DNA of 64,000 nucleotides from an uncultured Bacteroidales bacterium (lineage in GTDB: Bacteria; Bacteroidota; Bacteroidia; Bacteroidales; Paludibacteraceae): assembly GCA_900316125.1 (NCBI GenBank), contig ONBO01000006.1, positions 1 through 64,000 of the forward strand, written 5' to 3'. The position numbers and the translations under genes were made by a program. The notes beneath the pieces are model-generated. The model made no database searches. It worked only from the letters and a program-made list of their open reading frames with translations, and was not told the origin of the DNA. How positions within the stretch are numbered: the stretch's first letter is position 1; every line of letters begins with the position of its first letter. This document shows positions 1 to 64,000 of the stretch, in pieces.

Positions 1-133
1 TTTCAACGGAAGACGCAAATTTAGAACCGCCCATAACAACGCGATGACCAACACCACGAATTTCGTTCATATCAACCGATGCGTCGCGCAACATGCCCAT
101 AACGACAGCCAATGCATCGTTATGATTTTTCAT
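1..133 (-). CDS. acetate kinase-like fragment, runs off the left edge
   Basis: The 44 visible residues contain GHRVVMGG followed by SKFASSV, which matches the GHRVVHGGEKF..SV motif of acetate kinase (acetate + ATP to acetyl phosphate). In the family this motif lies about 80-90 residues from the N-terminus, after an MKxLVLNCGSSS start. Here it lies only about 30 residues from an ATG at 133, a TAG sits in frame two codons upstream of that ATG, and no frame upstream encodes the missing N-terminus. A promoter-like TATTTTTG (147-154, minus) sits directly before the ATG. The gene is therefore 5'-truncated or wrongly joined. The usual His of the HGG motif is Met and the usual Glu after GG is Ser, which suggests decay or divergence. 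The family call is fairly secure; functionality is doubtful. Confidence 0.55.
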   Translation of the reverse strand, partial: MKNHNDALAVVMGMLRDASVDMNEIRGVGHRVVMGGSKFASSVE

Positions 134-299
134 ATACTATAGTTTGCAAAAATAGATAAAAATTTTGATTAATTTCACCTCTAAAGTTAAAATTTATTGA
201 TACATGTGAATTTAATACGTTTTTTATTTTGAGTTTTATGAAAAAATAATGATTTTTGTAACATCAAATTAATAATTCATATTAACTAAACGAGGAGAA

Positions 300-680
300 A
301 TGATTAGTTTTTTTAACAGAACACCTAAAGAGGAGCCTCAAAGGGTGCAGAGAGAAGAGAGAGAGGACAAGGAGATTGTATTTTCTAAAACCGTGAAGGC
401 GGGGAAGAGGGTGTATTATCTTGATGTCAAAAAAGACCGTCGTGGGGATTTGTTCCTTTCAATTACAGAGAGCAAGCGCAAATCTGTAACAGAAGAGGGA
501 CAGTTTGTATTTGAAAAACACAAAATATTCCTGTATAAGGAGGATTTTGACAAGTTTGAAGATGCTATGACAGAGGTTCTTGGCTATATGCGTCAGGCAA
601 TGCCTGCAGCTGAGGCTGAGAGCGCTGAAGAACCACAAGCTGAGGAGGCTAAGGCTGAAGAGCCTGCTACAGAGGAGTAA
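300..680 (+). CDS. PUR-alpha-like DNA/RNA-binding protein (DUF3276)
   Basis: This 126-residue cytoplasmic protein has a compact core at about residues 25-100 (KTVKAGKRVYYLDVK, then DLFLSITESKR, then the FVFEKHKIFLYKEDFDKF helix region). That pattern is typical of the Bacteroidota DUF3276 family, which is related to PUR-alpha nucleic-acid-binding proteins such as Borrelia BpuR. The last 30 residues are a low-complexity Ala/Glu tail (AEEPQAEEAKAEEP). The start is supported by an unusually good Shine-Dalgarno GAGGAG (291-296), rare in this window. It is monocistronic and followed by a strong hairpin shared with the convergent ferredoxin. A role as a single-strand nucleic-acid-binding regulator is inferred from the family only. 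Confidence 0.8.
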   Translation: MISFFNRTPKEEPQRVQREEREDKEIVFSKTVKAGKRVYYLDVKKDRRGDLFLSITESKRKSVTEEGQFVFEKHKIFLYKEDFDKFEDAMTEVLGYMRQAMPAAEAESAEEPQAEEAKAEEPATEE

Positions 681-710
681 GGCTATTGCCATTAGCAAAA
701 GTCTACAAAG

Positions 711-750
711 AAAAAGAAGCGGTGAATATAATGTCCACCGCTTCTTTTTT
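711..750. terminator. bidirectional terminator between PUR-like gene and ferredoxin
   Basis: The arm AAGAAGCGGTG (714-724) pairs perfectly with CACCGCTTCTT (736-746). A T-run follows on the plus strand and an A-run precedes the hairpin, giving a T-run on the minus strand, so it can stop both convergent genes. Confidence 0.85.
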
Positions 751-766
751 CTGTAGTTACAAACTA

Positions 767-934
767 TTAACCCTCTACAATAGACTCTGTTGGGCAAACT
801 GAAGCGCAAGTGCCGCAGTCAACGCAAAGATCTGGGTTGATAGAATAGATGTCACCTTCAGAGATAGCCTCTTGTGGGCACTCTCCGATGCAAGTACCAC
901 ATGCAATGCATGTATCTTTAATAACGTATGCCAT
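767..934 (-). CDS. 2[4Fe-4S] ferredoxin
   Basis: The 55-residue protein starts MAYVIKDTCIACGTC and carries two classic cluster motifs: CIACGTCIGECP at residues 9-20 and CVDCGTCASVCP at 37-48. Each is CxxCxxCxxxCP, as in clostridial-type bacterial ferredoxins. It is a soluble low-potential electron carrier that in anaerobes serves enzymes such as pyruvate:ferredoxin oxidoreductase. The length matches the family exactly. A good promoter lies about 33 nt upstream of the ATG (967-996), and the gene ends at a bidirectional terminator. It is monocistronic and divergent from purA. Confidence is high on function; the redox partner is unknown. Confidence 0.93.
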   Translation of the reverse strand: MAYVIKDTCIACGTCIGECPQEAISEGDIYSINPDLCVDCGTCASVCPTESIVEG

Positions 935-966
935 AAAAATAAACTGTTAAATGTTTTTCTTGTTTG

Positions 967-996
967 CAAAGATACACAATTAAATTTAAATTTCAA
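967..996 (-). promoter_or_regulatory. promoter of the ferredoxin gene
   Basis: Read on the minus strand it is TTG, 19 nt, TATCTTTG, the Bacteroidota sigma-ABfr pattern. The TTG lies inside one unit of the heptad repeat at 991-1018. Confidence 0.7.
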
Positions 997-1018
997 CTTT
1001 CAACTTTCAATTTTCAAT
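991..1018. repeat. four tandem heptads TTTCAAY in a divergent promoter region
   Basis: TTTCAAC occurs twice, then TTTCAAT twice, with no gaps. On the minus strand each unit contains TTG, so the array offers several -33 elements at 7-bp spacing upstream of the ferredoxin -7 box. It also lies just upstream of the purA promoter. Confidence 0.8.
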
Positions 1019-1027
1019 TATTTAATG

Positions 1028-1035
1028 TACTTTTG
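1028..1035 (+). promoter_or_regulatory. purA -7 box
   Basis: TACTTTTG fits TAnnTTTG and lies 28 nt before the purA ATG. No clear TTG is seen at the expected -33 distance, only T-rich heptad sequence. Confidence 0.5.
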
Positions 1036-1063
1036 TAGTTCGTAAAAATACAACGATAAAGAA

Positions 1064-2335
1064 ATGGCAAAAGCTGATGTTTTATTAGGCCTCCAATGGG
1101 GCGACGAGGGCAAGGGCAAGGTAATTGACGTCCTTACTCCTGATTATGATGTAGTTACACGTTTTCAAGGCGGTCCAAACGCTGGTCACACACTAGAGTT
1201 TGACGGTCAGAAATACGTTCTGCGTTCTATTCCATCTGGTATATTCCAAGGAAACAAGATAAATATTATAGGTAACGGTGTAGTGCTTGACCCTGCTCTT
1301 TTCAAGGCTGAGGCCGAGGCCCTGGCCGCTTCAGGCCATGACCTTACCAAGCGACTCTATATATCAAAGAAGGCACACCTTATAATGCCTACCCATCGTG
1401 CGCTTGACGCCGCCAATGAGGCAGCCAAGGGTGACGCCAAGGTTGGCACCACCGGCAAGGGAATAGGCCCTACATATACAGACAAGGTTAGCCGTAACGG
1501 TCTGCGTGTGGGTGATATTCTAGGGAACTTCCAAGAAAAGTACGCTAAGGCGAAGGCACGCCATGAGGCCATGCTTAAAGGCATGAACTTTGAGTACAAT
1601 GTTGACGCCATAGAGAAGGAGTGGATGGAGGGCGTTGAGTACCTCAAGAAGTTCACCCTTATTGACAGCGAGCACTACGTTAACGCACTTCTTGCAGATG
1701 ACAAGTCAATTCTCTGTGAGGGCGCCCAGGGCACAATGCTTGATGTTGACTTTGGTTCATATCCTTTTGTAACATCATCAAACACAATATGCGCTGGAGC
1801 TTGCAGCGGACTTGGTATTGCGCCAAACAAGATAGGTGATGTATACGGCATATTCAAGGCATACTGCACACGCGTAGGTGCCGGTCCGTTCCCTACCGAG
1901 CTTTTTGATGAAATTGGCAACACCCTTTGTGAGAAAGGCCATGAGTTCGGTTCCGTTACAGGACGCCGCCGCCGCTGTGGTTGGATTGACCTTGTAGCTC
2001 TACGCTACGCCGTGATGATTAACGGCGTGACACGCCTTATCATGATGAAGAGTGATGTGCTTGACACCTTCCCAACAATCAAGGCTTGCGTGGCTTATAA
2101 GATTGACGGCGAGGAGATTGACTACTTCCCATACGAGATATGCGATAAGAAGGTTGAGCCTGTCTACACAGAACTTGACGGCTGGCAGACAGATATGACT
2201 AAGATGACATCTGAGGATGAGTTCCCAGAGGAGTTCAACGCATACCTTGACTTCCTGGAGGATTTCCTTGGGGTGCCTATCAAGATTGTGTCTGTAGGAC
2301 CTGATAGAGAGCAGACGATAGTCAGATACCAGTAA
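1064..2335 (+). CDS. purA: adenylosuccinate synthetase
   Basis: PurA converts IMP and aspartate to adenylosuccinate using GTP, the first committed step from IMP to AMP, in the cytoplasm. The 423-residue length is normal. The N-terminus has the family P-loop GDEGKGK at residues 13-19 preceded by LGLQW, then FQGGPNAGHT, and later TTGKGIGPTYTDK and GSVTGRRRRCGW. The start is the first ATG after the -7 box at 1028-1035. The gene is complete and stands alone, ending at a hairpin terminator with the restriction subunit gene convergent beyond it. It is notable that guaA, which makes GMP from the same IMP pool, is broken elsewhere in this window. Confidence 0.97.
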   Translation: MAKADVLLGLQWGDEGKGKVIDVLTPDYDVVTRFQGGPNAGHTLEFDGQKYVLRSIPSGIFQGNKINIIGNGVVLDPALFKAEAEALAASGHDLTKRLYISKKAHLIMPTHRALDAANEAAKGDAKVGTTGKGIGPTYTDKVSRNGLRVGDILGNFQEKYAKAKARHEAMLKGMNFEYNVDAIEKEWMEGVEYLKKFTLIDSEHYVNALLADDKSILCEGAQGTMLDVDFGSYPFVTSSNTICAGACSGLGIAPNKIGDVYGIFKAYCTRVGAGPFPTELFDEIGNTLCEKGHEFGSVTGRRRRCGWIDLVALRYAVMINGVTRLIMMKSDVLDTFPTIKACVAYKIDGEEIDYFPYEICDKKVEPVYTELDGWQTDMTKMTSEDEFPEEFNAYLDFLEDFLGVPIKIVSVGPDREQTIVRYQ

Positions 2336-2362
2336 ACTGGAATTATACACCTATTTATATAT

Positions 2363-2393
2363 AAAGGGACAACTATCCAGTTGTCCCTTTTTT
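2363..2393 (+). terminator. purA terminator
   Basis: AAAGGGACAACT (2363-2374), a 4-nt loop, and AGTTGTCCCTTT followed by more T (to 2393) form a perfect 12-bp stem with a T-run. Confidence 0.9.
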
Positions 2394-2404
2394 GTGCATA
2401 TAAA

Positions 2405-5080
2405 TTACAATTCTCGCAATATCTCTAAAAACTCTTCTTTAGTGTAGGCTCCGTCGAGTTTTGTCTTGTCAAATACCATAAAATATCTATAAATATCACC
2501 TGCCTTGTTAGCCCATGTTGTGCCAAGTTCAAGTTTTTGACGGCTATCACTATTGTCTCGGTCGTCTCCTTTGGTCTCAAGCAGGATAATATGTCCTTTT
2601 ATTGTACGAATTATAAAGTCAGGGTAATGATTGAGAAAGCCATTTATGTAAAAGCCTTGCCCCCTTTCTGGGTTGCGATGCCAAAATAGCACGTTGTCAA
2701 GGTTTGCAACAGAGTTAATTACTTTATACTCAAAGTCATTCATGTCGCCTTCTTCTGTGTATAAACCCTTCGAAAGGCTCACAGTCTTTTTTGTTATTGT
2801 CAACTTTTGTGGGAATGAATATTGTGCAATGCTTTTAATTTTACCTTTGTCCAATAGTGCTTTAAAATTATTGTGCTGATATTCTGCTATTAATTTGTCC
2901 ATTTTTTGTTTGAACGCTTGTGCAACAATAATCTCCTTGTTGAACAAATCCATTAGTTCCTCATCACTTTTGTTCTCTAATACACTTCTTATGTAATTAC
3001 TTATGTGAGGTTCGTTCACCTCATCAAAATGCAATCTTTGTGCAATCCTGCCTGTTAATTGTCTGCGTTTAGCTTCAGCATCATAACCTGCAAACATTTT
3101 GCGAACTAAATGTATTTGTCTTTCATTCAACTTAAATTGTTTAGGCACATATTCATCATCGCCTCGTTTCTCAAGGTCAATACGTACCGCTTCATGCTCT
3201 ACAGGAGATATGTTGATGTTTTTATCAGCATTCTCTAATAGAAACCCTTTTGTTAGCATGGCCTTGTTTAACAATATTTCTTCTCCATCGGGGTTGAATA
3301 TTGAATTACATTCTATCTTGATCGCAAACATTGGCAGCTTCATTTGCTTTGCTACATCGTTGAAATATTCTTTTATATGGTATGTCATTATATCATCTTT
3401 TATCTCACTGGGAATATTGCTGTTATCGTCGTCTTTAATAGACTGATTATATTGAGAACTTGCCTTGTGAGCCTGTTGCAACACCTCATCCGTATTATTA
3501 GTAGTAGCTATTGAATCCGCAATGCTCTCAGCCAAGCGTTTCCTCAGATTTCCAGAGTCAAATTCATTGTCATTATAATTGTAGTTGTCATTTTCATACA
3601 TTTCCAGTTGCGTTTGGAATTCTTGTGGCTTTTCAAAAATTGCGACTTGCCTTGGCTCAATATGGTGGTTGCCGGATATTGGCGTGGCAATGCGTGTGTC
3701 TTTTGGAGAAAAACCAGCATTGTTCAATCCATTGATAACGGATTCAATAGTTTGACGAAAATTTATTGACGATGTAAACACGTATGATAAATTAAGATAT
3801 TCGTCATCGTGCTTTGTTGCGTAGGGTAATCTAAGCACGCGTCCAACAATTTGTTCCACATCAATTTGTGATGTTTTGTTTGCAAGCGATGCCAGTATAT
3901 ATGCGAATGGACAGTCCCAACCCTCCTTTAAGGCATTAACGGTAATTATATAGCGGACTTCGCATTCTTCACTCATCAAATCAAGACCTTTTAATTCGTC
4001 CTTTTCGGCTGTCTTTATTTTTATCTGAACATCTGGAATCCCTGCTGCCACAAGTTTATGCTTCACTTTATCAAAGGTATCATTGTCTTTATCACTTTTA
4101 GGTTGTGCTTGAAAGAGTACAATTGGTCGTATATATCCTCCTCCAGCTTCACGCATATTTGCTGCTCGTTGCTCCAAGGAGCGTTGCAGTTGAATAGCAT
4201 TAACAATCACGTCCTCAGTTGAATCACGATTATAGAGAACGACAGGTAGTTTTACCATGTTGGCATCTTTCAGTTTCTTCGCATCTACAAAACTTATGAT
4301 GTTACTATTTTCTCGTGGTGTAGCGGTAAGGTCAAGTATGAAACTCGGGTTAATCTTTGTTAGAGCGTCAATTCTCATTTCTGATTTGAAATTGTGGCTC
4401 TCATCTACAATTACAACAGGGTTTAGACATGCAATAGCCTGAATAAGAGAAGTGTCATCTGCATTCTCAACACAATTGCTTCCATTAACTAGTTTAGCAT
4501 ATTCAACCAAATTGGAATTTTCTCGTAATGAACGCAGCCCTTCGTTTGTGAGTTCACCCTTTTTATTTTTTGCGGGAATGAATGATTGTACGCTTAATAC
4601 AAAAATTGTCAATTGCTCACGAATTTGGTCTGGTTGAATTCCTGTGCCCATCAATGCAGTCTCCTTGTCAACTACAACAACTCTGTTGTTAAAGTGCGTA
4701 TTAATTCGTTGGCGGTAAGGGTGTTCTGAATTGCTTAAATTCTTGTATGTCTGTTTTAAGATGCTGTCGCTTGGCACAAACCAGGCCACTACTTTAGGTT
4801 GTTCTGGTGGCAAATGGTCAAAAATAACCTTCAATGCATTAGCGGCTATAAAAGTTTTCCCACCTGCTGTAGGTACTTTGAACATTACACGGGCCACACC
4901 TGGTACGGTAGAGTTGTCGTATGAATGGATGTAACGGTTGTTTTCAATATTGCTGATGTCAACGCCCTTTTTTAGCCAAAAGTTTTTATATGCCACTTGC
5001 AGATTGTTATCTGATTTCACTTGCTCCATATAGGATGCAAGGTCATTGAGCGTATCTTGTTGATATTTTTTTAGTTCCAT
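2405..5080 (-). CDS. res: type III restriction enzyme, Res subunit
   Basis: Res is the ATP-driven motor and nuclease of a type III restriction-modification complex (Mod2Res1-2) that cuts unmodified foreign DNA. The 891 residues show a superfamily 2 helicase core: Walker A PTAGGKT at residues 70-76, DESH at about 226-229 and TATPR at 252-256. The C-terminus has a PD-(D/E)xK-type nuclease signature, HYPDF with Asp about 821 and LLETKG with Glu about 836 and Lys about 838. All key residues are present, so it looks active. It starts 8 nt after the mod stop and is surely co-transcribed with it. It may belong to a wider minus-strand block beginning with the acetyltransferase pair. Confidence 0.93.
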   Translation of the reverse strand: MELKKYQQDTLNDLASYMEQVKSDNNLQVAYKNFWLKKGVDISNIENNRYIHSYDNSTVPGVARVMFKVPTAGGKTFIAANALKVIFDHLPPEQPKVVAWFVPSDSILKQTYKNLSNSEHPYRQRINTHFNNRVVVVDKETALMGTGIQPDQIREQLTIFVLSVQSFIPAKNKKGELTNEGLRSLRENSNLVEYAKLVNGSNCVENADDTSLIQAIACLNPVVIVDESHNFKSEMRIDALTKINPSFILDLTATPRENSNIISFVDAKKLKDANMVKLPVVLYNRDSTEDVIVNAIQLQRSLEQRAANMREAGGGYIRPIVLFQAQPKSDKDNDTFDKVKHKLVAAGIPDVQIKIKTAEKDELKGLDLMSEECEVRYIITVNALKEGWDCPFAYILASLANKTSQIDVEQIVGRVLRLPYATKHDDEYLNLSYVFTSSINFRQTIESVINGLNNAGFSPKDTRIATPISGNHHIEPRQVAIFEKPQEFQTQLEMYENDNYNYNDNEFDSGNLRKRLAESIADSIATTNNTDEVLQQAHKASSQYNQSIKDDDNSNIPSEIKDDIMTYHIKEYFNDVAKQMKLPMFAIKIECNSIFNPDGEEILLNKAMLTKGFLLENADKNINISPVEHEAVRIDLEKRGDDEYVPKQFKLNERQIHLVRKMFAGYDAEAKRRQLTGRIAQRLHFDEVNEPHISNYIRSVLENKSDEELMDLFNKEIIVAQAFKQKMDKLIAEYQHNNFKALLDKGKIKSIAQYSFPQKLTITKKTVSLSKGLYTEEGDMNDFEYKVINSVANLDNVLFWHRNPERGQGFYINGFLNHYPDFIIRTIKGHIILLETKGDDRDNSDSRQKLELGTTWANKAGDIYRYFMVFDKTKLDGAYTKEEFLEILREL

Positions 5081-5088
5081 AGCAGTTT

Positions 5089-6663
5089 CTAAAGACGATT
5101 GATGTCACGAGGTATCTTCTTAAATACAATGTTGTGTGAAGACAGCCATTCTTTGTCTATTACACATTGATCTGCATAAACAACATAGGTCTCTTTTTTT
5201 TCAATAATTATGTTTAGTGTCTCGTAACTGAGTGTGGTTATACGCGTAGGCTCGTAATAAAAATAATACGCAGTATTGTTATAATTGCCCAACAGATATT
5301 TACTTTTGTTATGATTGCTATGGTATGAAGTCCGAGTTTCGCTATGCCATATATAGTGTCGTATTTTTTCTGTGTCAATAGACTCATTAAGATTCCCGTC
5401 GTCATTGAACAATTGTTCCCCTAGCTCGTAGAATGAGAAAGACCCTCCAACCCCATCTGCAGCATCCTTGCCATTGCCGTAACCATTGATTACTCGGCGC
5501 ACGCGTTCAGCCGTGATACTCTCTGCATAGTCTTCCATTTCTACCAATATAAATCTGCGGTTGCCGCCATCTTGTTTATTCATGTTCAGGACTGCGTGAG
5601 CTGTGGTGCCTGAGCCTGCAAATGAATCGAGGATTATTGAATTTTTGTCTGTGGCTAAATGAAGAATTTTCTCTATTAACATATATGGTTTTGGGGTGTC
5701 AAAAGGGAACTTTACATCATAAAAGATATCCTTAATTTGTTGTTTAGCATCTTGATTATGACCAACCTCAGTATATTTCCAAATTGTCATGGATGTGGTG
5801 CCTTGCTTTACTTCTGATAAGAATCTTTTAATTGAAGGAACGTTATTCCCACTTGAACCGAACCAAATCCTATTCTCCGATAATAATTGCTCATATGTCT
5901 CTTTTGAGAATCTCCAGCATCTACCTTGTGGAGGGTTTACTGTCCTGCCATTGGGGGTTATAATCGGGAAGTCATAGGTTGAGTTATATGTTTTTACAGA
6001 ACAGTCGCTTGGTTTCCAGGGGCCACGTGGATCATTATCAATGTTTTTATAACGAGAGTTCATCTCATTAGTTCGAGGTAATAACCCTGGCTTCCAGAGG
6101 TTCTTGTTTTTGGCATAAACTAGAATAAAATCGTGATTGTCGCTGAAATATTTTGCATCATTTTGTGGTGAGTATTTCTTTTCCCATATTATGTTATTAA
6201 CAAAGTTTCCAGCCCCGAAAATCTCGTCACAAATTAATTTTAGGTTAGCTTGTTCGTTGTCGTCAATAGAGATAAAGATAACTCCATCATTGGAGAGTAG
6301 CTTTTGCAATAGTCTAAGACGTGGATACATCATGCAAAGCCATTTATCATGGCGTGTTAGGTCTTCTGCCTCTTTCCCAACTACCTGCCCGAGCCATTTT
6401 TTTATCTTTGGACTGTTGACATTATCATTATACACCCAGTTTTCGTTGCCAGTGTTGTATGGCGGGTCTATGTAGATACATTTGATATTGCCCTCATACT
6501 GCGGCAATAGTGCTTTGAGGGCTTCAAGATTATCGCCGTGGATAATCATATTGCCGCTGGTCTCAGTGTCACCAAAAGTGTATTTTTTATCAAGTGTGCG
6601 AAATCGTACATCGTGATGGTGATTTACTACGGCGTCCTTTCCAATCCAATTTAGTGTTGGCAT
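5089..6663 (-). CDS. mod: type III site-specific adenine-N6 methyltransferase, Mod subunit
   Basis: Mod methylates one strand of an asymmetric site and gives specificity to the Res complex. The order of motifs is that of a beta-class methyltransferase: DPPYNTG (motif IV) at residues 66-72 comes before FAGSGTT (motif I, AdoMet binding) at 348-354. Residues between about 160 and 320 are the likely target recognition domain, which varies between alleles, so the recognised site cannot be read from sequence. The length of 524 is on the short side for type III Mod but complete. No simple-sequence repeat suggesting phase variation is seen in the 5' end. A terminator-bearing structured RNA lies 53 nt upstream and may control expression. 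Confidence 0.93.
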   Translation of the reverse strand: MPTLNWIGKDAVVNHHHDVRFRTLDKKYTFGDTETSGNMIIHGDNLEALKALLPQYEGNIKCIYIDPPYNTGNENWVYNDNVNSPKIKKWLGQVVGKEAEDLTRHDKWLCMMYPRLRLLQKLLSNDGVIFISIDDNEQANLKLICDEIFGAGNFVNNIIWEKKYSPQNDAKYFSDNHDFILVYAKNKNLWKPGLLPRTNEMNSRYKNIDNDPRGPWKPSDCSVKTYNSTYDFPIITPNGRTVNPPQGRCWRFSKETYEQLLSENRIWFGSSGNNVPSIKRFLSEVKQGTTSMTIWKYTEVGHNQDAKQQIKDIFYDVKFPFDTPKPYMLIEKILHLATDKNSIILDSFAGSGTTAHAVLNMNKQDGGNRRFILVEMEDYAESITAERVRRVINGYGNGKDAADGVGGSFSFYELGEQLFNDDGNLNESIDTEKIRHYIWHSETRTSYHSNHNKSKYLLGNYNNTAYYFYYEPTRITTLSYETLNIIIEKKETYVVYADQCVIDKEWLSSHNIVFKKIPRDINRL

Positions 6664-6715
6664 GTATTTCGTTTTACTGGCGTGTGCTTATCATCAGAGG
6701 CAGGTGGTAGAGCAT

Positions 6716-6746
6716 AAAAAAACATGGACGGTATCCCTATCCATGT
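6716..6746 (-). terminator. terminator at the end of the structured RNA
   Basis: On the minus strand ACATGGA (6746-6740) pairs with TCCATGT (6728-6722) and is followed by a run of seven T. It lies upstream of mod, so mod and res need read-through or another promoter. Confidence 0.8.
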
Positions 6747-6888
6747 CCTAAAGGCTCTCGCATGCCTGCAAAACCAGATAAGTCACGCCCATGCCTAACG
6801 CATGGACGCTTGCGACTTATTCTTCGGTTTTGCTTTTTGAATTTGCGAGATTCTTAGGACTTTCCGAATAAATAGCAAACGCTATGAT
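6716..6888 (-). ncRNA. candidate structured RNA between acetyltransferase and mod
   Basis: Read on the minus strand, four helices fit together. P1 pairs 6844-6860 with 6745-6762 (GUCCUAA with UUAGGAC, UCUCGCA with UGCGAGA). P2 pairs 6814-6833 with 6768-6784 (GCAAAACC with GGUUUUGC, AUAAGUC with GACUUAU). P3 is the apical hairpin 6786-6808 (CCAUGC loop GUUAG GCAUGG, extended by three pairs). A terminator hairpin follows at 6716-6746. A small hairpin (AUAGC GUUU GCUAU) lies at the 5' side. No open reading frame explains the conservation of both arms. The P1 3' arm and the terminator 5' arm share two nucleotides. It could be the 3' UTR of the acetyltransferase mRNA, a leader controlling mod, or an independent RNA; no convincing promoter of its own is seen. 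I do not recognise the family. Confidence 0.6.
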
Positions 6889-6944
6889 TAATAATATGTT
6901 ATAGTTTAAATGTTGGTTGTTTGTTAATGATCTCTTTGTGAATA

Positions 6945-7496
6945 TTATATATTAGAAATTTGTTGGTCTTTAAATGGCTTCAGGTCAAAATACATCAGGC
7001 GTGTTTTATCAAGATAGTCTAATGTTGTGAAAAAGTCAAATCCATTCTTTTGATAAAATCTTATTGCATTGGCGTATGCATCAACGGTAAGAAAACGGCA
7101 TCCTAATTTTTGCTCAGTTATGAGAAATGCTTTGACAAGGTCAAGTATTTGAGTCCCTAAACCGCAGTGTGAATATTCTTTGGCTACCGCTAAACGCCCA
7201 ATTTTTGCTGAGGGATAACTATGACGACGCTTATTGTTGCGAATGTGTCTGTTTATTCTATTCCAGATGCCTTTTGACATTGGGTCATAAGCAACTTTGT
7301 CGTTAAGTATGCTAAAGTATGCGACAGTTTGCTCTCTCTTTCTGTCGATAAACATGTATGTTACAGACATCAAAGCTGCTGAATAGTTCTTTGCATCATC
7401 TATCAAAAAACTATTCAAATCATCATCTTCTGAACAAAACGGCAACATCTCCGTGTTCTCTGAGAGACGGACGAAATCAAAGTCTGCTAATTGCAT
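6945..7496 (-). CDS. GNAT-family N-acetyltransferase, possibly a TacT-like toxin
   Basis: The 183 residues fit a GNAT fold that transfers acetyl from acetyl-CoA to an amine. The motif A region is IGRLAVAKEYSHCGLGTQILD at about residues 99-119; the usual R/Q-x-x-G-x-G is S-x-x-G-x-G here. The C-terminal FYQKNGF at 147-153 is the typical beta6-beta7 tyrosine region. The N-terminal half (FCSEDDDLNSFLIDDA) and the RLAV strand resemble TacT/AtaT-type toxins that acetylate charged tRNAs. It starts 7 nt after a 52-residue partner on the same strand, the arrangement of an antitoxin-toxin pair. Substrate is unknown; an ordinary small-molecule or protein acetyltransferase is the alternative. Confidence 0.75.
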   Translation of the reverse strand: MQLADFDFVRLSENTEMLPFCSEDDDLNSFLIDDAKNYSAALMSVTYMFIDRKREQTVAYFSILNDKVAYDPMSKGIWNRINRHIRNNKRRHSYPSAKIGRLAVAKEYSHCGLGTQILDLVKAFLITEQKLGCRFLTVDAYANAIRFYQKNGFDFFTTLDYLDKTRLMYFDLKPFKDQQISNI

Positions 7497-7503
7497 AATT
7501 ATT

Positions 7504-7662
7504 TTACCACGAAAACGAGGCGTTAGCCTTTACAGCACGATACGTGTCCATCGCACGTCTAACCTCCTCGGCTGAGACTGGACGCGGATTGTTTACGGCT
7601 TGCTCAAAGCGGATAGCATCTTGACCGTAAAGAGTTGGTGTTTCTTTTATTGGACGTGCCAT
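7504..7662 (-). CDS. small antitoxin-like protein upstream of the acetyltransferase
   Basis: A 52-residue reading frame (MARPIKETPTLYGQDAIRF start, ASFSW end) lies between a canonical promoter (7683-7713) and the GNAT gene, 7 nt apart. It is basic at the N-terminus, and residues 29-45 (VSAEEVRRAMDTYRAVK) look helical. Small proteins starting with MARPIKETP-like sequence commonly precede GNAT or toxin genes in Bacteroidota, so an antitoxin role is plausible. It lacks a recognisable ribbon-helix-helix signature, so I infer the role from position and size only. The frame is open, codon use matches its neighbours, and the ATG is the first after the promoter. Confidence 0.6.
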   Translation of the reverse strand: MARPIKETPTLYGQDAIRFEQAVNNPRPVSAEEVRRAMDTYRAVKANASFSW

Positions 7663-7682
7663 AATGATACATTTTTATGTTG

Positions 7683-7713
7683 CAAAGGTATGAATTCTTA
7701 TATTATGACACAA
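7683..7713 (-). promoter_or_regulatory. promoter of the antitoxin-like/acetyltransferase pair
   Basis: Minus strand TTG (7713-7711), 20 nt, TACCTTTG (7690-7683): a full match to the Bacteroidota promoter, 20 nt before the small ORF's ATG. Confidence 0.8.
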
Positions 7714-7720
7714 ATATTTG

Positions 7721-8806
7721 TCAAGAAATCTTGTTCTTCTTGCTAAAATTGCGGGCTATCCACTTAGGTGCTATGATGGCGCCTATGATAAGGTAGTTGT
7801 AGTAGGTAAGCAGACGCCACATTGATGTGATGAGCAGGAGTACCACGCCGGCTGCAGGTACGTACTCTCCTAGATAGCTCTCAAACAGCACTTCTATGAA
7901 GCCGCTACCGCCTGGGGTTGGTGCTATCATCATCACCACCATGGTTATTATCTGGCGGCAAACCACTATGATATTGTCATAGAATGATAGGAAGCTGACA
8001 TCGCCGGAGGTGCTGAATGCCATAATAAGTACGTTCACTATGCTGAAGCGGGCTATCCAGAGCAGGGCGCTTAGACCGCCTGTCTGGAGCCAGAAGGAGA
8101 ACGGTTTCACCCTCATGCGGCGTGAACATACGCGTATGTCAGCTGCGGTGCGCATGGCGGCGAACTTCCAGCGGCGCAGAAACTTGATTTTGAATATTTG
8201 TTTTATCATCCAGGCTAGTGCGGTGGGCTTGATAAAGATGCCTACAAAGAGTATGGCCACCCATACCACCTTAAATATATAGCCTATAAGGAATAGTGAG
8301 AGTATGCTTGCCATAAAGGTGCCGTTTACGTTGAACAGGTCCTGTATGGGCAGTATCATCAGCATTATTGGGAATGATAGTACAAAGAATAGCTCGTCAA
8401 GGAATAGTGACACAATGCAGATGGCTGTGCTCTCCCCAAACTTCACGCCTTCTTTGTTTATGAAAAGCATCTCAAGGGTGGAACCACCTGCGGCTGAAGG
8501 TGTTATGGCTGATGTGAACTCATATAGCATTCTTACGCGGAAGAGCCCCCAGAATGTTATTTTCTTCTCACTGAGCAGCCAGAGGCGCAGCATGCCGGCT
8601 CCGTCTCTTATCATTACAGTCAGTACGGCAAGTAGCAGGAACAGGGTGGTGTAGCCTGTTATGTAGTCTGGGAGCCAAACCTCTTTGAAGGAGCTGAACT
8701 CTGATGTGAATTGCCATACCACACCTGCCAGACCAAACATTATAGGAAGTATGATGTGTTTGGTGTGGAGTTTGCTCGCTACTGTATGTTCTGTTTTCTG
8801 TGCCAA
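7721..8806 (-). CDS. flippase-like membrane protein (lysylphosphatidylglycerol synthase TM region, UPF0104/YbhN)
   Basis: The 361 residues contain about eight hydrophobic membrane segments with short charged loops, fitting PF03706 (the MprF flippase-like domain, also YbhN/AglD). The SAITPSAAGGSTLEMLF and APTPGGSGFIEVLFE segments are the two repeated glycine/proline-rich family motifs. The C-terminal synthase domain of MprF is absent, so this is the stand-alone membrane half. Proteins of this type are thought to move or help process lipid-linked substrates. It uses a TTG start one base after the stop of the upstream glycosyltransferase, so the two are one operon and probably act on the same glycolipid or envelope glycan. 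The exact substrate is unknown. Confidence 0.8.
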   Translation of the reverse strand: MAQKTEHTVASKLHTKHIILPIMFGLAGVVWQFTSEFSSFKEVWLPDYITGYTTLFLLLAVLTVMIRDGAGMLRLWLLSEKKITFWGLFRVRMLYEFTSAITPSAAGGSTLEMLFINKEGVKFGESTAICIVSLFLDELFFVLSFPIMLMILPIQDLFNVNGTFMASILSLFLIGYIFKVVWVAILFVGIFIKPTALAWMIKQIFKIKFLRRWKFAAMRTAADIRVCSRRMRVKPFSFWLQTGGLSALLWIARFSIVNVLIMAFSTSGDVSFLSFYDNIIVVCRQIITMVVMMIAPTPGGSGFIEVLFESYLGEYVPAAGVVLLLITSMWRLLTYYNYLIIGAIIAPKWIARNFSKKNKIS

Positions 8807-8807
8807 T

Positions 8808-9986
8808 TTATTTGCTTTGTTTGCGCTTTATGAGAGACCTGTAGCGGTCTTCCACCTCTGGCATAAGCTTTTTCCATGTGAGGCCAAGATCCTCCTCGGC
8901 GTGGTCACACACGCTGTTGTAGAGAGTCTTGTTGTCCATAATCTCTATTATTTTTAATGCGAACGCCTCTGGCGATGTCTCGTCAACCAAAAAGCCTGAC
9001 ACGTCTTCTTTGATCCCTTTTGCGCACAGTGCCTGGCGCATCATCAGTGAAGGCGTGCGGTGTACTGCCGCCTCACGTATAACCAGTCCGAATGTATCAT
9101 AAAGTGACGGGAACAGGAACAGGTCTGCTGCAGCGTAGTATAGTTGCAGGGCTGAGCGGTCTGATATCTGCCCCTTGTATATCACGCAGTCACGCAAATG
9201 GCGTAACCGTATCTTCAGCTTAAGTTCTTCAACCCAATAGCCTGTGCCCACGTAGAACATTTTGAAACGGTAGCCTCTCTCATGCAGCGTTGTAAGCGCA
9301 TCAAGTATGAAATCCACACGCTTCTCCTTTATAATCTGTCCCACAAATAGGAAACACGGGGTGTCTCCGTCAACATCAAGCATTTGGCGGGCCTGTTTGC
9401 GTAGCATCGGCAGGTCAAAGTTGCTCAAATCATAGTCAATGGCGTTTGACACCACCTCAATAGGACCTCTGTAGCCGTAGCTGCGCAACACCTCCTTAAC
9501 CCCCTCTTGTGGAACCCAGACTTCATCCGCTTCCTCAAAAACACCCACAATACGTTTTACCATAAGGTCTGCCACTCTGTCTGACTTTACAGAACGCAGG
9601 AAATCATCGCGATATTTGGAGTGGAATGTGGCCACCACAGGGGCGTTGAATTTTTTGCCAAGTTTCAATGCTATTCTTCCAGATGTGAAGGGAGAATGGA
9701 GATGATAAATTTCAGCCTTGAAATTGAGTATGGGTTGAAACGGCGCCATCCAAACTGGCAGCCCCACACGGTACGGAAGACGGAAAATGAGAGGTACGGA
9801 GGCTATGTTTTTTACGTGATATGTCACGGGGTAGTCAAAGAAAGGCACCTTTGCAGTGGCTACGGTAACATCGTGCCCCCTTTCAGAGAGGAGCTTGGCA
9901 TAGTTCTCAACCACTTGAGCCACACCGTCCTGTATAGGTGGAAAACTCTCGTTGAAAAGTCCTATTTTAAGTTTGTTATTGTCCAC
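8808..9986 (-). CDS. GT4-family glycosyltransferase
   Basis: With a GTG start at 9986 the protein has 392 residues and begins VDNNKLKIGLFNESFPPIQDGVAQVV, the N-terminal Rossmann start of GT-B enzymes of family 4. The C-terminal domain shows FVGQIIKEKRVDFILDAL and the donor-binding E-x7-E segment within FGLVIREAAVHRTP. Relatives include alpha-mannosyl and alpha-glucosyl transferases acting on lipids. A longer frame begins at TTG 10040, but that TTG is the -33 element of the promoter and the transcript should start near 10003, so GTG 9986 is the better start. It is followed directly by the flippase-like gene. Acceptor and sugar are not readable. Confidence 0.88.
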   Translation of the reverse strand: MDNNKLKIGLFNESFPPIQDGVAQVVENYAKLLSERGHDVTVATAKVPFFDYPVTYHVKNIASVPLIFRLPYRVGLPVWMAPFQPILNFKAEIYHLHSPFTSGRIALKLGKKFNAPVVATFHSKYRDDFLRSVKSDRVADLMVKRIVGVFEEADEVWVPQEGVKEVLRSYGYRGPIEVVSNAIDYDLSNFDLPMLRKQARQMLDVDGDTPCFLFVGQIIKEKRVDFILDALTTLHERGYRFKMFYVGTGYWVEELKLKIRLRHLRDCVIYKGQISDRSALQLYYAAADLFLFPSLYDTFGLVIREAAVHRTPSLMMRQALCAKGIKEDVSGFLVDETSPEAFALKIIEIMDNKTLYNSVCDHAEEDLGLTWKKLMPEVEDRYRSLIKRKQSK

Positions 9987-10009
9987 GTGTGACTTGCTGT
10001 AGTATCTTG

Positions 10010-10040
10010 CAAAGATACAAAATTGAAAGTGTAATTGCAA
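10010..10040 (-). promoter_or_regulatory. promoter of the glycosyltransferase operon
   Basis: Minus strand TTG (10040-10038), 20 nt, TATCTTTG (10017-10010). It decides the start: any initiation codon upstream of about 10003 would not be transcribed. Confidence 0.8.
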
Positions 10041-10050
10041 ATTTATTTGT

Positions 10051-10082
10051 TTTTGTCGTTAAGTAAAAAATAACTAAATTTG
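10051..10082 (+). promoter_or_regulatory. guaA promoter
   Basis: TTTTG (10051-10055), 19 nt, TAAATTTG (10075-10082). It lies divergent to the glycosyltransferase promoter and rules out the in-frame TTG at 10080 as a start. Confidence 0.75.
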
Positions 10083-10112
10083 CAGTTCAAACTAAACACC
10101 GCATCTTACATT

Positions 10113-11872
10113 ATGCAGAAAATTGTGATTTTGGACTTTGGCGGGCAGTATGCTCACCTTATTGCAAACAGAGTCCGCAGATTAGGAGTGTTTACTGAGA
10201 TACATTCACCAGCCGCGCCTGTGAGCGAGCTGGAGGGTGCCGCTGGTATAATATATAGTGGTGGCCCGTCAAGTGTGTATGATGAGAACGCTCCTGAGTA
10301 CAATCCTGAAATTATAAACATCCCTGTACCTAAGTTAGGTATCTGCTATGGTCACCAGTTGATGGCCTCGCAGCTTGGCGGCACTGTAAGGCAGGGCAAG
10401 GTGAAGGAGTACGGTATTGCCATGCTTGAGGTTAAGGAGAGTACCCACCCTCTGCTTGAAGGCATCCCGGCTGAGAGCCAGATGTGGATGAGCCACGGCG
10501 ATGTGGTGGATAATCTGCCTGAGGGATACCGTATAATTGCATCAACCAAGGATTGCCCAACCGCAGCTGTTGCTTTTGATGAAAGAAAGCTGTTTGGCAT
10601 ACAGTTCCATCCAGAGGTTACACACAGTAAGTTTGGTTTGAAACTTCTTGATAACTTTATAAATATATGTGGCTGCAAGAGGGAGTGGGATATGAAGAGC
10701 TATATGCCTGTAATTACTGAAAAAATCAGGCGTGAGGTAGGCGGCCGTAATGTATTCCTGCTTGTCTCAGGTGGTGTTGACAGCACCGTGGCGTTTGTGC
10801 TGCTTAACCGTGTGCTCGGCCCTGACCGTGTGCTCGGTTTGCACATTGATAACGGTATGATGCGTTTGGGTGAGAGCAGCCAGATTATGGATTTCCTCAA
10901 GGCTGAGGGTATGAATAATCTGCGTGTGGTTGATGCGTCAGAGGAGTTTCTTGATGATTTGAAGGGTATTACAGCTCCTGAACAGAAGCGTAAACTTATA
11001 GGCGCCCGTTTCCTTAAGGTTAAGGATGCCGAGATGCAGAAACTAAATCTTGATCCTCAGAAATGGATGATTGCTCAAGGTACCAGAACGCTGACCTTAT
11101 AAAGACTCACCATAACCGTGTTAAAGAGGTTATGGATCTGATGGCTCAGGGGCTTTTGCTTGAGCCTCTTGCTGATTTGTACAAAGATGAGGTTCGTATG
11201 CTTGGTGAGGAGCTAGGCATACCTAAGAGTCTTGTTTGGCGTCATCCGTTCCCTGGTCCGGGTTTGGGTGTGCGTCTGCTTTGCAGCGATGCGACCGGTA
11301 CGTTTGCTTCAAATGGTGATATCGCAGGACTTGATGCATATCTCAAGGATAACGGCATAGACGGAACTGCGCTGCCAATAAAGAGTGTGGGCGTGCAGGG
11401 TGATGGCAGAACATACGCCCAGCCGTTCCTTATCACTACTGGCAGTGTATCTTGGAAGGAGTGTGAGAAGTTCAGCACTGAGATTACCAACCGTTTCCGT
11501 GAACTTAACCGTGTTATATGGCAGGTGAGTGCTGTGAGTGCTGAGGCTCCTAAGGCGTGCGTGCAGTATGCGGAGCGCCAGAACTTTGACACTTTGCGCA
11601 AGTTTGACAATATATGTACGGAGTTCCTTCTCAAATATGATTTATACCAGTCTATATGGCAGATGCCGGTGGTGCTTCTTCCGCTAACTGTTGGTGGCAA
11701 GCCTGCTGTGGTTATGCGCCCTGTGAACAGTACTGAGGCTATGACTGCGAATTTTGCCTGCATAGACCGTGCGCTTCTATCTGAGCTTTGGTCCGCTCTT
11801 GAGCAGGCTGGCGCCGGGGCCTTATGGTATGATATCACCCATAAACCTCCTGGCACAATAGAGTGGGAATGA
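10113..11872 (+). pseudogene. guaA: GMP synthase (glutamine-hydrolysing), disrupted by a short frameshifting deletion
   Basis: GuaA makes GMP from XMP, ATP and glutamine. Residues 1-324 hold an intact glutamine amidotransferase (GICYGHQ, Cys78; FHPEV, His166 and Glu168) and the ATP pyrophosphatase P-loop SGGVDS at 219-224. The frame then runs WMIAQGT, RTLTL and stops at 11102. The expected continuation IYPDTIES plus about three residues is absent; the remainder resumes in another frame as QNADLIKTHHNR and continues normally to 11872 (RHPFPGPG, then KPPGTIEWE end). About 34 nt appear to be missing at 11082-11084. The C-terminal part is longer than the common 510-525-residue bacterial enzymes, like the long GuaA type with an insertion. 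Either a real null mutation or an assembly collapse; as written no functional enzyme results. Confidence 0.88.
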
Positions 11873-11971
11873 TTTTGCAAGCGGACTGTAAGGAGGCTTT
11901 GCCGAGCGTAGCTAAATCCTCATGACCGAACGAAGTGAGGGAATAGTGTACCAGTATTTAAACTTTTTACT

Positions 11972-11979
11972 TATCTTTG
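11972..11979 (+). promoter_or_regulatory. -7 box of the DUF1573 gene
   Basis: TATCTTTG lies 41 nt before the ATG. No clear TTG is seen at -33. The 100 bp before it hold a GC-richer tract (CGAACGAAGTGAGGG) that looks like a dispersed intergenic repeat. Confidence 0.55.
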
Positions 11980-12020
11980 CGTCCAATAAAGGAAAAACAA
12001 GGAAATATTAACATTAAAAC

Positions 12021-12437
12021 ATGATAGAAATGAAAGCTAAAGTATTCTTTTTGAGCATTCTTATGGCTGTTTCAGCTGCAGTCTTCGCTCAGGACAACCA
12101 GAACATTGAATTTGTAGAGCGTGTTCATGACTTTGGTCAGATTCAAGAAGATGGCGGTAGAGTAACCACCACATTTGAGTTTACTAACACAAGCAAGAAA
12201 CCTGTAACTCTTGATAATGTTCAGGCTTCATGCGGTTGCACCACACCTCAATGGTCAAAAGAGGCTATCGCCCCTAAGAAGAAAGGTTTTATCAACGTAA
12301 CCTATAACCCAGCCGGCCGTCCGGGTAGCTTCACTAAAAGCATCACTGTTAAATATCATGACGCTTCAGAGGAGACCAAGACTATTGTTCTTAACATCAA
12401 GGGTGAGGTTATACCTAAGGCAAAGCCTGCAAACTAA
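12021..12437 (+). CDS. secreted DUF1573 protein
   Basis: The 138-residue protein has a signal peptide (MKAKVFFLSILMAVSAAVFA, then Q) and a single Ig-like DUF1573 domain: FVERVHDFGQIQEDGG, FEFTNTSKKPVTL, and ASCGCTTPQWSKEAIAP, followed by ITVKYHD. The family is abundant in Bacteroidota and is related to the ASPM/SPD-2/Hydin folds, with the conserved SCGCT motif; its job is not established. The export signal places it in the periplasm or outside. Either ATG (12021 or 12030) gives a functional signal peptide. It is monocistronic with its own -7 box and terminator. Confidence 0.85.
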   Translation: MIEMKAKVFFLSILMAVSAAVFAQDNQNIEFVERVHDFGQIQEDGGRVTTTFEFTNTSKKPVTLDNVQASCGCTTPQWSKEAIAPKKKGFINVTYNPAGRPGSFTKSITVKYHDASEETKTIVLNIKGEVIPKAKPAN

Positions 12438-12461
12438 ACTTGCTTAAAACGACGTTAAATT

Positions 12462-12494
12462 AAGAGAATGGCTTTTTAGTCATTCTCTTTTTTT
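12462..12494 (+). terminator. terminator after DUF1573 gene
   Basis: AAGAGAATG (12462-12470), 10-nt loop, CATTCTCTT (12481-12489), then a T-run to 12494. Confidence 0.88.
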
Positions 12495-12522
12495 GTGGGT
12501 TCGGTAAAAATATGTAAATTTA
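12491..12522 (+). promoter_or_regulatory. meaB promoter
   Basis: TTTTG (12491-12495), 19 nt, TAAATTTA (12515-12522), differing from TAnnTTTG in the last base; 26 nt before the ATG. The -33 element is the T-run of the preceding terminator. Confidence 0.5.
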
Positions 12523-12548
12523 CGGAGTAAAGTAAAACATATTGTGCC

Positions 12549-13634
12549 ATGGAGCATGTAGAGAATAATAGTGAATATAAGGGACTCACTGTAAATAAGG
12601 GTATTACACAACCACCTACAGTGAATCCGTATCTTGTAAAGAGACGTAAGAAACAGCAGTACAGTGTGTCTGAGTTTGTGGAGGGTATTGAGAAGGGGAA
12701 TGTATCCATTCTCTCACAGGCTGTGACTATGGTTGAAAGCACTAATCCTGATCACTACAAGATTGCGCAGGAAATTATTGAGAAGTGTCTGCCTCTGGCG
12801 GGTCACTCTATAAGAATAGGTATAACAGGTGTGCCTGGGGCTGGCAAGAGTACATTTATTGAGGCTCTTGGTATGCAGCTGGTTAATCAGGGTAAGAAAC
12901 TTGCGGTGCTTGCCATAGACCCGAGCAGCGGCCTTTCAAAGGGTAGTATATTGGGTGACAAGACCAGAATGGAGTCACTCTCTGTAAGTCAGGATGCTTT
13001 CATCCGCCCTTCTCCATCGGCGGGCTCACTTGGCGGTGTGGCACGTAAGACTCGTGAAACCATTGTGCTGTGCGAGGCTGCCGGTTATAATAATGTGTTT
13101 ATTGAGACAGTGGGTGTTGGACAGTCAGAAACAGCTGTACACTCCATGGTTGATTTCTTTCTGCTTATTCAGATTACTGGCGCCGGCGATGAGCTGCAGG
13201 GCATAAAACGCGGCATTATGGAGATGGCTGACGCTATCATAATTAACAAGGCTGAAGGTAATAATCTGGAGAAGGCCAAATTATCACAGGCTCAGTACAG
13301 GAACGCCCTTCATCTTTTCCCTGCTCATGAGAGCGGCTGGAATCCTGAGGTTATGCTTTGCTCTGCATTCCACAATACTGGTATCACCGAGATATGGGAG
13401 ATGATAGACCGCTATTTCAACCATACAAGGGGTAACGGCTACTTTGACATCAAGCGTCGTCGCCAGACTCAGTACTGGATGACAGAGACCATTGATGAGG
13501 CTCTTAAGAACCATTTTTACCGTGATCCTGAGATTGAGGTTCTCCTTGAAGAGTACCGCAAGAAGGTGATTAATGATGAGATAAGCTCCTTTGTGGCTGC
13601 TAACAGACTACTGGATAAATACTTTAATAAATAA
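12549..13634 (+). CDS. meaB: methylmalonyl-CoA mutase-associated GTPase MeaB
   Basis: MeaB (once called ArgK) is a G3E-family GTPase that loads and protects adenosylcobalamin-dependent methylmalonyl-CoA mutase, the enzyme of the succinate-propionate route common in Bacteroidales. The 361 residues show P-loop GVPGAGKS (about 94-101), the DPSSGLSKGSILGDKTRM block, RPSPSAGSLGGVARKTRE, and ETVGVGQSE, all family hallmarks, with INKAEG as the base-recognition motif (NKAD in many relatives). The N-terminal 35 residues are a poorly conserved extension. The mutase genes are not in this window. An Lrp-type regulator starts 6 nt downstream and is probably co-transcribed. Confidence 0.93.
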   Translation: MEHVENNSEYKGLTVNKGITQPPTVNPYLVKRRKKQQYSVSEFVEGIEKGNVSILSQAVTMVESTNPDHYKIAQEIIEKCLPLAGHSIRIGITGVPGAGKSTFIEALGMQLVNQGKKLAVLAIDPSSGLSKGSILGDKTRMESLSVSQDAFIRPSPSAGSLGGVARKTRETIVLCEAAGYNNVFIETVGVGQSETAVHSMVDFFLLIQITGAGDELQGIKRGIMEMADAIIINKAEGNNLEKAKLSQAQYRNALHLFPAHESGWNPEVMLCSAFHNTGITEIWEMIDRYFNHTRGNGYFDIKRRRQTQYWMTETIDEALKNHFYRDPEIEVLLEEYRKKVINDEISSFVAANRLLDKYFNK

Positions 13635-13640
13635 CTGGTT

Positions 13641-14099
13641 ATGGCAAAGGCTAATTTGGATGAACTTGATTACAAGATACTTAGTATACTTTCTAAAAAC
13701 GCAAAGACTCCGTATCTTGAGATAGCGCGTATGTGTAATGTGTCTGGAGCCGCCATTCACCAGCATATCCAGCAGCTTACTCAGACTGGAGTGATAAAGG
13801 GTAGTGAGTTCATTCTCTCACCTGTGAAGGTGGGCTTCAATACGTGTGCCTTCATAGGCGTCATGCTGAACGGCGAGAGCACTCCGCAGGAGGTTATAGA
13901 GGAGTTCAAAAAGGTTCCTGAGGTGGTGGAGTGCCACTTCACCTCAGGCAAGTACTCCTTGTTCATGAAGGTGTACGCAGAGGATAATGTGGAACTCCTT
14001 AACCTTATTCAAACCAAGATCCAGACCATTAAGGGCGTTAGCCACACAGAGACCCTCATCTCCCTTAATGAGGAGTTCCGCAGAACAATCAAATTATAA
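13641..14099 (+). CDS. Lrp/AsnC-family transcription regulator
   Basis: The 152-residue protein has an N-terminal helix-turn-helix (LDYKILSILSKNAKTPYLEIARMCNVS to about residue 36, then AAIHQHIQQLTQTGVIKG) and a C-terminal RAM ligand-binding domain (FIGVMLNGESTPQEVIEEF, VVECHFTSGKYSLFMKV, ending THTETLISL-like). This is the full Lrp/AsnC layout. Such proteins sense amino acids or small metabolites and form octamers on DNA. It lies 6 nt after meaB. The effector and targets cannot be read. Recognition helix residues GAAIHQHIQQ depart from the SxxTVxxRIxxL norm, so DNA preference may differ. Confidence 0.9.
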   Translation: MAKANLDELDYKILSILSKNAKTPYLEIARMCNVSGAAIHQHIQQLTQTGVIKGSEFILSPVKVGFNTCAFIGVMLNGESTPQEVIEEFKKVPEVVECHFTSGKYSLFMKVYAEDNVELLNLIQTKIQTIKGVSHTETLISLNEEFRRTIKL

Positions 14100-14108
14100 C
14101 CATAGCTT

Positions 14109-14173
14109 GTCATCCTGAATGAAATGAAGGATCTCAGAATGATTGCGAGATGCCACGCAGAGCTCAGCATGAC
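14109..14173. repeat. dispersed palindromic repeat between convergent genes
   Basis: A 65-bp imperfect palindrome starts GTCATCCTGA and ends TCAGCATGAC, with inner GATCTCA/GAGAT elements. It belongs to the small GTCAT(T/C)CTGA-type repeats seen scattered in Bacteroidota genomes. A relative lies inside mtaB at 50275-50312. Confidence 0.65.
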
Positions 14174-14175
14174 GA

Positions 14176-16704
14176 TTAGAACTGGAAGTTCAATGATACG
14201 CGCACACCGTTCTTCCAGATGTTAGGGTGGTCAAGGAAGTTGATACGGCGCACGTAGTCTACACGTAGAATCTTGAAGATATTGTCAATTCCCACACTGA
14301 ACTCCATGTACGGCTCATGCCAGTCCATGGCGTAAGTGCCTTCCGGGAATGCAAGCAAGTCTGAATTGTACATAGGGTTGTTCTTGGGAGAGAGGTGCCC
14401 CCAGAACATCTTGAATCCAAATACTTCTCGTAGTCCAAGTTTCTTTATCCCGGGTATAAAGTTAAATAGTATGCTTGTATTAAGACCAAGGTCTATAGAT
14501 GCATAGTTGTCTGCCACAAACTCAAGCGGGTTCACCTGGCTGAAAGACTCCTCCATAACTGTGAATGATGTGTTTGAGTTAGGCATCATTAGGTATGGAT
14601 AGGCCACATCGCCAGTCCATATCTTACCGGCCTTTACGTACAGGTCAATACGTCCGTAGGCGTTGAGGAAGAAACGCTGCAGATATTTGAACTCAGTTTT
14701 TTGGTATCCGTACTCAGCACCAAGAAAACCTTGGAAACATGCCTTGTGTGTGAGTTCAAACACAGGGTGCGGGTTCTTAATGTTGAAACGGTATATACGT
14801 CCCTGCACTATCTTTTCATGAGGTGCGTAGCGCAGTTTTATACCAAGCTCATGATTGTGCAGCATACTGTAGTTCTCATACAACCCTTCGCCCACCTTCT
14901 TTCTGAATACAAGACTGCCGGTTGACTCCTGCAGCTCATATAGAGCCCACGGTTGCACAGAGAATCCGCTACGGCTTTCAAATGTGTAAGTGAGTTTGCC
15001 TTGGTAGTAGTACATCATGTTATACACTGCCATACGCTTTATAGAGTAGAAGAGGTTGTCTGATAGCGTTCCTGCAGGCTGCTCTCCTACAGTCCTGATG
15101 TCTGACTCCGCAGAGAGTTGGATTGAGTGAATAGGGTATTCACGTGGATGATATTTCTTTTCATTGAATGAGTATTCCGCCCAGCCTCCGAACTTCATTC
15201 TCTGGTCCCCGAACCCGTAGGCCATATAACCGCCCACAAAGAAGCGAGGATTTAGGTTGGCGGTAGTCTCACCGCACATCTTAAGACGGAATCCCTCTAT
15301 AGCGCTACCACTGAACATTGAGTATACAGGACCTATGTCAAACTTGCTGACTTTGTCGGTTCTTATGTAACCTTTTATGAGGGTCTCCGCTATCCACATT
15401 ATGCCCTTTACAACCGGGTTCTTCTGCAGCTTGCTTATGAGGGAGGTCATCTTGCTCTCATTGAAGGAGAGGGAGTCTGTACGATGCGCCTGCCAGTATG
15501 TGCTGTCACGGCTTTCTGCTTCACGCAACACAAGCTCAGAACCTACAATTTTACGCATTATAGAGTCATTCGGCTCATTGAACTTGTAGTTGGTAAAGGT
15601 GCGGTTACGCTGAACATAGAAACTCTGAGTACCTCTTACTGCGGCAAGCTCAGATATCAGCTTGTCATCAGTGAGCTCCATTATGCCCTGGTCATTCTTC
15701 TTGAATGTCTGCTCTATGTGCAGGCCGTCAATGTAGTTTATGTTTGTGTTACGGGGGATGTCAATGTTGACATCCTTGATAGCCAGTGTGGCGGAGTCTA
15801 CAGTTACAAATCCCATGAAGCCGTAGTTGGCGGAGTTGAAAGGGGTGAAACCAAGTGTTATGTATTTGGTACTGTCAACCGCCACTGTATCCTTTATGAA
15901 GAATTTGTAGAAGTCTGGCGCCATAGGTGAGAGCGGTCCCACAAACGGCTTGAAGCCTATCATCACACTGTTGTTGTAAATGTCAACCTCACTGAAAAGC
16001 TCTGTCATGAAACTCTCCATCCACTCATCCCCGAATATGGATTCATCAATACCTTGGTTGCTCTTACCGCTCACTATCTGTTTGCGGTCCTTGGGGTTCT
16101 GACGGTAGTACTGCGTCATGGTCTTCTCCTTCATGGATACAAGCAGAGTCTTCTTGCCACTAAGGATGGATGTGTCTGACTGCTGCGTTATATCTGTTAT
16201 GCCAAGGGATTTTGAAAGCTTGGGAGAGAAGTCAGTGAGGCCCAGCACAGTCTTTTCATACGCGTCACGCTGGTAGTACTTGTTGTTCTCAATACGGTTG
16301 TCCTTCTTTTCAGCTATGATGCGCCGTATAAGATCCACAGCGGGATTGTTCTTCTTTGAGTAGGAGTTTTTGGCGGTGACTTGAACTTCAGCCAGCTGGT
16401 AGTCTGTAGGTTTTAGCTTTACGTTTATGCTTTTGCCTATTGAATATCGGCGTAGAGGCACTGTCTTGGTCTCATATCCTAAGAAGTTGAAAATGAGGCT
16501 CTGGTCCGGTTCCGCATTGATGGAGAACTTACCATCGATATCTGTCTCATCGCCGTAGAGAGTGCCCTCAATCTGAATGGATATGAACGGCAGCTCCTCT
16601 CCGGTTATGGAGTCAGTAACAAGGCCTGTGTAAGTTTCAGCGTATGAAACGCCTGCGCCTATACAGCCAAGCAGAAAAACCAGAAAAAATTTTAGCTTTT
16701 TCAA
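14176..16704 (-). CDS. outer-membrane DUF5686 protein with carboxypeptidase-regulatory-like domain
   Basis: The 842-residue protein has a signal peptide (hydrophobic to about residue 20, ending SYA), then a CarboxypepD_reg-like beta-sandwich at about 24-110 (YTGLVTDSITGEELPFISI, GKFSINAEPDQSLIFNFLGY), followed by the long DUF5686 region, and ends in aromatic beta-strands closing VRVSLNFQF, typical of an outer-membrane barrel. The N-terminal layout resembles TonB-dependent receptors but there is no plug domain. The function is unknown; surface assembly or transport is inferred. It uses a TTG start about 16 nt after the expected transcription start of a TATTTTTG box (16734-16727) and is divergent from the DUF748 gene. 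Confidence 0.82.
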   Translation of the reverse strand: MKKLKFFLVFLLGCIGAGVSYAETYTGLVTDSITGEELPFISIQIEGTLYGDETDIDGKFSINAEPDQSLIFNFLGYETKTVPLRRYSIGKSINVKLKPTDYQLAEVQVTAKNSYSKKNNPAVDLIRRIIAEKKDNRIENNKYYQRDAYEKTVLGLTDFSPKLSKSLGITDITQQSDTSILSGKKTLLVSMKEKTMTQYYRQNPKDRKQIVSGKSNQGIDESIFGDEWMESFMTELFSEVDIYNNSVMIGFKPFVGPLSPMAPDFYKFFIKDTVAVDSTKYITLGFTPFNSANYGFMGFVTVDSATLAIKDVNIDIPRNTNINYIDGLHIEQTFKKNDQGIMELTDDKLISELAAVRGTQSFYVQRNRTFTNYKFNEPNDSIMRKIVGSELVLREAESRDSTYWQAHRTDSLSFNESKMTSLISKLQKNPVVKGIMWIAETLIKGYIRTDKVSKFDIGPVYSMFSGSAIEGFRLKMCGETTANLNPRFFVGGYMAYGFGDQRMKFGGWAEYSFNEKKYHPREYPIHSIQLSAESDIRTVGEQPAGTLSDNLFYSIKRMAVYNMMYYYQGKLTYTFESRSGFSVQPWALYELQESTGSLVFRKKVGEGLYENYSMLHNHELGIKLRYAPHEKIVQGRIYRFNIKNPHPVFELTHKACFQGFLGAEYGYQKTEFKYLQRFFLNAYGRIDLYVKAGKIWTGDVAYPYLMMPNSNTSFTVMEESFSQVNPLEFVADNYASIDLGLNTSILFNFIPGIKKLGLREVFGFKMFWGHLSPKNNPMYNSDLLAFPEGTYAMDWHEPYMEFSVGIDNIFKILRVDYVRRINFLDHPNIWKNGVRVSLNFQF

Positions 16705-16726
16705 ATCACGTACCTACAATTGAGTG

Positions 16727-16757
16727 CAAAAATAACATTTTTTTTTCACTATCTTTG
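16727..16757. promoter_or_regulatory. divergent -7 boxes for DUF5686 (minus) and DUF748 (plus)
   Basis: Minus strand TATTTTTG (16734-16727) and plus strand TATCTTTG (16750-16757) lie back to back. The plus box excludes the upstream TTG at 16720 as start of the DUF748 gene. Confidence 0.6.
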
Positions 16758-16776
16758 TCACCTAAATAAAAACATT

Positions 16777-19044
16777 ATGTCAAAAATTATTAAAATTCTT
16801 AGAATACCATTTTTGGTAACGTTGGCAATACTGTTGGTTATTTCAATTTTATTGCTGATTGTTAACATAATAGCCCCTCCAATTGTTAAATCTTACATTC
16901 AAGACCACGATGTTGAACTTATTGGACGCAAGATAACCATTGAGGATATTGACCTTGATGTTTTCCGTGGAATTGTGGTGGTGAAAAACGCCTTCCTGTA
17001 TGAGCAGGATGACAGCACTGTGATGGCATCGCTGAAGGAGCTATATGCGGATATTCAGATGCGCCAGCTACTCAGCAGCCGAGTGGTGGCTGACTCCATA
17101 AAACTTTCAGGATTCAGAGTTGAGATTTATCAAGACGGAGACCGTTTTAACTTTTCTGATATTGTGGAGCGTTTTTCCACTCCGGATAGTGTTCCTGCCG
17201 ACACCACTCCCAGTGCATGGGGCGTGATTCTCAAGAACATACTCATAGAGCGCAGCTATATTCACTACACCGATGTGCAGGTACACAGTGATTTCGGCTT
17301 CACAGATCTGTCACTTGAGATTCCTATAATTGACCTGGCGGATATCAAGTCAAAAATGGGTTTGCACTTTGACTTTATGAACGGCGGCTCTCTTGACACA
17401 AGGCTTCTTATTGACGCTAACAAGAGCCTCTATAACCTATGGTTTGACCTTAATGACTTCCAACTCACAGGAGCGCATCCGTACGTGCGTCAGTTCATAC
17501 ATAGTAACTCCATGACTGGCTCGCTCACCACACGCCTGAACCTTAAAGGGCGTACAGACCATATCTTGGACCTAAGCATAGGAGGACAGATAGGTATTAG
17601 GAATTTTGAACTTGTTGATAATGAAAACCGTACTATAGCTGCGCTTGACACGGTGGGCATGGAGGCTGCAAATATTTATGTGAAAAACAACACGGCCTCC
17701 CTTAACTCTCTCTATCTTTCAGGCCTTAAGGTAAAGTATGAGGTGCTGGGTGACACAATTACAAATTTCTCTGGCCTGATGGTGGAACGCTCCGCCGATG
17801 CTGACACTACTGCCGTCAAGACAGCGGATGAGGCTGAGAAACCTTGGATTGTAACAGCCAAAAAGGTTAGTGTGGCCAATTTGGAGTTTACCTACTCCGA
17901 TGCAACCCTGCCTGAGCCGTTTGAGTTCAGGGTTCACAATATTTTCGGTTCCATTGACGGATATGATTCACGCCGCCGTAACACTGCACGCCTTAACGCT
18001 CATTTGCAGAACAAGGGAAACTTGAAGGTGATATGGGACGGCCGCCTGAGTGATATGAAAAACCAGAAGTTTAGCATCGGGGTGGCAAACCTGCCGCTTG
18101 AAACATTCACGCCATACACTCTTGAATACACGGGATATCCGCTTACAGGCGGAACCATTACGCTTGATGACCGCACCACTATTGAAAACAACCGTATAAG
18201 CAGTCAGAATCATATTCTCATATACCATCCTGAGGCTGGTGAAAAAGATGCGTCTGTGCATCCTGAGTTCAGAGTGCCTTTGAAAACCTGTTTGTACCTT
18301 CTTACCGATATGAATAATAAAATATCTGTGAATCTGCCCGTTACAGGTAATCTTGATGACCCTAAGTTCTCTTATCGCAAGTTTGTGGTGAAGGCGGTGT
18401 TTAATGTGCTTCTAAAGGCTCTGGCGTCACCTATTACAGCTATTGCAAATGCTGCAAGCGGTGGGCGTGGGAATGATATATCAGATATGCTTATTGAGGT
18501 TAACCAGTTTGAACTTACGGCAGGACAGTATGAACAGCTTGACGCTGTGGCGGAACTGTTAAAGTCTAAACCAGAGTTGAAGATAAAGTTTGCACAGTCA
18601 ATAAACTATCCTAAGGCATACGAAACTTTCTGTCTTTTTGCTCTAAAACGTGATTATCTGGTAAGTACGGGTGTGCAAAAACCGTCAATTAAGGATATTC
18701 AGCGTTTGGACGCTAATTCTGAGAAGGTTAAGATGTTCCTTTGGGACAAGGTTAAGAAGAGCGGTGCTGACTATCACGCTGACGTGGCGCAGGATGCCGC
18801 CACCATATACGGTGAGCCTGCGGAGCGGCTGCTTCTGCGTGGCGTGGCTGTGAGAGACTCACTTGTGGATTCATATTTGAGCCGTATGGGTGTGCCAGAC
18901 AGTAATTATGATGTGTTGCGCCTTGCCCCTGACAGCGTTAAGCACAGCATGGGCGCTAACAAGTACCGCATTAGCATTGACCTTATAGACAACGATGTGG
19001 AGAGCATTGATGAGATTGACAAAGTGATAGACGGAATGAATTGA
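16777..19044 (+). CDS. DUF748 / AsmA-like envelope protein
   Basis: The 755-residue protein begins with one transmembrane segment (MSKIIKILRIPFLVTLAIL, to about residue 38) followed by a long beta-rich periplasmic part (DVELIGRKITIEDIDLDVFRG, then repeated strand motifs). This is the AsmA/DUF748 layout; members form long lipid-binding grooves linked to phospholipid transport or outer-membrane homeostasis. The FELTAGQYEQLDAVAELLKS region at about 588-608 is an OmpA-like tail motif often fused to DUF748. ATG 16777 is chosen because the promoter -7 box lies at 16750. A transporter gene follows after 17 nt, probably in the same transcript. Confidence 0.75.
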   Translation: MSKIIKILRIPFLVTLAILLVISILLLIVNIIAPPIVKSYIQDHDVELIGRKITIEDIDLDVFRGIVVVKNAFLYEQDDSTVMASLKELYADIQMRQLLSSRVVADSIKLSGFRVEIYQDGDRFNFSDIVERFSTPDSVPADTTPSAWGVILKNILIERSYIHYTDVQVHSDFGFTDLSLEIPIIDLADIKSKMGLHFDFMNGGSLDTRLLIDANKSLYNLWFDLNDFQLTGAHPYVRQFIHSNSMTGSLTTRLNLKGRTDHILDLSIGGQIGIRNFELVDNENRTIAALDTVGMEAANIYVKNNTASLNSLYLSGLKVKYEVLGDTITNFSGLMVERSADADTTAVKTADEAEKPWIVTAKKVSVANLEFTYSDATLPEPFEFRVHNIFGSIDGYDSRRRNTARLNAHLQNKGNLKVIWDGRLSDMKNQKFSIGVANLPLETFTPYTLEYTGYPLTGGTITLDDRTTIENNRISSQNHILIYHPEAGEKDASVHPEFRVPLKTCLYLLTDMNNKISVNLPVTGNLDDPKFSYRKFVVKAVFNVLLKALASPITAIANAASGGRGNDISDMLIEVNQFELTAGQYEQLDAVAELLKSKPELKIKFAQSINYPKAYETFCLFALKRDYLVSTGVQKPSIKDIQRLDANSEKVKMFLWDKVKKSGADYHADVAQDAATIYGEPAERLLLRGVAVRDSLVDSYLSRMGVPDSNYDVLRLAPDSVKHSMGANKYRISIDLIDNDVESIDEIDKVIDGMN

Positions 19045-19061
19045 GAATTCTCAATTAAATT

Positions 19062-20003
19062 ATGAAAGCCATTCTTAAATATATAAAGCCGTATTCGTTG
19101 CCTATTTCCATTGCAGTGGGGGTTTGCAGCTATTTCATATATCGTAGCCTGCCGCTTGAGCCTTATATGCGTCATGTCACGGCTGATGCGGTGAGCATTA
19201 TTCAGCCGGTGCTGCTGTTTCTCATGCTTTTTTTCTCATTTTGCAGAGTGGAGCCGCAGCAGATGAAACCACGTATTTGGCATTTGTGGCTTGGCCTTTT
19301 GCAGATAGTATGTTGCGCCACATTCGCCATGATAGCCATTTTTACCTCTGGCGATGAAAAGATAGTGGCGGAAGTGGCGATGTGCTGTCTTGTGTGTCCT
19401 CCTGCCACCGCATCGGTAGTGATAATAGGGAAACTCGGCGGAAATATTTCAAGTGGCTCAACTTACATTGTCATAAGCAATTTAATTGTGTCTGTAATAA
19501 CTCCGCTCTTTATCCCGTTTATGCACCCTGAGAGCGGCTCTACTTTTTTTGCCACCTTTCTGGCCATGATTGGCAAACTCTTTCCGCTGATGCTTGGCCC
19601 TCTGCTGCTTGCCTGGCTTGTACGTTATCTGTTGCCAGCGCTTCACGCTAAGATAGTTACATACCCCAACATTTCATTCTTTTTGTGGCTCATAGCGCTG
19701 TCGCTTGCCATGGTTACTGCAAGCAGGGCGCTGATGAACAGCAATGTGGCTGGCGTGACCCTTGCCGTTATGGCTGCTGTGTCTCTTGGCAGCTGTGTGT
19801 TCCAGTTCTGGATAGGGCGGCGCATCGGGGCTCCATACTCAGATGCCATAGCCGCAGGCCAGACCCTCGGACAGAAGAACACCGTGTTCCTTATATGGAT
19901 GTCATACACATTCCTAACCCCCGTAACCGCCATTGCCGGAGGCCTCTACAGCATCTGGCACAATGTCATAAACACCTGGCAGCTGGCGAGGCATGAGTCA
20001 TGA
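19062..20003 (+). CDS. bile-acid:sodium-symporter-like (BASS) transporter
   Basis: The 313-residue protein is almost wholly hydrophobic with about nine or ten membrane segments. The CCLVCPPATASVVIIGKLGG segment and the AGQTLGQKNTVFLIW segment near the C-terminus correspond to the two discontinuous helix crossover motifs of the BASS (SLC10-like) fold. Members move bile acids, pantoate, pyruvate or other organic anions with sodium. It starts 17 nt after the DUF748 gene. The substrate is not predictable; a bile acid role would be plausible in a gut organism but is not shown by the sequence. Confidence 0.65.
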   Translation: MKAILKYIKPYSLPISIAVGVCSYFIYRSLPLEPYMRHVTADAVSIIQPVLLFLMLFFSFCRVEPQQMKPRIWHLWLGLLQIVCCATFAMIAIFTSGDEKIVAEVAMCCLVCPPATASVVIIGKLGGNISSGSTYIVISNLIVSVITPLFIPFMHPESGSTFFATFLAMIGKLFPLMLGPLLLAWLVRYLLPALHAKIVTYPNISFFLWLIALSLAMVTASRALMNSNVAGVTLAVMAAVSLGSCVFQFWIGRRIGAPYSDAIAAGQTLGQKNTVFLIWMSYTFLTPVTAIAGGLYSIWHNVINTWQLARHES

Positions 20004-20030
20004 TGAAAAACAATATAATATGTCCCCTCA

Positions 20031-20062
20031 TTTGGAGAGTTGTCACTTTTTACGTAAATTTG
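20031..20062 (+). promoter_or_regulatory. pfp promoter
   Basis: TTTG (20031-20034), 20 nt, TAAATTTG (20055-20062), a full consensus match 56 nt before the ATG. Confidence 0.8.
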
Positions 20063-20118
20063 CACTCTCTATGGGATGAAAATTTTTGATTAAAAAACAT
20101 AAATATTTTTTTTGAATT

Positions 20119-21732
20119 ATGAACAAGAGCGCGCTTCAAATCGCAAGGGCTGCATATCAGCCTAAACTGCCTCAGGCACTTAAGGGTGCAGTGGCAATTA
20201 CTGAGGGTGAGGCTACACAGTCTGTAGCAGACCAGGAAGAGATTAAGAAACTGTTCCCAAACACTTACGGAATGCCGGTTGTAAAATTTGTGGCAGCCTC
20301 CAAGGCTGAGACTCTGCCAGCTATGAACGTTGGTGTTATACTTTCAGGTGGTCAGGCTCCTGGCGGACACAATGTTATCTCTGGTATTTTTGATGGTCTC
20401 AAAGCTCTTAACAAGGATTGCAAGCTTTACGGTTTCCTTGGTGGGCCAAGCGGACTTATAGACCACAAGTACATGGAGCTTACAGCTGATATTATAGATG
20501 AGTACCGTAACACTGGCGGTTTTGACATTATAGGCTCAGGCCGTACAAAACTTGAGAAGCAAGACCAGTTTGACAGCGGTATTGAGATTTGCAACAAGCT
20601 TGGCATCAAGGCTCTTATCATTATAGGCGGCGATGATTCAAACACTAACGCCTGCGTACTTGCTGAGTACTACTTGCAGAAGAAGTGCGGCATTCAGGTT
20701 ATTGGCTGCCCTAAGACTATTGACGGCGACCTTAAGAACTCAATGATAGAGACATCGTTTGGTTTTGACACCGCTTGCAAAGTTTATTCAGAGGTTATTG
20801 GTAACATCATGCGTGATGCTAACTCTGCTAAGAAATACTGGCACTTCATTAAACTTATGGGACGTAGCGCTTCTCACATTGCGCTTGAGTGCGGACTCCA
20901 GACACAGCCTAACGTATGTATAGTTTCTGAGGAGGTTGAGGCTAAGAAGATGACTCTTTCTCAGATAGTTAATGATATTGCTGACAAGGTTGCAGCACGT
21001 GCCGCACAGGGCAATAACTTTGGTGTGGTTCTTATCCCAGAGGGCCTTATTGAGTTCATTCCTGAGATGAAGGTTCTTATCTCTGAACTCAACGATGCGC
21101 TGGCTAAGGAGAGCGATGTGGCTAAGGCTCTTAAGATGATTTCTGCTCAGAGCCTTTCTGTATATAACTCACTTCCAGAGGCTATTGCAAAACAGCTTAC
21201 TCTCGAGCGTGACCCACACGGAAACGTTCAGGTATCTCTGATTGAGACTGAGAAGCTTCTTATTGAAATGGTTAAGACTCGTCTTGCAGCAATGAAGGCT
21301 GAGGGTAAATACTGCGGTAAGTTCTCCGCTCTTGGTCACTTCTTTGGTTATGAGGGCCGCTGCGCAGCTCCTTCAAACTTTGACGCAGACTACTGCTACA
21401 GCCTTGGTTACAATGCCGCTCACCTTATTGCTAACGGCAAATCAGGTTATATGTCTCTTATCCAAAACACTACTAAGCCTGCATCTGAGTGGGTTGCCGC
21501 CGGTGTTCCTATCACTATGATGATGAACATGGAGCGTCGCCACGGAGAGATGAAACCAGTTATCCGTAAAGCCCTTGTGGAGCTTGACGGTGCTCCTTTC
21601 AAGGCTCTTGCCGCTAACCGTGACAAGTGGGCTATTGAAACAGCATACGTTTACCCAGGCCCAATCCAATACTTTGGTCCATCAGAGGTATGCGATCAAC
21701 CAACGAAGACTCTTATGCTTGAGAAAGCGTAA
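20119..21732 (+). CDS. pfp: diphosphate-dependent phosphofructokinase (PPi-PFK)
   Basis: The enzyme phosphorylates fructose 6-phosphate with pyrophosphate, reversibly, in glycolysis/gluconeogenesis. The 537 residues show the N-terminal substrate loop [14 protein letters not shown], then GGDDSNTNA (the Asp-Asp of GGDD, rather than GGDG, marks PPi over ATP use) and [11 protein letters not shown], where the Lys of PKTIDGDL-K also marks PPi dependence. The length fits the long clade typical of Bacteroidota and plants. Codon use is strongly biased, consistent with high expression, and a full promoter sits upstream. It is monocistronic with three hairpins and a terminator downstream. Confidence 0.95.
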
Positions 21733-21744
21733 TTCGCCCCTCTA

Positions 21745-21790
21745 CGTGCTTCGCACGGCTCGCAGAAGCGAGCTGCTCACATACGTGAGC
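21745..21790. repeat. three adjacent perfect hairpins downstream of pfp
   Basis: CGTGC-TTC-GCACG (21745-21757), GCTCGC-AGAA-GCGAGC (21758-21773) and GCTCAC-ATAC-GTGAGC (21775-21790) follow one another with 0 and 1 nt spacing. None has a T-run, so they are not terminators by themselves. Confidence 0.85.
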
Positions 21791-21810
21791 TGAAAATAAC
21801 CTTTAATTCA

Positions 21811-21845
21811 AATAGGCTGGTGTCACAATCAGCCTATTGATTTTT
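21811..21845 (+). terminator. pfp terminator
   Basis: AATAGGCTG (21811-21819), 10-nt loop, CAGCCTATT (21830-21838), GA, then T5. Confidence 0.85.
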
Positions 21846-21861
21846 ATAATTTTCAACTGAA

Positions 21862-23664
21862 ATGATTGTCTGTATTGCTGAGAAACCGAGTGTGGCGCGA
21901 GATATAGCGGCGGTGCTGGGTGCCACCAAGCGCAAGGATGGCTATATTGAGGGAAACGGCTATTGTGTTACGTGGACCTACGGGCATCTGTGTTCGCTGA
22001 AGGAGCCGCATGACTATGACAGCAGCCTCAAGGCCTGGCGTATGGGCGATATTCCTATCATTCCTGAAAAGTTTGGCATTAAGGTGATGGAAGATGAAGG
22101 GGTGAAGAAACAGTTTGCTGTAATAGAGAAACTTTTCAATGAGGCGGATGAGATTGTGAACTGCGGCGATGCCGGCCAGGAGGGTGAGGTTATACAGAGG
22201 TGGGTGATGCAGTGTGCCAAGTGCCGCAAGCCTGTAAAAAGGTTATGGATATCATCACTTACTGAAGAGGCTATACGAGAGGGCTTTAACAACCTTTATG
22301 ACGCCTCTAAGTTTGACTCTCTCTATGCGGCAGGATGTGCCCGTGCCATAGGAGACTGGCTTCTTGGTATAAACGCCACCAGACTCTACACCATAAAGTT
22401 CGCCAACGGCAAGGGCGTTCTCAGCGTGGGGCGTGTGCAGACACCTACGCTTGCGCTTGTGGTCAAGAGGCAGAAGGAGATTGAAAACTTTGTACCGCAG
22501 CCGTACTGGGAGCTGAAGACACTGTATCGTGATGTTACATTTAGCGTAAAGCAGGGTAGGTTTGATAAAAAAGAGGATGCGGAGAAGGCTCTCTCTGAAA
22601 TAGAGGGCAAGCCGTTTGAGGTTACGAGTGTGGAGACTAAGGATGGCAAGGAGAGCTGCCCCAAACTGTTTGACCTTACAAGCCTGCAGGTGGAGTGCAA
22701 CAAGCGTTTTGGGTACAGCGCCGAGCAGACGCTTAAGATTATTCAGAGCCTGTATGAGAAGAAACTGACCACCTATCCAAGGGTTGACACCACTTTTCTG
22801 CCTAACGATATATATCCTAAAGTGCCTCAGATACTTGCTGGAATCACTCCTTACAAAAAGTTCACCGAGCCGCTGATGGGTAAGAAACTGCGCAAGCAGA
22901 CATCGGTGTTTAATGACAAGAAGGTTACTGACCACCATGCCATTATTCCTACAGGCAAATTTTTTAACAATTTCACGCCAGAGGAGAAGTGGGTTTATGA
23001 CTTGGTGACCCGCAGGTTTATAGCCGCTTTTTATCCTGATTGTAAAGTGGCGAACACTGTGGTTGAGGGCAAGAGCGCCGATGTGGAGTTCCGTGTCTCA
23101 GGTAAAGTTATCTTAGAACCAGGCTGGAGAGTTCTCTTCCCCAATGATAAGAATGATAAGAAAGATGACGGCGATGCAGTGCTTCCGCCGTTTGAAAAAG
23201 GCGAAAGCGGGCCGCACTCACCATCGCTGGCTGAAAAGATGACACAGCCGCCAAAATACTACACAGAGGCTAGCCTTCTAAGGGCAATGGAGACTGCGGG
23301 CAAGACTGTGGAAGATGATGAGCTGCGTGACCTTATGAAGGAGAACGGCATAGGCCGCCCTTCAACCCGCGCCGCTATAATAGAGACTCTGTTCAAACGT
23401 AACTACATAGTGCGTGATAAGAAACGCATACTTGCCACACAGACTGGCATAGAGCTTATAGACACCATTGAGAATGAGCTGCTTAAAAGCGCCACGCTCA
23501 CAGGAATGTGGGAGAAAAAGATGCGTGACATAGAGCACGGCACCTACTCCATGGAGACCTTTATGGGAGAGCTTAAGGATATGGTGCGTGAGGTGACATC
23601 GGCGGTAAAGGCCTCTAAAGGCAAGGCCATTATCAGCAGTCAGGAGGCTCCGCCTAAAAAATAG
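21862..23664 (+). CDS. topB: DNA topoisomerase III (type IA)
   Basis: The enzyme relaxes and decatenates DNA by passing one strand through a transient 5'-phosphotyrosyl break. The 600 residues start with a Toprim domain (IAEKPSVARDIA, acidic cluster GDAGQEGE at 102-109) and carry the active-site motif LTTYPRVDT with Tyr305. Later SLLRAMETAGKT and GIGRPSTRAAIIETLFKRNYI are conserved type IA blocks. The C-terminal zinc-finger domains found in longer TopB proteins (about 650-700 residues) are absent; the protein ends soon after the catalytic core with a short Lys-rich tail. It stands alone. It could be chromosomal or of mobile-element origin; base composition does not stand out. Confidence 0.93.
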   Translation: MIVCIAEKPSVARDIAAVLGATKRKDGYIEGNGYCVTWTYGHLCSLKEPHDYDSSLKAWRMGDIPIIPEKFGIKVMEDEGVKKQFAVIEKLFNEADEIVNCGDAGQEGEVIQRWVMQCAKCRKPVKRLWISSLTEEAIREGFNNLYDASKFDSLYAAGCARAIGDWLLGINATRLYTIKFANGKGVLSVGRVQTPTLALVVKRQKEIENFVPQPYWELKTLYRDVTFSVKQGRFDKKEDAEKALSEIEGKPFEVTSVETKDGKESCPKLFDLTSLQVECNKRFGYSAEQTLKIIQSLYEKKLTTYPRVDTTFLPNDIYPKVPQILAGITPYKKFTEPLMGKKLRKQTSVFNDKKVTDHHAIIPTGKFFNNFTPEEKWVYDLVTRRFIAAFYPDCKVANTVVEGKSADVEFRVSGKVILEPGWRVLFPNDKNDKKDDGDAVLPPFEKGESGPHSPSLAEKMTQPPKYYTEASLLRAMETAGKTVEDDELRDLMKENGIGRPSTRAAIIETLFKRNYIVRDKKRILATQTGIELIDTIENELLKSATLTGMWEKKMRDIEHGTYSMETFMGELKDMVREVTSAVKASKGKAIISSQEAPPKK

Positions 23665-23673
23665 GCGTAAACG

Positions 23674-23705
23674 TTTGGCGTGTAACAAATATTTCATTAC
23701 CTTTG
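23674..23705 (+). promoter_or_regulatory. promoter of the FISUMP-pullulanase-trpS group
   Basis: TTTG (23674-23677), 20 nt, TACCTTTG (23698-23705). It starts at the topB stop region and lies 56 nt before the FISUMP gene ATG. Confidence 0.75.
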
Positions 23706-23761
23706 AATTTTGTAGTGATTGTCAATCTGACATGTGTTTAACAAACTCTAATTTTTTTGCT

Positions 23762-25327
23762 ATGAAGAAGTTTCTTTTACTAAGTTGTGCAGTTCTATTT
23801 GCTTTGAGTGGGTGTAAAAAGGAGGGTGCAAACACCAAAATAACGAGTCTTGAGTTTAAGAAAGGCTCGTATGAATTATATGAGAATGATAGTGATAAGA
23901 ATATGAAGAAGGAGCTGGTGGCGGCTCCTGACGGCATCTTAGATAAAGAGAAGATAGTTTGGAAAGTATCTGACGAAGAGGTGGCTGAAATGAGTGGAAA
24001 TTTTCTTGTCCCAATCATGCCGGGCGATGTCAAGGTTACAGCCACTGTACAGAATATTAGTGCAACCTGCAATGTTAGCATCTTACCGGTGCCAGTGGAG
24101 AGCATAACTCTTGAGGATATGACTGTGGCGCTCTACGGTTCATCACAGATAAAATGCACAACTGTGCCTTCTGGCATATCTCTAAAGCGTATAACGTTTA
24201 GCAGTTCTGATGATGATATTGCGCACGTTAACTCAGACGGTATGGTGCAGGGTAAGGGCACAGGAGATGCAACAATTACAGCAACAGTTGATGACAAAAC
24301 GGCCACCTGTAAGGTTACAGTAAAGAAGATAGATGTTACGTCAGTAGTGGTTGCGCCTAAATCATATCGTTTTAGTGAAGCGGGAGAGATGCTGCAGCTT
24401 ACTGCTACAATAAATCCAAGCGATGCCTCTGTTAAGATTGTAACATGGTCATCAAGTAACACAGATGTTGCTACAGTGGATGAAAACGGTCTTGTAACAT
24501 GTGTAAGTGCTGGCGATGCAATCATAACCGCCGCTGCCGAAGGCAAGAGTGACAAGTGTACTATTTCTGTAACCGCATACGGTACTGTTAAAGACTGCCA
24601 AGGTAATGAGTATAAAACTGTTAAATTGGGTACTCAATGGTGGATGGCTGAAAATATGCGCGCTACTAAATACAGTCCTAATAATACGGACAGCAAGAAT
24701 ATTAGCATTGCAATTATTTCAAGCGGTGCGGAATCTAAATACACACCGTATTGTATTAATGCAAGTAATAAGGAAAATTGGTATGAAACAGACCATTGGG
24801 ATACAGATGCCGATGCTTTAGTAAGTAAACTAGGTTATCTGTACAACTGGGCGGCTGCTGTTGGTGTTGCAGAGGGTGATAAGGTTAAGAGTAGTTTTAG
24901 TGGAAACCGCCAGGGTATCTGTCCTGACGGCTGGCATATCCCGTCAGCGTCAGAATGGCATCAACTTGATGAATTTATAACAGAAAGTGAAGGTGGCATG
25001 GCCGGAAAACATCTTAAAACTACTACGGGTTGGGACAAAAAATCAGAGAACTACAAGCCTGCATTGGACTCTTACAACTTCTCAATTTTGCCAGCAGGAA
25101 CATATTATGACTGGTGGCATAGTGAAGGAGGATATTACAGTTATATTTTGAACTCAGTTGGGACTCATGGAGTCTTCTGGACTGTGTCATTGGATTCATA
25201 TAGTCCAGAACCATATGCTATCGCGATATATTTTACTTACATGAGTGACGAAATGAATTTTGATAATACGTATCATTTGTGGTCCTATAAGAAAGATGGA
25301 TTAAGTGTACGCTGTGTAAAAAATTAA
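23762..25327 (+). CDS. surface lipoprotein with Big_2 repeats and C-terminal FISUMP domain
   Basis: The 521-residue protein begins MKKFLLLSCAVLFALSGCKKEG, a lipoprotein signal with Cys at about residue 19. Two or three Ig-like Big_2 units follow (about 120-285; repeated VTWSSSNTDVATVDENGLVT-type motif). The C-terminal 230 residues match the Fibrobacter succinogenes major paralogous (FISUMP) domain: GTQWWMAENMRATKY, YLYNWAAAVG, GICPDGWHIPSASEW and the closing GLSVRCVKN. Such proteins are surface-displayed; the domain's ligand is unknown. ATG 23762 is chosen because an upstream frame extension to 23675 would overlap the promoter. The pullulanase gene begins 20 nt later, so glycan binding is a reasonable guess. 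Confidence 0.85.
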   Translation: MKKFLLLSCAVLFALSGCKKEGANTKITSLEFKKGSYELYENDSDKNMKKELVAAPDGILDKEKIVWKVSDEEVAEMSGNFLVPIMPGDVKVTATVQNISATCNVSILPVPVESITLEDMTVALYGSSQIKCTTVPSGISLKRITFSSSDDDIAHVNSDGMVQGKGTGDATITATVDDKTATCKVTVKKIDVTSVVVAPKSYRFSEAGEMLQLTATINPSDASVKIVTWSSSNTDVATVDENGLVTCVSAGDAIITAAAEGKSDKCTISVTAYGTVKDCQGNEYKTVKLGTQWWMAENMRATKYSPNNTDSKNISIAIISSGAESKYTPYCINASNKENWYETDHWDTDADALVSKLGYLYNWAAAVGVAEGDKVKSSFSGNRQGICPDGWHIPSASEWHQLDEFITESEGGMAGKHLKTTTGWDKKSENYKPALDSYNFSILPAGTYYDWWHSEGGYYSYILNSVGTHGVFWTVSLDSYSPEPYAIAIYFTYMSDEMNFDNTYHLWSYKKDGLSVRCVKN

Positions 25328-25347
25328 AAACCTAAACTTAAAATACT

Positions 25348-28020
25348 ATGAAGAAAACTCTATTAACTCTGGCTGTAGCGCTTGCCTCTCTGGCTGTATG
25401 GGCACAGTCTTTTACTCCTGACCAGGTGGCTCAGGGTTACAGTGACTTTGGCAATAAAGTTACTTTTATCTTTGATGAACTGCTCTACGATGTGGAGCCT
25501 CAGCGTGTATATGTAACAGGTGAGTTCCGTAATTGGGACGCATCTACAGAGGTTGGCCCGTGGGAACTGAAACGCATGGGGCAGCAGTGGGTTGTGGAGT
25601 TTGACAATACTGATGATGCTGTTATCAAGCCAAACCAGCAGTTCAAGTTCCGCATTGACGGCGGTAACTGGATTGACCCTTGGAGCGGCGCCCCTAACCA
25701 GAAGGCCGGTAACCTTGTGTTCAAACCGCAGGCTGAGGCTTTCCAGCTCAGGGCTGAGCTCAAGAAGTCAAATCTTATATGGGCTGAGGTAGGTGACGGC
25801 CGTCCTCTTAACCCTGATGGTTACAAGATTACTGATGCGGCAGGCCGTGAAATCAGAGTTGCAGGGGTGTTGCCTAACGGCAAGTACTCTACACTTATAG
25901 TTCCTGCCATACCTCTTGACATACGCAGGGTTTACTATCTTGAGGTTCCATCTATAAATCAGAAGGCTGTGTGCAGCTATGACGGCTGGTTCCGTGAACT
26001 ATATTCAACCAAGGAGCTCGGCGCCAATGTGGATAACGGTCAGACTGTTTTCAGAGTATTTGCACCACGTGCCACTAACGTAATCATCTATCTTTACAAG
26101 GATAAGGATGACAAGATAGCCACACTTGGTGAGTTTGAGATGCTTAAAGATGAGAACGGTGTATGGGAGTATACTGCATACGAGGATTTGGCGGGCGTAT
26201 ATTATGATTTTACAGTTCACGGCTTTAAGGAGCCTGGTAACCGTTTCTATGAGAGTGAACCTGTTCATGTAAATGACCCGTACGCCCGTGTCAGCGATGA
26301 CACCTTTGGCAAGTGCCGTGTATGGCATCGTACAAAACCTGCCACACCGCTTAAAAACGGCATACCTGCAATGAAAGATCTTATTGCATACGAGGTTCAT
26401 GTACAGGACTTTACTGATAAACTTCCTTTGCCAGACAGCCTTAAGGGCACTATGAAGGGTATGATTACTCCGGGCCTTAAGAACAAACGTGGCGAAAAGA
26501 TTGGTTTTGACTACCTTGTAGATTTGGGTGTTAACTGTATTCACCTGCAGCCAATGCAGGAGTATTTGCACATTCCTGATTCAGTATGGAAACCAGCCTT
26601 CAAGGATGACCCTTACATGAAGGAACAGGGTATAGCTGAGGAGAACTACCAGTGGGGTTACCGTACCTCATTTGCAATGGCAGTAGAGAGTCGCTATCGT
26701 GTAAAGGGCTCAGAGCTTGGTAGTGAGCGTGACCAGTTCCGTGACCTAGTTCAAGCGTTCCACGATAAGAACATCGCCGTAATCATAGACATTGTGCCTA
26801 ACCATACCGCTGAGGATATGGAGGGTCACAGCTGGATATTCAACTTCAACGGCTTTGACAAGCAGTACTACTATCGTACCAAGAATTTTGAGCATATTGG
26901 CGGCTATGGTAATGAGGTTAAGACTGAGAATCGCCCAATGACACAGCGTTGGCTTATTGACCAGTGCCTCTACTTCATAAATGAGTTCGGTATTGACGGT
27001 TTCCGTATTGACCTTGCAGGCCAGATGGACAAGCAGACCTTGAAGATTCTAAAGGATGAGATAGGTCATGACAAGATTCTCTACGGTGAGCCTTGGATTG
27101 GTTCTAATGACCCTGACTATGAGAATAATCCTGACTGGGACTGGTACAAGGAGGATGCGCCTATAACCTACTTCCAGGATGAGAGCCGTAATGCATACAA
27201 AGGCCCTACCTTTGAGCTTAATAATCCTAAGACAGACCGTGGATGGGCTGGTGGCAAGTTTTCTGAGCGTCCTACTGTAATGAAGGGTCTTAACTGTACT
27301 TACAAGGAGGACAAGACCCCTTGCAGCGGTATCTCATATCTTGACATTCATGACAATTTTGCTCTTGCTGACCAGTTTGGCGGTCCTGATTTTGACGGCC
27401 GTAAGCATGTGGATCAGCGTGAGTACAAGATAGCTGTTACCCTTCTTTACACCACTCTTGGCCCTATTGTGCTGCACGGTGGTTCTGAGATTATGCGTTC
27501 TAAGGCGCACGCTCCATTGAAAGAGGTGGTTAAGAAGATTGGTGATGATTACAATATCTACATACATGGATATCGTGATTCATATAACTGCCGTGAGGCT
27601 AATGACTACCTGTGGGAGCAGGTGGGTCAGAAACCAAAAGGAGATAATAAGAATGACTACGCCAATATGTACGCATTCTGGCGTGGCATGAACCGCTTCC
27701 GTATGTCAGACTATGGCAAGGTGTTCCGTGTGGCTGAGGCCGTACCTGAGGATTATTACAAGTGGTTCGCTCCTGCTGATGATGAGAGTATGCTGGGTTA
27801 TCTTGTTGATGACAAGGTGCTGGTTCTCCTCAATGCTGGTGATACTGAGAAAGAGTTCAAGGATGTGGTTCTGCCGGAAGGCAATTGGAAACTTATAGCC
27901 ACATCAGACAAAGTTGATATAAAAGGTGTAAGTTCTAAAAACAAGACGACCAATGTTAAGGCTGGCAGCAACAATGTAAAGGTTGAGGCTACTGGGCTTT
28001 ACATTTGGGTAAAACAATGA
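25348..28020 (+). CDS. secreted GH13 type I pullulanase-like enzyme
   Basis: Hydrolyses alpha-1,6 links in starch, glycogen or pullulan. The 890 residues have a signal peptide ([19 protein letters not shown], then Q), an N-terminal starch-binding-like E-set ([13 protein letters not shown]) and a CBM48-like module ([18 protein letters not shown], about 230-310). The GH13 barrel follows with the four conserved regions: [18 protein letters not shown] (nucleophile Asp), YGEPWIG (acid Glu) and LDIHDNF. YQWGYRT instead of YNWGYDP is a variant of the pullulanase signature. It lies 20 nt after a FISUMP lipoprotein and overlaps trpS by 4 nt (ATGA). A second starch enzyme is at 57110-60408. Confidence 0.88.
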
Positions 28021-29060
28021 AAAAAATTATTTTAACTGGTGACCGCCCTACAGGCAGACTGCATATAGGGCACTATGTGGGTTCACTGCGCCGCAGAGTG
28101 CAGTTACAGAACTCTGGAGAGTATGATAAGGTTCTTATAATGATTGCTGACGCTCAGGCGCTCACAGATAATGCTGACAATCCTGAAAAGGTACGCAGTA
28201 ATATTCTGGAGGTGGCTCTTGACTACCTTGCCTGCGGGCTTGACCCGTCAAAGAGCACCCTCTTTATACAGTCTCAGATTCCTGAACTGTGTGAGCTGAG
28301 CTTTTACTATATGAACTTAGTAACGGTTTCAAGGCTTCAACGTAATCCTACGGTGAAGACTGAGATTAAGATGCGTAACTTTGAGGCTAATATTCCTGTT
28401 GGCTTCTTCACATATCCTATTTCACAGGCGGCTGATATCACAGCGTTTAAGGCTACTACGGTTCCTGTGGGTGAGGATCAGGCTCCTATGCTGGAGCAGT
28501 GCGTGGAGATAGTACGCCGCTTTAATAACATCTATGGTGAGACTCTTGTAGAGCCTAAGATTCTTCTTCCTGAGAATCAAGCCTGCATGCGTCTGCCTGG
28601 CATTGACGGCAAGGCTAAGATGAGCAAGTCACTTGGTAATTGCATCTACCTTAGTGAAGAGGCTGACGAGCTTGCAAAGAAGGTTCGCATTATGTACACA
28701 GACCCTAACCACCTTAAGGTTTCAGACCCTGGCACTGTGGAGGGTAATGTGGTGTTCACATATCTTGACGCATTCTGCCGTGATGAGCATTTTGCTGCCT
28801 ATCTGCCTGAATATGCTAATCTTGATGAGCTGAAGGCTCATTATCGCCGTGGCGGTTTGGGAGATGTTAAGGTGAAGAAACTGCTTAACGCGATACTTGA
28901 GGAGGAGCTGGCTCCAATACGTGAGCGCCGCAAGGAGTTTGCAAAAGACCCTGCCGCAGTTTATGATATCCTGCGGAAGGGTAGTTTGGATGCTCGTGAG
29001 ATTGCCGCTAAAACTCTTGATGAGGTACGCGACGCTATGCAAATCAATTACTTTAAGTAA
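28017..29060 (+). CDS. trpS: tryptophanyl-tRNA synthetase
   Basis: Class I synthetase that charges tRNA-Trp. The 347 residues contain the HIGH motif ([11 protein letters not shown] near residue 15) and KMSKS ([11 protein letters not shown] near residue 200), with DGGDQ-type region [11 protein letters not shown]. The start ATG at 28017 overlaps the TGA of the pullulanase gene as ATGA, which argues for translational coupling and against the alternative upstream start at 28005. A housekeeping synthetase at the end of a starch-use operon is an odd partner; an internal promoter was not found. Confidence 0.95.
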
Positions 29061-29065
29061 TTCTT

Positions 29066-29512
29066 TTATCTAGAGGCTATAGCCGCTCCTAAGAGACCTG
29101 CCACTACCGCCACTCCTGCTACAGTGGCGGCTGTGGCCACTGGTGACGCTACGTATGCCACTCTTGGTGCTGGTGCCGGAACCGGTGCTGGAGGAGGAGG
29201 CACCGGCGCAGGGCGATGGTGTGCGTGATGGCGTGGTGCTGGAGGAGGAGGCACTGGCGCAGGACGATGATGTGCATGATGACGTGGCGCTGGTGGAGGT
29301 GGAGGCACTGGTGCTGGTCTATGATGATGTGCCTTGGCTACAGGCTTTGGAGCCGGTTTGTGATTCACTGTTGCAACTGGTTTTGGAGCCGGTGCATGTT
29401 TAATCTCTGAACGAGTATGACCTGTAGTACGCCCTTCACGTGGCTGAGCGTTTACAATACCTACTGAAAGCATTACGCTGCAAATAGCAACTAAAAACAT
29501 TCTCTTTTTCAT
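29066..29512 (-). CDS. secreted proline/histidine-rich repeat protein
   Basis: A 148-residue protein with a signal peptide (MKKRMFLVAICSVMLSVGIV, ending NAQ), then a low-complexity middle made of 17-residue repeats of the type HHRPAPVPPPPAPRHHA, and a C-terminal hydrophobic Gly/Ala/Val segment (VAGVAVVAGLLGAAI) that could be a membrane anchor or glycine-zipper. His clusters suggest metal binding and the polyproline stretches suggest a rod-like spacer; both are inference. ATG 29512 is chosen because it starts the signal peptide; a longer frame to 29569 adds an implausible hydrophilic leader. It lies 5 bp from the convergent trpS stop. No recognised family. Confidence 0.65.
   Translation of the reverse strand: MKKRMFLVAICSVMLSVGIVNAQPREGRTTGHTRSEIKHAPAPKPVATVNHKPAPKPVAKAHHHRPAPVPPPPPAPRHHAHHRPAPVPPPPAPRHHAHHRPAPVPPPPAPVPAPAPRVAYVASPVATAATVAGVAVVAGLLGAAIASR
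29184..29330. repeat. 51-bp tandem repeat encoding 17-residue Pro/His units
   Basis: Units at 29184-29234 and 29235-29285 are nearly identical; a third, diverged unit starts at 29286. The array is in frame in the minus-strand gene. Confidence 0.8.
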
Positions 29513-29674
29513 AACTTTAATTTTTTTTGCCCTTACGGGCTGGTTAAACATTTTTTTAATACTTGTCAATACTTGGAAACTCTAATAGTTTTTGCGTTTC
29601 CTTTGCCTCTTTGACGGTAGGGTTAAATGCAAGGTTTAACCAGTTATGAAATTTTTTACAAAAAAAGGAGAATA

Positions 29675-32053
29675 TTAAATGATAGAGCCTATCTGGTATA
29701 TAAGGAAACATACTATCCATGCAAGTGCTGTGGAGTATATTGCTTGAAATATGGCCCATTTCCAGCTGCCGCTCTCATTTTTAATTGCAATAAGAGTGGC
29801 TATGCAAGGGAAACATAGCAGTACAAACACCATAAAGTTGAAGCCTACGAGTGGAGTATATAAAGGAGTCCCGTCCTGTTTTACTTGAGACAACATGATG
29901 TCTCCAAGGTCATCACTTTCCTCATTGCCAGTATATAGTACAGACAGTGTGCTCACAACCACCTCTTTTGCTGGTAAACCGGAGGCTATGCTCACACTCA
30001 TTTTCCAGTCAAATCCCAGCGGAGCCATGACTGGCTCCAATGCTTTCCCTATACGCCCTATATAACTGTACTCCATCTGCTCCTGGTCTGTTACGTTGTC
30101 GCCTGGGGCGGTGGGGAAGTATCCTAATGCCCAAATAATAATGGATGCAAGCAGAATTACCGTACCCATCTTCTTCAGGTACTGTTTTGATTTCTCCCAC
30201 ATGTGGTGCAGCGCTGACTTTAGGGTAGGTACACGGTATGGTGGAAGCTCCATAACAAATGGTATGTCATCATCTTTGAATATGAAGCGTTTAAGAACTT
30301 TTGCCATAATTACGGCCATGCAGATGCCAATAAGGTATATTGACAGCATTATAAGTCCTGCATGCTTAGGAAAGAATATGGCTGTGAATATAAGATACAC
30401 AGGAAGCCTTGCGCTACAACTCATAAACGGAGTAACAAGCATGGTTATAATGCGGCTGTTCTTGCTCTCAAGTGTTCTGGTTGACATAACCGCAGGTACT
30501 GAGCAGCCAAAGCCCATAAGCATGGGTACAAATGACTTGCCGTGCAACCCTATACGGTGCATTATCTTGTCCATTATGAATGCGGCGCGTGAAAGATAGC
30601 CGGAATCCTCCATTAGTGATATGAAGAAGTAGAGTATAAGTATGTTTGGCAGGAACACTATCACACCGCCTACGCCTCTTATTATTCCGTCGATGAGTAA
30701 ATCTTTAAGCGACCCGTCTGCCAGATGCTCTTCTACAAACTCCGCAATCCATTCAACTCCCATATCTATCCAGTCCATAGGGTACTGCCCGAGCACAAAC
30801 GTACACTCAAACATAATCCACATAAAGAGTATGAATATTGGGAATCCCCATAGTTTATGCGTTACAAACTTATCTATTATTTTGGTTGTCTTGAATGTGT
30901 CATTGCTGCCGCCTTGGTATGTCTCAGCAAGTGCGCCCTGTATGTATCCGTATTTGGCGTTGATAATAGCTCCCTCGCAGTCATCTTGCAGCTCATTTTC
31001 AATGTGCCCTATAACGCTGTCTCTGTAGGAGAATATCTCATCGGCGTTAGAGAGGCTGCGTATGTATTTCTCTGCATCAGCATCACGCTCCATAAGTTTA
31101 ACAGCAAAGAAACGGCTTGATATTGTGCCACTGAAATTATCTGAACGGTTAATGAGAATGTTCAGCTTGTCAATTGCCTCCTGAAGCTCCCCGCAATGGT
31201 TTATATGTATATGACGTGATGTTGGCTCATTCTGATTGAATACCTTTACAACGGTTTTGAAAAGCTCTTTTAAGCCACTCTCCCCGCTGAACCCCTCGCT
31301 TGCTATTGTAGGAACAATGGGCATGCCAAGCATCACTCCTAATGACTTGTAATCAAGCGTGGCACCGCTTTTCTCAAGTTCATCATACATGTTAAGGGCT
31401 ATGACAGTGGGTATGTTCATGTCAATAAGCTGTGTGGTGAGGTAAAGGTTACGCTCTAAGTTTGATGCACTGACTATGTTTATGATGACATCGGGGGTGT
31501 TGTCAAAAAGATGACGGCGCACATAAATCTCCTCAGGAGTGTAAGTGGAGAGGGAGTATGTGCCTGGCAGATCGTAGATAATGAAGTGGTAGCCTTCAAA
31601 GTCAAAGTGACCCTCTTTGGCGTCAACTGTGACGCCTGTGTAGTTCCCTACGTGCTCATGTGAGCCTGATGCTATATTGAACAGCGATGTCTTGCCTGAG
31701 TTAGGGTTGCCCACAAGCGCTACGTTTATGGTCTTGCCCTTCTCTGCCACTATGTGGCGGATAATCTCATCAGGATCCTCAATTGTTCGTGGCAGGTCTG
31801 TGTGCTCGGCTCTCTGCTGAAGCGCCTCTTTTTCTGTTATGACCTCTATGAGTTCAGCTTCCTTGCGGCGGAGTGACACTTCATAGTTCATAACCTTGTA
31901 TTTTATTGGGTCACGCAGAGGGGCGTTAAGAATAACTTCTACGGTCTGACCTCCTATAAAACCCATCTCAATGATGCGCTTACGGAATTTTCCTGAACCG
32001 GCAACTTTTACAATAACACCTTTGTCGCCGCTCTGTAGCTCACTTAGCTTCAT
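29675..32053 (-). CDS. feoB: ferrous iron transporter, FeoA-FeoB fusion
   Basis: Takes up Fe(II) across the inner membrane, driven or gated by GTP. The 792 residues start with a FeoA SH3-like domain (1-73: MKLSELQSGDKGVIVKV, RIIEMGFIGG), fused to the FeoB G domain with G1 GNPNSGKTSLF at 115-125, DLPGTYSLS (G3) and NMYDE (NxxD, G4), then a GDI region and about eight to ten membrane segments with the Gate motifs PFMSCSARLPVY and GLPAKEVVVSTL. The A-B fusion is common in Bacteroidota. A Cys-rich partner starts upstream and overlaps by 14 nt, so the pair is translationally coupled. A promoter with a palindrome lies upstream of the partner. Confidence 0.95.
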   Translation of the reverse strand: MKLSELQSGDKGVIVKVAGSGKFRKRIIEMGFIGGQTVEVILNAPLRDPIKYKVMNYEVSLRRKEAELIEVITEKEALQQRAEHTDLPRTIEDPDEIIRHIVAEKGKTINVALVGNPNSGKTSLFNIASGSHEHVGNYTGVTVDAKEGHFDFEGYHFIIYDLPGTYSLSTYTPEEIYVRRHLFDNTPDVIINIVSASNLERNLYLTTQLIDMNIPTVIALNMYDELEKSGATLDYKSLGVMLGMPIVPTIASEGFSGESGLKELFKTVVKVFNQNEPTSRHIHINHCGELQEAIDKLNILINRSDNFSGTISSRFFAVKLMERDADAEKYIRSLSNADEIFSYRDSVIGHIENELQDDCEGAIINAKYGYIQGALAETYQGGSNDTFKTTKIIDKFVTHKLWGFPIFILFMWIMFECTFVLGQYPMDWIDMGVEWIAEFVEEHLADGSLKDLLIDGIIRGVGGVIVFLPNILILYFFISLMEDSGYLSRAAFIMDKIMHRIGLHGKSFVPMLMGFGCSVPAVMSTRTLESKNSRIITMLVTPFMSCSARLPVYLIFTAIFFPKHAGLIMLSIYLIGICMAVIMAKVLKRFIFKDDDIPFVMELPPYRVPTLKSALHHMWEKSKQYLKKMGTVILLASIIIWALGYFPTAPGDNVTDQEQMEYSYIGRIGKALEPVMAPLGFDWKMSVSIASGLPAKEVVVSTLSVLYTGNEESDDLGDIMLSQVKQDGTPLYTPLVGFNFMVFVLLCFPCIATLIAIKNESGSWKWAIFQAIYSTALAWIVCFLIYQIGSII

Positions 32054-32222
32054 CTTTCACCTCCTTTTGCGGCTTGTTGCAATTCCCAGCCATGCCGCAT
32101 GACTGACACCCGCAACCACAGCCGCCTTTACTTTTGCCTGTAAAAGCTCTGTATGTGTGAACTGCCACCGCTATGAGTGCCGCTCCTACAATAACTGCTG
32201 CTATGATAGTTTGTAAATCCAT
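32040..32222 (-). CDS. FeoB-associated Cys-rich membrane protein
   Basis: The 60-residue protein has one N-terminal membrane helix (LQTIIAAVIVGAALIAVAV) and then GGCGCGCQSCGMAGNC, six cysteines within about 20 residues, then a charged tail. This is the FeoB_associated (PF12669) pattern; such proteins may pass iron to or from FeoB in anaerobes, playing the part FeoC has in enterobacteria. It is the first gene of the feo transcript and overlaps feoB by 14 nt. Confidence 0.88.
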   Translation of the reverse strand: MDLQTIIAAVIVGAALIAVAVHTYRAFTGKSKGGCGCGCQSCGMAGNCNKPQKEVKDEAK

Positions 32223-32235
32223 GATTATCAGTTTG

Positions 32236-32266
32236 CAAAGGTACGCATATTATGCGTATATGGCAA
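32236..32266 (-). promoter_or_regulatory. feo promoter with an embedded perfect palindrome
   Basis: Minus strand TTG (32266-32264), 20 nt, TACCTTTG (32243-32236). Between the two boxes, and overlapping the TA of the -7 box, lies TACGCATA-T-TATGCGTA (32242-32258), a perfect 8-bp inverted repeat with a 1-bp centre: the right place and shape for a repressor operator. It does not resemble the GATAATGATAATC Fur consensus. Confidence 0.7.
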
Positions 32267-32288
32267 TCCCCACAAATGATGATTTTTC

Positions 32289-33137
32289 TTACTTGACCCC
32301 TGTGTATTTCCTGTATATCTTATTGTACGCCTTGCTCTCAAGGAATACTTCCAACCAACTGTTAATGCTGTCAAGCAGGTCTGGGGAACTGTGCCGTACG
32401 CCCCATGAATAGTTCTGAGTAAAGCTTATAGCTGTGGATATGTCAACATTAGGGTAGTCCTTCTGAAGGACCCTTGCCACATATTCATCACATACAAAGT
32501 AGTTTATTACGGTGTCTGAAACCATGCGGAAAAGCATGTCATCATTGGAGTCTGGTATCTCATGAAGGTATATGGTGTCACCAATCTCCTTCTCAAGGTA
32601 GTGCAGCCTGTGCTTGAATATTGAGCCTGGCGCCACGTATATGTGCTGGCCTGCAAGGTCAAGCTGGTTAACAATGAACATTGTGGTGTCCACCACGCCA
32701 GGCTTGCGGCGGCGTTGTACTAGCTTCTGGCGGCTTGTGAACACCGGTATCGTGTATGAGACGGTCTCCTTCATGTCATTGTACACAGGCAGATGCCATG
32801 CCAGAAGGTCAACCTGATTGTTCATTAGCATCTCCATAGCCTTGTCAAGGTTCCTTTCAGAAATAAATTTTACATTAAGGGAGTGCCTGTGTGCAAAATC
32901 CTCCACCATCTTAACCTGTAATCCTTCAAGTGAGTCACACTCCACAAGCGTGTCACACTGGATGGTTATGTAGCTCATTTTGTTATCCTCAACAATGACG
33001 TTGATTACACCTTCTTCCTCAATTTCTTCAAAATCACGTTCACCGCAAACCTTCTTGTAGTGTCTTACACTTGATATCAAAGCCACGATGCCAAGAATGG
33101 CGGCGCAAATTACTATGTATGTCAGGCGTTTAGTCAT
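32289..33137 (-). CDS. membrane-anchored solute-binding-like protein (SBP_bac_3 type)
   Basis: The 282-residue protein has one N-terminal membrane segment (YIVICAAILGIVALISSV) and a periplasmic part with the fold pattern of family 3 solute-binding proteins: EGLQVKMVEDFAHRHSLNVKF, NNQVDLLAWHLPV, FTSRQKLVQRRR, VINYFVCDEYVARVL. The same domain forms the N-terminal half of the lytic transglycosylase MltF, but no lysozyme-like domain follows here. No ABC transporter genes adjoin it, so a sensor or accessory role is as likely as transport. It starts at ATG 33137, overlapping the porin gene end by 8 nt, so the two are coupled. Confidence 0.7.
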   Translation of the reverse strand: MTKRLTYIVICAAILGIVALISSVRHYKKVCGERDFEEIEEEGVINVIVEDNKMSYITIQCDTLVECDSLEGLQVKMVEDFAHRHSLNVKFISERNLDKAMEMLMNNQVDLLAWHLPVYNDMKETVSYTIPVFTSRQKLVQRRRKPGVVDTTMFIVNQLDLAGQHIYVAPGSIFKHRLHYLEKEIGDTIYLHEIPDSNDDMLFRMVSDTVINYFVCDEYVARVLQKDYPNVDISTAISFTQNYSWGVRHSSPDLLDSINSWLEVFLESKAYNKIYRKYTGVK

Positions 33138-35136
33138 AGAAGTTCCAAGATAATCCAATTTTCACCATGCTTGGGTTAAGCGGGTAGTGGGGTACAGTAA
33201 AATATGTTGGAGGCATGAAAAGGCTTGAGAAGTTGTACCACATTACAAAGAAGCGGAACTGCTTCAGGTGCATGTTAAGGTAGGCGTTCATCTCAGGATA
33301 GTTTCCGCAGAGCACTTTGTTCTGCAGGTAGAACTGTCCTGTGGCCGGCATGTAGGCGTTGGCGTAGTAGGATGTGTTATATCGGCAGTCCACGCCTATC
33401 TGCACGTTAAGCACCTTCCTGAACATCTTGAAGTCTGCATATAGGTTTGAGAAAAGAGTTACAAGCGGCAGCGGCAGTACATCAGCCTTTGATGAATATT
33501 GTAGTACGGCTCTGTTCTCCCAGCGGAACCACCACAGTTTAAGGTTCAGTTTGGCCTCTCCGCTCACTATCTGAATGAAGTCATGGTTCTGTGCGGGCAT
33601 GGCTAGCGTGTCAAAGTGTATGTACTCCTTAAGACCCTGCCAGCCGGCTCCCACCTCAAAGTCGCACCACTTGTTTGGTATGCCTATCTTGGCGTAGCCT
33701 CGTGCATCCCATGTGTTGTTGAACTTATTATTCCATATAAAGTGGTTGGAGTAGTAGTGCTCATGGAAATAGCTTGGGTTGAGGCTCTTAATGTGGCCTT
33801 CCGCATCAATGGTGAGGCTGCATGTCTTAAGAGGTACGATAGTGTGGAAATCACCTTTCACGCTGAATGCAAAGCGTTTGTCATAACCTAGTACCAGCGC
33901 CTCGCCAAGCACACCGAATGTGGTGTTGCCTGTACGTTTGTAAAGCTCACCGCCCACGTTAACCTTGCACTCAGTGCGCCATGTGTACATGGAGTCTGCT
34001 ATAAGGCGCATATTCTCCTCTATGTCAGCCTCTGCAAAGGCTCTTAGAGAGAACACAGCCCATGGTTTGAACCCTTCACGGAAAGTTATGGAGAGAATGT
34101 TCTTCACTATATTCTGTGAAATAGTGTCACGTGTGCGTGTGTCAGAGTAGTAGTTATGCTCATAGAACCCTGTGGTAAGGCTCTTTTCAAAGTAGCGTTT
34201 GTGACGGCCCTCATACTTGAGTGTGTATGATATGGTGGATACAGGCACAAATGTGTGCTTTTCGCTGTCATCGGGGTCCTGTTTGTTATATCCAAGATGG
34301 AACTGCTGGTCTGTCCATACATATATGGAACGGAATGTTGACTGTGCCTGGTTTGTCAGGTTTGTGCCCACGTCATGACTGTCAGTCATGGTCTCAAGGT
34401 CTGCGTCATTCTTTATACCGCCGTTCTCAAAGTTACGGAAATTGTTAATGCCTGCTATGAAGTACATGCTGTAATGCTCCGCACGGTAGCTCATGTTAAA
34501 GGCTCCGTTAAGAGCGTCTGAAGACTGGCTGTAGAATGAGCCGCGCCCATATATGTAGTCAAAGCAGAGTCCAAAGTTAAGACGCTGGTTTGCGTTCACG
34601 GAGAAAAGTCCCTTCAGACGGTCCTCGCCATGCTGGGAATAACCTCCTGTGTAAAATGAAATGTTTGTGTACGGCACCCTTGTATTGTAGAAATACACGT
34701 CTTCAACTCCAAGGTAGTAGGGACGGTATGGATTCAGAAACATGTTGTCTCCCAAAAGCTCAAGCGTGGTGCGCTCAGAGAATACCGTAGGCTGCGCCGG
34801 CAGGCCCATATTGCCAAGCCACTCAGCCCCTATGTGCTTAATGTACACAGGCGTGGTGGCTAACTGGTAGTTAAGGTGAAGCGTGTCAGGCGTTGTGGGT
34901 ATTTCTATGGCTGACGGTTCCTGTACATGCCATGCCACAACCGCCTCTCCTGATGTAAGTTTCTTCTTCTTTTCAGGTTTCTTCTCCTCTTTGCTGTCGG
35001 TCTGCTCAGATGCGCTTGCAGGGGCGGTGGATTCAGTCTCCACCACCTTTGTCTCACCTCTGCCAGGTCTGGCGTTTGCTATCGCCGTAGTAAGTAGAAT
35101 GGAGAGAACTGATATGAGTATCCTTAGCTTGTTCAC
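33130..35136 (-). CDS. outer-membrane putative porin (Porin_10 type)
   Basis: The 668-residue protein has a signal peptide (LRILISVLSILLTTAIANA), a charged linker rich in Glu/Lys/Ser (about 25-70), and then a long beta-strand-rich region ending MVKIGLSWNFYD with a terminal aromatic strand, as in outer-membrane barrels. The tail MWYNFSSLFMPPTYFTVPHYPLNP is characteristic of the Bacteroidota putative porin family (PF14121). The start is GTG at 35136, 22 nt after the -7 box at 35158-35165. It is the first gene of an operon with the solute-binding-like gene. Substrate is unknown. Confidence 0.8.
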   Translation of the reverse strand: MNKLRILISVLSILLTTAIANARPGRGETKVVETESTAPASASEQTDSKEEKKPEKKKKLTSGEAVVAWHVQEPSAIEIPTTPDTLHLNYQLATTPVYIKHIGAEWLGNMGLPAQPTVFSERTTLELLGDNMFLNPYRPYYLGVEDVYFYNTRVPYTNISFYTGGYSQHGEDRLKGLFSVNANQRLNFGLCFDYIYGRGSFYSQSSDALNGAFNMSYRAEHYSMYFIAGINNFRNFENGGIKNDADLETMTDSHDVGTNLTNQAQSTFRSIYVWTDQQFHLGYNKQDPDDSEKHTFVPVSTISYTLKYEGRHKRYFEKSLTTGFYEHNYYSDTRTRDTISQNIVKNILSITFREGFKPWAVFSLRAFAEADIEENMRLIADSMYTWRTECKVNVGGELYKRTGNTTFGVLGEALVLGYDKRFAFSVKGDFHTIVPLKTCSLTIDAEGHIKSLNPSYFHEHYYSNHFIWNNKFNNTWDARGYAKIGIPNKWCDFEVGAGWQGLKEYIHFDTLAMPAQNHDFIQIVSGEAKLNLKLWWFRWENRAVLQYSSKADVLPLPLVTLFSNLYADFKMFRKVLNVQIGVDCRYNTSYYANAYMPATGQFYLQNKVLCGNYPEMNAYLNMHLKQFRFFVMWYNFSSLFMPPTYFTVPHYPLNPSMVKIGLSWNFYD

Positions 35137-35157
35137 GCGTGCTATATTACAAAACTA

Positions 35158-35187
35158 CAAAGTTATGAATTTTTTAGTAGTTGTCAA
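35158..35187 (-). promoter_or_regulatory. porin operon promoter
   Basis: Minus strand TTG (35187-35185), 19 nt, TAACTTTG (35165-35158). Confidence 0.75.
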
Positions 35188-35248
35188 AAACAAATTGACG
35201 TTATTGGCGCGCAGTCAAGTTACATTGTGCTTGCTTGTAGATAATTGA

Positions 35249-36379
35249 TTAGAGTCTCCTGCTCACATTGTCAAGCGTAGTGGCTTTCCAAGCTGTATAG
35301 TCTCCTGCAATAATATGTTTGCGCGCTTCTTTCACCAGCCATAAGTAGAAGGCAAGGTTGTGGATAGAGGCTATTTGCAAGCCTAAAAGTTCTCCGCTTA
35401 TAGTAATGTGGCGCAGGTAGGCCTTGGTGTAGGCGGTATCCACGTATGATGCGCCGTCGGCCTCAAGAGGCTCAAAGCAGTCAGCCCACTTCTTGTTTCT
35501 GATATTTATGGTGCCGTTCTTGGTGAACAGCATACCGTTACGTCCGTTACGTGTAGGCATTACGCAGTCAAACATATCAACACCACGCTCTATTGATTCA
35601 AGCAGGTTTGCAGGTGTGCCAACTCCCATAAGGTAGCGTGGACGGTCTTTAGGCAGAATCTCATTCACTATCTCAGTCATCTCATACATCTTCTCTGTGG
35701 GTTCGCCCACTGCAAGTCCGCCTATGGCGTTACCGTCCATATCCATCTCAGCCACGCGATATGCAGACTCTCTGCGCAAATCAGGATATACACAGCCTTG
35801 AACTATAGGAAAATAGCTCTGGTGGTAGCCGTATAGTGGTGATGTCTCCTTGTAATGTTTAACACCACGCACCAGCCAGTTAAGAGTTAGGTCAAGTGAT
35901 TTCTTGGCGTAGTTGTAGTCCGCATCGCCGGGGCAGCACTCATCAAGAACCATCATTATGTCTGAGCCTATGATGCGCTGCGTGTCAACCACATTCTCTG
36001 GGGTGAAGAGGTGCTTGCTGCCGTCAATGTGTGAGCGGAATGTGACTCCCTCCTCCTTTAGTTTACGGGTTTGAGCCAGTGAGAAGACCTGAAAGCCGCC
36101 GCTGTCTGTAAGTATGGGGCGGTTCCAGCCTATGAATCTGTGCAGTCCGCCAGCCTGGTGCAGGATGTCAAGTCCAGGACGCAGGTAAAGGTGGTAGGTG
36201 TTGCCTAATATAATTTGAGCCTTGATATCATCTGTAAGCTCACGCTGATGAACGGCCTTAACGCTCCCCACAGTGCCTACAGGCATGAATATGGGGGTCT
36301 CTATAGTGCCGTGGTCTGTAGTGATAAGGCCGGCACGCGCATTGCTTGCTGTGTCTGTTTTAATAAGCTCAAACTTCAT
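35249..36379 (-). CDS. tgt: tRNA-guanine(34) transglycosylase
   Basis: Exchanges G34 for the queuine precursor preQ1 in tRNAs with GUN anticodons. The 376 residues have the family blocks IFMPVGTVGSVKAV, LGNTYHLYLRPG, TDSGGFQVFSL (catalytic Asp region), GGLAVGEPTEKMYE and VDMFDCVMPTRNGRNG. The structural zinc site CxCxxC expected before the YxxAYLRH segment is missing: the sequence there is DGASYVDTAYTKAYLRH, although the downstream His (ASIHNLAFY) remains. ATG 36379 is chosen; the longer frame to 36421 includes the promoter box. It is monocistronic. Function is very likely retained because all catalytic blocks are present. Confidence 0.93.
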   Translation of the reverse strand: MKFELIKTDTASNARAGLITTDHGTIETPIFMPVGTVGSVKAVHQRELTDDIKAQIILGNTYHLYLRPGLDILHQAGGLHRFIGWNRPILTDSGGFQVFSLAQTRKLKEEGVTFRSHIDGSKHLFTPENVVDTQRIIGSDIMMVLDECCPGDADYNYAKKSLDLTLNWLVRGVKHYKETSPLYGYHQSYFPIVQGCVYPDLRRESAYRVAEMDMDGNAIGGLAVGEPTEKMYEMTEIVNEILPKDRPRYLMGVGTPANLLESIERGVDMFDCVMPTRNGRNGMLFTKNGTINIRNKKWADCFEPLEADGASYVDTAYTKAYLRHITISGELLGLQIASIHNLAFYLWLVKEARKHIIAGDYTAWKATTLDNVSRRL

Positions 36380-36387
36380 AACGGCTG

Positions 36388-36395
36388 CAAAATTA
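36388..36395 (-). promoter_or_regulatory. tgt -7 box
   Basis: TAATTTTG on the minus strand, 8 nt before the ATG, implying a very short or absent leader. Confidence 0.5.
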
Positions 36396-36466
36396 CAAAA
36401 AATAGGTTGTATTAACAACAAATGCTTATTTTTAGGTTTCAGTATGGTGGAATGCTTAATATTTGT

Positions 36467-36474
36467 TAACTTTG
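36467..36474 (+). promoter_or_regulatory. -7 box of lipoprotein A
   Basis: TAACTTTG, 21 nt before the ATG at 36496; the -33 element is unclear. Confidence 0.55.
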
Positions 36475-36495
36475 CACTCCTATAGATTAACAGAT

Positions 36496-38610
36496 ATGAA
36501 AAAGTCTACATTATTCCTTCTTTGTGCGCTTGTTGCGCTTGTTTTTGCATCGTGTAAGAAAGAGGACCCGCTGAGTGCGCTGGAACTGAAGTTCTCACAA
36601 CCAAGTGTTACCATAGATGAGGGCGGAGACTATAACTTAGGCAAACTGTTGCTTATCACACCCCAGAATGTAGCTGACACTCTTACGGTTAACTGGAAGA
36701 GCGCAGACCCAAGCATAGCCCAGATGGTTAGCAAAAAATGGGTTCTGGGTGTTTCTATGGGCGAGACCACTATTACTGCTGAGTCTCATGGCAAGAGTGC
36801 GTCTATAAAGGTTATTGTAAATGAGCTGTCTATCACAGGTTTGACTATAAAGGATAAATATAGTGGATCTGTCAATGTTCCAATTGCTCTTGATGGTGTT
36901 ACACTGGATCCGTCTGGTGCAAGCCTTGGACGTATAAACTGGAACTGCTCATCAGAAAAGGTCACTTTTGTCTATGATTCTGAGAATAGACAGTGGTTTG
37001 TGGTAGCATCAGAGGCTGGTACATACTCCATCACAGCTAAGGCTGGTGATTTGGAGGCACAGAGTGCAGAACTCTCTGTGACCGTGAAGAGAATAAGCAA
37101 AATAAATCTTAGCGAGACTTCAATTCCTCTTCTGAGTGAAGGCTCAGAGAAACGTACAGCCAAGCTTACATACACCATAGAGCCTGAAGACGCCTCATAT
37201 AAATGGGCTGAGTGGATAGTTAGCGGTGATGACTGCATTGAGTTCAATGATGGTGACATACGGTCAAAAGACGGAGTGGAGGGTACCGCTGTTATCACTG
37301 TAAGACATAAGGCCGCGGCCGCAGGTGACGTTGATGTGGAGGCAAAGTGCACCGTGACGGTAACAAAGAGCGCTCCTGTGGAGTCTTTCTCTCTGTCAGT
37401 ACAGAGTAAAACCTTAAAGTCTGGAGAAAACTTCACCCTCAGTGTTAAAGATCTCTCTCCTGCCACGGCAAGTGCTGAGTACATACGTTGGGAGTGTGAT
37501 TCTCCGGATGATGTGACTCTTAGTGCTGCAACAGGCGCATCGTGTACGGTAACAGCCAAGGCTAAGGATGACAAGACTGTGAGGGTCAAGGCCATAGCTC
37601 CTAATGGGTACGAGAAAGAATGTACTGTAACTATAACCACAATACCTGTTCAGAGCATATCATTTAATAATGGTACAGACCTTATTGCGTTTGCCGGCAA
37701 AACTTACAACCTGCCAAAGGTTACTGTAACTCCAAGTAACGCCACTAAGGCCTCCGATGTGGAGTATGCTGTATCTGACGCGGTTATAAGAGCCGTTGAG
37801 GGTGAGTCCTCTGTAGCATATACAGTATCAAACAGCGTTGGCAGTGATGTCAAGACCTGCACAGTTACTGCTACGTGCGGGGGAAAGAGCGCTCAGTTTG
37901 TAATGTACGCTGTACCGTCAAACTACATGAGCCTTATTACTCCGGAAAGCGCCTACTCGGAATTTGGTACGTTTGGTATGGGAGAGAAGACGCTTAAACC
38001 TACTCAGCTTGTTAAAAGTGATTATAAAAACTCTCCTGTTGCGTCTAAACTTAAGCTGCGCTATGGTAGTACGAGTGGCACGGCAACCAAAGCTATAATT
38101 GAGACTGAAACATATAGTGCGGAGGCGGAATTCAGTGTGTATAAATATGACTACAACTACAATATCGCCAGCTCCACACCTTCAGTTAACAAGACAAACG
38201 TCACGTTTAAGCTTGTTCTTAGTGACATGAACGATAATAAGTTGGTGTCTGGTAGTATGAACACATATTTTTACAACTCTGTAGTGAAATATACTTATGA
38301 GACAGTACAAAAGAAAGATAACAAGATTGTTAAAGTCAGTGGTGATATAAGCCCAAACGAGACTCTGAATCTTAATATAGTGAGAGACGGCAGTGCACAG
38401 AAAATTTACACACCTGCCTTCACCATATATGCAGAGTATTACACAAATAGGGACAAATCAACTACAGGTACTTGCAGAGCGGCTGAAAGTTCAAGGAGTG
38501 ATGTGCCAGGAGTTCAGGATATTACACGTACAATCAGTGTTTATAGCAGTGACGCCACCAAATCTAAGACCGGCACTGTTGATTTTACCGTAAAGTTTAA
38601 GAAAAACTAA
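36496..38610 (+). CDS. Big_2-type surface lipoprotein A (family of five)
   Basis: A 704-residue protein with a lipoprotein signal (MKKSTLFLLCALVALVFASC, then KKEDP). The acidic/lysine residues after Cys resemble the Bacteroidota surface-export signal, so it should be displayed outside the cell. About residues 25-115 form a Big_2/BACON-like Ig unit (LLITPQNVADTLTVNWKSADPSIAQM, then GKSASIKVIV), and further Ig-like units follow to about 475. The last 230 residues (YAVPSNYMSLITPESAYSEFG onward) form a separate part shared with the four paralogs at 40773, 45173, 47285 and 50729, ending GTVDFTVKFKKN. I do not recognise this C-terminal part. It is the most diverged of the five. Adhesion or glycan binding is a guess. 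Confidence 0.75.
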   Translation: MKKSTLFLLCALVALVFASCKKEDPLSALELKFSQPSVTIDEGGDYNLGKLLLITPQNVADTLTVNWKSADPSIAQMVSKKWVLGVSMGETTITAESHGKSASIKVIVNELSITGLTIKDKYSGSVNVPIALDGVTLDPSGASLGRINWNCSSEKVTFVYDSENRQWFVVASEAGTYSITAKAGDLEAQSAELSVTVKRISKINLSETSIPLLSEGSEKRTAKLTYTIEPEDASYKWAEWIVSGDDCIEFNDGDIRSKDGVEGTAVITVRHKAAAAGDVDVEAKCTVTVTKSAPVESFSLSVQSKTLKSGENFTLSVKDLSPATASAEYIRWECDSPDDVTLSAATGASCTVTAKAKDDKTVRVKAIAPNGYEKECTVTITTIPVQSISFNNGTDLIAFAGKTYNLPKVTVTPSNATKASDVEYAVSDAVIRAVEGESSVAYTVSNSVGSDVKTCTVTATCGGKSAQFVMYAVPSNYMSLITPESAYSEFGTFGMGEKTLKPTQLVKSDYKNSPVASKLKLRYGSTSGTATKAIIETETYSAEAEFSVYKYDYNYNIASSTPSVNKTNVTFKLVLSDMNDNKLVSGSMNTYFYNSVVKYTYETVQKKDNKIVKVSGDISPNETLNLNIVRDGSAQKIYTPAFTIYAEYYTNRDKSTTGTCRAAESSRSDVPGVQDITRTISVYSSDATKSKTGTVDFTVKFKKN

Positions 38611-38627
38611 GCTTGGGGCATAATTCT

Positions 38628-40586
38628 TTATGCCCGTAGAGCTCTCATTGAGTTAAGCACTGCCAGTACTGTTACGCCTACGTCTGCAAAGGCGGCCATC
38701 CACATGGTGGCAAGGCCAAAGCTTGCAAGCACAAGCACTGCCACTTTAATGCCTATGGCAAACCATACGTTCTCACGGGCTATCAGTACTGTATTACGTG
38801 CTACTGACACAGCAGCAGCCACCTTTGAGGGCTCATCGTTCATAATGACAACATCGGCCGCCTCAATGGCTGCGTCAGAACCAAGAGAGCCCATTGCAAT
38901 GCCCACATCAGAGAGGGCGAGCACAGGTGCGTCATTTATGCCGTCACCTACAAACGCCACATATTTGCCAGACTCTTTTTGAGCAAGCAGCTTCTCCATC
39001 TGCTCCACCTTGCCTGTAGGCAGAAGTTCAGCATGATATTCACTCATTCCAAGTTTCTCTGCCACACTTTGAGCCACCTCTTTACGGTCTCCTGTGAGCA
39101 TCACTGTGTTCTTAACGCCTAAACGTTTAAGCTCCGATATGGCGTTTGCGCTATCTTCTTTTATCTTGTCATTTATAACTATATGACCAGCGTACGCTCC
39201 GTTTATTGCCACATGGATTATAGTGCCCACATGGTGGCAGTCATGCCATTTGGCGCCTACGGAATCCATCATACGGGTGTTGCCCACACAAACCTCCTCA
39301 CTGCCAACCTTGGCTTTTACGCCGTGACCTGCAATCTCCTCTACATCAGTGATTTCACAGCCGTCAGTAGCCTCATCAGGGAATGCGTCACGCAGAGCCG
39401 CACCTATAGGGTGGGTTGAATAACGCTCCACATGGGCTGCAAGGTGCAGCAGACGCCACTCACTGCACTGGTCAGGGTGGACAGCCTCCACCACAAACTT
39501 ACCGTGTGTAAGAGTGCCTGTCTTGTCAAAAACCACAGTTGAAAGTTTTGACAGCACATCCATGTAGTTGGCCCCTTTTATTAGCACTCCCTTACGCGAT
39601 GCGCCGCCCAGTCCGCCAAAGAATGCGAGCGGTACTGATATTACAAGGGCGCACGGGCATGACACTACAAGGAATATCAAGGCTCTATGCAGCCATTTTG
39701 TAAACTCCCCGCTGAGGTCTCCAAGCACAAGTGGCGGAATAAACGCCACGGCAATGGCAAGGAACACCACTATTGGGGTGTATATGCGGGCGAACCTTGT
39801 GATAAACGCCTCGCTCTTTGATTTGCGCTCTCCTGCGTTCTCCACAAGGTTTATTATCTTTGATACGGTGCTCTCACCAAACACTTTGGTTGTTCGTATT
39901 CTAAGTACTCCGCCAATGTTTATACAGCCTGAGAGTATCTCATCGCCGGCTACCACATTTTTAGGAAGGCTCTCACCTGTGAGAGCGGCTGTATTAAGTG
40001 ATGACGAGCCCTCCAGAACCACACCGTCAAGAGGAATCTTGTCTCCAGGGCGCACAACTATAACCTCTCCAACTTGCACGTTGTCTGGTGAAACTTGCTG
40101 AATAGTGCCGCCGCGCTCCACATTGGCCACATCGGGGCGGATATCCATAAGGTGAGATATGCTGTCACGGCTCTTGCCTTCTGCATAGCCTTCAAACAGT
40201 TCTCCCACTTGATAGAATAGCATTACAAACACTGACTCTGCAAACTCCACGCTGCCGCCAGGCATAAAAGCTATGGCAAAGGCGCCCATTGTGGCTATTG
40301 ACATTAGAAAGTACTCGTTGAACAGGTTGCCGTGGAAAATACCCTCTGCGGCCTCTTTAAGTGTATCATGACCTACTAACAGATAAGGAACCAGATATAC
40401 AAGCAGAAGCCCCCATACTGGCAGTTCCACTGTGTGTTCAACTACAGCCGCAGCTATAAGCAGAACCACCGTGGCTGCAATAATTATTATCTGTTTCTTA
40501 CCGCCATGCTCATGATGGTGGTGCTCATGTTCATGATGATGCTCGTGCTCATGTTCGTGTTCGTGATGATGATGTTCGTGTGACAT
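38628..40586 (-). CDS. heavy-metal P1B-type ATPase, Zn/Cd/Pb type
   Basis: Exports divalent heavy metal ions at the cost of ATP. With ATG 40586 it has 652 residues. The N-terminus is a His/Glu-rich stretch (alternating HEHEHEHHHEH for about 30 residues) in place of the usual CxxC heavy-metal-associated domain. The core has the membrane metal site CPCALVISVP, phosphorylation motif DKTGTLTHG, THPIG (the HP locus) and GDGINDAPVLALSDVGIAMG. CPC with this context fits zinc/cadmium/cobalt subtypes rather than copper (CPC with different flanks); the His tail fits zinc. The GTG start at 40610 would lie at or before the expected transcript start from the -7 box at 40612-40619. Confidence 0.9.
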   Translation of the reverse strand: MSHEHHHHEHEHEHEHHHEHEHHHHEHGGKKQIIIIAATVVLLIAAAVVEHTVELPVWGLLLVYLVPYLLVGHDTLKEAAEGIFHGNLFNEYFLMSIATMGAFAIAFMPGGSVEFAESVFVMLFYQVGELFEGYAEGKSRDSISHLMDIRPDVANVERGGTIQQVSPDNVQVGEVIVVRPGDKIPLDGVVLEGSSSLNTAALTGESLPKNVVAGDEILSGCINIGGVLRIRTTKVFGESTVSKIINLVENAGERKSKSEAFITRFARIYTPIVVFLAIAVAFIPPLVLGDLSGEFTKWLHRALIFLVVSCPCALVISVPLAFFGGLGGASRKGVLIKGANYMDVLSKLSTVVFDKTGTLTHGKFVVEAVHPDQCSEWRLLHLAAHVERYSTHPIGAALRDAFPDEATDGCEITDVEEIAGHGVKAKVGSEEVCVGNTRMMDSVGAKWHDCHHVGTIIHVAINGAYAGHIVINDKIKEDSANAISELKRLGVKNTVMLTGDRKEVAQSVAEKLGMSEYHAELLPTGKVEQMEKLLAQKESGKYVAFVGDGINDAPVLALSDVGIAMGSLGSDAAIEAADVVIMNDEPSKVAAAVSVARNTVLIARENVWFAIGIKVAVLVLASFGLATMWMAAFADVGVTVLAVLNSMRALRA

Positions 40587-40611
40587 ATCTATGCTCTTGT
40601 AAAATTTCACG

Positions 40612-40619
40612 CAAAAGTA
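40612..40619 (-). promoter_or_regulatory. -7 box of the metal ATPase gene
   Basis: TACTTTTG on the minus strand, 25 nt before ATG 40586; supports that start over GTG 40610. Confidence 0.6.
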
Positions 40620-40704
40620 ACACTAATTTTCTCATCATGGAAATGGAAACAACTACTTTGTCTGTTTAATAGCCTCAAAATCACCATTTATTGGGATTAA
40701 AAAG

Positions 40705-40735
40705 TTGCATCGTTGTAAAAAAAACACTATCTTTG
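40705..40735 (+). promoter_or_regulatory. promoter of lipoprotein B
   Basis: TTG (40705-40707), 20 nt, TATCTTTG (40728-40735). Confidence 0.75.
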
Positions 40736-40772
40736 CTTTTTGTAAACCTTAATAACAAATACTTAGGAAAAT

Positions 40773-42812
40773 ATGAGAACCAAAACTTTACTTTTTGTCT
40801 CAGTAATTCTTGCTACTGTTTTTTCTGCCTGCAAGAAAGATGAATTTAAAAATTTGGAGCTTTCCTTTACAAAAAGCGGTGTCCAGGTTGAAGTTGGGGG
40901 AGTGGAGAACTTAAAAGAACTTCTTGTAATAAACCCTCAGAGTCTGGATACTGTTACAGTGCAGTGGAGCGTGGAGGACCCTGCAATAGCAGAGGTCAAA
41001 GATGGTTCCATTAAAGGTCTTAAAAAAGGGAAAACCATAGTAACAGCGGCATCACACGGTAAGAGCGCGTCAATTAGTGTGGATGTCACAGAGATACGCA
41101 TTAAAAGCATTACATTGCCTTCATCTTATCCTAATGCGAATGTCAATGCCCCGTTCGCCCTCTCGGGTATAGAGATTGATCCAAGCGGTGTGAGTCCCAA
41201 ACGTCTTGTCTGGTCTTGCGAATCTGATAAAGTCACCTTCGAATATAATGAAGAAGACCATTTATGGTATGTGACAGCTACTGAGAGCGGAGATTACACA
41301 TTGCAAGTCTCTGCTGATGACGTAGAGTCTCAAAGTGTGGTGCTTACTGTTAAGAGAGAAACTAAAGTTATAAAAGAAATAAGACTTAGTGATACGGAAC
41401 TGACACTCTATAGCGTAGGTACGGAGAAGCGCTCAGCTCCACTTACTTATACCATTTACCCTGAGGATGCCGTTTATAAGGATGTGTTGGTGTCTTATGA
41501 AGGTGTTATGACATGTGCTCGCTACTCTGATGGGAAGGTTACCTCCAGGGATGAAGGTGAGGGCGTGGTAACTATAATTTTTCAGCACAGGCAAGCTGAC
41601 GAAGATGATGTTACAGTAGAAGCGCGGTGCAAGGTTACAGTAGTTAAGTCACCTATAGAAGAGTACCAGGTTCAGCTATCATCCAGTACAGTTACGTACG
41701 GAGGTTCTGTTAACGCCAGTATTACAAGCGTAAAGCCTTCTGGAGCACCTACTGGAGATATTACATGGTCTGTAAGCGACCGGTCGTTGGTTACGCTATC
41801 CACTACAAAAGGCTCGTCTTGTGTAATAACGAGCAAGGCAAAACAGTCTGGAAAAGTTACAATAACAGCCACCGCACCAAATGGATATAAACAAACAGCT
41901 GAACTTACGCTGGCATTCACACCTGTTACGTCAATTAAATTTGCCGATGGTGTTGATAAACAAGATTTGCTCGGTTATGCAGGCAACTCATACTATATCT
42001 TTAATGCTGAGGTAACTCCATCTACCGCAACCCTCAATAAGGTGGTTTACACTTCATCGCCGTCAGGACTTACAATTACCGAACAAAGTACCAGAATTAA
42101 GATAGACATCCCAGCCGTTTCAACTCTTACAAAATATAAGGTTACTGCAACAGTTGAAGGAGATAACAGTAATAGTACATATTTTTATTTGTATGCAGTG
42201 CCCAATGGCTATCTTAATACTATTAAAGTAAATGATCAGACACGATTTGAGTATTTTGGTAAGAGAGACATAATAGAGGCAAAAGATCTCCATACTGGCA
42301 CGCTGCCGAGTAAGTTCATAAAAATGATATATGTGAGCAGACAGTCTGCTGGCGCCAGGGCTGCCGTTGTGCCGTATGAGACATACAAAGAACTAAAAGA
42401 GTATAAGGCTTACGAGTTTGATTATAACAAAATGACTGCTCGTGATCAGATGTGTCATGATATCTTGAACTTGCAGCTGCTTATCTCAGATATGAACGGA
42501 TTAAAAACAACATCTGATGTGATTAAATGGGATCTGTATTCATCTTTGCAATGTTACGCATATGTTTCAACTGCTGATATAGGGAATAGGTATGTCGTTA
42601 ATGAGGGAGGAACAATAAATGTTCCTGCAGGGGAGAATGTGTCACTTTACGTGGGATATTATACAAATACCAGTATGGGTGCTTCCGAGTATGAACGGGT
42701 CAAGCTTGTGGAAGGTCGTAGCAAGGGAAGCACGTATGTAGTAACTCATTATGGCAGTGATGTAACAAAAGCTGTTACAGGAGATGTAAGGTTTACTATT
42801 AAATGGAAATAG
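40773..42812 (+). CDS. Big_2-type surface lipoprotein B (family of five)
   Basis: A 679-residue lipoprotein: signal MRTKTLLFVSVILATVFSAC followed by KKDEFKN, which fits a surface-export signal. Residues about 20-110 form the first Ig-like unit (LLVINPQSLDTVTVQWSVED, HGKSASISVDV), with further units (VTSIKFADGVD region about 390) and the shared C-terminal part from YAVPNGYLNTIK to GDVRFTIKWK. The N-terminal 45 residues are nearly the same as those of paralog E at 50729, so B and E form one subgroup. The ATG lies 37 nt after a full promoter. The downstream gene of unknown function starts 17 nt later and may be co-transcribed. Function unknown; surface binding is inferred. Confidence 0.78.
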   Translation: MRTKTLLFVSVILATVFSACKKDEFKNLELSFTKSGVQVEVGGVENLKELLVINPQSLDTVTVQWSVEDPAIAEVKDGSIKGLKKGKTIVTAASHGKSASISVDVTEIRIKSITLPSSYPNANVNAPFALSGIEIDPSGVSPKRLVWSCESDKVTFEYNEEDHLWYVTATESGDYTLQVSADDVESQSVVLTVKRETKVIKEIRLSDTELTLYSVGTEKRSAPLTYTIYPEDAVYKDVLVSYEGVMTCARYSDGKVTSRDEGEGVVTIIFQHRQADEDDVTVEARCKVTVVKSPIEEYQVQLSSSTVTYGGSVNASITSVKPSGAPTGDITWSVSDRSLVTLSTTKGSSCVITSKAKQSGKVTITATAPNGYKQTAELTLAFTPVTSIKFADGVDKQDLLGYAGNSYYIFNAEVTPSTATLNKVVYTSSPSGLTITEQSTRIKIDIPAVSTLTKYKVTATVEGDNSNSTYFYLYAVPNGYLNTIKVNDQTRFEYFGKRDIIEAKDLHTGTLPSKFIKMIYVSRQSAGARAAVVPYETYKELKEYKAYEFDYNKMTARDQMCHDILNLQLLISDMNGLKTTSDVIKWDLYSSLQCYAYVSTADIGNRYVVNEGGTINVPAGENVSLYVGYYTNTSMGASEYERVKLVEGRSKGSTYVVTHYGSDVTKAVTGDVRFTIKWK

Positions 42813-42829
42813 CTGGGATTTATTGAATA

Positions 42830-43588
42830 ATGACAATTCAGGACAATGTGGTTTGGGAGGATGGCGAGCGCAGGCTGCACTTTGACGGCGATGTGCTCAA
42901 ACTGCATTACAAAGATGAGGATTACACCTTTAGCAGCCATGGCTATGAACCAATGGCAATAATATTGAAAGACGGCACGGAGGTGGCGTACATACATAAT
43001 TCTTTCATCGTGGAGGATGTATGCAAAGCGTTCATTGAGAACCCTAAGTATCTTTGTAGCACTATAACAGACCATAACTATAATGCCAAGCACTTCTGTA
43101 TGCTGCTCACCACCGCATTGGACTATGGTTTCGAATGGGATATTGACACTCTGGAGAGTAAACTCCGCTTTCAGGAGCGTGAAGTGTGGTACAGTGCAGA
43201 CGGTATTGAGTTTGGAAAGTACGGCGATGAGATAGATGACAGCATAGATGCTTCAGAACTTGATGAAGATGATGATTTAGAAAACTGCGTTTATGATATT
43301 ATCTACTTAATGGTTGACGGTAAGGAGTACCGCCTTAAAGACGCCACAATGGACAAGATGAACCAGCTCGGTATTTTTGAACCAGGTAGACGCAAACCAA
43401 AGATACGCATCAATGGCACTAAAGGCTCAGTTATTGCCGCATACGCCGCATACTGGCGCAGCGGTAATACATTCACGCCTTTTGGATTCACATGCAATAC
43501 CAAACAGTTCTGTGATATGATAGCCTACGTCATACGTGACGGCAGGAACTGCTATGAGATGAGTACGCTACGCAAAACATTGTTCTAA
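42830..43588 (+). CDS. acidic protein of unknown function
   Basis: A 252-residue protein without signal peptide or membrane segment, so probably cytoplasmic. It starts MTIQDNVVWEDGERRLHF, has a strongly acidic stretch at about residues 137-155 (DEIDDSIDASELDEDDDLE) and a basic region near 188-200 (EPGRRKPKIRINGTKG). I do not recognise a family. Its start lies 17 nt after lipoprotein B, so it probably shares its transcript. A decayed copy with a large internal deletion lies at 44921-45066, next to an inverted palindrome, showing that this gene or part of it has been duplicated locally. Confidence 0.7.
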   Translation: MTIQDNVVWEDGERRLHFDGDVLKLHYKDEDYTFSSHGYEPMAIILKDGTEVAYIHNSFIVEDVCKAFIENPKYLCSTITDHNYNAKHFCMLLTTALDYGFEWDIDTLESKLRFQEREVWYSADGIEFGKYGDEIDDSIDASELDEDDDLENCVYDIIYLMVDGKEYRLKDATMDKMNQLGIFEPGRRKPKIRINGTKGSVIAAYAAYWRSGNTFTPFGFTCNTKQFCDMIAYVIRDGRNCYEMSTLRKTLF

Positions 43589-43776
43589 ATGGAAATTGTT
43601 TTACAAATGAAAATAGAAGACACATACATGTTGTTAAGCGTGGGGTAATGGCTGTGTGTCTTACTGATGGCAGGGAGGTTTTAGTGCCTCTTGGACACAA
43701 GTAAGATATATTCCGTGAAGGATGTCCTTCATTACTGATTTGCATTATTTACCATAGGCATACATGTAAATATTAA
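43589..43776. other. gap downstream of the acidic-protein gene
   Basis: About 190 bp with no convincing gene. A short open stretch ending at 43704 (MAVCLTDGREVLVPLGHK, from 43648) has coding-like composition and may be the tail of a lost gene. The remainder to the palindrome at 43777 is AT-rich with nothing recognisable. Confidence 0.4.
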
Positions 43777-43810
43777 CAAGAACGAGGACTGTGCATAGCC
43801 CTCGTTCTTG
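43777..43810. repeat. 34-bp near-palindrome, left copy (cassette boundary)
   Basis: Arms CAAGAACGAGG and CCTCGTTCTTG enclose an asymmetric loop (ACTGTGCATAGC). AA before and TT after extend the stem, and T4 follows, so it can also end transcription. Its exact reverse complement occurs at 44878-44911. Confidence 0.9.
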
Positions 43811-43878
43811 TTTTCGGTGACGTTACTCATAACCATTTCTTATGATTCTGCAAACTGACTTTTCATTATAAAAAGGGA

Positions 43879-43909
43879 TTGCCGTAAGCGGTGGCGCAGC
43901 GTAATTTTG
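43879..43909 (+). promoter_or_regulatory. flavodoxin promoter
   Basis: TTG (43879-43881), 20 nt, TAATTTTG (43902-43909), 22 nt before the ATG. It lies inside the palindrome-bounded cassette, so an inversion would carry the promoter with the gene. Confidence 0.75.
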
Positions 43910-43931
43910 CGTTCGTAAAATTTATGCGAAT

Positions 43932-44426
43932 ATGAGAAGTACAATTGTAATTTACGGTTCCACAACTGGAACGTGTGAGGCTATAGCAGAGAAAATAGCC
44001 TCTAAAATAGGAGCAAGCATACTCAATGTACAAAACCTTGATAGTGATGTTATTTCAAGATATGATAATCTGATACTTGGAACATCAACATGGGGTTGCG
44101 GAGAGATGCAGGATGACTGGTATGACGGACTGCCGAAACTCAAAAGCGCAAATCTTAGCGGCAAGACCATAGCCCTCTTTGGCTGCGGCGATGCAGACTC
44201 ATACGGAGATACGTTTGTGGGCGGTATGGCTGAGATTTATAACGGTGTTAAGGACAGTGGCGCCAAGGTAATAGGTGCAGTTAGTGTTGACGGCTACACG
44301 TTCGACGGTTCAGAGGCTGTAATAGACGGCAAGTTCGTGGGCCTGCCGCTTGATGACGTAAATGAGTGTGAAAAGACAGACAGCCGTATAGAGGCATGGT
44401 TGGAGCAGATTAAACCAAACTTGTAG
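43932..44426 (+). CDS. fldA: flavodoxin
   Basis: Small FMN-containing electron carrier that can replace ferredoxin, often when iron is short. The 164 residues have the phosphate-binding loop YGSTTGTCEAIA at about 8-19, the LGTSTWGCGEMQDDW loop with Trp stacking on FMN near residue 56, and FGCGDADSYGDTFVGG near 85-100. Length and motifs fit the long-chain flavodoxin FldA. It starts 22 nt after a full promoter and is followed after 4 nt by a DUF2023 gene; this pair is recurrent in Bacteroidota. The pair is bounded by inverted 34-bp palindromes. Confidence 0.95.
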   Translation: MRSTIVIYGSTTGTCEAIAEKIASKIGASILNVQNLDSDVISRYDNLILGTSTWGCGEMQDDWYDGLPKLKSANLSGKTIALFGCGDADSYGDTFVGGMAEIYNGVKDSGAKVIGAVSVDGYTFDGSEAVIDGKFVGLPLDDVNECEKTDSRIEAWLEQIKPNL

Positions 44427-44430
44427 CAGT

Positions 44431-44826
44431 ATGTCACATAAATCACTTATTGCAGATGATATGGAGGTTCAAGGAGCATTCTCACCAGAGATGAGGGTGC
44501 TCATGAACCACATATACGAGTATAAGAAGGGAGTGAGGAACATGATAATCTTCACCTGCCGCAAACGCTATGAGAGGTTTGCCACCGAGAGACTAAAAAA
44601 ACAGAACATAGAATACGTGGTGATGCCTGCAGGCAAGGAGAATATCAATATCTATTTTGGCAGACGTGAGTGTATAGGGGCTGTGCGTATGTTTGTTAAC
44701 CGTCCTCTGCATGAACTCTCCCCTGAGGAGGATTTCATACTTGGCACCTTGCTCGGCTATGACCTTTGCGCCCAATGTGAGCGCTACTGCACACGCAAGT
44801 GTAAATGCGGACAAGGGGTGGCATAA
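44431..44826 (+). CDS. DUF2023 family protein
   Basis: A 131-residue soluble protein (LMNHIYEYKKGVRNMIIFTC, YFGRRECIGAVRMFVNRPL, EEDFILGTLLGYDLCAQCERYC) matching the DUF2023 family, which often sits next to flavodoxin. The C-terminus has a cysteine cluster CAQCERYCTRKCKCG that could bind a metal or cluster. It starts 4 nt after fldA and ends at a strong terminator. A role in flavodoxin maturation or electron transfer is suggested only by the recurrent neighbourhood. Confidence 0.82.
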   Translation: MSHKSLIADDMEVQGAFSPEMRVLMNHIYEYKKGVRNMIIFTCRKRYERFATERLKKQNIEYVVMPAGKENINIYFGRRECIGAVRMFVNRPLHELSPEEDFILGTLLGYDLCAQCERYCTRKCKCGQGVA

Positions 44827-44829
44827 TAG

Positions 44830-44866
44830 AAAAGGCTGGCAAGTAATCAAACGTTGCCAGCCTTTT
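44830..44866 (+). terminator. terminator of fldA-DUF2023
   Basis: AAAAGGCTGGCAA (44830-44842) pairs with TTGCCAGCCTTTT (44854-44866); perfect 13-bp stem with T4. Confidence 0.92.
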
Positions 44867-44877
44867 ATTATTCTATT

Positions 44878-44911
44878 CAAGAACGAGGGCTATGCACAGT
44901 CCTCGTTCTTG
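44878..44911. repeat. 34-bp near-palindrome, right copy (cassette boundary)
   Basis: Exact reverse complement, 34 of 34, of 43777-43810, with the loop in the opposite sense. It follows a complete terminator, so a second terminator here is not needed for the upstream genes. The remnant of the acidic-protein gene starts 10 bp later. Confidence 0.9.
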
Positions 44912-44920
44912 TTTGAATTT

Positions 44921-45066
44921 GGTTTGGGAGGATGGCGAGCGCAGGCTGTACTTTGACGGCGATGTGCTCAAACTGCATTACAAAGGTGAGGATTACACCT
45001 TTAGCAGCCTACGCTATACGCAATGGCAAGAATTGCTATGAGATGAGCTCGCTGCTTAAAAAATAG
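44921..45066 (+). pseudogene. decayed copy of the acidic-protein gene with an internal deletion
   Basis: 44921-45009 matches 42850-42938 of the acidic-protein gene with two mismatches in 89 bp (starting at codon 7-8, VWEDGERRL). It then jumps to sequence matching the gene's last 22 codons (43522-43588; RNGKNCYEMSSLLKK, stop at 45066), which is more diverged. About 580 bp between are missing; the junction shares AGCC on both sides. The two parts are in different frames, and there is no start codon at the left end, so no protein is made. The 106 bp that follow, up to lipoprotein C, hold nothing recognisable. Confidence 0.88.
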
Positions 45067-45172
45067 TGTTTTAACATTATTTATAAGATTTTTAAGTGGT
45101 ATAAATAAGAAATATAAATACCTGTGCACTCGGTGCCATTTGTGTGGTAATAAAAAATTTAATCAATTAGAT

Positions 45173-47242
45173 ATGAAAAAATTGTACTTGAAAAGTGTTT
45201 TGCTACTTGTGTTAACACTATTGGTAGGTCTTACATCTTGTAAGAAAGACGAGTTTAAGAACCTAAGTCTATCATTTTCTACATCTAAGGTTGAACTTGA
45301 TGAGGGTGGCTATGTGAGCCTGAAAAAATATCTGGTAATTCAGCCGTCAAATCTTGATACTATAACTTTGGCATGGAGCAGCTCAGATGAGAGTGTTGTT
45401 ACAGTAACTCCCAGACGTGGTGACGCAGAAGCTGTTAGTGACGGCACTGCCACCATTACAGTGTCAGCTTACGGTAAATCCGCCTCTGTTAAAGTTGAGG
45501 TTTTGCCACTGGCTGTAACTGATTTCAAAATTCCAGGAGCAATAAAAGATATTTTCGTTAATGTACCTCGCCCTATAGAGGGCATTGAGATTACCCCGGG
45601 AGGGGTTAATCCTGCACGTATAAGCTGGAGCTGTAAAGATGGTAAGGAGTCTAAAGTTGTATTCCAATATAATCAGGAGGAACATTTATGGTACTTTACC
45701 GCAACAGAGGCTGGCACTTACAAGGTAGAAGCAACAATAGATGAGTTTACCGTTTCTTCTGAGTTCACTGTATCTGTAAAGCCTATCACATCGCTTAAAC
45801 TTAGCGAGGAGTCTATTTCACTTTTAAGTCAAGGAGAGGAGAGACGTACCGCAGATCTTACATATACATTAGAGCCGGAGGATGCCTCATATCAGGAGGT
45901 GGAGTGGAGTGCTACTCCAAGTGGTATAATAAACCTTGATAAAGGAAAAATTACAACGATAGATGGCAAGGAGGGAACCGTAACAGTCACCCTCAAACAT
46001 AAGGCAAAAGCTACAGGTGATAAGGATATAGAAGCCACCTGCAAGGTAGTGGTTACAAAAACGGTTGCTGTTGAGAGTTTTACGTTGTCTGAATCAGAGG
46101 TGACATTTGACATAGGCAAAACTTATACATTAAAAGTAAAAGATTTTAAACCCGCTAATGGTGATGTTTCAAAAATTCACTGGGAATCAGACGACTGGAA
46201 TGTGGTGAGTTTGCATAATGTAGCAGGTTCGTCATGTACGTTGGAAAGTCTTGGAACTGAAACTAAAACTGTTTATGTTACTGCCACAGCACCAAACGGA
46301 TATGCCCAGAAAGTCAAGGTTACAGTACAAAAGGTTCCATCCACTCTTACTTGGGATGTACCAAATGATATATTATTCTTCACAGGAAAAACATACAAAT
46401 TACCTGATGCAGTAGTGAACAAAGGTGCTACGATAAATAAAATTGTGTACACAGTGTACACAAAAGATGGCAATGTGGCCTCAGATATGAAGGTAAATGT
46501 TGTTTGGGATGGAGTGGAAATAGTAGCTCCTACAAGCATTGCATCCACGTATCCGTACAGAGAATATAAGGTGGTGGCAAAGTGTGATAATTATGAAAAA
46601 ACTAAAAAAATTACAGTTGTATCAACATCTTATCTTAGCAATTACGTTGAACTTACTGAATATGATACAAACATATTTGGTACGTATAAAACAAAATTGA
46701 ATATATTTAGTAGTCGTTATTTAAAAGATTATAAATATAATGACTGTATACTTAGTAGTATATACTTCTCTCCTGACAAGCAGGGGTATTACATATTAGA
46801 GGGAAATGATTATAAGCCCAATGAAGAATATAGTAAATTGGAATACTACTTTGATGATTTAGATAAGTCTGAAAAAGAGACGGATATGATAAAGGTTATG
46901 ATGCGATTATATGATTACAATAGAAACAACTATCAAAGTTACAGGATTGACATAAATCTCACGTATTCATTTTTAGGATATGAATATCGATATTCTAATA
47001 AAAGTGGTAATATAAAGGCTGGAGAGACAATTACAGTGAATTATATAAACGAGGGATATCTAAAATATTTTGCTCCTGGTGTTAATATTTATCAAATTTA
47101 TTACTCTGATAATAATAAAACAAAAGATTACCTATCGTCGGGGAGTGTGGGGGGAGAAACATATACTTCAAGTGCAGAACGTACAATGCAGATTAAGATA
47201 AGAGATTATGAATCACCGATATATGTAAAATACAAAAAATAG
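45173..47242 (+). CDS. Big_2-type surface lipoprotein C (family of five)
   Basis: A 689-residue lipoprotein: signal MKKLYLKSVLLLVLTLLVGL, TSC, then KKDEFKN. The first Ig-like unit spans about 25-115 (YLVIQPSNLDTITLAWSSSDES, YGKSASVKVEV), followed by further Ig-like units and a divergent C-terminal part with many Tyr and Asn residues (YNRNNYQSYRID, GETITVNYINEG). It pairs with D immediately downstream: signal and first unit are about 90 percent identical, and both share the same 17-nt leader before the ATG. ATG 45173 starts the signal peptide; the longer frame from 45140 does not. The AT-rich 3' third is unlike the other members. Confidence 0.78.
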   Translation: MKKLYLKSVLLLVLTLLVGLTSCKKDEFKNLSLSFSTSKVELDEGGYVSLKKYLVIQPSNLDTITLAWSSSDESVVTVTPRRGDAEAVSDGTATITVSAYGKSASVKVEVLPLAVTDFKIPGAIKDIFVNVPRPIEGIEITPGGVNPARISWSCKDGKESKVVFQYNQEEHLWYFTATEAGTYKVEATIDEFTVSSEFTVSVKPITSLKLSEESISLLSQGEERRTADLTYTLEPEDASYQEVEWSATPSGIINLDKGKITTIDGKEGTVTVTLKHKAKATGDKDIEATCKVVVTKTVAVESFTLSESEVTFDIGKTYTLKVKDFKPANGDVSKIHWESDDWNVVSLHNVAGSSCTLESLGTETKTVYVTATAPNGYAQKVKVTVQKVPSTLTWDVPNDILFFTGKTYKLPDAVVNKGATINKIVYTVYTKDGNVASDMKVNVVWDGVEIVAPTSIASTYPYREYKVVAKCDNYEKTKKITVVSTSYLSNYVELTEYDTNIFGTYKTKLNIFSSRYLKDYKYNDCILSSIYFSPDKQGYYILEGNDYKPNEEYSKLEYYFDDLDKSEKETDMIKVMMRLYDYNRNNYQSYRIDINLTYSFLGYEYRYSNKSGNIKAGETITVNYINEGYLKYFAPGVNIYQIYYSDNNKTKDYLSSGSVGGETYTSSAERTMQIKIRDYESPIYVKYKK

Positions 47243-47284
47243 TACAGCGCTTTGAATTAATCCTCAATCACTAATCAATTAGAT

Positions 47285-49351
47285 ATGAAGAAATTGTACT
47301 TGAAAGGTGTTTTGCTACTTGTTTTAACACTATTGTTAGGAATTACATCTTGTAAGAAAGACGAATTTAAAAACCTTAGCCTCTCATTCTCTACATCTAA
47401 GATTGAGGTTGATGAGGGTGGTTATGTGGAACTGAAAAAATATCTTGTAATACAACCTTCAAATCTTGACACCATAACCGTTGAGTGGAGCAGTTCAGAT
47501 GGAAGTATTGCCACTGTTACTAAAAATGGTGAGGTAGAAGGCATAGAGGGTGGCGCAGTCACCATTACAGCATCTGCCTATGGAAAGTCTGCATCGGTTG
47601 AGGTGGTGGTTAAGCCGTTGCCTGTTACTGCCATTAAAATACCAGAAGCAGTGGCTACTATCCATGTGAATGTGCCACACCGTATAGAGGGGGTTGTGAT
47701 TACTCCGGAAGCGGTGAACCCTAAGCGTATAAACTGGAGCTGCAAAGAGGATGATTCCAAAATCTCATTTCAGTACAATACGGAGGACCATTCATGGTAC
47801 GTTACCATAACTGAGGGTGGTGACTACAATGTGGAGGCGTCTATAGGCGATATCAAGGCCTCTTCTGTATTTACGGCAACTGTTAATCCTGTAAAATCAT
47901 TAAGACTTAGTGAAGCAAACATATACCTGCTAAGTCAGGGAGATGATAACCGCACTGCCGAACTAACTTATGAAATAGAGCCGGAGAATGCCTCATACAG
48001 GGATGTGGAGTGGAGTGTGACACCAAGCGGCATCATAAATTTTGACAACGGTAAAATTTCAACCATAGATGGTAAAGAAGGTACTGTATATGTGACCATT
48101 AAGCATAAGGCGGCTTCGCCTCGTGATAAGTCTGCAGAGGCCACCTGCAGAGTGATAGTCACACAAAAGGTTCCTGTAACGTTTTTTACCCTTACAGATA
48201 AAGAGCTTTCACTTGACATAGGCAAGGATGCTTATATAAGTGTTAAGGAATTTCAGCCAGTTAATGGTGACGTGTCTGCAATAAAATGGTCTGTAGATGA
48301 CAAAACTATGCTATGGTTATACAGTGATAAAGGTCCCAACTGTAAGATAACTGCTATTGGAACAAGGGCTGGAACCGCCACTGTAACAGCTACCGCACCT
48401 AACGGTTACGGCTGGAACGTAACGGTTACAGTGAATAAAATAAAGCCTCAGATTGCGTGGGACATGCCTAAAAATCAAATATTTTTTACTGGCAAGACTT
48501 ACTCTCTGCCTGCAGCCAGAGTAGTAAACAAAGATGCTACAATTAAGGACATATTTTATTTTGTCTATGAAGGTAGCGAGGGATATAGGTTATCCACAGA
48601 TATAAACATTACCAAGACATCTGACAATAAACTGAAATTCACCTCCTCTGCTATTAGTGGCTGCAAAGACTATAGATTGGTAGCCATTTGTGATGACTCT
48701 GAAGTGGCTATTCCTATAACCCTTGTGGCGTCAGATTTCCTACAAAAAAATCTAAACCTCGATGAAACCAATTCGGCTTATTATGGCACTTCCCCTATGG
48801 AGCGTACGTTTAAGCCAAATACATATTTGAATACTAAAAATACAGTTGTAAGGGATTTAGTGCGGATTTCTCCAAACAAGACTACGTATTACGCTATCGG
48901 CTCTAAAGAAAATTATGATATAAATAAAGAATATAAAGAGTTGACGTACGTATTCAGACCCCTTGCGTCTGGCAAGGATATTACTGAAGCCCTGAAGTTC
49001 ACCTTGATCCTATATGATTATAATAAAGAGGCTCAAAAGGGAGTGTTTGAAGTAAATATGAGGAACTCCTTTTTAGGCTACCATTATAAAGTGTATGATT
49101 ATTACACCCCAAATCATGATGCTGGAATGGTGAATGCTGGAGATGTACTTCCTGTTCGTTATGCTAAAAAAGATTGGCAATTTTATGCGCCAAGTGTTGA
49201 GTTCTCTCTATTGTATTATGGCGCAGGTGATACTCAATATCTTAAATCTATTAAAACAATAGAAGCTGAAACATACAAAAATGATGAGGCTCGGACTGTT
49301 GAAGCCGATGTCAGAGCCGGAGAGGTTATATACGTGTTATATTATCCTTAA
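47285..49351 (+). CDS. Big_2-type surface lipoprotein D (family of five)
   Basis: A 688-residue lipoprotein starting 42 nt after C, with signal MKKLYLKGVLLLVLTLLLGI, TSC, KKDEFKN. Ig-like units run from about 25 to 475 (SNLDTITVEWSSSDGSIATV, TYEIEPENASYRDVEWSVTPSG) and are followed by a C-terminal part resembling that of C. It has no promoter of its own that I can see and probably shares C's transcript. Its stop overlaps the end of the convergent mtaB by 4 bp. It looks like a tandem duplicate of C that has diverged in the C-terminal third. Confidence 0.78.
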   Translation: MKKLYLKGVLLLVLTLLLGITSCKKDEFKNLSLSFSTSKIEVDEGGYVELKKYLVIQPSNLDTITVEWSSSDGSIATVTKNGEVEGIEGGAVTITASAYGKSASVEVVVKPLPVTAIKIPEAVATIHVNVPHRIEGVVITPEAVNPKRINWSCKEDDSKISFQYNTEDHSWYVTITEGGDYNVEASIGDIKASSVFTATVNPVKSLRLSEANIYLLSQGDDNRTAELTYEIEPENASYRDVEWSVTPSGIINFDNGKISTIDGKEGTVYVTIKHKAASPRDKSAEATCRVIVTQKVPVTFFTLTDKELSLDIGKDAYISVKEFQPVNGDVSAIKWSVDDKTMLWLYSDKGPNCKITAIGTRAGTATVTATAPNGYGWNVTVTVNKIKPQIAWDMPKNQIFFTGKTYSLPAARVVNKDATIKDIFYFVYEGSEGYRLSTDINITKTSDNKLKFTSSAISGCKDYRLVAICDDSEVAIPITLVASDFLQKNLNLDETNSAYYGTSPMERTFKPNTYLNTKNTVVRDLVRISPNKTTYYAIGSKENYDINKEYKELTYVFRPLASGKDITEALKFTLILYDYNKEAQKGVFEVNMRNSFLGYHYKVYDYYTPNHDAGMVNAGDVLPVRYAKKDWQFYAPSVEFSLLYYGAGDTQYLKSIKTIEAETYKNDEARTVEADVRAGEVIYVLYYP

Positions 49352-50634
49352 TCTTCTATCACTATATTACCTTCAGTAAGAGTGACAGCCTCTATAGTGT
49401 TTATAGAGGCTTTGTTATATAGTTTGCATACACGTATGTAGTTGTCTGTGAAGCCAAACATCTTTCCGCCTTTCTGGGTGGCCTCCCAAAGCACACTGTG
49501 TGTGGTGCCTATGAAACTGTTGCAGAACTCTTTCAGCCTGACTGCTGACCAGTCCATAAGAATTTTTACTCGCCTCTGTTTTTCTGCGGGGGTGTTGCTG
49601 TATGGGATTTTTAGCGCAAGTGTGCCGGTGCGCTCAGAGTAGGGGAATACATGGAGCCTTGTTACTGGCAGCGATGTTATAAAGCGGTAACTCTCTTCAA
49701 ACAGTTCTGGTGTCTCACCTCTCATTCCGGCTATCATATCCACGCCTATAAACGCATCTGGCATCAGCTCTTTTATCTTGTATATGCGTTCTGCAAAAAG
49801 AGCGGTGTCATAACGGCGATGCATGAGTTTGAGCACCTCATCACTGCCGCACTGTAGCGGTATATGGAAGTGAGGCGCAAAGCGTTTGTTCAGAGCCACA
49901 AACTCAATTATCTCATCAGTGAGCAGGTCTGGCTCAATGGAAGATATACGGAAGCGCTCAATGCCTTCAACCTCATCAAGCTGCTGAATGAGCTGGAGGA
50001 AGGTCTCTCCTGTATGTTTGCCAAAGTCTCCGATGTTAACACCCGTTAGAATTATCTCCTTTCCTCCGTGATGTGCCACATCTTCTGCCATTTTCACCAC
50101 TTCTGCTATGGTTCCGCTGCGGCTGCGGCCACGGGCGAACGGAATGGCGCAGTATGTGCAGAAGCAGTCACAGCCGTCCTGAATTTTAAGGAAATGGCGT
50201 GTGCGCCCCTCGCTCGACACGGCAGGGTGGAATGGGGTGAGGCGCTTTGTATCTGAAACAATGATTCTGTCGCTGTCATTATGAGATTCTTCGGCCAAGG
50301 CCTCAGAATGACGAAGGGATGATAACAGAAACTTGTCATTTGCTCCTAAAACCAAATCCACACCTTCAATTTGTGAAATCTCCTCAGATTTCAGCTGGGC
50401 GTAACAGCCGGTCACTATAATGTAGGCATCGGGGTATTTACGGTGAATCTTATGTATGAGCTGACGCCCCTTGCGGTCTGCTGCGTCGGTTACCGTACAG
50501 GTGTTTATTACGCACATATCGGGCACATCGGAGGCTGAGGCTTTGGTATAACCTGCCTCATAAAGCCTCTTTGCCAGATAAGATGACTCCGCAAAGTTCA
50601 GCTTACAACCCAATGTGTAAAACGCTACTTTCAT
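49348..50634 (-). CDS. mtaB: tRNA t6A37 methylthiotransferase
   Basis: Radical-SAM enzyme that adds a methylthio group to t6A37 in tRNAs reading ANN codons. The 428 residues have the N-terminal MTTase domain (YTLGCKLNFAES with Cys10, INTCTV with Cys46, TGCYAQ with Cys77, the second cluster site) and the SAM cluster motif CDCFCTYC (Cys155, 159, 162), then the barrel (IILTGVNIGDFG, IPLQCGSDEVLKLMHR, DMIAGMRGET). Residues about 107-120 (LRHSEALAEESHND) are encoded by an inserted palindromic repeat, in frame, in the variable linker between the two domains. All catalytic Cys are intact, so activity is likely kept. The C-terminal TRAM domain is short. Confidence 0.93.
   Translation of the reverse strand: MKVAFYTLGCKLNFAESSYLAKRLYEAGYTKASASDVPDMCVINTCTVTDAADRKGRQLIHKIHRKYPDAYIIVTGCYAQLKSEEISQIEGVDLVLGANDKFLLSSLRHSEALAEESHNDSDRIIVSDTKRLTPFHPAVSSEGRTRHFLKIQDGCDCFCTYCAIPFARGRSRSGTIAEVVKMAEDVAHHGGKEIILTGVNIGDFGKHTGETFLQLIQQLDEVEGIERFRISSIEPDLLTDEIIEFVALNKRFAPHFHIPLQCGSDEVLKLMHRRYDTALFAERIYKIKELMPDAFIGVDMIAGMRGETPELFEESYRFITSLPVTRLHVFPYSERTGTLALKIPYSNTPAEKQRRVKILMDWSAVRLKEFCNSFIGTTHSVLWEATQKGGKMFGFTDNYIRVCKLYNKASINTIEAVTLTEGNIVIED
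50275..50312. repeat. 38-bp palindromic repeat inside mtaB, in frame
   Basis: GTCATTATGAG at the left and CTCAGAATGAC at the right pair with one mismatch; GGCC-AA-GGCC lies between. Same family as 14109-14173. Confidence 0.75.
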
Positions 50635-50653
50635 CTCAGTTGTAAATTCACTG

Positions 50654-50661
50654 CAAACTTA
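50654..50661 (-). promoter_or_regulatory. mtaB -7 box
   Basis: TAAGTTTG on the minus strand, 20 nt before the mtaB ATG. Confidence 0.5.
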
Positions 50662-50666
50662 CAACT

Positions 50667-50700
50667 TTTGTACCACCAATACAAATTTTTACTAATTTTG
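50667..50700 (+). promoter_or_regulatory. promoter of lipoprotein E
   Basis: TTTG (50667-50670), 22 nt, TAATTTTG (50693-50700); divergent from the mtaB box. Confidence 0.6.
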
Positions 50701-50728
50701 CAGTTTGTAAACCTGAGTAACCAATATT

Positions 50729-52795
50729 ATGAATAATATGAGAACTAAAACTTTACTTCTTATCACTATCATTCTTGCCACTGTTTTCTCCGCGTGCAAG
50801 AAGGATGAGTTTAAGAATCTGGAACTTTCCTTTACAAAAGGCAGCGTGCAAGTAGAGGAGGGCTGGGATGTGAGTTTGAAGAAACTTCTTGTGATTAACC
50901 CTCAGAATCTGGACACTATAACGGTGCAGTGGAGTGTTGAGAACCCGGAGATTGCAGAGATAACAAAAAACGGCCTCCTTACCGGATTGGCATCTGGCAG
51001 TACAACTGTCACCGCCTCATCACACGGTAAAAGCGCCTCTATAACTGTTGAGGTTACGGAAATTGATATTACTGATATCACTGTGCCGGAATCATATCCT
51101 GATGTTATTGTAAATGATCCATTCGCCCTTACTGATGTTACTATTGAACCTTATGGTGTAAGCCAGAAACGTCTTGTATGGAGTTGTGAGTCAGACAAGG
51201 TAAGTTTCAACTATGATGAGGAGAAACATCAGTGGTATGCTACAGTAACTGCGAGTGGCAACTATACTCTTAAAGTGGGTGCTAATGGTATTGAGCCTAA
51301 AAGTGTGGAGTTGACAGCTAAAGTGGTGTTGATGAATACGCTTTCAATTACTAATGGTTCATCATTATCACTTCTTAGCACAGGCCGTGAGAAACGTTCC
51401 GTTGCGCTGGGCTATACCTATAAGCCTATAATTGTGTCATATTACACTGTGGAGTGGAGTGTTTCAGGTGATGACTGCATAGATTTTGATGAAGGTCGGG
51501 TTTTTACTAAAGAGGGTAAGGAGGGTGTTGCAATTGTGACTCTCAAGCACAAGAAGGAGGCTCCGGAAGATGTTGAGAGAACTGCGCAGTGCAAGATTAT
51601 TGTTACTAAGAAAACACAGGTGGAGTCATTTGATATTCAAATGTCAAGCACTTCTGTTAAGCCAGGTAACTCAGTTACCGCTACTATTGTTAAAATACAA
51701 CCGTCAGGAGCGCAAGCTGATAATGTGGCATGGTCTGTTGACAAGCCTGCGTTGGTCACACTGTCCAGTTCAACGGGAGCATCTTGTAAAATAACGGCTA
51801 AGAATAGTAAGGCTGAAACGGTTAAACTGAAAGCGGTAGCTCCAAATGGATTTAAGAAGGAGGTGGAAATTACGCTGACGTATACACCTGTTACATCAAT
51901 TAATTTCCCTGAGAGCATAGACAAGAAGGAGGTGCTTTGTTACGCTGGCCGTACGTATACTTTCAGCAAGGCTGAAATAAAACCAGAAGATGCAACATTG
52001 AATAAGGTTATATATTCTTCATCGCCTGAAGGGGTGTCAATTACGGAAAAAGGGAATGGTCTACAGTTTATAATCCCAAATGTTACGTCTCTGACAAAGT
52101 ATACTATTAATGCTAAAGTTGATGGTGACAACACCAAGAGTACATACTTTACAATCTACGCTGTGCCAAACAACTATTTGGAGTCCATTAAAAAGAGTAG
52201 TTATTCTACGTTTGGTTACTTTGGGGCTAGTGAGAGTATAAAACCTAAGGATTTATATAAAAGTACTACACTACCTTCAAAATTCTTTCAACTGATTTAC
52301 TCAGGTAAAAGTTCTGATGCCACTACAGCCGCTACGGTGCCAGTGAAAAGTTATACTAGCGGAGTGTTCTATGACTCTTATGAGGTTGATTACAACAAGG
52401 TGCCGAAGGGTAATAAATTGTATAAGGATGTGGTGTACCTGCAGTTGGTGATTTCTGATGTTAACGGAGTTAAGACAACGTCATCTGTTATTGACTGCTA
52501 TTTGCATTGTTCTTTAGTTTCTTATGTATATACCAAGTCTTATGAGGATTATAAAACCGAACATGAGACAAAAGACGGAGCCACTATAAATGTAAAGGGT
52601 TACGATAGTTACGGAGAGGCTCTTCATCTTATTCTTTACTATTATGTAGATAGTTCTGGCGCTAGTACTACACATCGAACTTTTGAGTCAATTACTGGAC
52701 ACAAAAAGGGTTCCACATATACTGTGACACTTTACGGTAGTGACGCAACTAAGTCTGTTACCGGACAAACCAAGTTTACAATTAAATGGAAATAG
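50729..52795 (+). CDS. Big_2-type surface lipoprotein E (family of five)
   Basis: A 688-residue lipoprotein: MNNMRTKTLLLITIILATVF, SAC, KKDEFKN. The ATG at 50738 (MRTKTLL) matches paralog B's start and may be the true one. The first Ig-like unit spans about 30-115 (NPQNLDTITVQWSVENPEIAEI, HGKSASITVEV), further Ig-like units follow, then the shared C-terminal part from YAVPNNYLESIKKS to QTKFTIKWK. It groups with B in both ends of the protein. An IS1182-type element begins directly after the stop codon, and its left hairpin now serves as, or replaces, the gene's terminator. Function unknown. Confidence 0.78.
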   Translation: MNNMRTKTLLLITIILATVFSACKKDEFKNLELSFTKGSVQVEEGWDVSLKKLLVINPQNLDTITVQWSVENPEIAEITKNGLLTGLASGSTTVTASSHGKSASITVEVTEIDITDITVPESYPDVIVNDPFALTDVTIEPYGVSQKRLVWSCESDKVSFNYDEEKHQWYATVTASGNYTLKVGANGIEPKSVELTAKVVLMNTLSITNGSSLSLLSTGREKRSVALGYTYKPIIVSYYTVEWSVSGDDCIDFDEGRVFTKEGKEGVAIVTLKHKKEAPEDVERTAQCKIIVTKKTQVESFDIQMSSTSVKPGNSVTATIVKIQPSGAQADNVAWSVDKPALVTLSSSTGASCKITAKNSKAETVKLKAVAPNGFKKEVEITLTYTPVTSINFPESIDKKEVLCYAGRTYTFSKAEIKPEDATLNKVIYSSSPEGVSITEKGNGLQFIIPNVTSLTKYTINAKVDGDNTKSTYFTIYAVPNNYLESIKKSSYSTFGYFGASESIKPKDLYKSTTLPSKFFQLIYSGKSSDATTAATVPVKSYTSGVFYDSYEVDYNKVPKGNKLYKDVVYLQLVISDVNGVKTTSSVIDCYLHCSLVSYVYTKSYEDYKTEHETKDGATINVKGYDSYGEALHLILYYYVDSSGASTTHRTFESITGHKKGSTYTVTLYGSDATKSVTGQTKFTIKWK

Positions 52796-52804
52796 TAAAA
52801 AGAG

Positions 52805-52846
52805 GAGGGTGACTAAAAAGTAAGATTTAGTCACTCTCTTCTTTTT
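52805..52846 (+). terminator. left hairpin end of the IS, terminator-like
   Basis: GAGGGTGACTAAA pairs with TTTAGTCACTCTC and is followed by TTCTTTTT. It lies 9 nt after the stop of lipoprotein E and would end that transcript and shield the transposase from read-through. A second hairpin with GAAGAG/CTCTTC arms lies at about 52868-52901. Confidence 0.75.
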
Positions 52847-52931
52847 GCAGAAAGTTTGTCATTATAAAGGGAAGAGACCTGTCGCTACAGGCCTCTTCTT
52901 TGATTATTTAGTTGATTTTCAACTAAATATG

Positions 52932-52963
52932 TTTGGAATATTGCGGGATTTTTCTTAAATTTG
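52932..52963 (+). promoter_or_regulatory. transposase promoter
   Basis: TTTG (52932-52935), 20 nt, TAAATTTG (52956-52963): full consensus, 46 nt before the ATG. Confidence 0.8.
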
Positions 52964-53009
52964 TGTTGCAAAAAAAATAAATCGCGGACAAACCCCACAC
53001 CCCAAAACT

Positions 53010-54545
53010 ATGGCAAAGATAACATTTAAAGATTACAATCCAAACGACAATCTTCTTTTTCCTAACTGCATAGGAGATTTTATACCGAAGAATCACAAGG
53101 CGAGGTTGGTAAGCGCAATCATAGACAATCTGGACATATCCGAGCTGTTGTCAGGCTACAAGGGAGGCGGGGCCAGCAGCTACAACCCACGGATGCTATT
53201 AAAGGTCATAGTGTACAGTTATCTTAACAACGTTTACTCAGGCCGCCTCATGGAGCGTATGCTGAGCGAGAATGTTGTGTACATGTGGCTGTCAGGCATG
53301 AACCGTCCAGACTTCAGGACCATCAACAATTTTAGGGGCAGCCGCCTTAAAGGGGTGTTTGAAGGGCTGTTCACCCAGATAGTTGAGCTTCTGCATAAGG
53401 AGGGGTTGGTATCATTGAATGTCCAGTATGTGGACGGGACTAAGATTGAGTCGGCGTCAAACAAATACACATTTGTATGGAAGCGGTCCACAGAGACCAA
53501 CCAAAGAAAGCTCAGGGAGCGGGTCGGCAAAGTGTTGTCTGAGGCGGAAAAGATAATCGAGTCAGAGAACACGTCTTCAGAACTGCCAGAGATGACATCG
53601 GAGGCCGTGGCGGAAAAGACGGACAAGATACTAAGAACGATGGACGAGAAAGGCATATCAAGAAACAGTGCCGAATACAAGGCCGTCAAAAAGGTGAAGG
53701 ACGAGTCTGTGGAGAAGCTCAAGGAGTACGAGGACAAGCTGGACATACTTGGAGAGAGGAACAGTTACAGCAAAACAGATCACGATGCCACGTTCATGAG
53801 AATGAAGGAGGATGCTATGAACAACGGGCAGACCAAGCCAGGGTACAATGTCCAGATATCCACCGAGAACCAGTACATAACCAACTATGGAATATACCAG
53901 ACGCCAGGAGACCAGGGCACCCTTAAGCCTCACCTTGAATCATTCGAGCAGAAATACGGAAAGCAGAGCATGGATGTGGTGGCTGACTCAGGATATGGGA
54001 GCGAGGAGAATTATGAATATCTGTTAGGCAAGGGCATCACTCCGTATGTCAAGTACAACATGTTCCATAAAGAGCAGAAGCGTGACTTCGTCAAGAACCC
54101 GTTCCTGCCGGAGAACATGTTCTACAATGAATCAGACGACTACTATGTATGTGTCATGGGACAACATCTGACCCATATAGGCAACAAGACAGAAACGTCA
54201 GACAGGGGGTACGTTCAACACTACAAACTGTATATGGCAAAAGACTGTAGCGGATGTCCTCTGAAAGGGCTATGTCACAAAGGCAGTGGGAACAGGGTCA
54301 TAAAGGTAAATGAACAATACAGAAAATATAAGCAACTGGTCAAGGGACTGCTCCTAAGTGAGCAAGGTCTTAAACATAGAAGTAAAAGGCCTATTGAACC
54401 GGAAAGCACATTTGGAGATATAAAATACAATCACGGGTTCAAAAGGTTTAGACTAAAATCTATGCAAAAAGTAACTGTTGAGTTTGGATTGATTGCGACA
54501 GCTCATAACATAAGAAAGTACATAAAAAGCAAGAGTGCACAATAG
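53010..54545 (+). CDS. IS1182-family DDE transposase
   Basis: The 511-residue protein has an N-terminal DUF772 domain (NPRMLLKVIVYSYLNNVYSGR, MSENVVYMWLSG-like RPDFRTINNFR) and a DDE catalytic domain: first Asp in YVDGTKIES, second in VVADSGYGSEENY, and Glu in RPIEPESTFGDIKYNHGFKRFRL. A coiled, charged insertion lies at about 160-250, and a Cys motif (CSGCPLKGLC) near 415-425. No frameshift or stop, so it may be active. Codon use is more GC-rich at third positions than in the lipoprotein genes, consistent with recent arrival. Confidence 0.93.
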   Translation: MAKITFKDYNPNDNLLFPNCIGDFIPKNHKARLVSAIIDNLDISELLSGYKGGGASSYNPRMLLKVIVYSYLNNVYSGRLMERMLSENVVYMWLSGMNRPDFRTINNFRGSRLKGVFEGLFTQIVELLHKEGLVSLNVQYVDGTKIESASNKYTFVWKRSTETNQRKLRERVGKVLSEAEKIIESENTSSELPEMTSEAVAEKTDKILRTMDEKGISRNSAEYKAVKKVKDESVEKLKEYEDKLDILGERNSYSKTDHDATFMRMKEDAMNNGQTKPGYNVQISTENQYITNYGIYQTPGDQGTLKPHLESFEQKYGKQSMDVVADSGYGSEENYEYLLGKGITPYVKYNMFHKEQKRDFVKNPFLPENMFYNESDDYYVCVMGQHLTHIGNKTETSDRGYVQHYKLYMAKDCSGCPLKGLCHKGSGNRVIKVNEQYRKYKQLVKGLLLSEQGLKHRSKRPIEPESTFGDIKYNHGFKRFRLKSMQKVTVEFGLIATAHNIRKYIKSKSAQ

Positions 54546-54671
54546 AAGTGGTCGGCGAGAAGCATTAGGTGGCTATCTTGACTTCAAAGAGCCAATTTGT
54601 TCCGATTTTTTGAAGATACAGATACATTTTCTGAAAGATATTGATTTTAGGGGAGTAATAAAGATAAGAAA

Positions 54672-54711
54672 AAGAGAGTGACTAAATTTTACTTTTTAGT
54701 CACCCTCTTCT
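54672..54711 (-). terminator. right hairpin end of the IS, terminator-like on the minus strand
   Basis: Near-identical inverse of the left end. On the minus strand it follows the PAP2 stop (54716) and is followed by TTTTT, so it can end the rnhA-hydrolase-PAP2 operon. Confidence 0.75.
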
Positions 54712-54715
54712 TTTT

Positions 54716-55435
54716 TTACCTTTGTTTTAATTTGTATATCGGTCTGTCACCCCATTCACTCTTGTACATAAAGCCGTATGTGATGGCGGCTGCTATAGTA
54801 CCTATCAAGGCGCCTAAAAGTGTGTCTTCCAGGAAATGGCAGGATAGGTATATGCGTGAATACGCCACGCCTATGCCAATGATTAGGAACGCAATCTGCC
54901 AGCCTTTGTGTTTTGGTGGAAGCAGGGCTGCAAGGCACGCCATAAAGGCGAACGCCGCTGATGTATGTCCGCTTGGGAAGGAGTTATATCCGCCAGGGAT
55001 TTGATACCCGATGGAGGCTGCAGTGTCTGTCCACCAAGTCATATAGGCGTTGAACCTGTCATATAAATCAAGGTTTGATGCGAATGCGCTCTGGTCCCAG
55101 TCTGTCCAATGGCTAAGAGGGCGAGGATGAGCATGCAGGTATTTAAGTGGCTGGGTTATAAGAGCTGCCACACCCTGTGATATCAGAATGTATAGTCCTG
55201 AACGAAACCTGAATACCATTAGCCCCGCAGCAAATAAGCATGGTATGGCGCCTCCGGTGTGAGTGAAATAGCTAAGCACAACGTCAGCCCAGTACTCATG
55301 AGATGCGTTAAGCATAAGGTGCGCCTCAATCTTACCGTTCTCAAAATAGAACAGCCCCATAATAAATACAAAGAGCAAAGTCCCTGACAGAAACAGAATA
55401 TTCTCACGAAGATATTTTTGCAGCGCTGATTTCAT
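54716..55435 (-). CDS. PAP2-family membrane phosphatase
   Basis: A 239-residue integral membrane protein with about five to six membrane segments and the three PAP2 motifs: KYLHAHPRPLSHW (KxxxxxxRP), PSGHTSAAF and SRIYLSCHFLEDTLLG (SRxxxxxHxxxD). The family removes phosphate from lipid phosphates such as undecaprenyl pyrophosphate or phosphatidic acid on the outer side of the membrane. ATG 55435 follows the hydrolase stop by 1 nt; the longer frame at 55447 would overlap that gene. It is the last gene of a three-gene operon. Substrate uncertain; an envelope lipid is most likely. Confidence 0.9.
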   Translation of the reverse strand: MKSALQKYLRENILFLSGTLLFVFIMGLFYFENGKIEAHLMLNASHEYWADVVLSYFTHTGGAIPCLFAAGLMVFRFRSGLYILISQGVAALITQPLKYLHAHPRPLSHWTDWDQSAFASNLDLYDRFNAYMTWWTDTAASIGYQIPGGYNSFPSGHTSAAFAFMACLAALLPPKHKGWQIAFLIIGIGVAYSRIYLSCHFLEDTLLGALIGTIAAAITYGFMYKSEWGDRPIYKLKQR

Positions 55436-55436
55436 A

Positions 55437-56315
55437 TTAATCCTCACGTGTTAAGAACTTAACCACAATTTCAGCAACATCTTTGTAGTGCCCGTAGAAC
55501 AGATGTTCGCAGTTGCTTAGCTTATGATACTCGCTCTGTGGAAGCAGAAGATGATACGTTTCTGAGTCTGTGTATGGTATTAGCCAGTCATCATCGCCGT
55601 GGATTAAGCATACACGTCCTTTGTATGGCATTGCAAGCTCATAGAGTGGCATATCGCGGAGCGTGGTTATAAACTCACCTCCAAGGATAGAGTTGTTCCA
55701 TACGGCCATCTCTTTTGGCGGGTTATGGGAGTCAAACTCCGCTCCCCAGAATTTTCCGCTTAGAATCATATTCCTGACAGAAGGGGCTGGAGCCAGCATA
55801 ACTACGTTCTGTATGCTGTCTTTGCCTAATTCAGCAGCCAGCATTGGTGCTTCAGCACCACCAAGCGAGTGCCCTATTAGAGTATAGTCTAGTGCATAAT
55901 CAAATCTTTTTCTTACCCAGCGATACACACATCTGAGGTCATCCATCTCCTTGGGTACGGTCATGTCTTTAAACTCGCCGTCGCTCTCGCCTTGTCCGTT
56001 AAAGTCAAAACGGATAACAGTGAAGCCGTCATGACACAGGGTGTCTGCGAGCATGCGGTGCAGGCTGCTATCCTTTGAGCCCTGGAATCCGTGGACTATA
56101 ATTGCCACTCGGCAAGGCATTTGTCCAACGGACACAGGACGGTCCACTATTGTATGCAGTCTGCCTACTGCTCCCTGAATGTAAAGTGTGTCTGATGAAC
56201 CTCCGAAATAGGTTCCTGTGCCGGTCCAGTCCATGTCATCAGACTCTTGATTGCTTGTGCAGGCGGTGAACGCCAATGCCGCAATTAGTGCGATTAAATA
56301 AATTGTTCGTTTCAT
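55437..56315 (-). CDS. alpha/beta hydrolase lipoprotein
   Basis: A 292-residue protein with a lipoprotein signal (MKRTIYLIALIAALAFTAC, then TSNQESDD). The hydrolase fold shows HGFQGSKDSS (oxyanion region), nucleophile elbow GHSLGGAE, Asp in HGDDDWLIPY and His in CEHLFYGH, an intact Ser-Asp-His triad. It resembles acyl esterases or prolyl-oligopeptidase-like hydrolases; the ester substrate is unknown. ATG 56315 is chosen: it starts the signal and lies 7 nt after the rnhA stop, whereas the longer frame to 56438 lies inside rnhA. The acidic residues after Cys are compatible with surface export. Confidence 0.88.
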   Translation of the reverse strand: MKRTIYLIALIAALAFTACTSNQESDDMDWTGTGTYFGGSSDTLYIQGAVGRLHTIVDRPVSVGQMPCRVAIIVHGFQGSKDSSLHRMLADTLCHDGFTVIRFDFNGQGESDGEFKDMTVPKEMDDLRCVYRWVRKRFDYALDYTLIGHSLGGAEAPMLAAELGKDSIQNVVMLAPAPSVRNMILSGKFWGAEFDSHNPPKEMAVWNNSILGGEFITTLRDMPLYELAMPYKGRVCLIHGDDDWLIPYTDSETYHLLLPQSEYHKLSNCEHLFYGHYKDVAEIVVKFLTRED

Positions 56316-56322
56316 GTTGTCT

Positions 56323-56973
56323 TTATTTTCTTCCAAAATCCGCTGGAATTTCCCCCCAAGCATCAGTGTCCCACTTACGGATGGGGGTGGTGTAGGTGTT
56401 CTCCTGGAGCCACTTCTCTGCGGCGGCAATGCGCTCAAACACCTTCTGATTGTTTGGATTTGGAATTATTTTAGTGTTACATTTTTTCTTCTTCACCCAG
56501 CTCTGAGCCGTCACGGAGTCAGAGTAAATTATTATATCGGTGAGCCCTTGCTTCTTTATAAGCGCAAGACCGTGCACTATGGCAAGAAACTCTCCAATGT
56601 TGTTAGTGCCGCATTTGTAAACTGGGCTTTGGAAAATAACCTCGCCCGTTTTCACATAAACGCCTCGATACTCCATATCGCCGGGGTTACCGCTGCATGC
56701 TGCGTCAACAGCAAGGGCGTTCTCCTCAAACTTGCCTGCAGGCTGCTTGGCTTTTTTTGCGGCTGAATGTGCTGCGCCTCCGTGCAGGTGTTTCTTATAG
56801 TCATCATGATAGGCCGCCTCGGCACTCTCCCTGTCAGGAAAAGATTTGTACTTGGCGCCTTCAAACCCGTCAACCTGCTCCTTGCAGGCATCCCATGTGC
56901 CAAACACTCCAGTAGCGCGTCCAACCCATACCACGTAGTATTTTGGATGTTTGCTGTATGTCTTGCCTGCCAT
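56323..56973 (-). CDS. rnhA: ribonuclease H with N-terminal viroplasmin-like domain
   Basis: Cleaves the RNA strand of RNA-DNA hybrids. The 216 residues have an N-terminal Cauli_VI/viroplasmin domain (PKYYVVWVGRATGVFGTWDAC, SFPDRESAEAAYHDD, residues about 9-55) that binds hybrids, a linker, then the RNase H fold with carboxylates in VDAACSGNPG, NIGEFLAIVHGL, IYSDSVTAQSW and WDTDAWGEIPADF. The DEDD set is complete. ATG 56973 is the first after the promoter; the frame extending to 57213 is non-coding leader. It heads the operon with the hydrolase and PAP2 genes. Confidence 0.92.
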   Translation of the reverse strand: MAGKTYSKHPKYYVVWVGRATGVFGTWDACKEQVDGFEGAKYKSFPDRESAEAAYHDDYKKHLHGGAAHSAAKKAKQPAGKFEENALAVDAACSGNPGDMEYRGVYVKTGEVIFQSPVYKCGTNNIGEFLAIVHGLALIKKQGLTDIIIYSDSVTAQSWVKKKKCNTKIIPNPNNQKVFERIAAAEKWLQENTYTTPIRKWDTDAWGEIPADFGRK

Positions 56974-56999
56974 ATAAAGTATGTTTAAGAATTCAGCTG

Positions 57000-57029
57000 C
57001 AAAAATATTAAATTTTTTAACATTTTCAA
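57000..57029 (-). promoter_or_regulatory. rnhA operon promoter
   Basis: Minus strand TTG (57029-57027), 19 nt, TATTTTTG (57007-57000). Confidence 0.65.
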
Positions 57030-57053
57030 GCGTGTAGTAAGCAAAATTTTTCG

Positions 57054-57061
57054 TAACTTTG
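57054..57061 (+). promoter_or_regulatory. -7 box of the alpha-amylase gene
   Basis: TAACTTTG, 48 nt before the ATG at 57110; -33 element unclear (AAGCAAAA region). Confidence 0.55.
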
Positions 57062-57109
57062 CGATTGTATTTGAAAATCATCTTAATAAAACTTAAAAAA
57101 CTAAATCGT

Positions 57110-60100
57110 ATGAAAAAATTACACTTGCCCTTGGGTGTGTTAAAAGCTCTATGTATAGGGCTTGTCACAGCGCTAACAATCCCATTATGGGCTACCACAG
57201 AGTTTGAGAACAACCGTACAGACTTCCGTGATGAGTCTATCTATTTTGCCATGACCACTCGTTTCTATGACGGTGATCCAAGTAACAACACGCAGTGCTG
57301 GGATGCCCAGAACTATAATACGGGAGATCCCGCCTGGCGTGGTGATTTCAAAGGTCTTATTGAAAAACTTGACTATATTAAGGCTTTGGGTTTCACCGCT
57401 ATATGGATCACACCTATAGTTGAGAACGCTTCTGGCTATGACTATCACGGCTATCATGCTCATGATTTCTCAAAGGTTGACCACCGTTATGAGAGCGCCG
57501 ACGTAACACTTGAGACACTTGTTGACGCCTGCCACGCCAAAGGTATTAAACTCATTGTTGACATTGTGCTTCAGCACACTGGAAACTTTGGTGAGGCTAA
57601 CCTCTGCAAGGAGTTCACCCGTAACTGGAACAAGTCACAGTGTATGATAGATGAGTGTATGGAACCATACACCAAATCGAAAGGCGGCAAACTTCCAGAC
57701 AACTATCTGAGCCTGCCCGGCGGACAGCAGTACTCCGCACGTCTCTCCTTAATGAAGAACACCACAGGCACTAACCTTGATACTAAGAACTACTGGCATC
57801 ACTATGGTAACTTTAACTGGGATGACAACTCACGTTGGTTCGCCCAGATTGCAGGTGACTGTGTTGACCTTAACACAGAGCATCCAGATGTGTATAACTA
57901 TATAGCTAAATGTTATGAGAGCTTTATTAAACTTGGTGTTGATGGTTTCCGTATAGACACCGGCGGTCACATACCTCGTCTTACATTTAACAAGGCGTTC
58001 CTGCCTAGGTTTAAGGAGTACGGAGAGACATACAAGAACAAGCGTACTCTTTATGGTAAGGTTCCTGCAAACCAGGCTCCATTCTTTATGTATGCTGAGG
58101 TTTGTGCACGTTATGGTAATATTCACTACCGTGAGCACCCTGCACTCTCTTGCTACTACTATACTTGGGCGGAGAGCAAGGACTACCCTTGGACAGAGGA
58201 TCCGTCGGAGTTTTACAATTACTATGCTCCAGAAGGTGATAATTGTGACGCTACCACAAACTGGAAGTCTTGCTGGCAGCAGTGGACAGATGATAAGGAT
58301 AATATATCGTCACAACCTAAATCAAATAACGCATTGCTCAACGGTACGTGACATACGTTGATTCTCATGACTACGCACCAAACGGTGCTCCAGAAGACAA
58401 GCGTTTCTCACAGGGTGAGCAGGCTTGGGCAGAGGATTTGGCCCTGCTGTTTACATATCGCGGTATTCCATGTATATACTATGGCTCTGAGATTCAGTTC
58501 CGTGCCGGAGCCCCTATAGACAAAGGTCCAAATTGTCCGTTAAGTGAGACGGGACGTGCATACTTTGGCGGTTACATAAAGGGTAGCGCAAATGTAACAG
58601 ACTTTGGTGTTTATTCTGGTGCTACAGGCAATATGGCAAAAACCCTCAGCCACCCTCTTGCTCAGCACATTCAGCGTTTGAACCTTATCCGTCAGGCTGT
58701 TCCTGCACTGCGTAAAGGTCAGTACAGCCGTGAGGGCTGCAACGGTTCATTCGCATTCAAACGTCGTTACACAAATGGCAGCACAGACAGCTTTGCCCTT
58801 GTTTGTATAAATGGTGGAGCCACATTCTCAGGTATTCCTAACGGTACTTATACAGATTGTGTCACCGGCGATGTTAAGAATGTAACTAACGGAACTCTCT
58901 CTGCATCGTGCAGTGGACGTGGTAATATGCGTGTATATGTGCTGAACGGTCCTGGCAAGATAGGTGAGGATGGCAAGTATATGTTTGCATCGTCGGCTAA
59001 GAACATTCCAGACCCAACATGGGACGGCACAGAGGAGGAGAAAGCCACAAGCGGAGGCACATGTGAAAAAATTGTGTCACCTGTTGTTACTATGAGCCCT
59101 GCAAGCGGAGCTAATGTGGGTGTTAATGGTAAGGTTACCCTTACAGCTTCACGTGGTACAATCTATTACACTACAGACGGTTCAACTCCTTCTGCAAGCT
59201 CTACAAAATATACCAGCCCTATTACAATTAGCGTAAACAAGACTGTTATAAAGGCTATTGCAATAGACGGAACTGAGACATCAAGTGTGGCCACGGGTAC
59301 ATACTATACACATGAAATGCCAGTGGTTACATTGAATCCTACTGGTGGTTACGTAGGCCAGGGCGGTAAAGTTACACTTAGCTCTAATGTTGAGAATGCC
59401 TCCATATATTACACTCTTGACGGTTCTGACCCAACTACAAGTTCCACAAAATATACATCGCCCGTGGCAATTACTCAGAATCAGACCGTTCTTAAGGCTG
59501 TGGCAGAGTATCAGGGAGACCTCTCGGAGATTGTATCGGGTAAGTTCCTGACAGAAAAGCCTGCTGGAATTACTGTTGAGTTCCAGGCTCCTTCCAACTG
59601 GTCTAACTGTAACTTCTATGCTTGGAATGACAATGATGGTGAGTTCCTCGGAGCTTGGCCTGGCAAGGCTGCTGAAAAGGATGGGGTTACAGGACGTTAT
59701 ACCATGACTATTGACGTGGATGATTCCAAACGCCCTATCAATATCATATTCAACAATGGATCAGAACAGTCAGCTAATATAATGGATCTCACAGAAGATG
59801 AATATTGTTATGACGCAACAGGCATGAGTGGTAAGTTCACGCCACGGGCGTGTGGTGAGCAACCATCTGATAATTCAATTCAGATTGGGCTCAAGAAAAG
59901 TAATTTCTACGCCTCCACCACTCCAAATATCCACTACTGGAACAATGGCACATCTGGTACAAATTGGCCAGGAGAACAGATGAAGTCACAGGATGAAAAC
60001 TGGTGGTACTATAATGTGCCAACTTCTAATGGCGTCTGCAATATTATTTTCAATGGTAATGGTGTTCAGACTGGCGATATTGAAAACATATCTTCTAAAA

Positions 60101-60408
60101 CGTGCTATGAGATAAGTGCCGATGGTAAAGGATACACAGTGGTTGATTGTTCAGGCCTTCTAAACGCAGATGAGGCTCAGGCTAACGAGACCAAGATAGA
60201 GGCTTATCCAAACCCAACCACAGGCTGGGTGACAGTGGAGGCAGACAAGGAGATTTCTTCAATAAAGGCTCTCAGCACTTCTGGCGCCGCAGTAGCTGGC
60301 AGCAATGGTGCAGAGATTAACCTTTGTGGTGCTGCAGCAGGACTTTACCTGCTTGGCATACAGTTTGAGGATGGAACAGTAGGTTTCACAAAAGTTATCA
60401 AGAAGTAA
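57110..60408 (+). pseudogene. secreted multidomain GH13 alpha-amylase, split by a frameshift
   Basis: Together the two frames encode about 1,100 residues. Part 1 (57110-58351): signal peptide (hydrophobic segment ending PLWA) and a GH13 barrel with DIVLQHTGN, GFRIDTGGH (nucleophile Asp) and YAEVCARYG (acid Glu). It stops after NNALLNGT. Part 2 (58348 on) continues exactly where needed: YVDSHDYAP (HD motif), GIPCIYYGSEIQ. One extra base near 58346 would restore the frame. Downstream are two chitobiase-C-like units (IYYTTDGSTPSASSTKY, IYYTLDGSDPTTSSTKY), two starch-binding CBM26-like modules (NFYAWNDNDGEFLGAWPG and the weaker IHYWNNGTSGTNWPGEQ), and a T9SS type A sorting domain (EAYPNPTTGWVTVE, FTKVIKK end). 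A true mutation or a sequence error; both halves otherwise look under selection. Confidence 0.88.
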
Positions 60409-60423
60409 TTTTCTTTTCAAACA

Positions 60424-60460
60424 AAAATAGCGGGAGACTGTTTCAGCCTCCCGCTATTTT
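60424..60460. terminator. terminator after the alpha-amylase
   Basis: AAAATAGCGGGAG (60424-60436) pairs with CTCCCGCTATTTT (60448-60460), and an inner CTG/CAG extends it. Symmetric A- and T-runs. Confidence 0.92.
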
Positions 60461-60462
60461 AT

Positions 60463-60470
60463 TAAATTTG
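60463..60470 (+). promoter_or_regulatory. -7 box of the DXS-like gene
   Basis: TAAATTTG immediately after the terminator and 18 nt before the ATG; the -33 region lies inside the terminator stem. Confidence 0.6.
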
Positions 60471-60488
60471 CAATAAAATTCATGTAAT

Positions 60489-62249
60489 ATGTACATAGAA
60501 AAGATAAAATCCCCGGCTGATATAAAGGGGCTCGGTATTAAAGAATTGAAAACAGTTTGTGATGAGGTTCGTAATGCTGTACTTAACCGTGTAAGCAAAC
60601 ATGGTGGTCACGTGGGGCCAAACCTTGGTTTTGTGGAGGCTACAGTGGCGTTACATTATGTTTTTAACGCACACAAGGATAAGTTTGTTTTTGATGTCTC
60701 CCACCAATGCTACCCGCATAAAGTTCTTACAGGCAGAGCGTCAGGATTTCTTGGTGATGTGGATGATATGAATGCCATAAGCGGTTATTCTTCGCCTGCG
60801 GAGAGTCCGATGTATGATAATTTTGAAGTTGGACACACATCCACCTCCATAAGCCTTGCCACAGGGCTTCAAAAGGCTCGTGATGTAAAGGGCGGCGATG
60901 AAAACATTATAGCTATTATAGGTGACGGCTCTCTGTCTGGCGGAGAGGCATACGAGGGGTTAAACGAAGCATCGGAGCTTGGAACCGGAATAATCATCAT
61001 TGTAAATGATAATGAAATGAGCATTGCAGAGAATCATGGCGGACTCTATAAGAATCTCGCATTGCTGCGCTCCACACAAGGAAAGGCGGAATGTAATATT
61101 TTTAAGGCTCTTGGCTTTGATTATAAGTATCTTGAGGAGGGTAATGATGTTGAGAAACTAATAGCGTTATTCAGTAGTGTAAAGGGGGCGGATAAACCTA
61201 CTGTGCTTCATATACACACAGAAAAAGGTCATGGTTTTGCTCCGGCCACTGAAAACAAGGAGGCGTGGCATTGGGGTATGCCATTTGATGTAAATACTGG
61301 TGCGCCTCTTGTTGAGCGTTATGGCAGTGAGAGTTATGAACAGCTTTTCAGTGAGTTTATGCTCTCTGAGATGAAAAAGGATCCAACTCTTATTGCTGTA
61401 ACAGCGGGAACACCGGCCGCAGCCGGTTTCTCCAAGTCAAAGCGTTTGGAGGCTGGTGCCCAGCATCTGGATATGGGTATTGCTGAGGAGCAGGCTTGTG
61501 CAATGAGTAGCGGTATGGCAAAAGGCGGCCTAAGGCCTGTTTGGACTGTGTATAGCACATTCATTCAGCGAACATACGATCAAATTGCTCAAGACCTCTG
61601 TATCAACTCAAATCCTGCTGTGATAAACGTGATGTGGGGTGGGTGTGGCACAATGAATGATATTACACATATCTGCCTGTTTGACATACCAATGTTGTGC
61701 AGTATCCCTAATCTGCTCTATTTGGCTCCTGCTACATGTGAAGAGTATTTTGCAATGCTTCGTTGGGCTATTCGTCAGGATATGAAGCCAGTGGCAATCA
61801 GGGTGCCAAGTAACGGAGTAAATCATGCATCGGAGAGTGTGGATGAAGAGTATGGTTATGAACCTGCATATAAAATCACACGCCAAGGTTCTTCTGTGGC
61901 TATAATTGCTGCCGGAAGTTTCTATCAGAAAGGTGAGAAGGTGGTTGAACTGCTATATCAGCAGGGCATAAATGCTACTCTTATCAATCCGCGGTATCTG
62001 TCTGCTCTTGACACAAAAACACTTGATGCGCTTAAAGCAGACCATTCACTTGTTGTTACGCTTGAGGACGGCTGCAAGGATGGCGGTTTTGGTGAGCGCA
62101 TAGCGGCATACTACGGCACATCCGATATGAAAGTTTTAGTGGGTGGCATAAAAAAAGACCTGTATGACCGTTTTGACCAGCAACAACTTCTTTCAGATAA
62201 CCGTCTGCTTGATGAACAGATTGTGGAGGATGTGCTTGGGCTGCTATAA
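60489..62249 (+). CDS. 1-deoxy-D-xylulose-5-phosphate synthase-like enzyme
   Basis: The 586-residue thiamine-diphosphate enzyme has the DXS layout: VSKHGGHVGPNLG, FDVSHQCYPHKVLTGR, FEVGHTSTSISLATG, the ThDP/Mg motif GDGSLSGGEAYEGLNEA followed by IIVNDNEMSIAEN, and the second domain with DMGIAEEQACAMSSGMA and VWTVYSTFIQRTYDQ. DXS joins pyruvate and glyceraldehyde 3-phosphate for the isoprenoid (MEP) pathway. It is about 40 residues shorter than ordinary DXS, and motif residues differ (SLSGG for ALTGG), so it may be a paralog with another acceptor. Other MEP genes are not nearby. A NUDIX gene follows. Confidence 0.78.
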   Translation: MYIEKIKSPADIKGLGIKELKTVCDEVRNAVLNRVSKHGGHVGPNLGFVEATVALHYVFNAHKDKFVFDVSHQCYPHKVLTGRASGFLGDVDDMNAISGYSSPAESPMYDNFEVGHTSTSISLATGLQKARDVKGGDENIIAIIGDGSLSGGEAYEGLNEASELGTGIIIIVNDNEMSIAENHGGLYKNLALLRSTQGKAECNIFKALGFDYKYLEEGNDVEKLIALFSSVKGADKPTVLHIHTEKGHGFAPATENKEAWHWGMPFDVNTGAPLVERYGSESYEQLFSEFMLSEMKKDPTLIAVTAGTPAAAGFSKSKRLEAGAQHLDMGIAEEQACAMSSGMAKGGLRPVWTVYSTFIQRTYDQIAQDLCINSNPAVINVMWGGCGTMNDITHICLFDIPMLCSIPNLLYLAPATCEEYFAMLRWAIRQDMKPVAIRVPSNGVNHASESVDEEYGYEPAYKITRQGSSVAIIAAGSFYQKGEKVVELLYQQGINATLINPRYLSALDTKTLDALKADHSLVVTLEDGCKDGGFGERIAAYYGTSDMKVLVGGIKKDLYDRFDQQQLLSDNRLLDEQIVEDVLGLL

Positions 62250-62254
62250 ATTTG
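62247..62254 (+). promoter_or_regulatory. -7 box of the NUDIX gene
   Basis: TAAATTTG overlapping the stop of the DXS-like gene, with TTG at 62221-62223 (23-nt spacing). Confidence 0.5.
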
Positions 62255-62322
62255 CAGTAAACGTATCTTTAAAGGGCTTGAAATTGCCGTTAGGGTTATT
62301 TCGTGAACTGATAATAAATATT

Positions 62323-62832
62323 ATGGAAGAGTATCTACCCTTAATAAATGAAAAAGGAGAGGTTATAGGCAAGGAGCTGCGCAGTGTGTGCCACGGCGGC
62401 AGTTTCCTGCTTCATCCTGTAGTTCACTTGCATGTGTTCAACAGCAAGGGTGAACTATATCTGCAAAAGCGCTCCGCAAATAAGAAACTTCTGCCTCTTA
62501 AATGGGATACTGCAGTAGGTGGGCACGTTGATTACGGTGAGACCATAATGGAGGCTTTACTGCGTGAGACACGTGAGGAACTTGGCATCGTTGGTGCTGA
62601 GATACACCCAATGTTTACATACCCGTTCCGCTCACAAACGGAGTATGAGATGGTTAATGCCTTTTATACAATCTATGACGGCGTTATAACCCCTGATAAA
62701 GATGAGATAGCTGAAGGTCGTTTCTTTACCATAGAAGAGCTAAATAACCTGCTTACATCCCCAGACCTAACCCCGAACTTCAAACAGGAGTTTCCAAAAG
62801 TATTAGAGGCACTGCCGTTCTTAATGAGTTGA
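62323..62832 (+). CDS. NUDIX hydrolase
   Basis: The 169-residue protein carries a perfect NUDIX box, G-x5-E-x7-REUxEExGU, as GHVDYGETIMEALLRETREELGI at about residues 68-90 in the protein, preceded by PLINEKGEVIGKELRS and LHVFNSKGELYLQKRS. This front half resembles the isopentenyl-diphosphate isomerase/YfcD-like subgroup, which is interesting next to a DXS-like enzyme, but the catalytic residues of the isomerase are not evident. It probably hydrolyses a nucleoside diphosphate derivative. ATG 62323 is chosen; the longer frame from 62164 lies inside the DXS-like gene and upstream of the -7 box. Confidence 0.88.
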   Translation: MEEYLPLINEKGEVIGKELRSVCHGGSFLLHPVVHLHVFNSKGELYLQKRSANKKLLPLKWDTAVGGHVDYGETIMEALLRETREELGIVGAEIHPMFTYPFRSQTEYEMVNAFYTIYDGVITPDKDEIAEGRFFTIEELNNLLTSPDLTPNFKQEFPKVLEALPFLMS

Positions 62833-62846
62833 TATTTGTAGATGCC

Positions 62847-62936
62847 ATGGTCAGTGATAATAACGATGATGTCAAGCAACAGCTCTCTGAAATGGAAAAA
62901 ACTCTACAGGAGATAAAAGACAAGCTTAATGCATAA
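62847..62936 (+). CDS. very short ORF, probably a gene remnant
   Basis: A 29-codon frame (MVSDNNDDVKQQ, ending EIKDKLNA) lies just after the NUDIX gene. The heptad-like EMEKTLQEIKDKL looks like the end of a coiled coil, and the same frame stays open upstream across the NUDIX stop. No promoter or ribosome-binding site is seen. It may be the tail of a lost gene rather than a real peptide. Confidence 0.25.
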   Translation: MVSDNNDDVKQQLSEMEKTLQEIKDKLNA

Positions 62937-62987
62937 ACATAATCTATAACTGCAAAGCGAACCGCATAAAACAGTCTGCTTTATATG

Positions 62988-64000
62988 TTAATATAAGAAT
63001 CCAAACATCCATAGCGGAATTTGGTTTTCGTATGCGTACTCTATGCCGTCTTTGACAATGTAGCCATTGGTAACGCTTTCTATTTGCTTCTTTCCTTTGT
63101 TACGTCCACCTACTTCAAATGTCATGTTGTTGATTTCAAAATCTGATACCGGTGATTCATATACATCATATTTGGCGGCCCTTGCCCAGCACAGAAAGAT
63201 GCTTTCACGTATAGAACCTGTGTTGGCTGTGTTCTCTGCCAGTACATTGGCTATGTTAGGGTTGTGTAGGTAGAGTTTATCCATCTTTCTGAGAATAGCG
63301 TTTCCTGTGGCTTTCATCCTCAGTATGGATATCAGTTCCGCCTTTTCAAGGTATTCTAAATATTTTGGCAACTCATTCCTGTTAAGGTTCAAGTCACGTT
63401 CCATATCAGAGAAGTTGATTTTTACAGGAACACTTTGTGATAGATAATACATCAGTTTTTTTAGTTTTTGAGTGGCGGCGATAGTCATTTTTGCGTATTT
63501 GGGTATATCAACAGAGACGGTCGTGTTGATAACCTGCCTTAATCTCGCTTCAAATTCTAATTCTATAAAGAAAGGGTAGCATCCTTTATGTAAATATTCC
63601 TCAAAATATTTTAGAGGCCTCTCATCGCCGTATGGGAAATCAACTTTACCCGATAATACCTCCTGGAGCGTGGAAACTCTAAGTGACCAGCCGTTACGTA
63701 TATTAAGAAATTCGCGCAATGACCATACGGGCAAGTGATATTGTACGACTCTGCGGCTTAAATCAGCTCCGCCTTGTTCTAAATCAAGAATTGAACTGCC
63801 TGAATAAACTACTTTAAGAAGAGGGACTTGATCATATATTAATTTGATTTCATGGCTCCAATTATTGTATTTGTGAATCTCATCAACATATAGGATTCTA
63901 CCTCCGTGTGAATAGAAGTTTTTTGCAAGTTCTAATATGGTGTGAGCTCCAAAATATATGTCATCCGCCTGTACGTACAATACTTCACTTATATTATCCT
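62988..64000 (-). CDS. AAA-type ATPase with DUF4143 domain, N-terminus beyond the window
   Basis: At least 336 residues; the frame is open to the right edge (DNISEVLYVQADD), so the TTG at 63980 is not the start. ILYVDEIHKYNNWSHEIK is the Walker B segment, and VVYSGSSILDLEQGGADLSRR is the sensor and arginine-finger region; Walker A lies outside the window. The C-terminal half (WSLREFLN, then FPYFIELE-like and the final FEVGGRNKGKKQIE) fits DUF4143 with a nuclease-like fold. These proteins are common and often in multiple copies in Bacteroidota; their role is unclear, and some are considered linked to defence or to mobile elements. Confidence 0.85.
   Translation of the reverse strand, partial: DNISEVLYVQADDIYFGAHTILELAKNFYSHGGRILYVDEIHKYNNWSHEIKLIYDQVPLLKVVYSGSSILDLEQGGADLSRRVVQYHLPVWSLREFLNIRNGWSLRVSTLQEVLSGKVDFPYGDERPLKYFEEYLHKGCYPFFIELEFEARLRQVINTTVSVDIPKYAKMTIAATQKLKKLMYYLSQSVPVKINFSDMERDLNLNRNELPKYLEYLEKAELISILRMKATGNAILRKMDKLYLHNPNIANVLAENTANTGSIRESIFLCWARAAKYDVYESPVSDFEINNMTFEVGGRNKGKKQIESVTNGYIVKDGIEYAYENQIPLWMFGFLY

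Follow-up and report, generated by a model that had tools for sequence, protein, structure and literature searches.

The described RNA systems closest to the element studied here are the terminating riboswitches, such as those of the purine and cobalamin classes, in which a P1-closed junction is combined with loop-loop contacts, and the EAR (epsC) RNA of Bacillales, which occupies a comparable position. For the same clade as the RNA reported here, conserved structured RNAs including Bacteroidales-1, Bacteroides-1, Bacteroid-trp and other Bacteroidetes motifs were presented in a study that also lists epsC (PMC2864571), and a metagenome screen yielded 3,161 structures, with candidates named HMP2_* (PMC8040213). 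Large cis-regulatory RNA classes that are missing from Rfam are rare. In the 64,000-nucleotide stretch of Paludibacteraceae DNA analyzed here (the window), we consider it likely that positions 6716-6890 of the minus strand encode a cis-acting leader RNA that works as a transcription attenuator and represents an undescribed family of Bacteroidales.

The leader RNA of the window

The genes around the leader and the parts of the RNA, the latter in approximate 5' to 3' order, are as follows.

2405..5080, minus strand: res, type III restriction subunit (Pfam ResIII, 1.6e-13)
5089..6663, minus strand: mod, type III DNA methyltransferase, first gene 3' of the leader (Pfam N6_N4_Mtase, 3.6e-43; PADLOC MTase_III, 2.8e-225)
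6716..6890, minus strand: leader RNA, conserved extent from the 5' strand of the long-range helix P0 to the terminator U-tract (R1 match, fold and G015 homologue)
6945..7496, minus strand: GNAT acetyltransferase, 5' of the leader (Pfam Acetyltransf_7, 4.9e-9)
6864..6890, minus strand: P0a/HP0, 5' strand TAGCGTTTGCTATTTATTCGG, forming the local hairpin GCGTTTGC or pairing at long range with P0b
6860-6854 with 6751-6745, minus strand: helix P1, 7 bp, GTCCTAA/TTAGGAC (sequence)
6854..6860, minus strand: 5' strand of P1, GTCCTAA (top 8 covarying column pairs, 129 sequences; own versus swapped energy)
6839..6853, minus strand: kissing hairpin 1, GAAU(CUCGCAA)AUUC (invariant in 40 seed-selected sequences; loop and stem covary in model hits)
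6850-6844 with 6762-6756, minus strand: second 7-bp helix, TCTCGCA/TGCGAGA (sequence)
6826..6833 with 6775-6768, minus strand: helix P3, 8 bp, GCAAAACC/GGTTTTGC (own versus swapped pairing energy)
6805..6827, minus strand: P0b, CCGAAGAATAAGTCGCAAGCGTC, partner of P0a, overlapping P4a and P5a (own-versus-swapped test)
6785..6809, minus strand: P5 hairpin, GCGTCCATGC-GTTAG-GCATGGGCGT (-17.6 kcal/mol)
6775..6795, minus strand: ATa, GGCATGGGCGTGACTTATCTG, pairing with both terminator arms (ATb) and overlapping P5b, P4b and the start of P3b
6752..6767, minus strand: kissing hairpin 2, AGGC(AUGCGAGA)GCCU (100% paired in the 40-sequence alignment; loop covaries)
6745..6751, minus strand: 3' strand of P1, TTAGGAC, its last two bases common to the local terminator hairpin
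6716..6746, minus strand: intrinsic terminator, local hairpin ACATGGA...TCCATGT (-11.9 kcal/mol) with a 7-U tract (sequence, folding)

A sequence-only reading of this DNA had proposed a strongly structured RNA at 6716-6888, with three nested helices and a T7 terminator on the coding strand, and all of its elements are indeed present on the minus strand where it placed them. The strength of the structure was borne out by folding, as the minimum free energy of 6700-6900 (minus strand) is -66.7 kcal/mol versus -45.9 +/- 4.2 kcal/mol in dinucleotide shuffles (z = -5.0), and none of 200 shuffles folds as well. The nesting needs revision: the helices exist, but the homologues reveal that the second 7-bp pairing is a loop-loop (kissing) contact, which in the window copy joins the small hairpins GAAU(CUCGCAA)AUUC and AGGC(AUGCGAGA)GCCU. 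P3 is followed by a 7-bp helix (ATAAGTC/GACTTAT), and the last hairpin, in a 9-bp reading, is CGTCCATGC-GTTAG-GCATGGGCG. The terminator has its run of seven T ending at 6716, and the two bases that it was said to share with P1 are A6746 and C6745. Its arms double as ATb (6742-6722) in this copy, where the AT and P0 duplexes amount to -20.6 and -20.9 kcal/mol, respectively.

The window copy is a short form of the family, in which the variable hairpin domain found in most members (about 30-100 nt in the long ones) is replaced by a 9-10-bp hairpin with a GUUAG loop, all other parts being present. The same short form was identified at loci L049, L270, L279, L280, L293 and L294. A restriction of the short form to restriction-modification genes was considered and dropped, as the short copies L211 and L212 precede other genes.

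The start of mod at 6663 lies 52 nt past the terminator end at 6716. In G015, a second species of the genus, the RNA and mod are kept together in the same leader layout with a different gene upstream, and the GNAT gene is therefore not kept with the leader. A 52-aa ORF without a Pfam match precedes the GNAT gene (6945-7662, minus strand), in a layout like that of a GNAT toxin-antitoxin pair. Elsewhere in the window, guaA (GMP synthase; 10080-11872, plus strand) is split into two overlapping frames, a GATase part (10080-11102) and a C-terminal part (11063-11872), which reflects either an assembly frameshift or a genuine lesion.

Conserved and mutually exclusive pairings

The R1 covariance model matches the window copy at 6742-6862 with 77 bits. 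Covariation among homologues of the RNA is very strong, which excludes the lack of covariation that the earlier reading had named as a ground for giving up its proposal. The eight pairs of P1 are the eight strongest covarying column pairs by mutual information among 129 sequences, compared unaligned in fixed-register windows. Over 128 loci, the pairing energy of P1 is -10.6 kcal/mol for own partners and -3.4 kcal/mol for partners taken from other loci, and the corresponding values for P3 are -15.6 and -7.4 kcal/mol, the own partner being better in 97.3% of cases. The kissing loops form at least six Watson-Crick pairs in 45 of 46 model hits, which were chosen independently of the loop sequence, while swapped loops average 3.1; about 25 different loop pairs occur, e.g. 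CUUCGCA/UGCGAAG, UCUGGUA/UACCAGA and CCUAGGAA/UUCCUAGG. The stem of kissing hairpin 1 has at least 4 bp in 40 of 45 model hits and exists in compensated variants (GAAU/AUUC, CAAAU/AUUUG and UAAAU/AUUUA).

Two long-range duplexes cross P1, namely P0, which joins the 5' end with the middle of the RNA, and AT, which joins GGCGUGGG...GUUGCUCGUUC with both terminator arms. Own partners of P0 beat swapped ones in 86% of comparisons (128 loci), and the range for the P0 and AT duplexes is 83-86%; the test is less decisive here than for P1 and P3 because part of each duplex is conserved sequence. In a 40-sequence alignment, P1, the kissing hairpins and P0/AT together have 93.3% of their cells paired, compared with 29-48% when slid by 1-3 columns, the covariation score is 0.446 versus at most 0.124 in the slid controls, and 26 of 42 pairs are changed on both sides. 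Within the same alignment, the HPK helix is 91.9% paired, the AT helices (helices 5 and 6) are 92.1% paired with double changes in 13 pairs, and kissing hairpin 2 shows a single double change (GGU/ACC in L049).

The local alternatives HP0, P4 and TERM are conserved too, with 91.9% of cells paired for the whole structure and 78.8% for the terminator helix alone. The HP0/P4/TERM and HPK/ATO/ATI sets are thus each conserved but cannot form together, since they have strands in common. In 109 of 132 loci, P1' runs into the local terminator arm. The local terminator hairpin either is weak or stands apart from the U-tract at 21 of 128 loci, and the AT duplex averages -31.5 kcal/mol. The pairing of AT with the 3' arm of the terminator may act for or against termination, as the long AT duplex ends at the same U-tract as the local hairpin and is better conserved.

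Distribution and genomic context of the family

A DNA search of the host's own genome detected no near-identical copies of the window element, and returned two short pieces that match GAATCTCGCAAATTC and GGCATGCGAGAGCCT and are separated by 180 nt on contig C40; these belong to a second, longer element (fold z = -8.5), of which they form the arms. In 250 genomes of the host's family, the exact 15-mer was found 35 times and its reversed control once, and a two-part pattern identified at least 119 exact-seed loci in public genomes, the matches listed including Prevotella, Bacteroides, Muribaculaceae, Barnesiella, Coprobacter, Alistipes and Paludibacteraceae. R1 matches eight copies in the own genome, on contigs C19, C23, C34, C37, C40, C43 (the window), C51 and C56. 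Within the genus, 14 of 16 genomes carry between one and nine copies; across the order, 19 of 119 sampled genomes have matches, with up to nine per genome; and a class-wide sample of 197 genomes produced only two weak matches outside the order. Plasmids of Phocaeicola dorei and P. vulgatus also carry the RNA, with a hypothetical gene in the same direction starting 63-64 nt further on, and two viral contigs contain copies as well; a blastn search of plasmids with the window copy gave a chance Vibrio piece only. Near a leader copy in another genome of the genus (L006, 601-636, minus strand), the Rfam DUF805b cis-regulatory RNA was identified at 39.8 bits.

The earlier reading did not recognize the family, and neither does Rfam 15: the whole window matches no Rfam family at threshold, and scans of single elements gave nothing credible even at E <= 10. 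A literature search with the conserved letters led only to an unrelated plant paper, and searches on leaders and attenuation indicate that the family is not described in the searchable literature. The RNA is apparently a member of a large and undescribed Bacteroidales family, of which an earlier anonymous prediction in the lists of metagenome screens is possible.

The multiplicity of copies, some of them on plasmids and phage contigs, might suggest a mobile or repeat element (REP- or MITE-like, or an IS end) that landed before genes by chance, and the earlier reading had viewed a dispersed repeat as a danger to its proposal. The recurrence is real, but the eight copies of the own genome are diverged and each heads a gene. 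As the copies are in general highly diverged with compensatory changes, keep a constant orientation with respect to the following gene and a fixed promoter position, and include, in the own genome, no near-identical ones scattered independently of neighboring genes, we give this explanation hardly any credence.

The leader is located upstream of very different genes. In the own genome these encode a 235-aa protein without a Pfam match (L004), a protein with a weak uracil-DNA-glycosylase match below the cutoff (E = 0.005; L227), a 622-aa lipoprotein-like protein (L228), a 611-aa membrane protein (L229), a BspA-like leucine-rich protein (L230) and a 214-aa protein of unknown function (L231). The copy on C51 (L232) heads an operon that, from its sequence, reads as a TerY-P-like triad of VWA, PP2C phosphatase and protein kinase-like genes; its kissing-loop pair differs (CCUGAGA/UCUCAGG). 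Among 121 downstream genes, 92 Pfam families are represented, most commonly leucine-rich (BspA-type) repeats (6), DUF3575 (4) and PEGA (3), followed by restriction-modification families (N6_N4_Mtase, N6_Mtase, PvuRts1I-like and type IIG), FRG and DUF2971. No link to a single protein family emerged, the commonest one accounting for only 6 of 121. By a simple heuristic, 53% of downstream genes versus 30% of upstream genes appear to encode exported or lipid-anchored proteins. The upstream genes belong to other families and include matches to other PADLOC models, for which reason we do not claim an overall enrichment of defence genes. The RNA directly precedes 8 of 30 type III mod homologues.

Several further observations concern the neighborhoods. 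On the upstream side of leaders, AAA_14/DUF4143 ATPases (7 and 6 of 123) and ORF6N/RhuM proteins are encountered repeatedly, which suggests shared insertion hotspots. At L046, L252 and L264, short HTH proteins of one type (e.g. MAHIGQLIRDELKQQGRTVTWLAKAINCDRTNIYNIF...) are encoded within a few hundred bases after the leader. At L289 (G147, 145-300), CAGCAACAGAAATTTCGCCAAAA, comprising the P1 5' strand and the first kissing hairpin, recurs after the leader copy, immediately ahead of the start codon of mod. Two loci of one genus (L071 and L072, in G033 and G061) have nearly the same leader and similar upstream genes, while their downstream operons, of related layouts with tubulin-like proteins, differ in sequence, as if cargo had been swapped behind the leader.

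The position of the RNA relative to genes is strongly biased. By mechanical ORF calls, the next gene is co-directional with the RNA in 127 of 135 loci and the preceding gene in 68 of 125 (68:57); for the loci found by the model, the corresponding counts are 35 of 38 (35:3) and 19:19. In 134 loci, the Bacteroidetes promoter element TAnnTTTG is matched 113 times at -140 to -80, compared with 5 times for the reversed motif, whereas the 200 nt past the terminator contain it at background level only (10 versus 8 reversed, 141 loci). At most loci, therefore, the gene apparently has no other promoter, and transcription seems to reach it by way of the RNA and its terminator. Before the window copy, the canonical TAnnTTTG is absent at the usual place, and transcription may come from the GNAT operon or a weaker promoter.

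As far as sequence layout can tell, the RNA serves as a leader rather than as an independent small RNA. A small RNA that acts in trans, or the RNA component of a two-part element, merely positioned before genes, could account for the own promoter and own terminator of most copies and for the several copies per genome. It is nevertheless improbable in view of the 127:8 co-direction with the next gene, which likewise leaves unexplained the stable stand-alone small RNA entertained earlier, and in view of the missing second promoter and the missing constant partner protein (no downstream Pfam family exceeds 6 of 121). The further suggestion of an RNA component of a toxin system finds neither a common downstream protein nor tandem repeats: where a ToxI-like type III toxin-antitoxin locus was looked for, the RNA proved to be a single structured unit, its neighbor in the window is mod, and no ToxN-like family is among the 25 commonest downstream families. 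Nor does the setting of the RNA match that of retron, bridge or omega RNAs, as reverse transcriptase, IS110 recombinase and TnpB/IscB are absent beside the window copy and from the 25 commonest downstream or upstream families.

Proposed attenuation and comparison with known RNAs

The family seems to act as a riboswitch-like transcription attenuator before defence, surface and other accessory genes. At the family level the RNA lies between promoter and gene, on the strand of the gene, and its end terminator would compete with another conserved fold, as the overlapping conserved pairings suggest. The attenuation of mod and res that the sequence-only reading had offered as one option gains support from the co-directional downstream genes, the promoter before the RNA with none after the terminator, the competing conserved folds and the recurrence before type III mod genes. 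In the proposed mechanism, RNA polymerase would produce the leader ahead of mod-res and either stop after about 170-300 nt, if the terminator stem forms, or proceed into mod-res, if the terminator strands are sequestered. The nested fold would have P1 closing a junction with P3, P4 and P5, the end hairpins kissing and ATa buried; the alternative fold would consist of P0 and the long terminator duplex ATa/ATb. The choice may be set by a signal (small molecule, ion or protein) that stabilizes the P1/kissing-loop core. The folded core probably corresponds to read-through, a sign favored because ATa is buried in the P1-closed fold, which also draws bases from the local terminator, and because the local hairpin is weak or off the U-tract at some loci while AT is on average strong. 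As the downstream genes have no common pathway, we suggest no ligand. It is conceivable, and we propose it only tentatively, that the family is a new riboswitch-like class of Bacteroidales in which one signal gates restriction-modification and anti-phage genes, lipoproteins and surface repeat proteins together by releasing termination.

Three other ways in which a leader might act were weighed. Recognition of the core by one regulatory protein, acting on termination or on mRNA stability, would suit the heterogeneous regulon and the conserved core, which is rich in structure with few conserved unpaired bases; we regard such a protein-binding 5' UTR as rather unlikely. Its termination form is a version of the attenuator reading, and its stability form is a true rival. 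In processive antitermination of the EAR or LoaP type, the RNA would alter polymerase to pass operon terminators without any switch, and a large leader with a pseudoknot, heading accessory genes and operons, would be in keeping with it. Yet terminator-like sites are rare within the first 200 nt past the leader (4 of 142 loci versus 1 in the reversed control), only one gene follows at many loci, the RNA ends in its own terminator, and Rfam gives no match to epsC/EAR at E <= 10, so that this mechanism is unlikely. Attenuation of the trp type through a translated leader peptide would likewise involve two alternative folds and a terminator. It was rejected on the depletion, in the 5' part of the leader, of ORFs that start with ATG and have 7 codons or more (64 of 143 versus 104 of 143 in shuffles), and we consider it very improbable.

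With up to about nine copies per genome in a dominant order of the gut and rumen, including cultured Barnesiella and Phocaeicola dorei/vulgatus plasmids, the leader family, read as an attenuator, opens a way to study how Bacteroidales regulate restriction-modification and other accessory genes whose constant expression is costly. Should one ligand or one protein be sensed, the regulon would reveal the genes that the cell treats as one 'on demand' set.

Among known RNAs, the Bacteroidetes motifs (PMC2864571) are conserved structured RNAs of the same clade, and their Rfam models match none of the tested copies even at E <= 10. The HMP2_* candidates (PMC8040213) could hold unnamed fragments of the leader family; the searched main-text passages of that paper describe none with its structure or context. 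EAR (epsC, RF01735) is also a pseudoknotted leader of accessory operons, but it belongs to another clade and has another structure, and the present family has its own terminator and no sequence or model match to it. The terminating riboswitches are similar in their 5' leader position, covarying P1, kissing hairpins, mutually exclusive terminator and occurrence in one or several copies per genome. In contrast to them, the family matches no Rfam aptamer, its regulon is not a metabolic pathway, and its P1, P0 and terminator duplex interlock as a chain instead of forming a simple aptamer with an expression platform, an unusual fold that makes the RNA a good target for structural work.

Follow-up and report, generated by a model that had tools for sequence, protein, structure and literature searches.

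The window, the 64,000-nt stretch of an uncultured Bacteroidales genome analysed in the current study, carries at positions 44921-45066 a 146-bp sequence that repeats two separate parts of the gene at 42830-43588. This raises the question of how such a two-part sequence arose, which of its parts is old and which is young, and whether it still has a function. The evidence set out below indicates, with a probability of about 85%, that a duplicated gene has left a chimeric, non-functional relic here. The features concerned are listed in table 1.

Table 1. Positions in the window of the relic, its intact parent gene and the adjoining elements.
Feature	Positions	Strand	Remarks
Relic, left part	44921-45009	+	codons 8-36, without start codon; near-identical to parent
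Relic, right part	45006-45066	+	final 19 codons plus stop TAG (45064-45066), from a diverged older copy
Junction AGCC	45006-45009	+	common to both relic parts
Parent counterpart of left part	42850-42938	+	2 differences
Parent counterpart of right part	43522-43583	+	13 differences within the first 59 bp
Intact parent gene	42830-43588	+	252 aa; orphan protein family, probably of two repeats
Left palindrome	43775-43810		36 nt, reverse-complements the right palindrome exactly; terminator-like hairpin
Flavodoxin FldA gene	43932-44426	+	between the palindromes
DUF2023 gene	44431-44826	+	partner of fldA
Right palindrome	44878-44913		abuts the relic, ends a few bases before the homology

Structure of the relic and its junction

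The preliminary description of this DNA had read the sequence as a partial duplicate of the nearby gene, and both searches that were made of it agree. The repeat search paired the two parts with the parent gene in the same order and on the same strand (42845-42946 with 44916-45017, and 43522-43583 with 45006-45067). When the relic was searched against its own genome (2.07 Mb, cut-off E 0.001), it matched only itself and the two parent parts; since the latter matches had E values of 5e-41 and 5e-7, chance homology is excluded.

The parent gene has two copies of AGCC (42935-42938 and 43522-43525), which coincide at a single place in the relic, a junction of the kind that had been proposed. An identical AGCC at both breakpoints, with one copy kept, is the pattern of a microhomology-mediated deletion. 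A random deletion of 300-650 bp within the parent gene has a 2.0% chance of leaving a junction microhomology of at least 4 bp, and for this reason the role of AGCC, as read from the sequence, is suggestive and not strong.

Between the two parts, 587 bp of parent sequence are absent, which causes the frame shift in the relic. The loss had been described as an out-of-frame deletion of about 580 bp; the frame and the amount of missing sequence stand, but the length presumes a single precursor gene, and if the ends of the relic derive from two copies the true length of the deletion is not fixed. The start-codon side is gone, and homology does not extend past the right palindrome of the flavodoxin/DUF2023 cassette, whose position directly against the relic had been reported correctly. 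The gene's own frame has no start codon here and contains a TGA within the left frame. Significant homology to a nearby intact gene is combined with a lost coding capacity, two of the marks of a pseudogene relic.

Unequal divergence of the two parts

Divergence from the parent gene was compared over parent positions 42850-42937 and 43522-43580, with the boundaries set by loss of colinearity. The left part differed at 2 of 88 positions and the right part at 13 of 59 (Fisher p = 1.4e-4), so that the relic, aligned to the parent gene, is not uniformly diverged along its length. Only 42878 (C/T) and 42915 (A/G) differ within 42850-42938. Both the count of two differences in about 89 bp and the much greater divergence of the last 60 bp had been given in the preliminary description. 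Among codons that specify the same residue in both copies, synonymous differences amounted to 0/27 on the left and 4/13 on the right (p 0.008).

Unequal constraint along the gene was considered as the cause and was ruled out by a homolog from another genus (G022), which diverges from the parent by 37% and 46% over the two regions (32 of 87 bases, 0.37, on the left; 25 of 54, 0.46, on the right). In some other homologs the contrast ran the same way and was somewhat larger (e.g. 0.32 vs 0.50), but none came near tenfold and several had no contrast at all. The comparison of the sequences supports a common ancestor of the left part and the parent gene that is much more recent than that of the right part. 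The local identity between the paralogs exceeds what constraint gives, as is expected of gene conversion, but the tract has the palindrome and the junction as its limits and is not flanked by colinear diverged paralog sequence. With 88 bp and 2 differences, the left part allows only a loose estimate of age.

Direction of change and the intact gene

The copy that changed was identified from a family alignment of 22 homologs from other genera of the family, 19 of which are full-length. Two sequences, L010 from another family and the weak match L043 (E 7.9e-5), were excluded; L009, L041 and L042 span the first half only and were excluded from counts past residue 120; and L024 and L025, which are nearly the same protein, were both counted.

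The relic had earlier been treated as the changed partner. At the differences that can be polarised this is wrong, and the alignment indicates that the intact gene is the changed copy, with the relic keeping the family state at three conserved residues. Residue 29 is G in 21 of the 22 homologs and in the relic, and D in the intact gene. Residues 234 and 239 are A and K in 19/19 full-length homologs and also in the relic, where the intact gene has V and R. Residue 17 is S, W or F among the homologs, Y in the relic and H in the intact gene, neither of which matches; residues 237 and 240-248 vary among the homologs or differ from both copies, and cannot be polarised.

The right part, which reads AYAIRNGKNCYEMSSLLKK-stop, retains 13 residues unchanged, and 4 of their codons carry synonymous changes. 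These synonymous changes, together with the family residues A234 and K239, indicate that it diverged as coding sequence, and it has the look of a gene end formerly under selection. Both differences in the left part alter the amino acid; two such changes would not be expected if a dead copy had drifted, yet fit change in the live gene.

The protein encoded by the intact gene had no match in Pfam, NCBIfam or PADLOC. PHROGs gave one weak match (E 0.002, 42 residues) to an internal virion protein, an identity that was set aside because of this weakness, and a PDB sequence match at E 0.47 was also set aside. The AlphaFold2 model (mean pLDDT 79, pTM 0.56) has a repeated strand/helix order, and on this prediction the protein probably consists of two copies of one domain. 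Foldseek with this fold returned 0/177 matches at E <= 0.001, and blastp of the two halves of the protein gave nothing notable. The repeated domain of this orphan family is probably about 120 aa long, and the protein stands alone here, with no membrane segment. The G022 homolog lies within a 749-aa frame (L015 5424-7673) that has a third, more distant repeat and, read by eye, a membrane-type segment at its start; this protein seems to be membrane-anchored. Recombination between the internal repeats of the gene was rejected as a source of the relic, because the breakpoints, at codons 36 and 232, do not occupy equivalent positions in the two predicted repeats.

Between the intact gene and the left palindrome lies a short frame (43591-43701; ...RGVMAVCLTDGREVLVPLGHK-stop), which looks like the remnant of another small gene and had no Pfam match.

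Occurrence in related genomes

Homologs of the parent gene were detected in 25 of 358 family genomes, own genome included, and in 3 of 33 genera. Within the genus (16 genomes) the gene occurs only in its own genome and in RUG243 (G001), an uncultured Bacteroidales bacterium of the same genus. The latter has the same arrangement with an identical 146 bp, and the whole stretch 44606-45086 is also unchanged there; because the neighbouring sequence is identical too, the identity of the relic is uninformative on function.

Elsewhere the two genomes differ to very unequal degrees, with 57 of 313 aligned bases changed in the bin 38187-38499 and 2 of 3500 at 40000-43499. Comparison of window positions 38187-51999 with L014 showed that divergence from RUG243 is strongly mosaic, which suggests recombination between lineages. 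A relic shared in this way need not be as old as the split between the window and RUG243; the event that formed it would have preceded the split of the two genomes, or its product may have been shared through recombination. The left part had been called recent, and this holds in the sense that its ancestor is much younger than that of the right part, but it is limited by the identical fragment in RUG243.

The preliminary description had pointed to strains with an intact second copy. None was found among 101 relatives, 358 family genomes or the genome contig collection, and the precursor copy is consequently one that we infer. The relic junction was absent from viral contigs; plasmids gave no protein match and, at the DNA level, a match of 108 bp in the flavodoxin region only; and no match was found among RNA families.

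Genomic setting

A lineage-specific island occupies window positions 36496-49351, between genes that we take, from the look of their translations, to be tgt and mtaB; the PAP2-type phosphatase and the lipoproteins were named in the same way. The island is absent from two congeners read across the junction (G002 and G011), in which tgt, mtaB and the phosphatase gene adjoin. In the window, tgt and mtaB are separated by 13 kb that hold lipoprotein genes, an ATPase, the 252-aa gene, the flavodoxin/DUF2023 pair and the relic, and related lipoprotein genes lie on both sides, i.e. form a paralog array. In a further genome (G004) tgt and mtaB are 1.6 kb apart on one 4.6-kb contig, and the stretch from G003 has no tgt beside mtaB.

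Six pairs were tested for 5' similarity of the lipoprotein genes, and one was significant. In this pair (45173-47239 and 47285-49348), 43 of 62 synonymous codons were shared over the first 75 alignment columns, compared with 124 of 270 over the remaining columns (p 0.0011), and a homogenisation of the 5' end resembling that of the relic is possible on this comparison.

The right palindrome, directly upstream of the relic, forms a terminator-like hairpin (-23.3 kcal/mol, z -6.6). The palindrome is present in two copies in its own genome, in two copies in RUG243, and in none of the other 356 of 358 family genomes (at most 3 mismatches); being confined to two of these genomes, it was ruled out as a dispersed repeat. 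Inverted repeats were compared around four flavodoxin genes of other genera, from among ten loci fetched from other genomes, and at these four there was no counterpart of the palindrome pair. Flavodoxin itself occurs within the genus (16 genomes) only in its own genome and in RUG243. In the cassette as a whole (43775-44913) each repeat arm is itself a hairpin, there is no transposase, and the orientation is the same in both genomes.

Further along the window, at 52797-54715, a DDE transposase gene (53010-54545) lies between two inverted 50-nt hairpins that are 92% identical, and this element sits at the terminator common to a lipoprotein gene and the PAP2-type phosphatase gene. In place of the 1,901 bp at 52806-54706, RUG243 has 16 bp inside a single ordinary terminator hairpin, and the comparison indicates that the element is an IS inserted into the terminator, with a hairpin on each side. 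Likeness to this IS suggests that the flavodoxin cassette may be a mobile cassette or an invertible segment.

FldA-DUF2023 is an iron-deficiency operon of Bacteroidetes (PMC10434189). The operon has the same gene pair and adjacency as the cassette beside the relic, and differs in that the pair is here bracketed by an exact 36-nt inverted repeat.

Proposed origin and coding capacity

The observations would be accounted for if the locus once also contained, downstream of the present gene, at least one more copy of the 252-aa gene. The 3' end of this copy would have diverged in the manner of a working gene, and conversion or a younger duplication would have made its 5' end near-identical to the present gene. 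A deletion at AGCC would then have fused the near-identical codons 8-36, with a shift of frame, to the 19 codons that close the older copy. That the left part was recently copied or converted had already been put forward, and is likely, but the fusion of a recent whole-gene duplicate to an older paralog fits equally. Two orders of events are sub-cases of this explanation.

In the first, a recent duplication (giving P1 and P2) took place beside an older paralog (R), and a deletion at AGCC fused P2 to R, the former supplying the 5' end and the latter the 3' end. This course is quite plausible, if at less than even odds: the contrast of 2/88 with 13/59 and the junction would follow in two simple steps and no gene conversion, and the island is itself an array of paralogs, related lipoprotein genes being present on either side, but the 3' end of P2 and the 5' end of R have left no trace, and no relative with three copies was seen among the 358 genomes.

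The second order, which is possible but rather doubtful, begins with one old tandem duplicate whose 5' end was overwritten by conversion from the parent, followed by an internal 587-bp deletion at AGCC. Unequal divergence of the two parts is what it would produce, and the neighbouring lipoprotein pair also hints at conversion of 5' ends. It needs, however, a conversion tract whose unseen end fell, prior to the deletion, between codons 36 and 232, and a fusing deletion between two copies covers the same data without conversion.

An unlikely course is a template switch, by which a replication fork stalled at the palindrome would have taken some 90 bp of the gene's 5' end as template and joined them at AGCC to an old 3' remnant already in place. 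The source lies 2.07 kb upstream, and the tract has a strong hairpin on one side and a 4-bp microhomology on the other; the left junction, on the other hand, has no clear microhomology, and the site is not known in its earlier state.

The chimeric relic shows no sign of function in its sequence. It does contain an alternative frame of 44 codons (44932-45066) with ATG and stop, which crosses the junction with no internal stop and joins the alternative frame of the left part to the real C-terminus of the paralog. That this open frame, unchanged in RUG243, is a new gene kept as useful is very improbable: its 44-aa product has no Pfam match, a terminator-like hairpin lies immediately upstream, and the lack of any change between the two genomes extends to all of 44606-45086 and is uninformative on selection. 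An assembly artefact or strain chimera, a concern that the junction had raised in a genome of 75 contigs, is scarcely credible and is ruled out, unless both assemblies share reads, by the unchanged 146 bp in RUG243, a clearly different genome (up to 57/313 bases nearby) without the IS at 52806-54706.

On its own the relic matters little, as an ordinary broken gene copy. It forms a small record of the tgt-mtaB island as a recombining paralog array in this Bacteroidales lineage, and it is the live gene, rather than the relic, that bears the unusual residues.

Comparison with known systems

Chimeric pseudogene fragments arise by deletion between tandem paralogs. The relic resembles these in the order and strand of its parts, in being out of frame and in its join at a short repeat. 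It does not differ from them in kind; what is somewhat unusual is so strong a contrast in divergence within 146 bp.

Intragenomic gene conversion between bacterial repeated genes is described for the ribosomal operons of E. coli (PMC8022953), and homogenisation of that type would yield a near-identical left part such as that of the relic. Compared with that system, the tract in the relic is shorter than 100 bp, and conversion is here one of several routes that would suffice.
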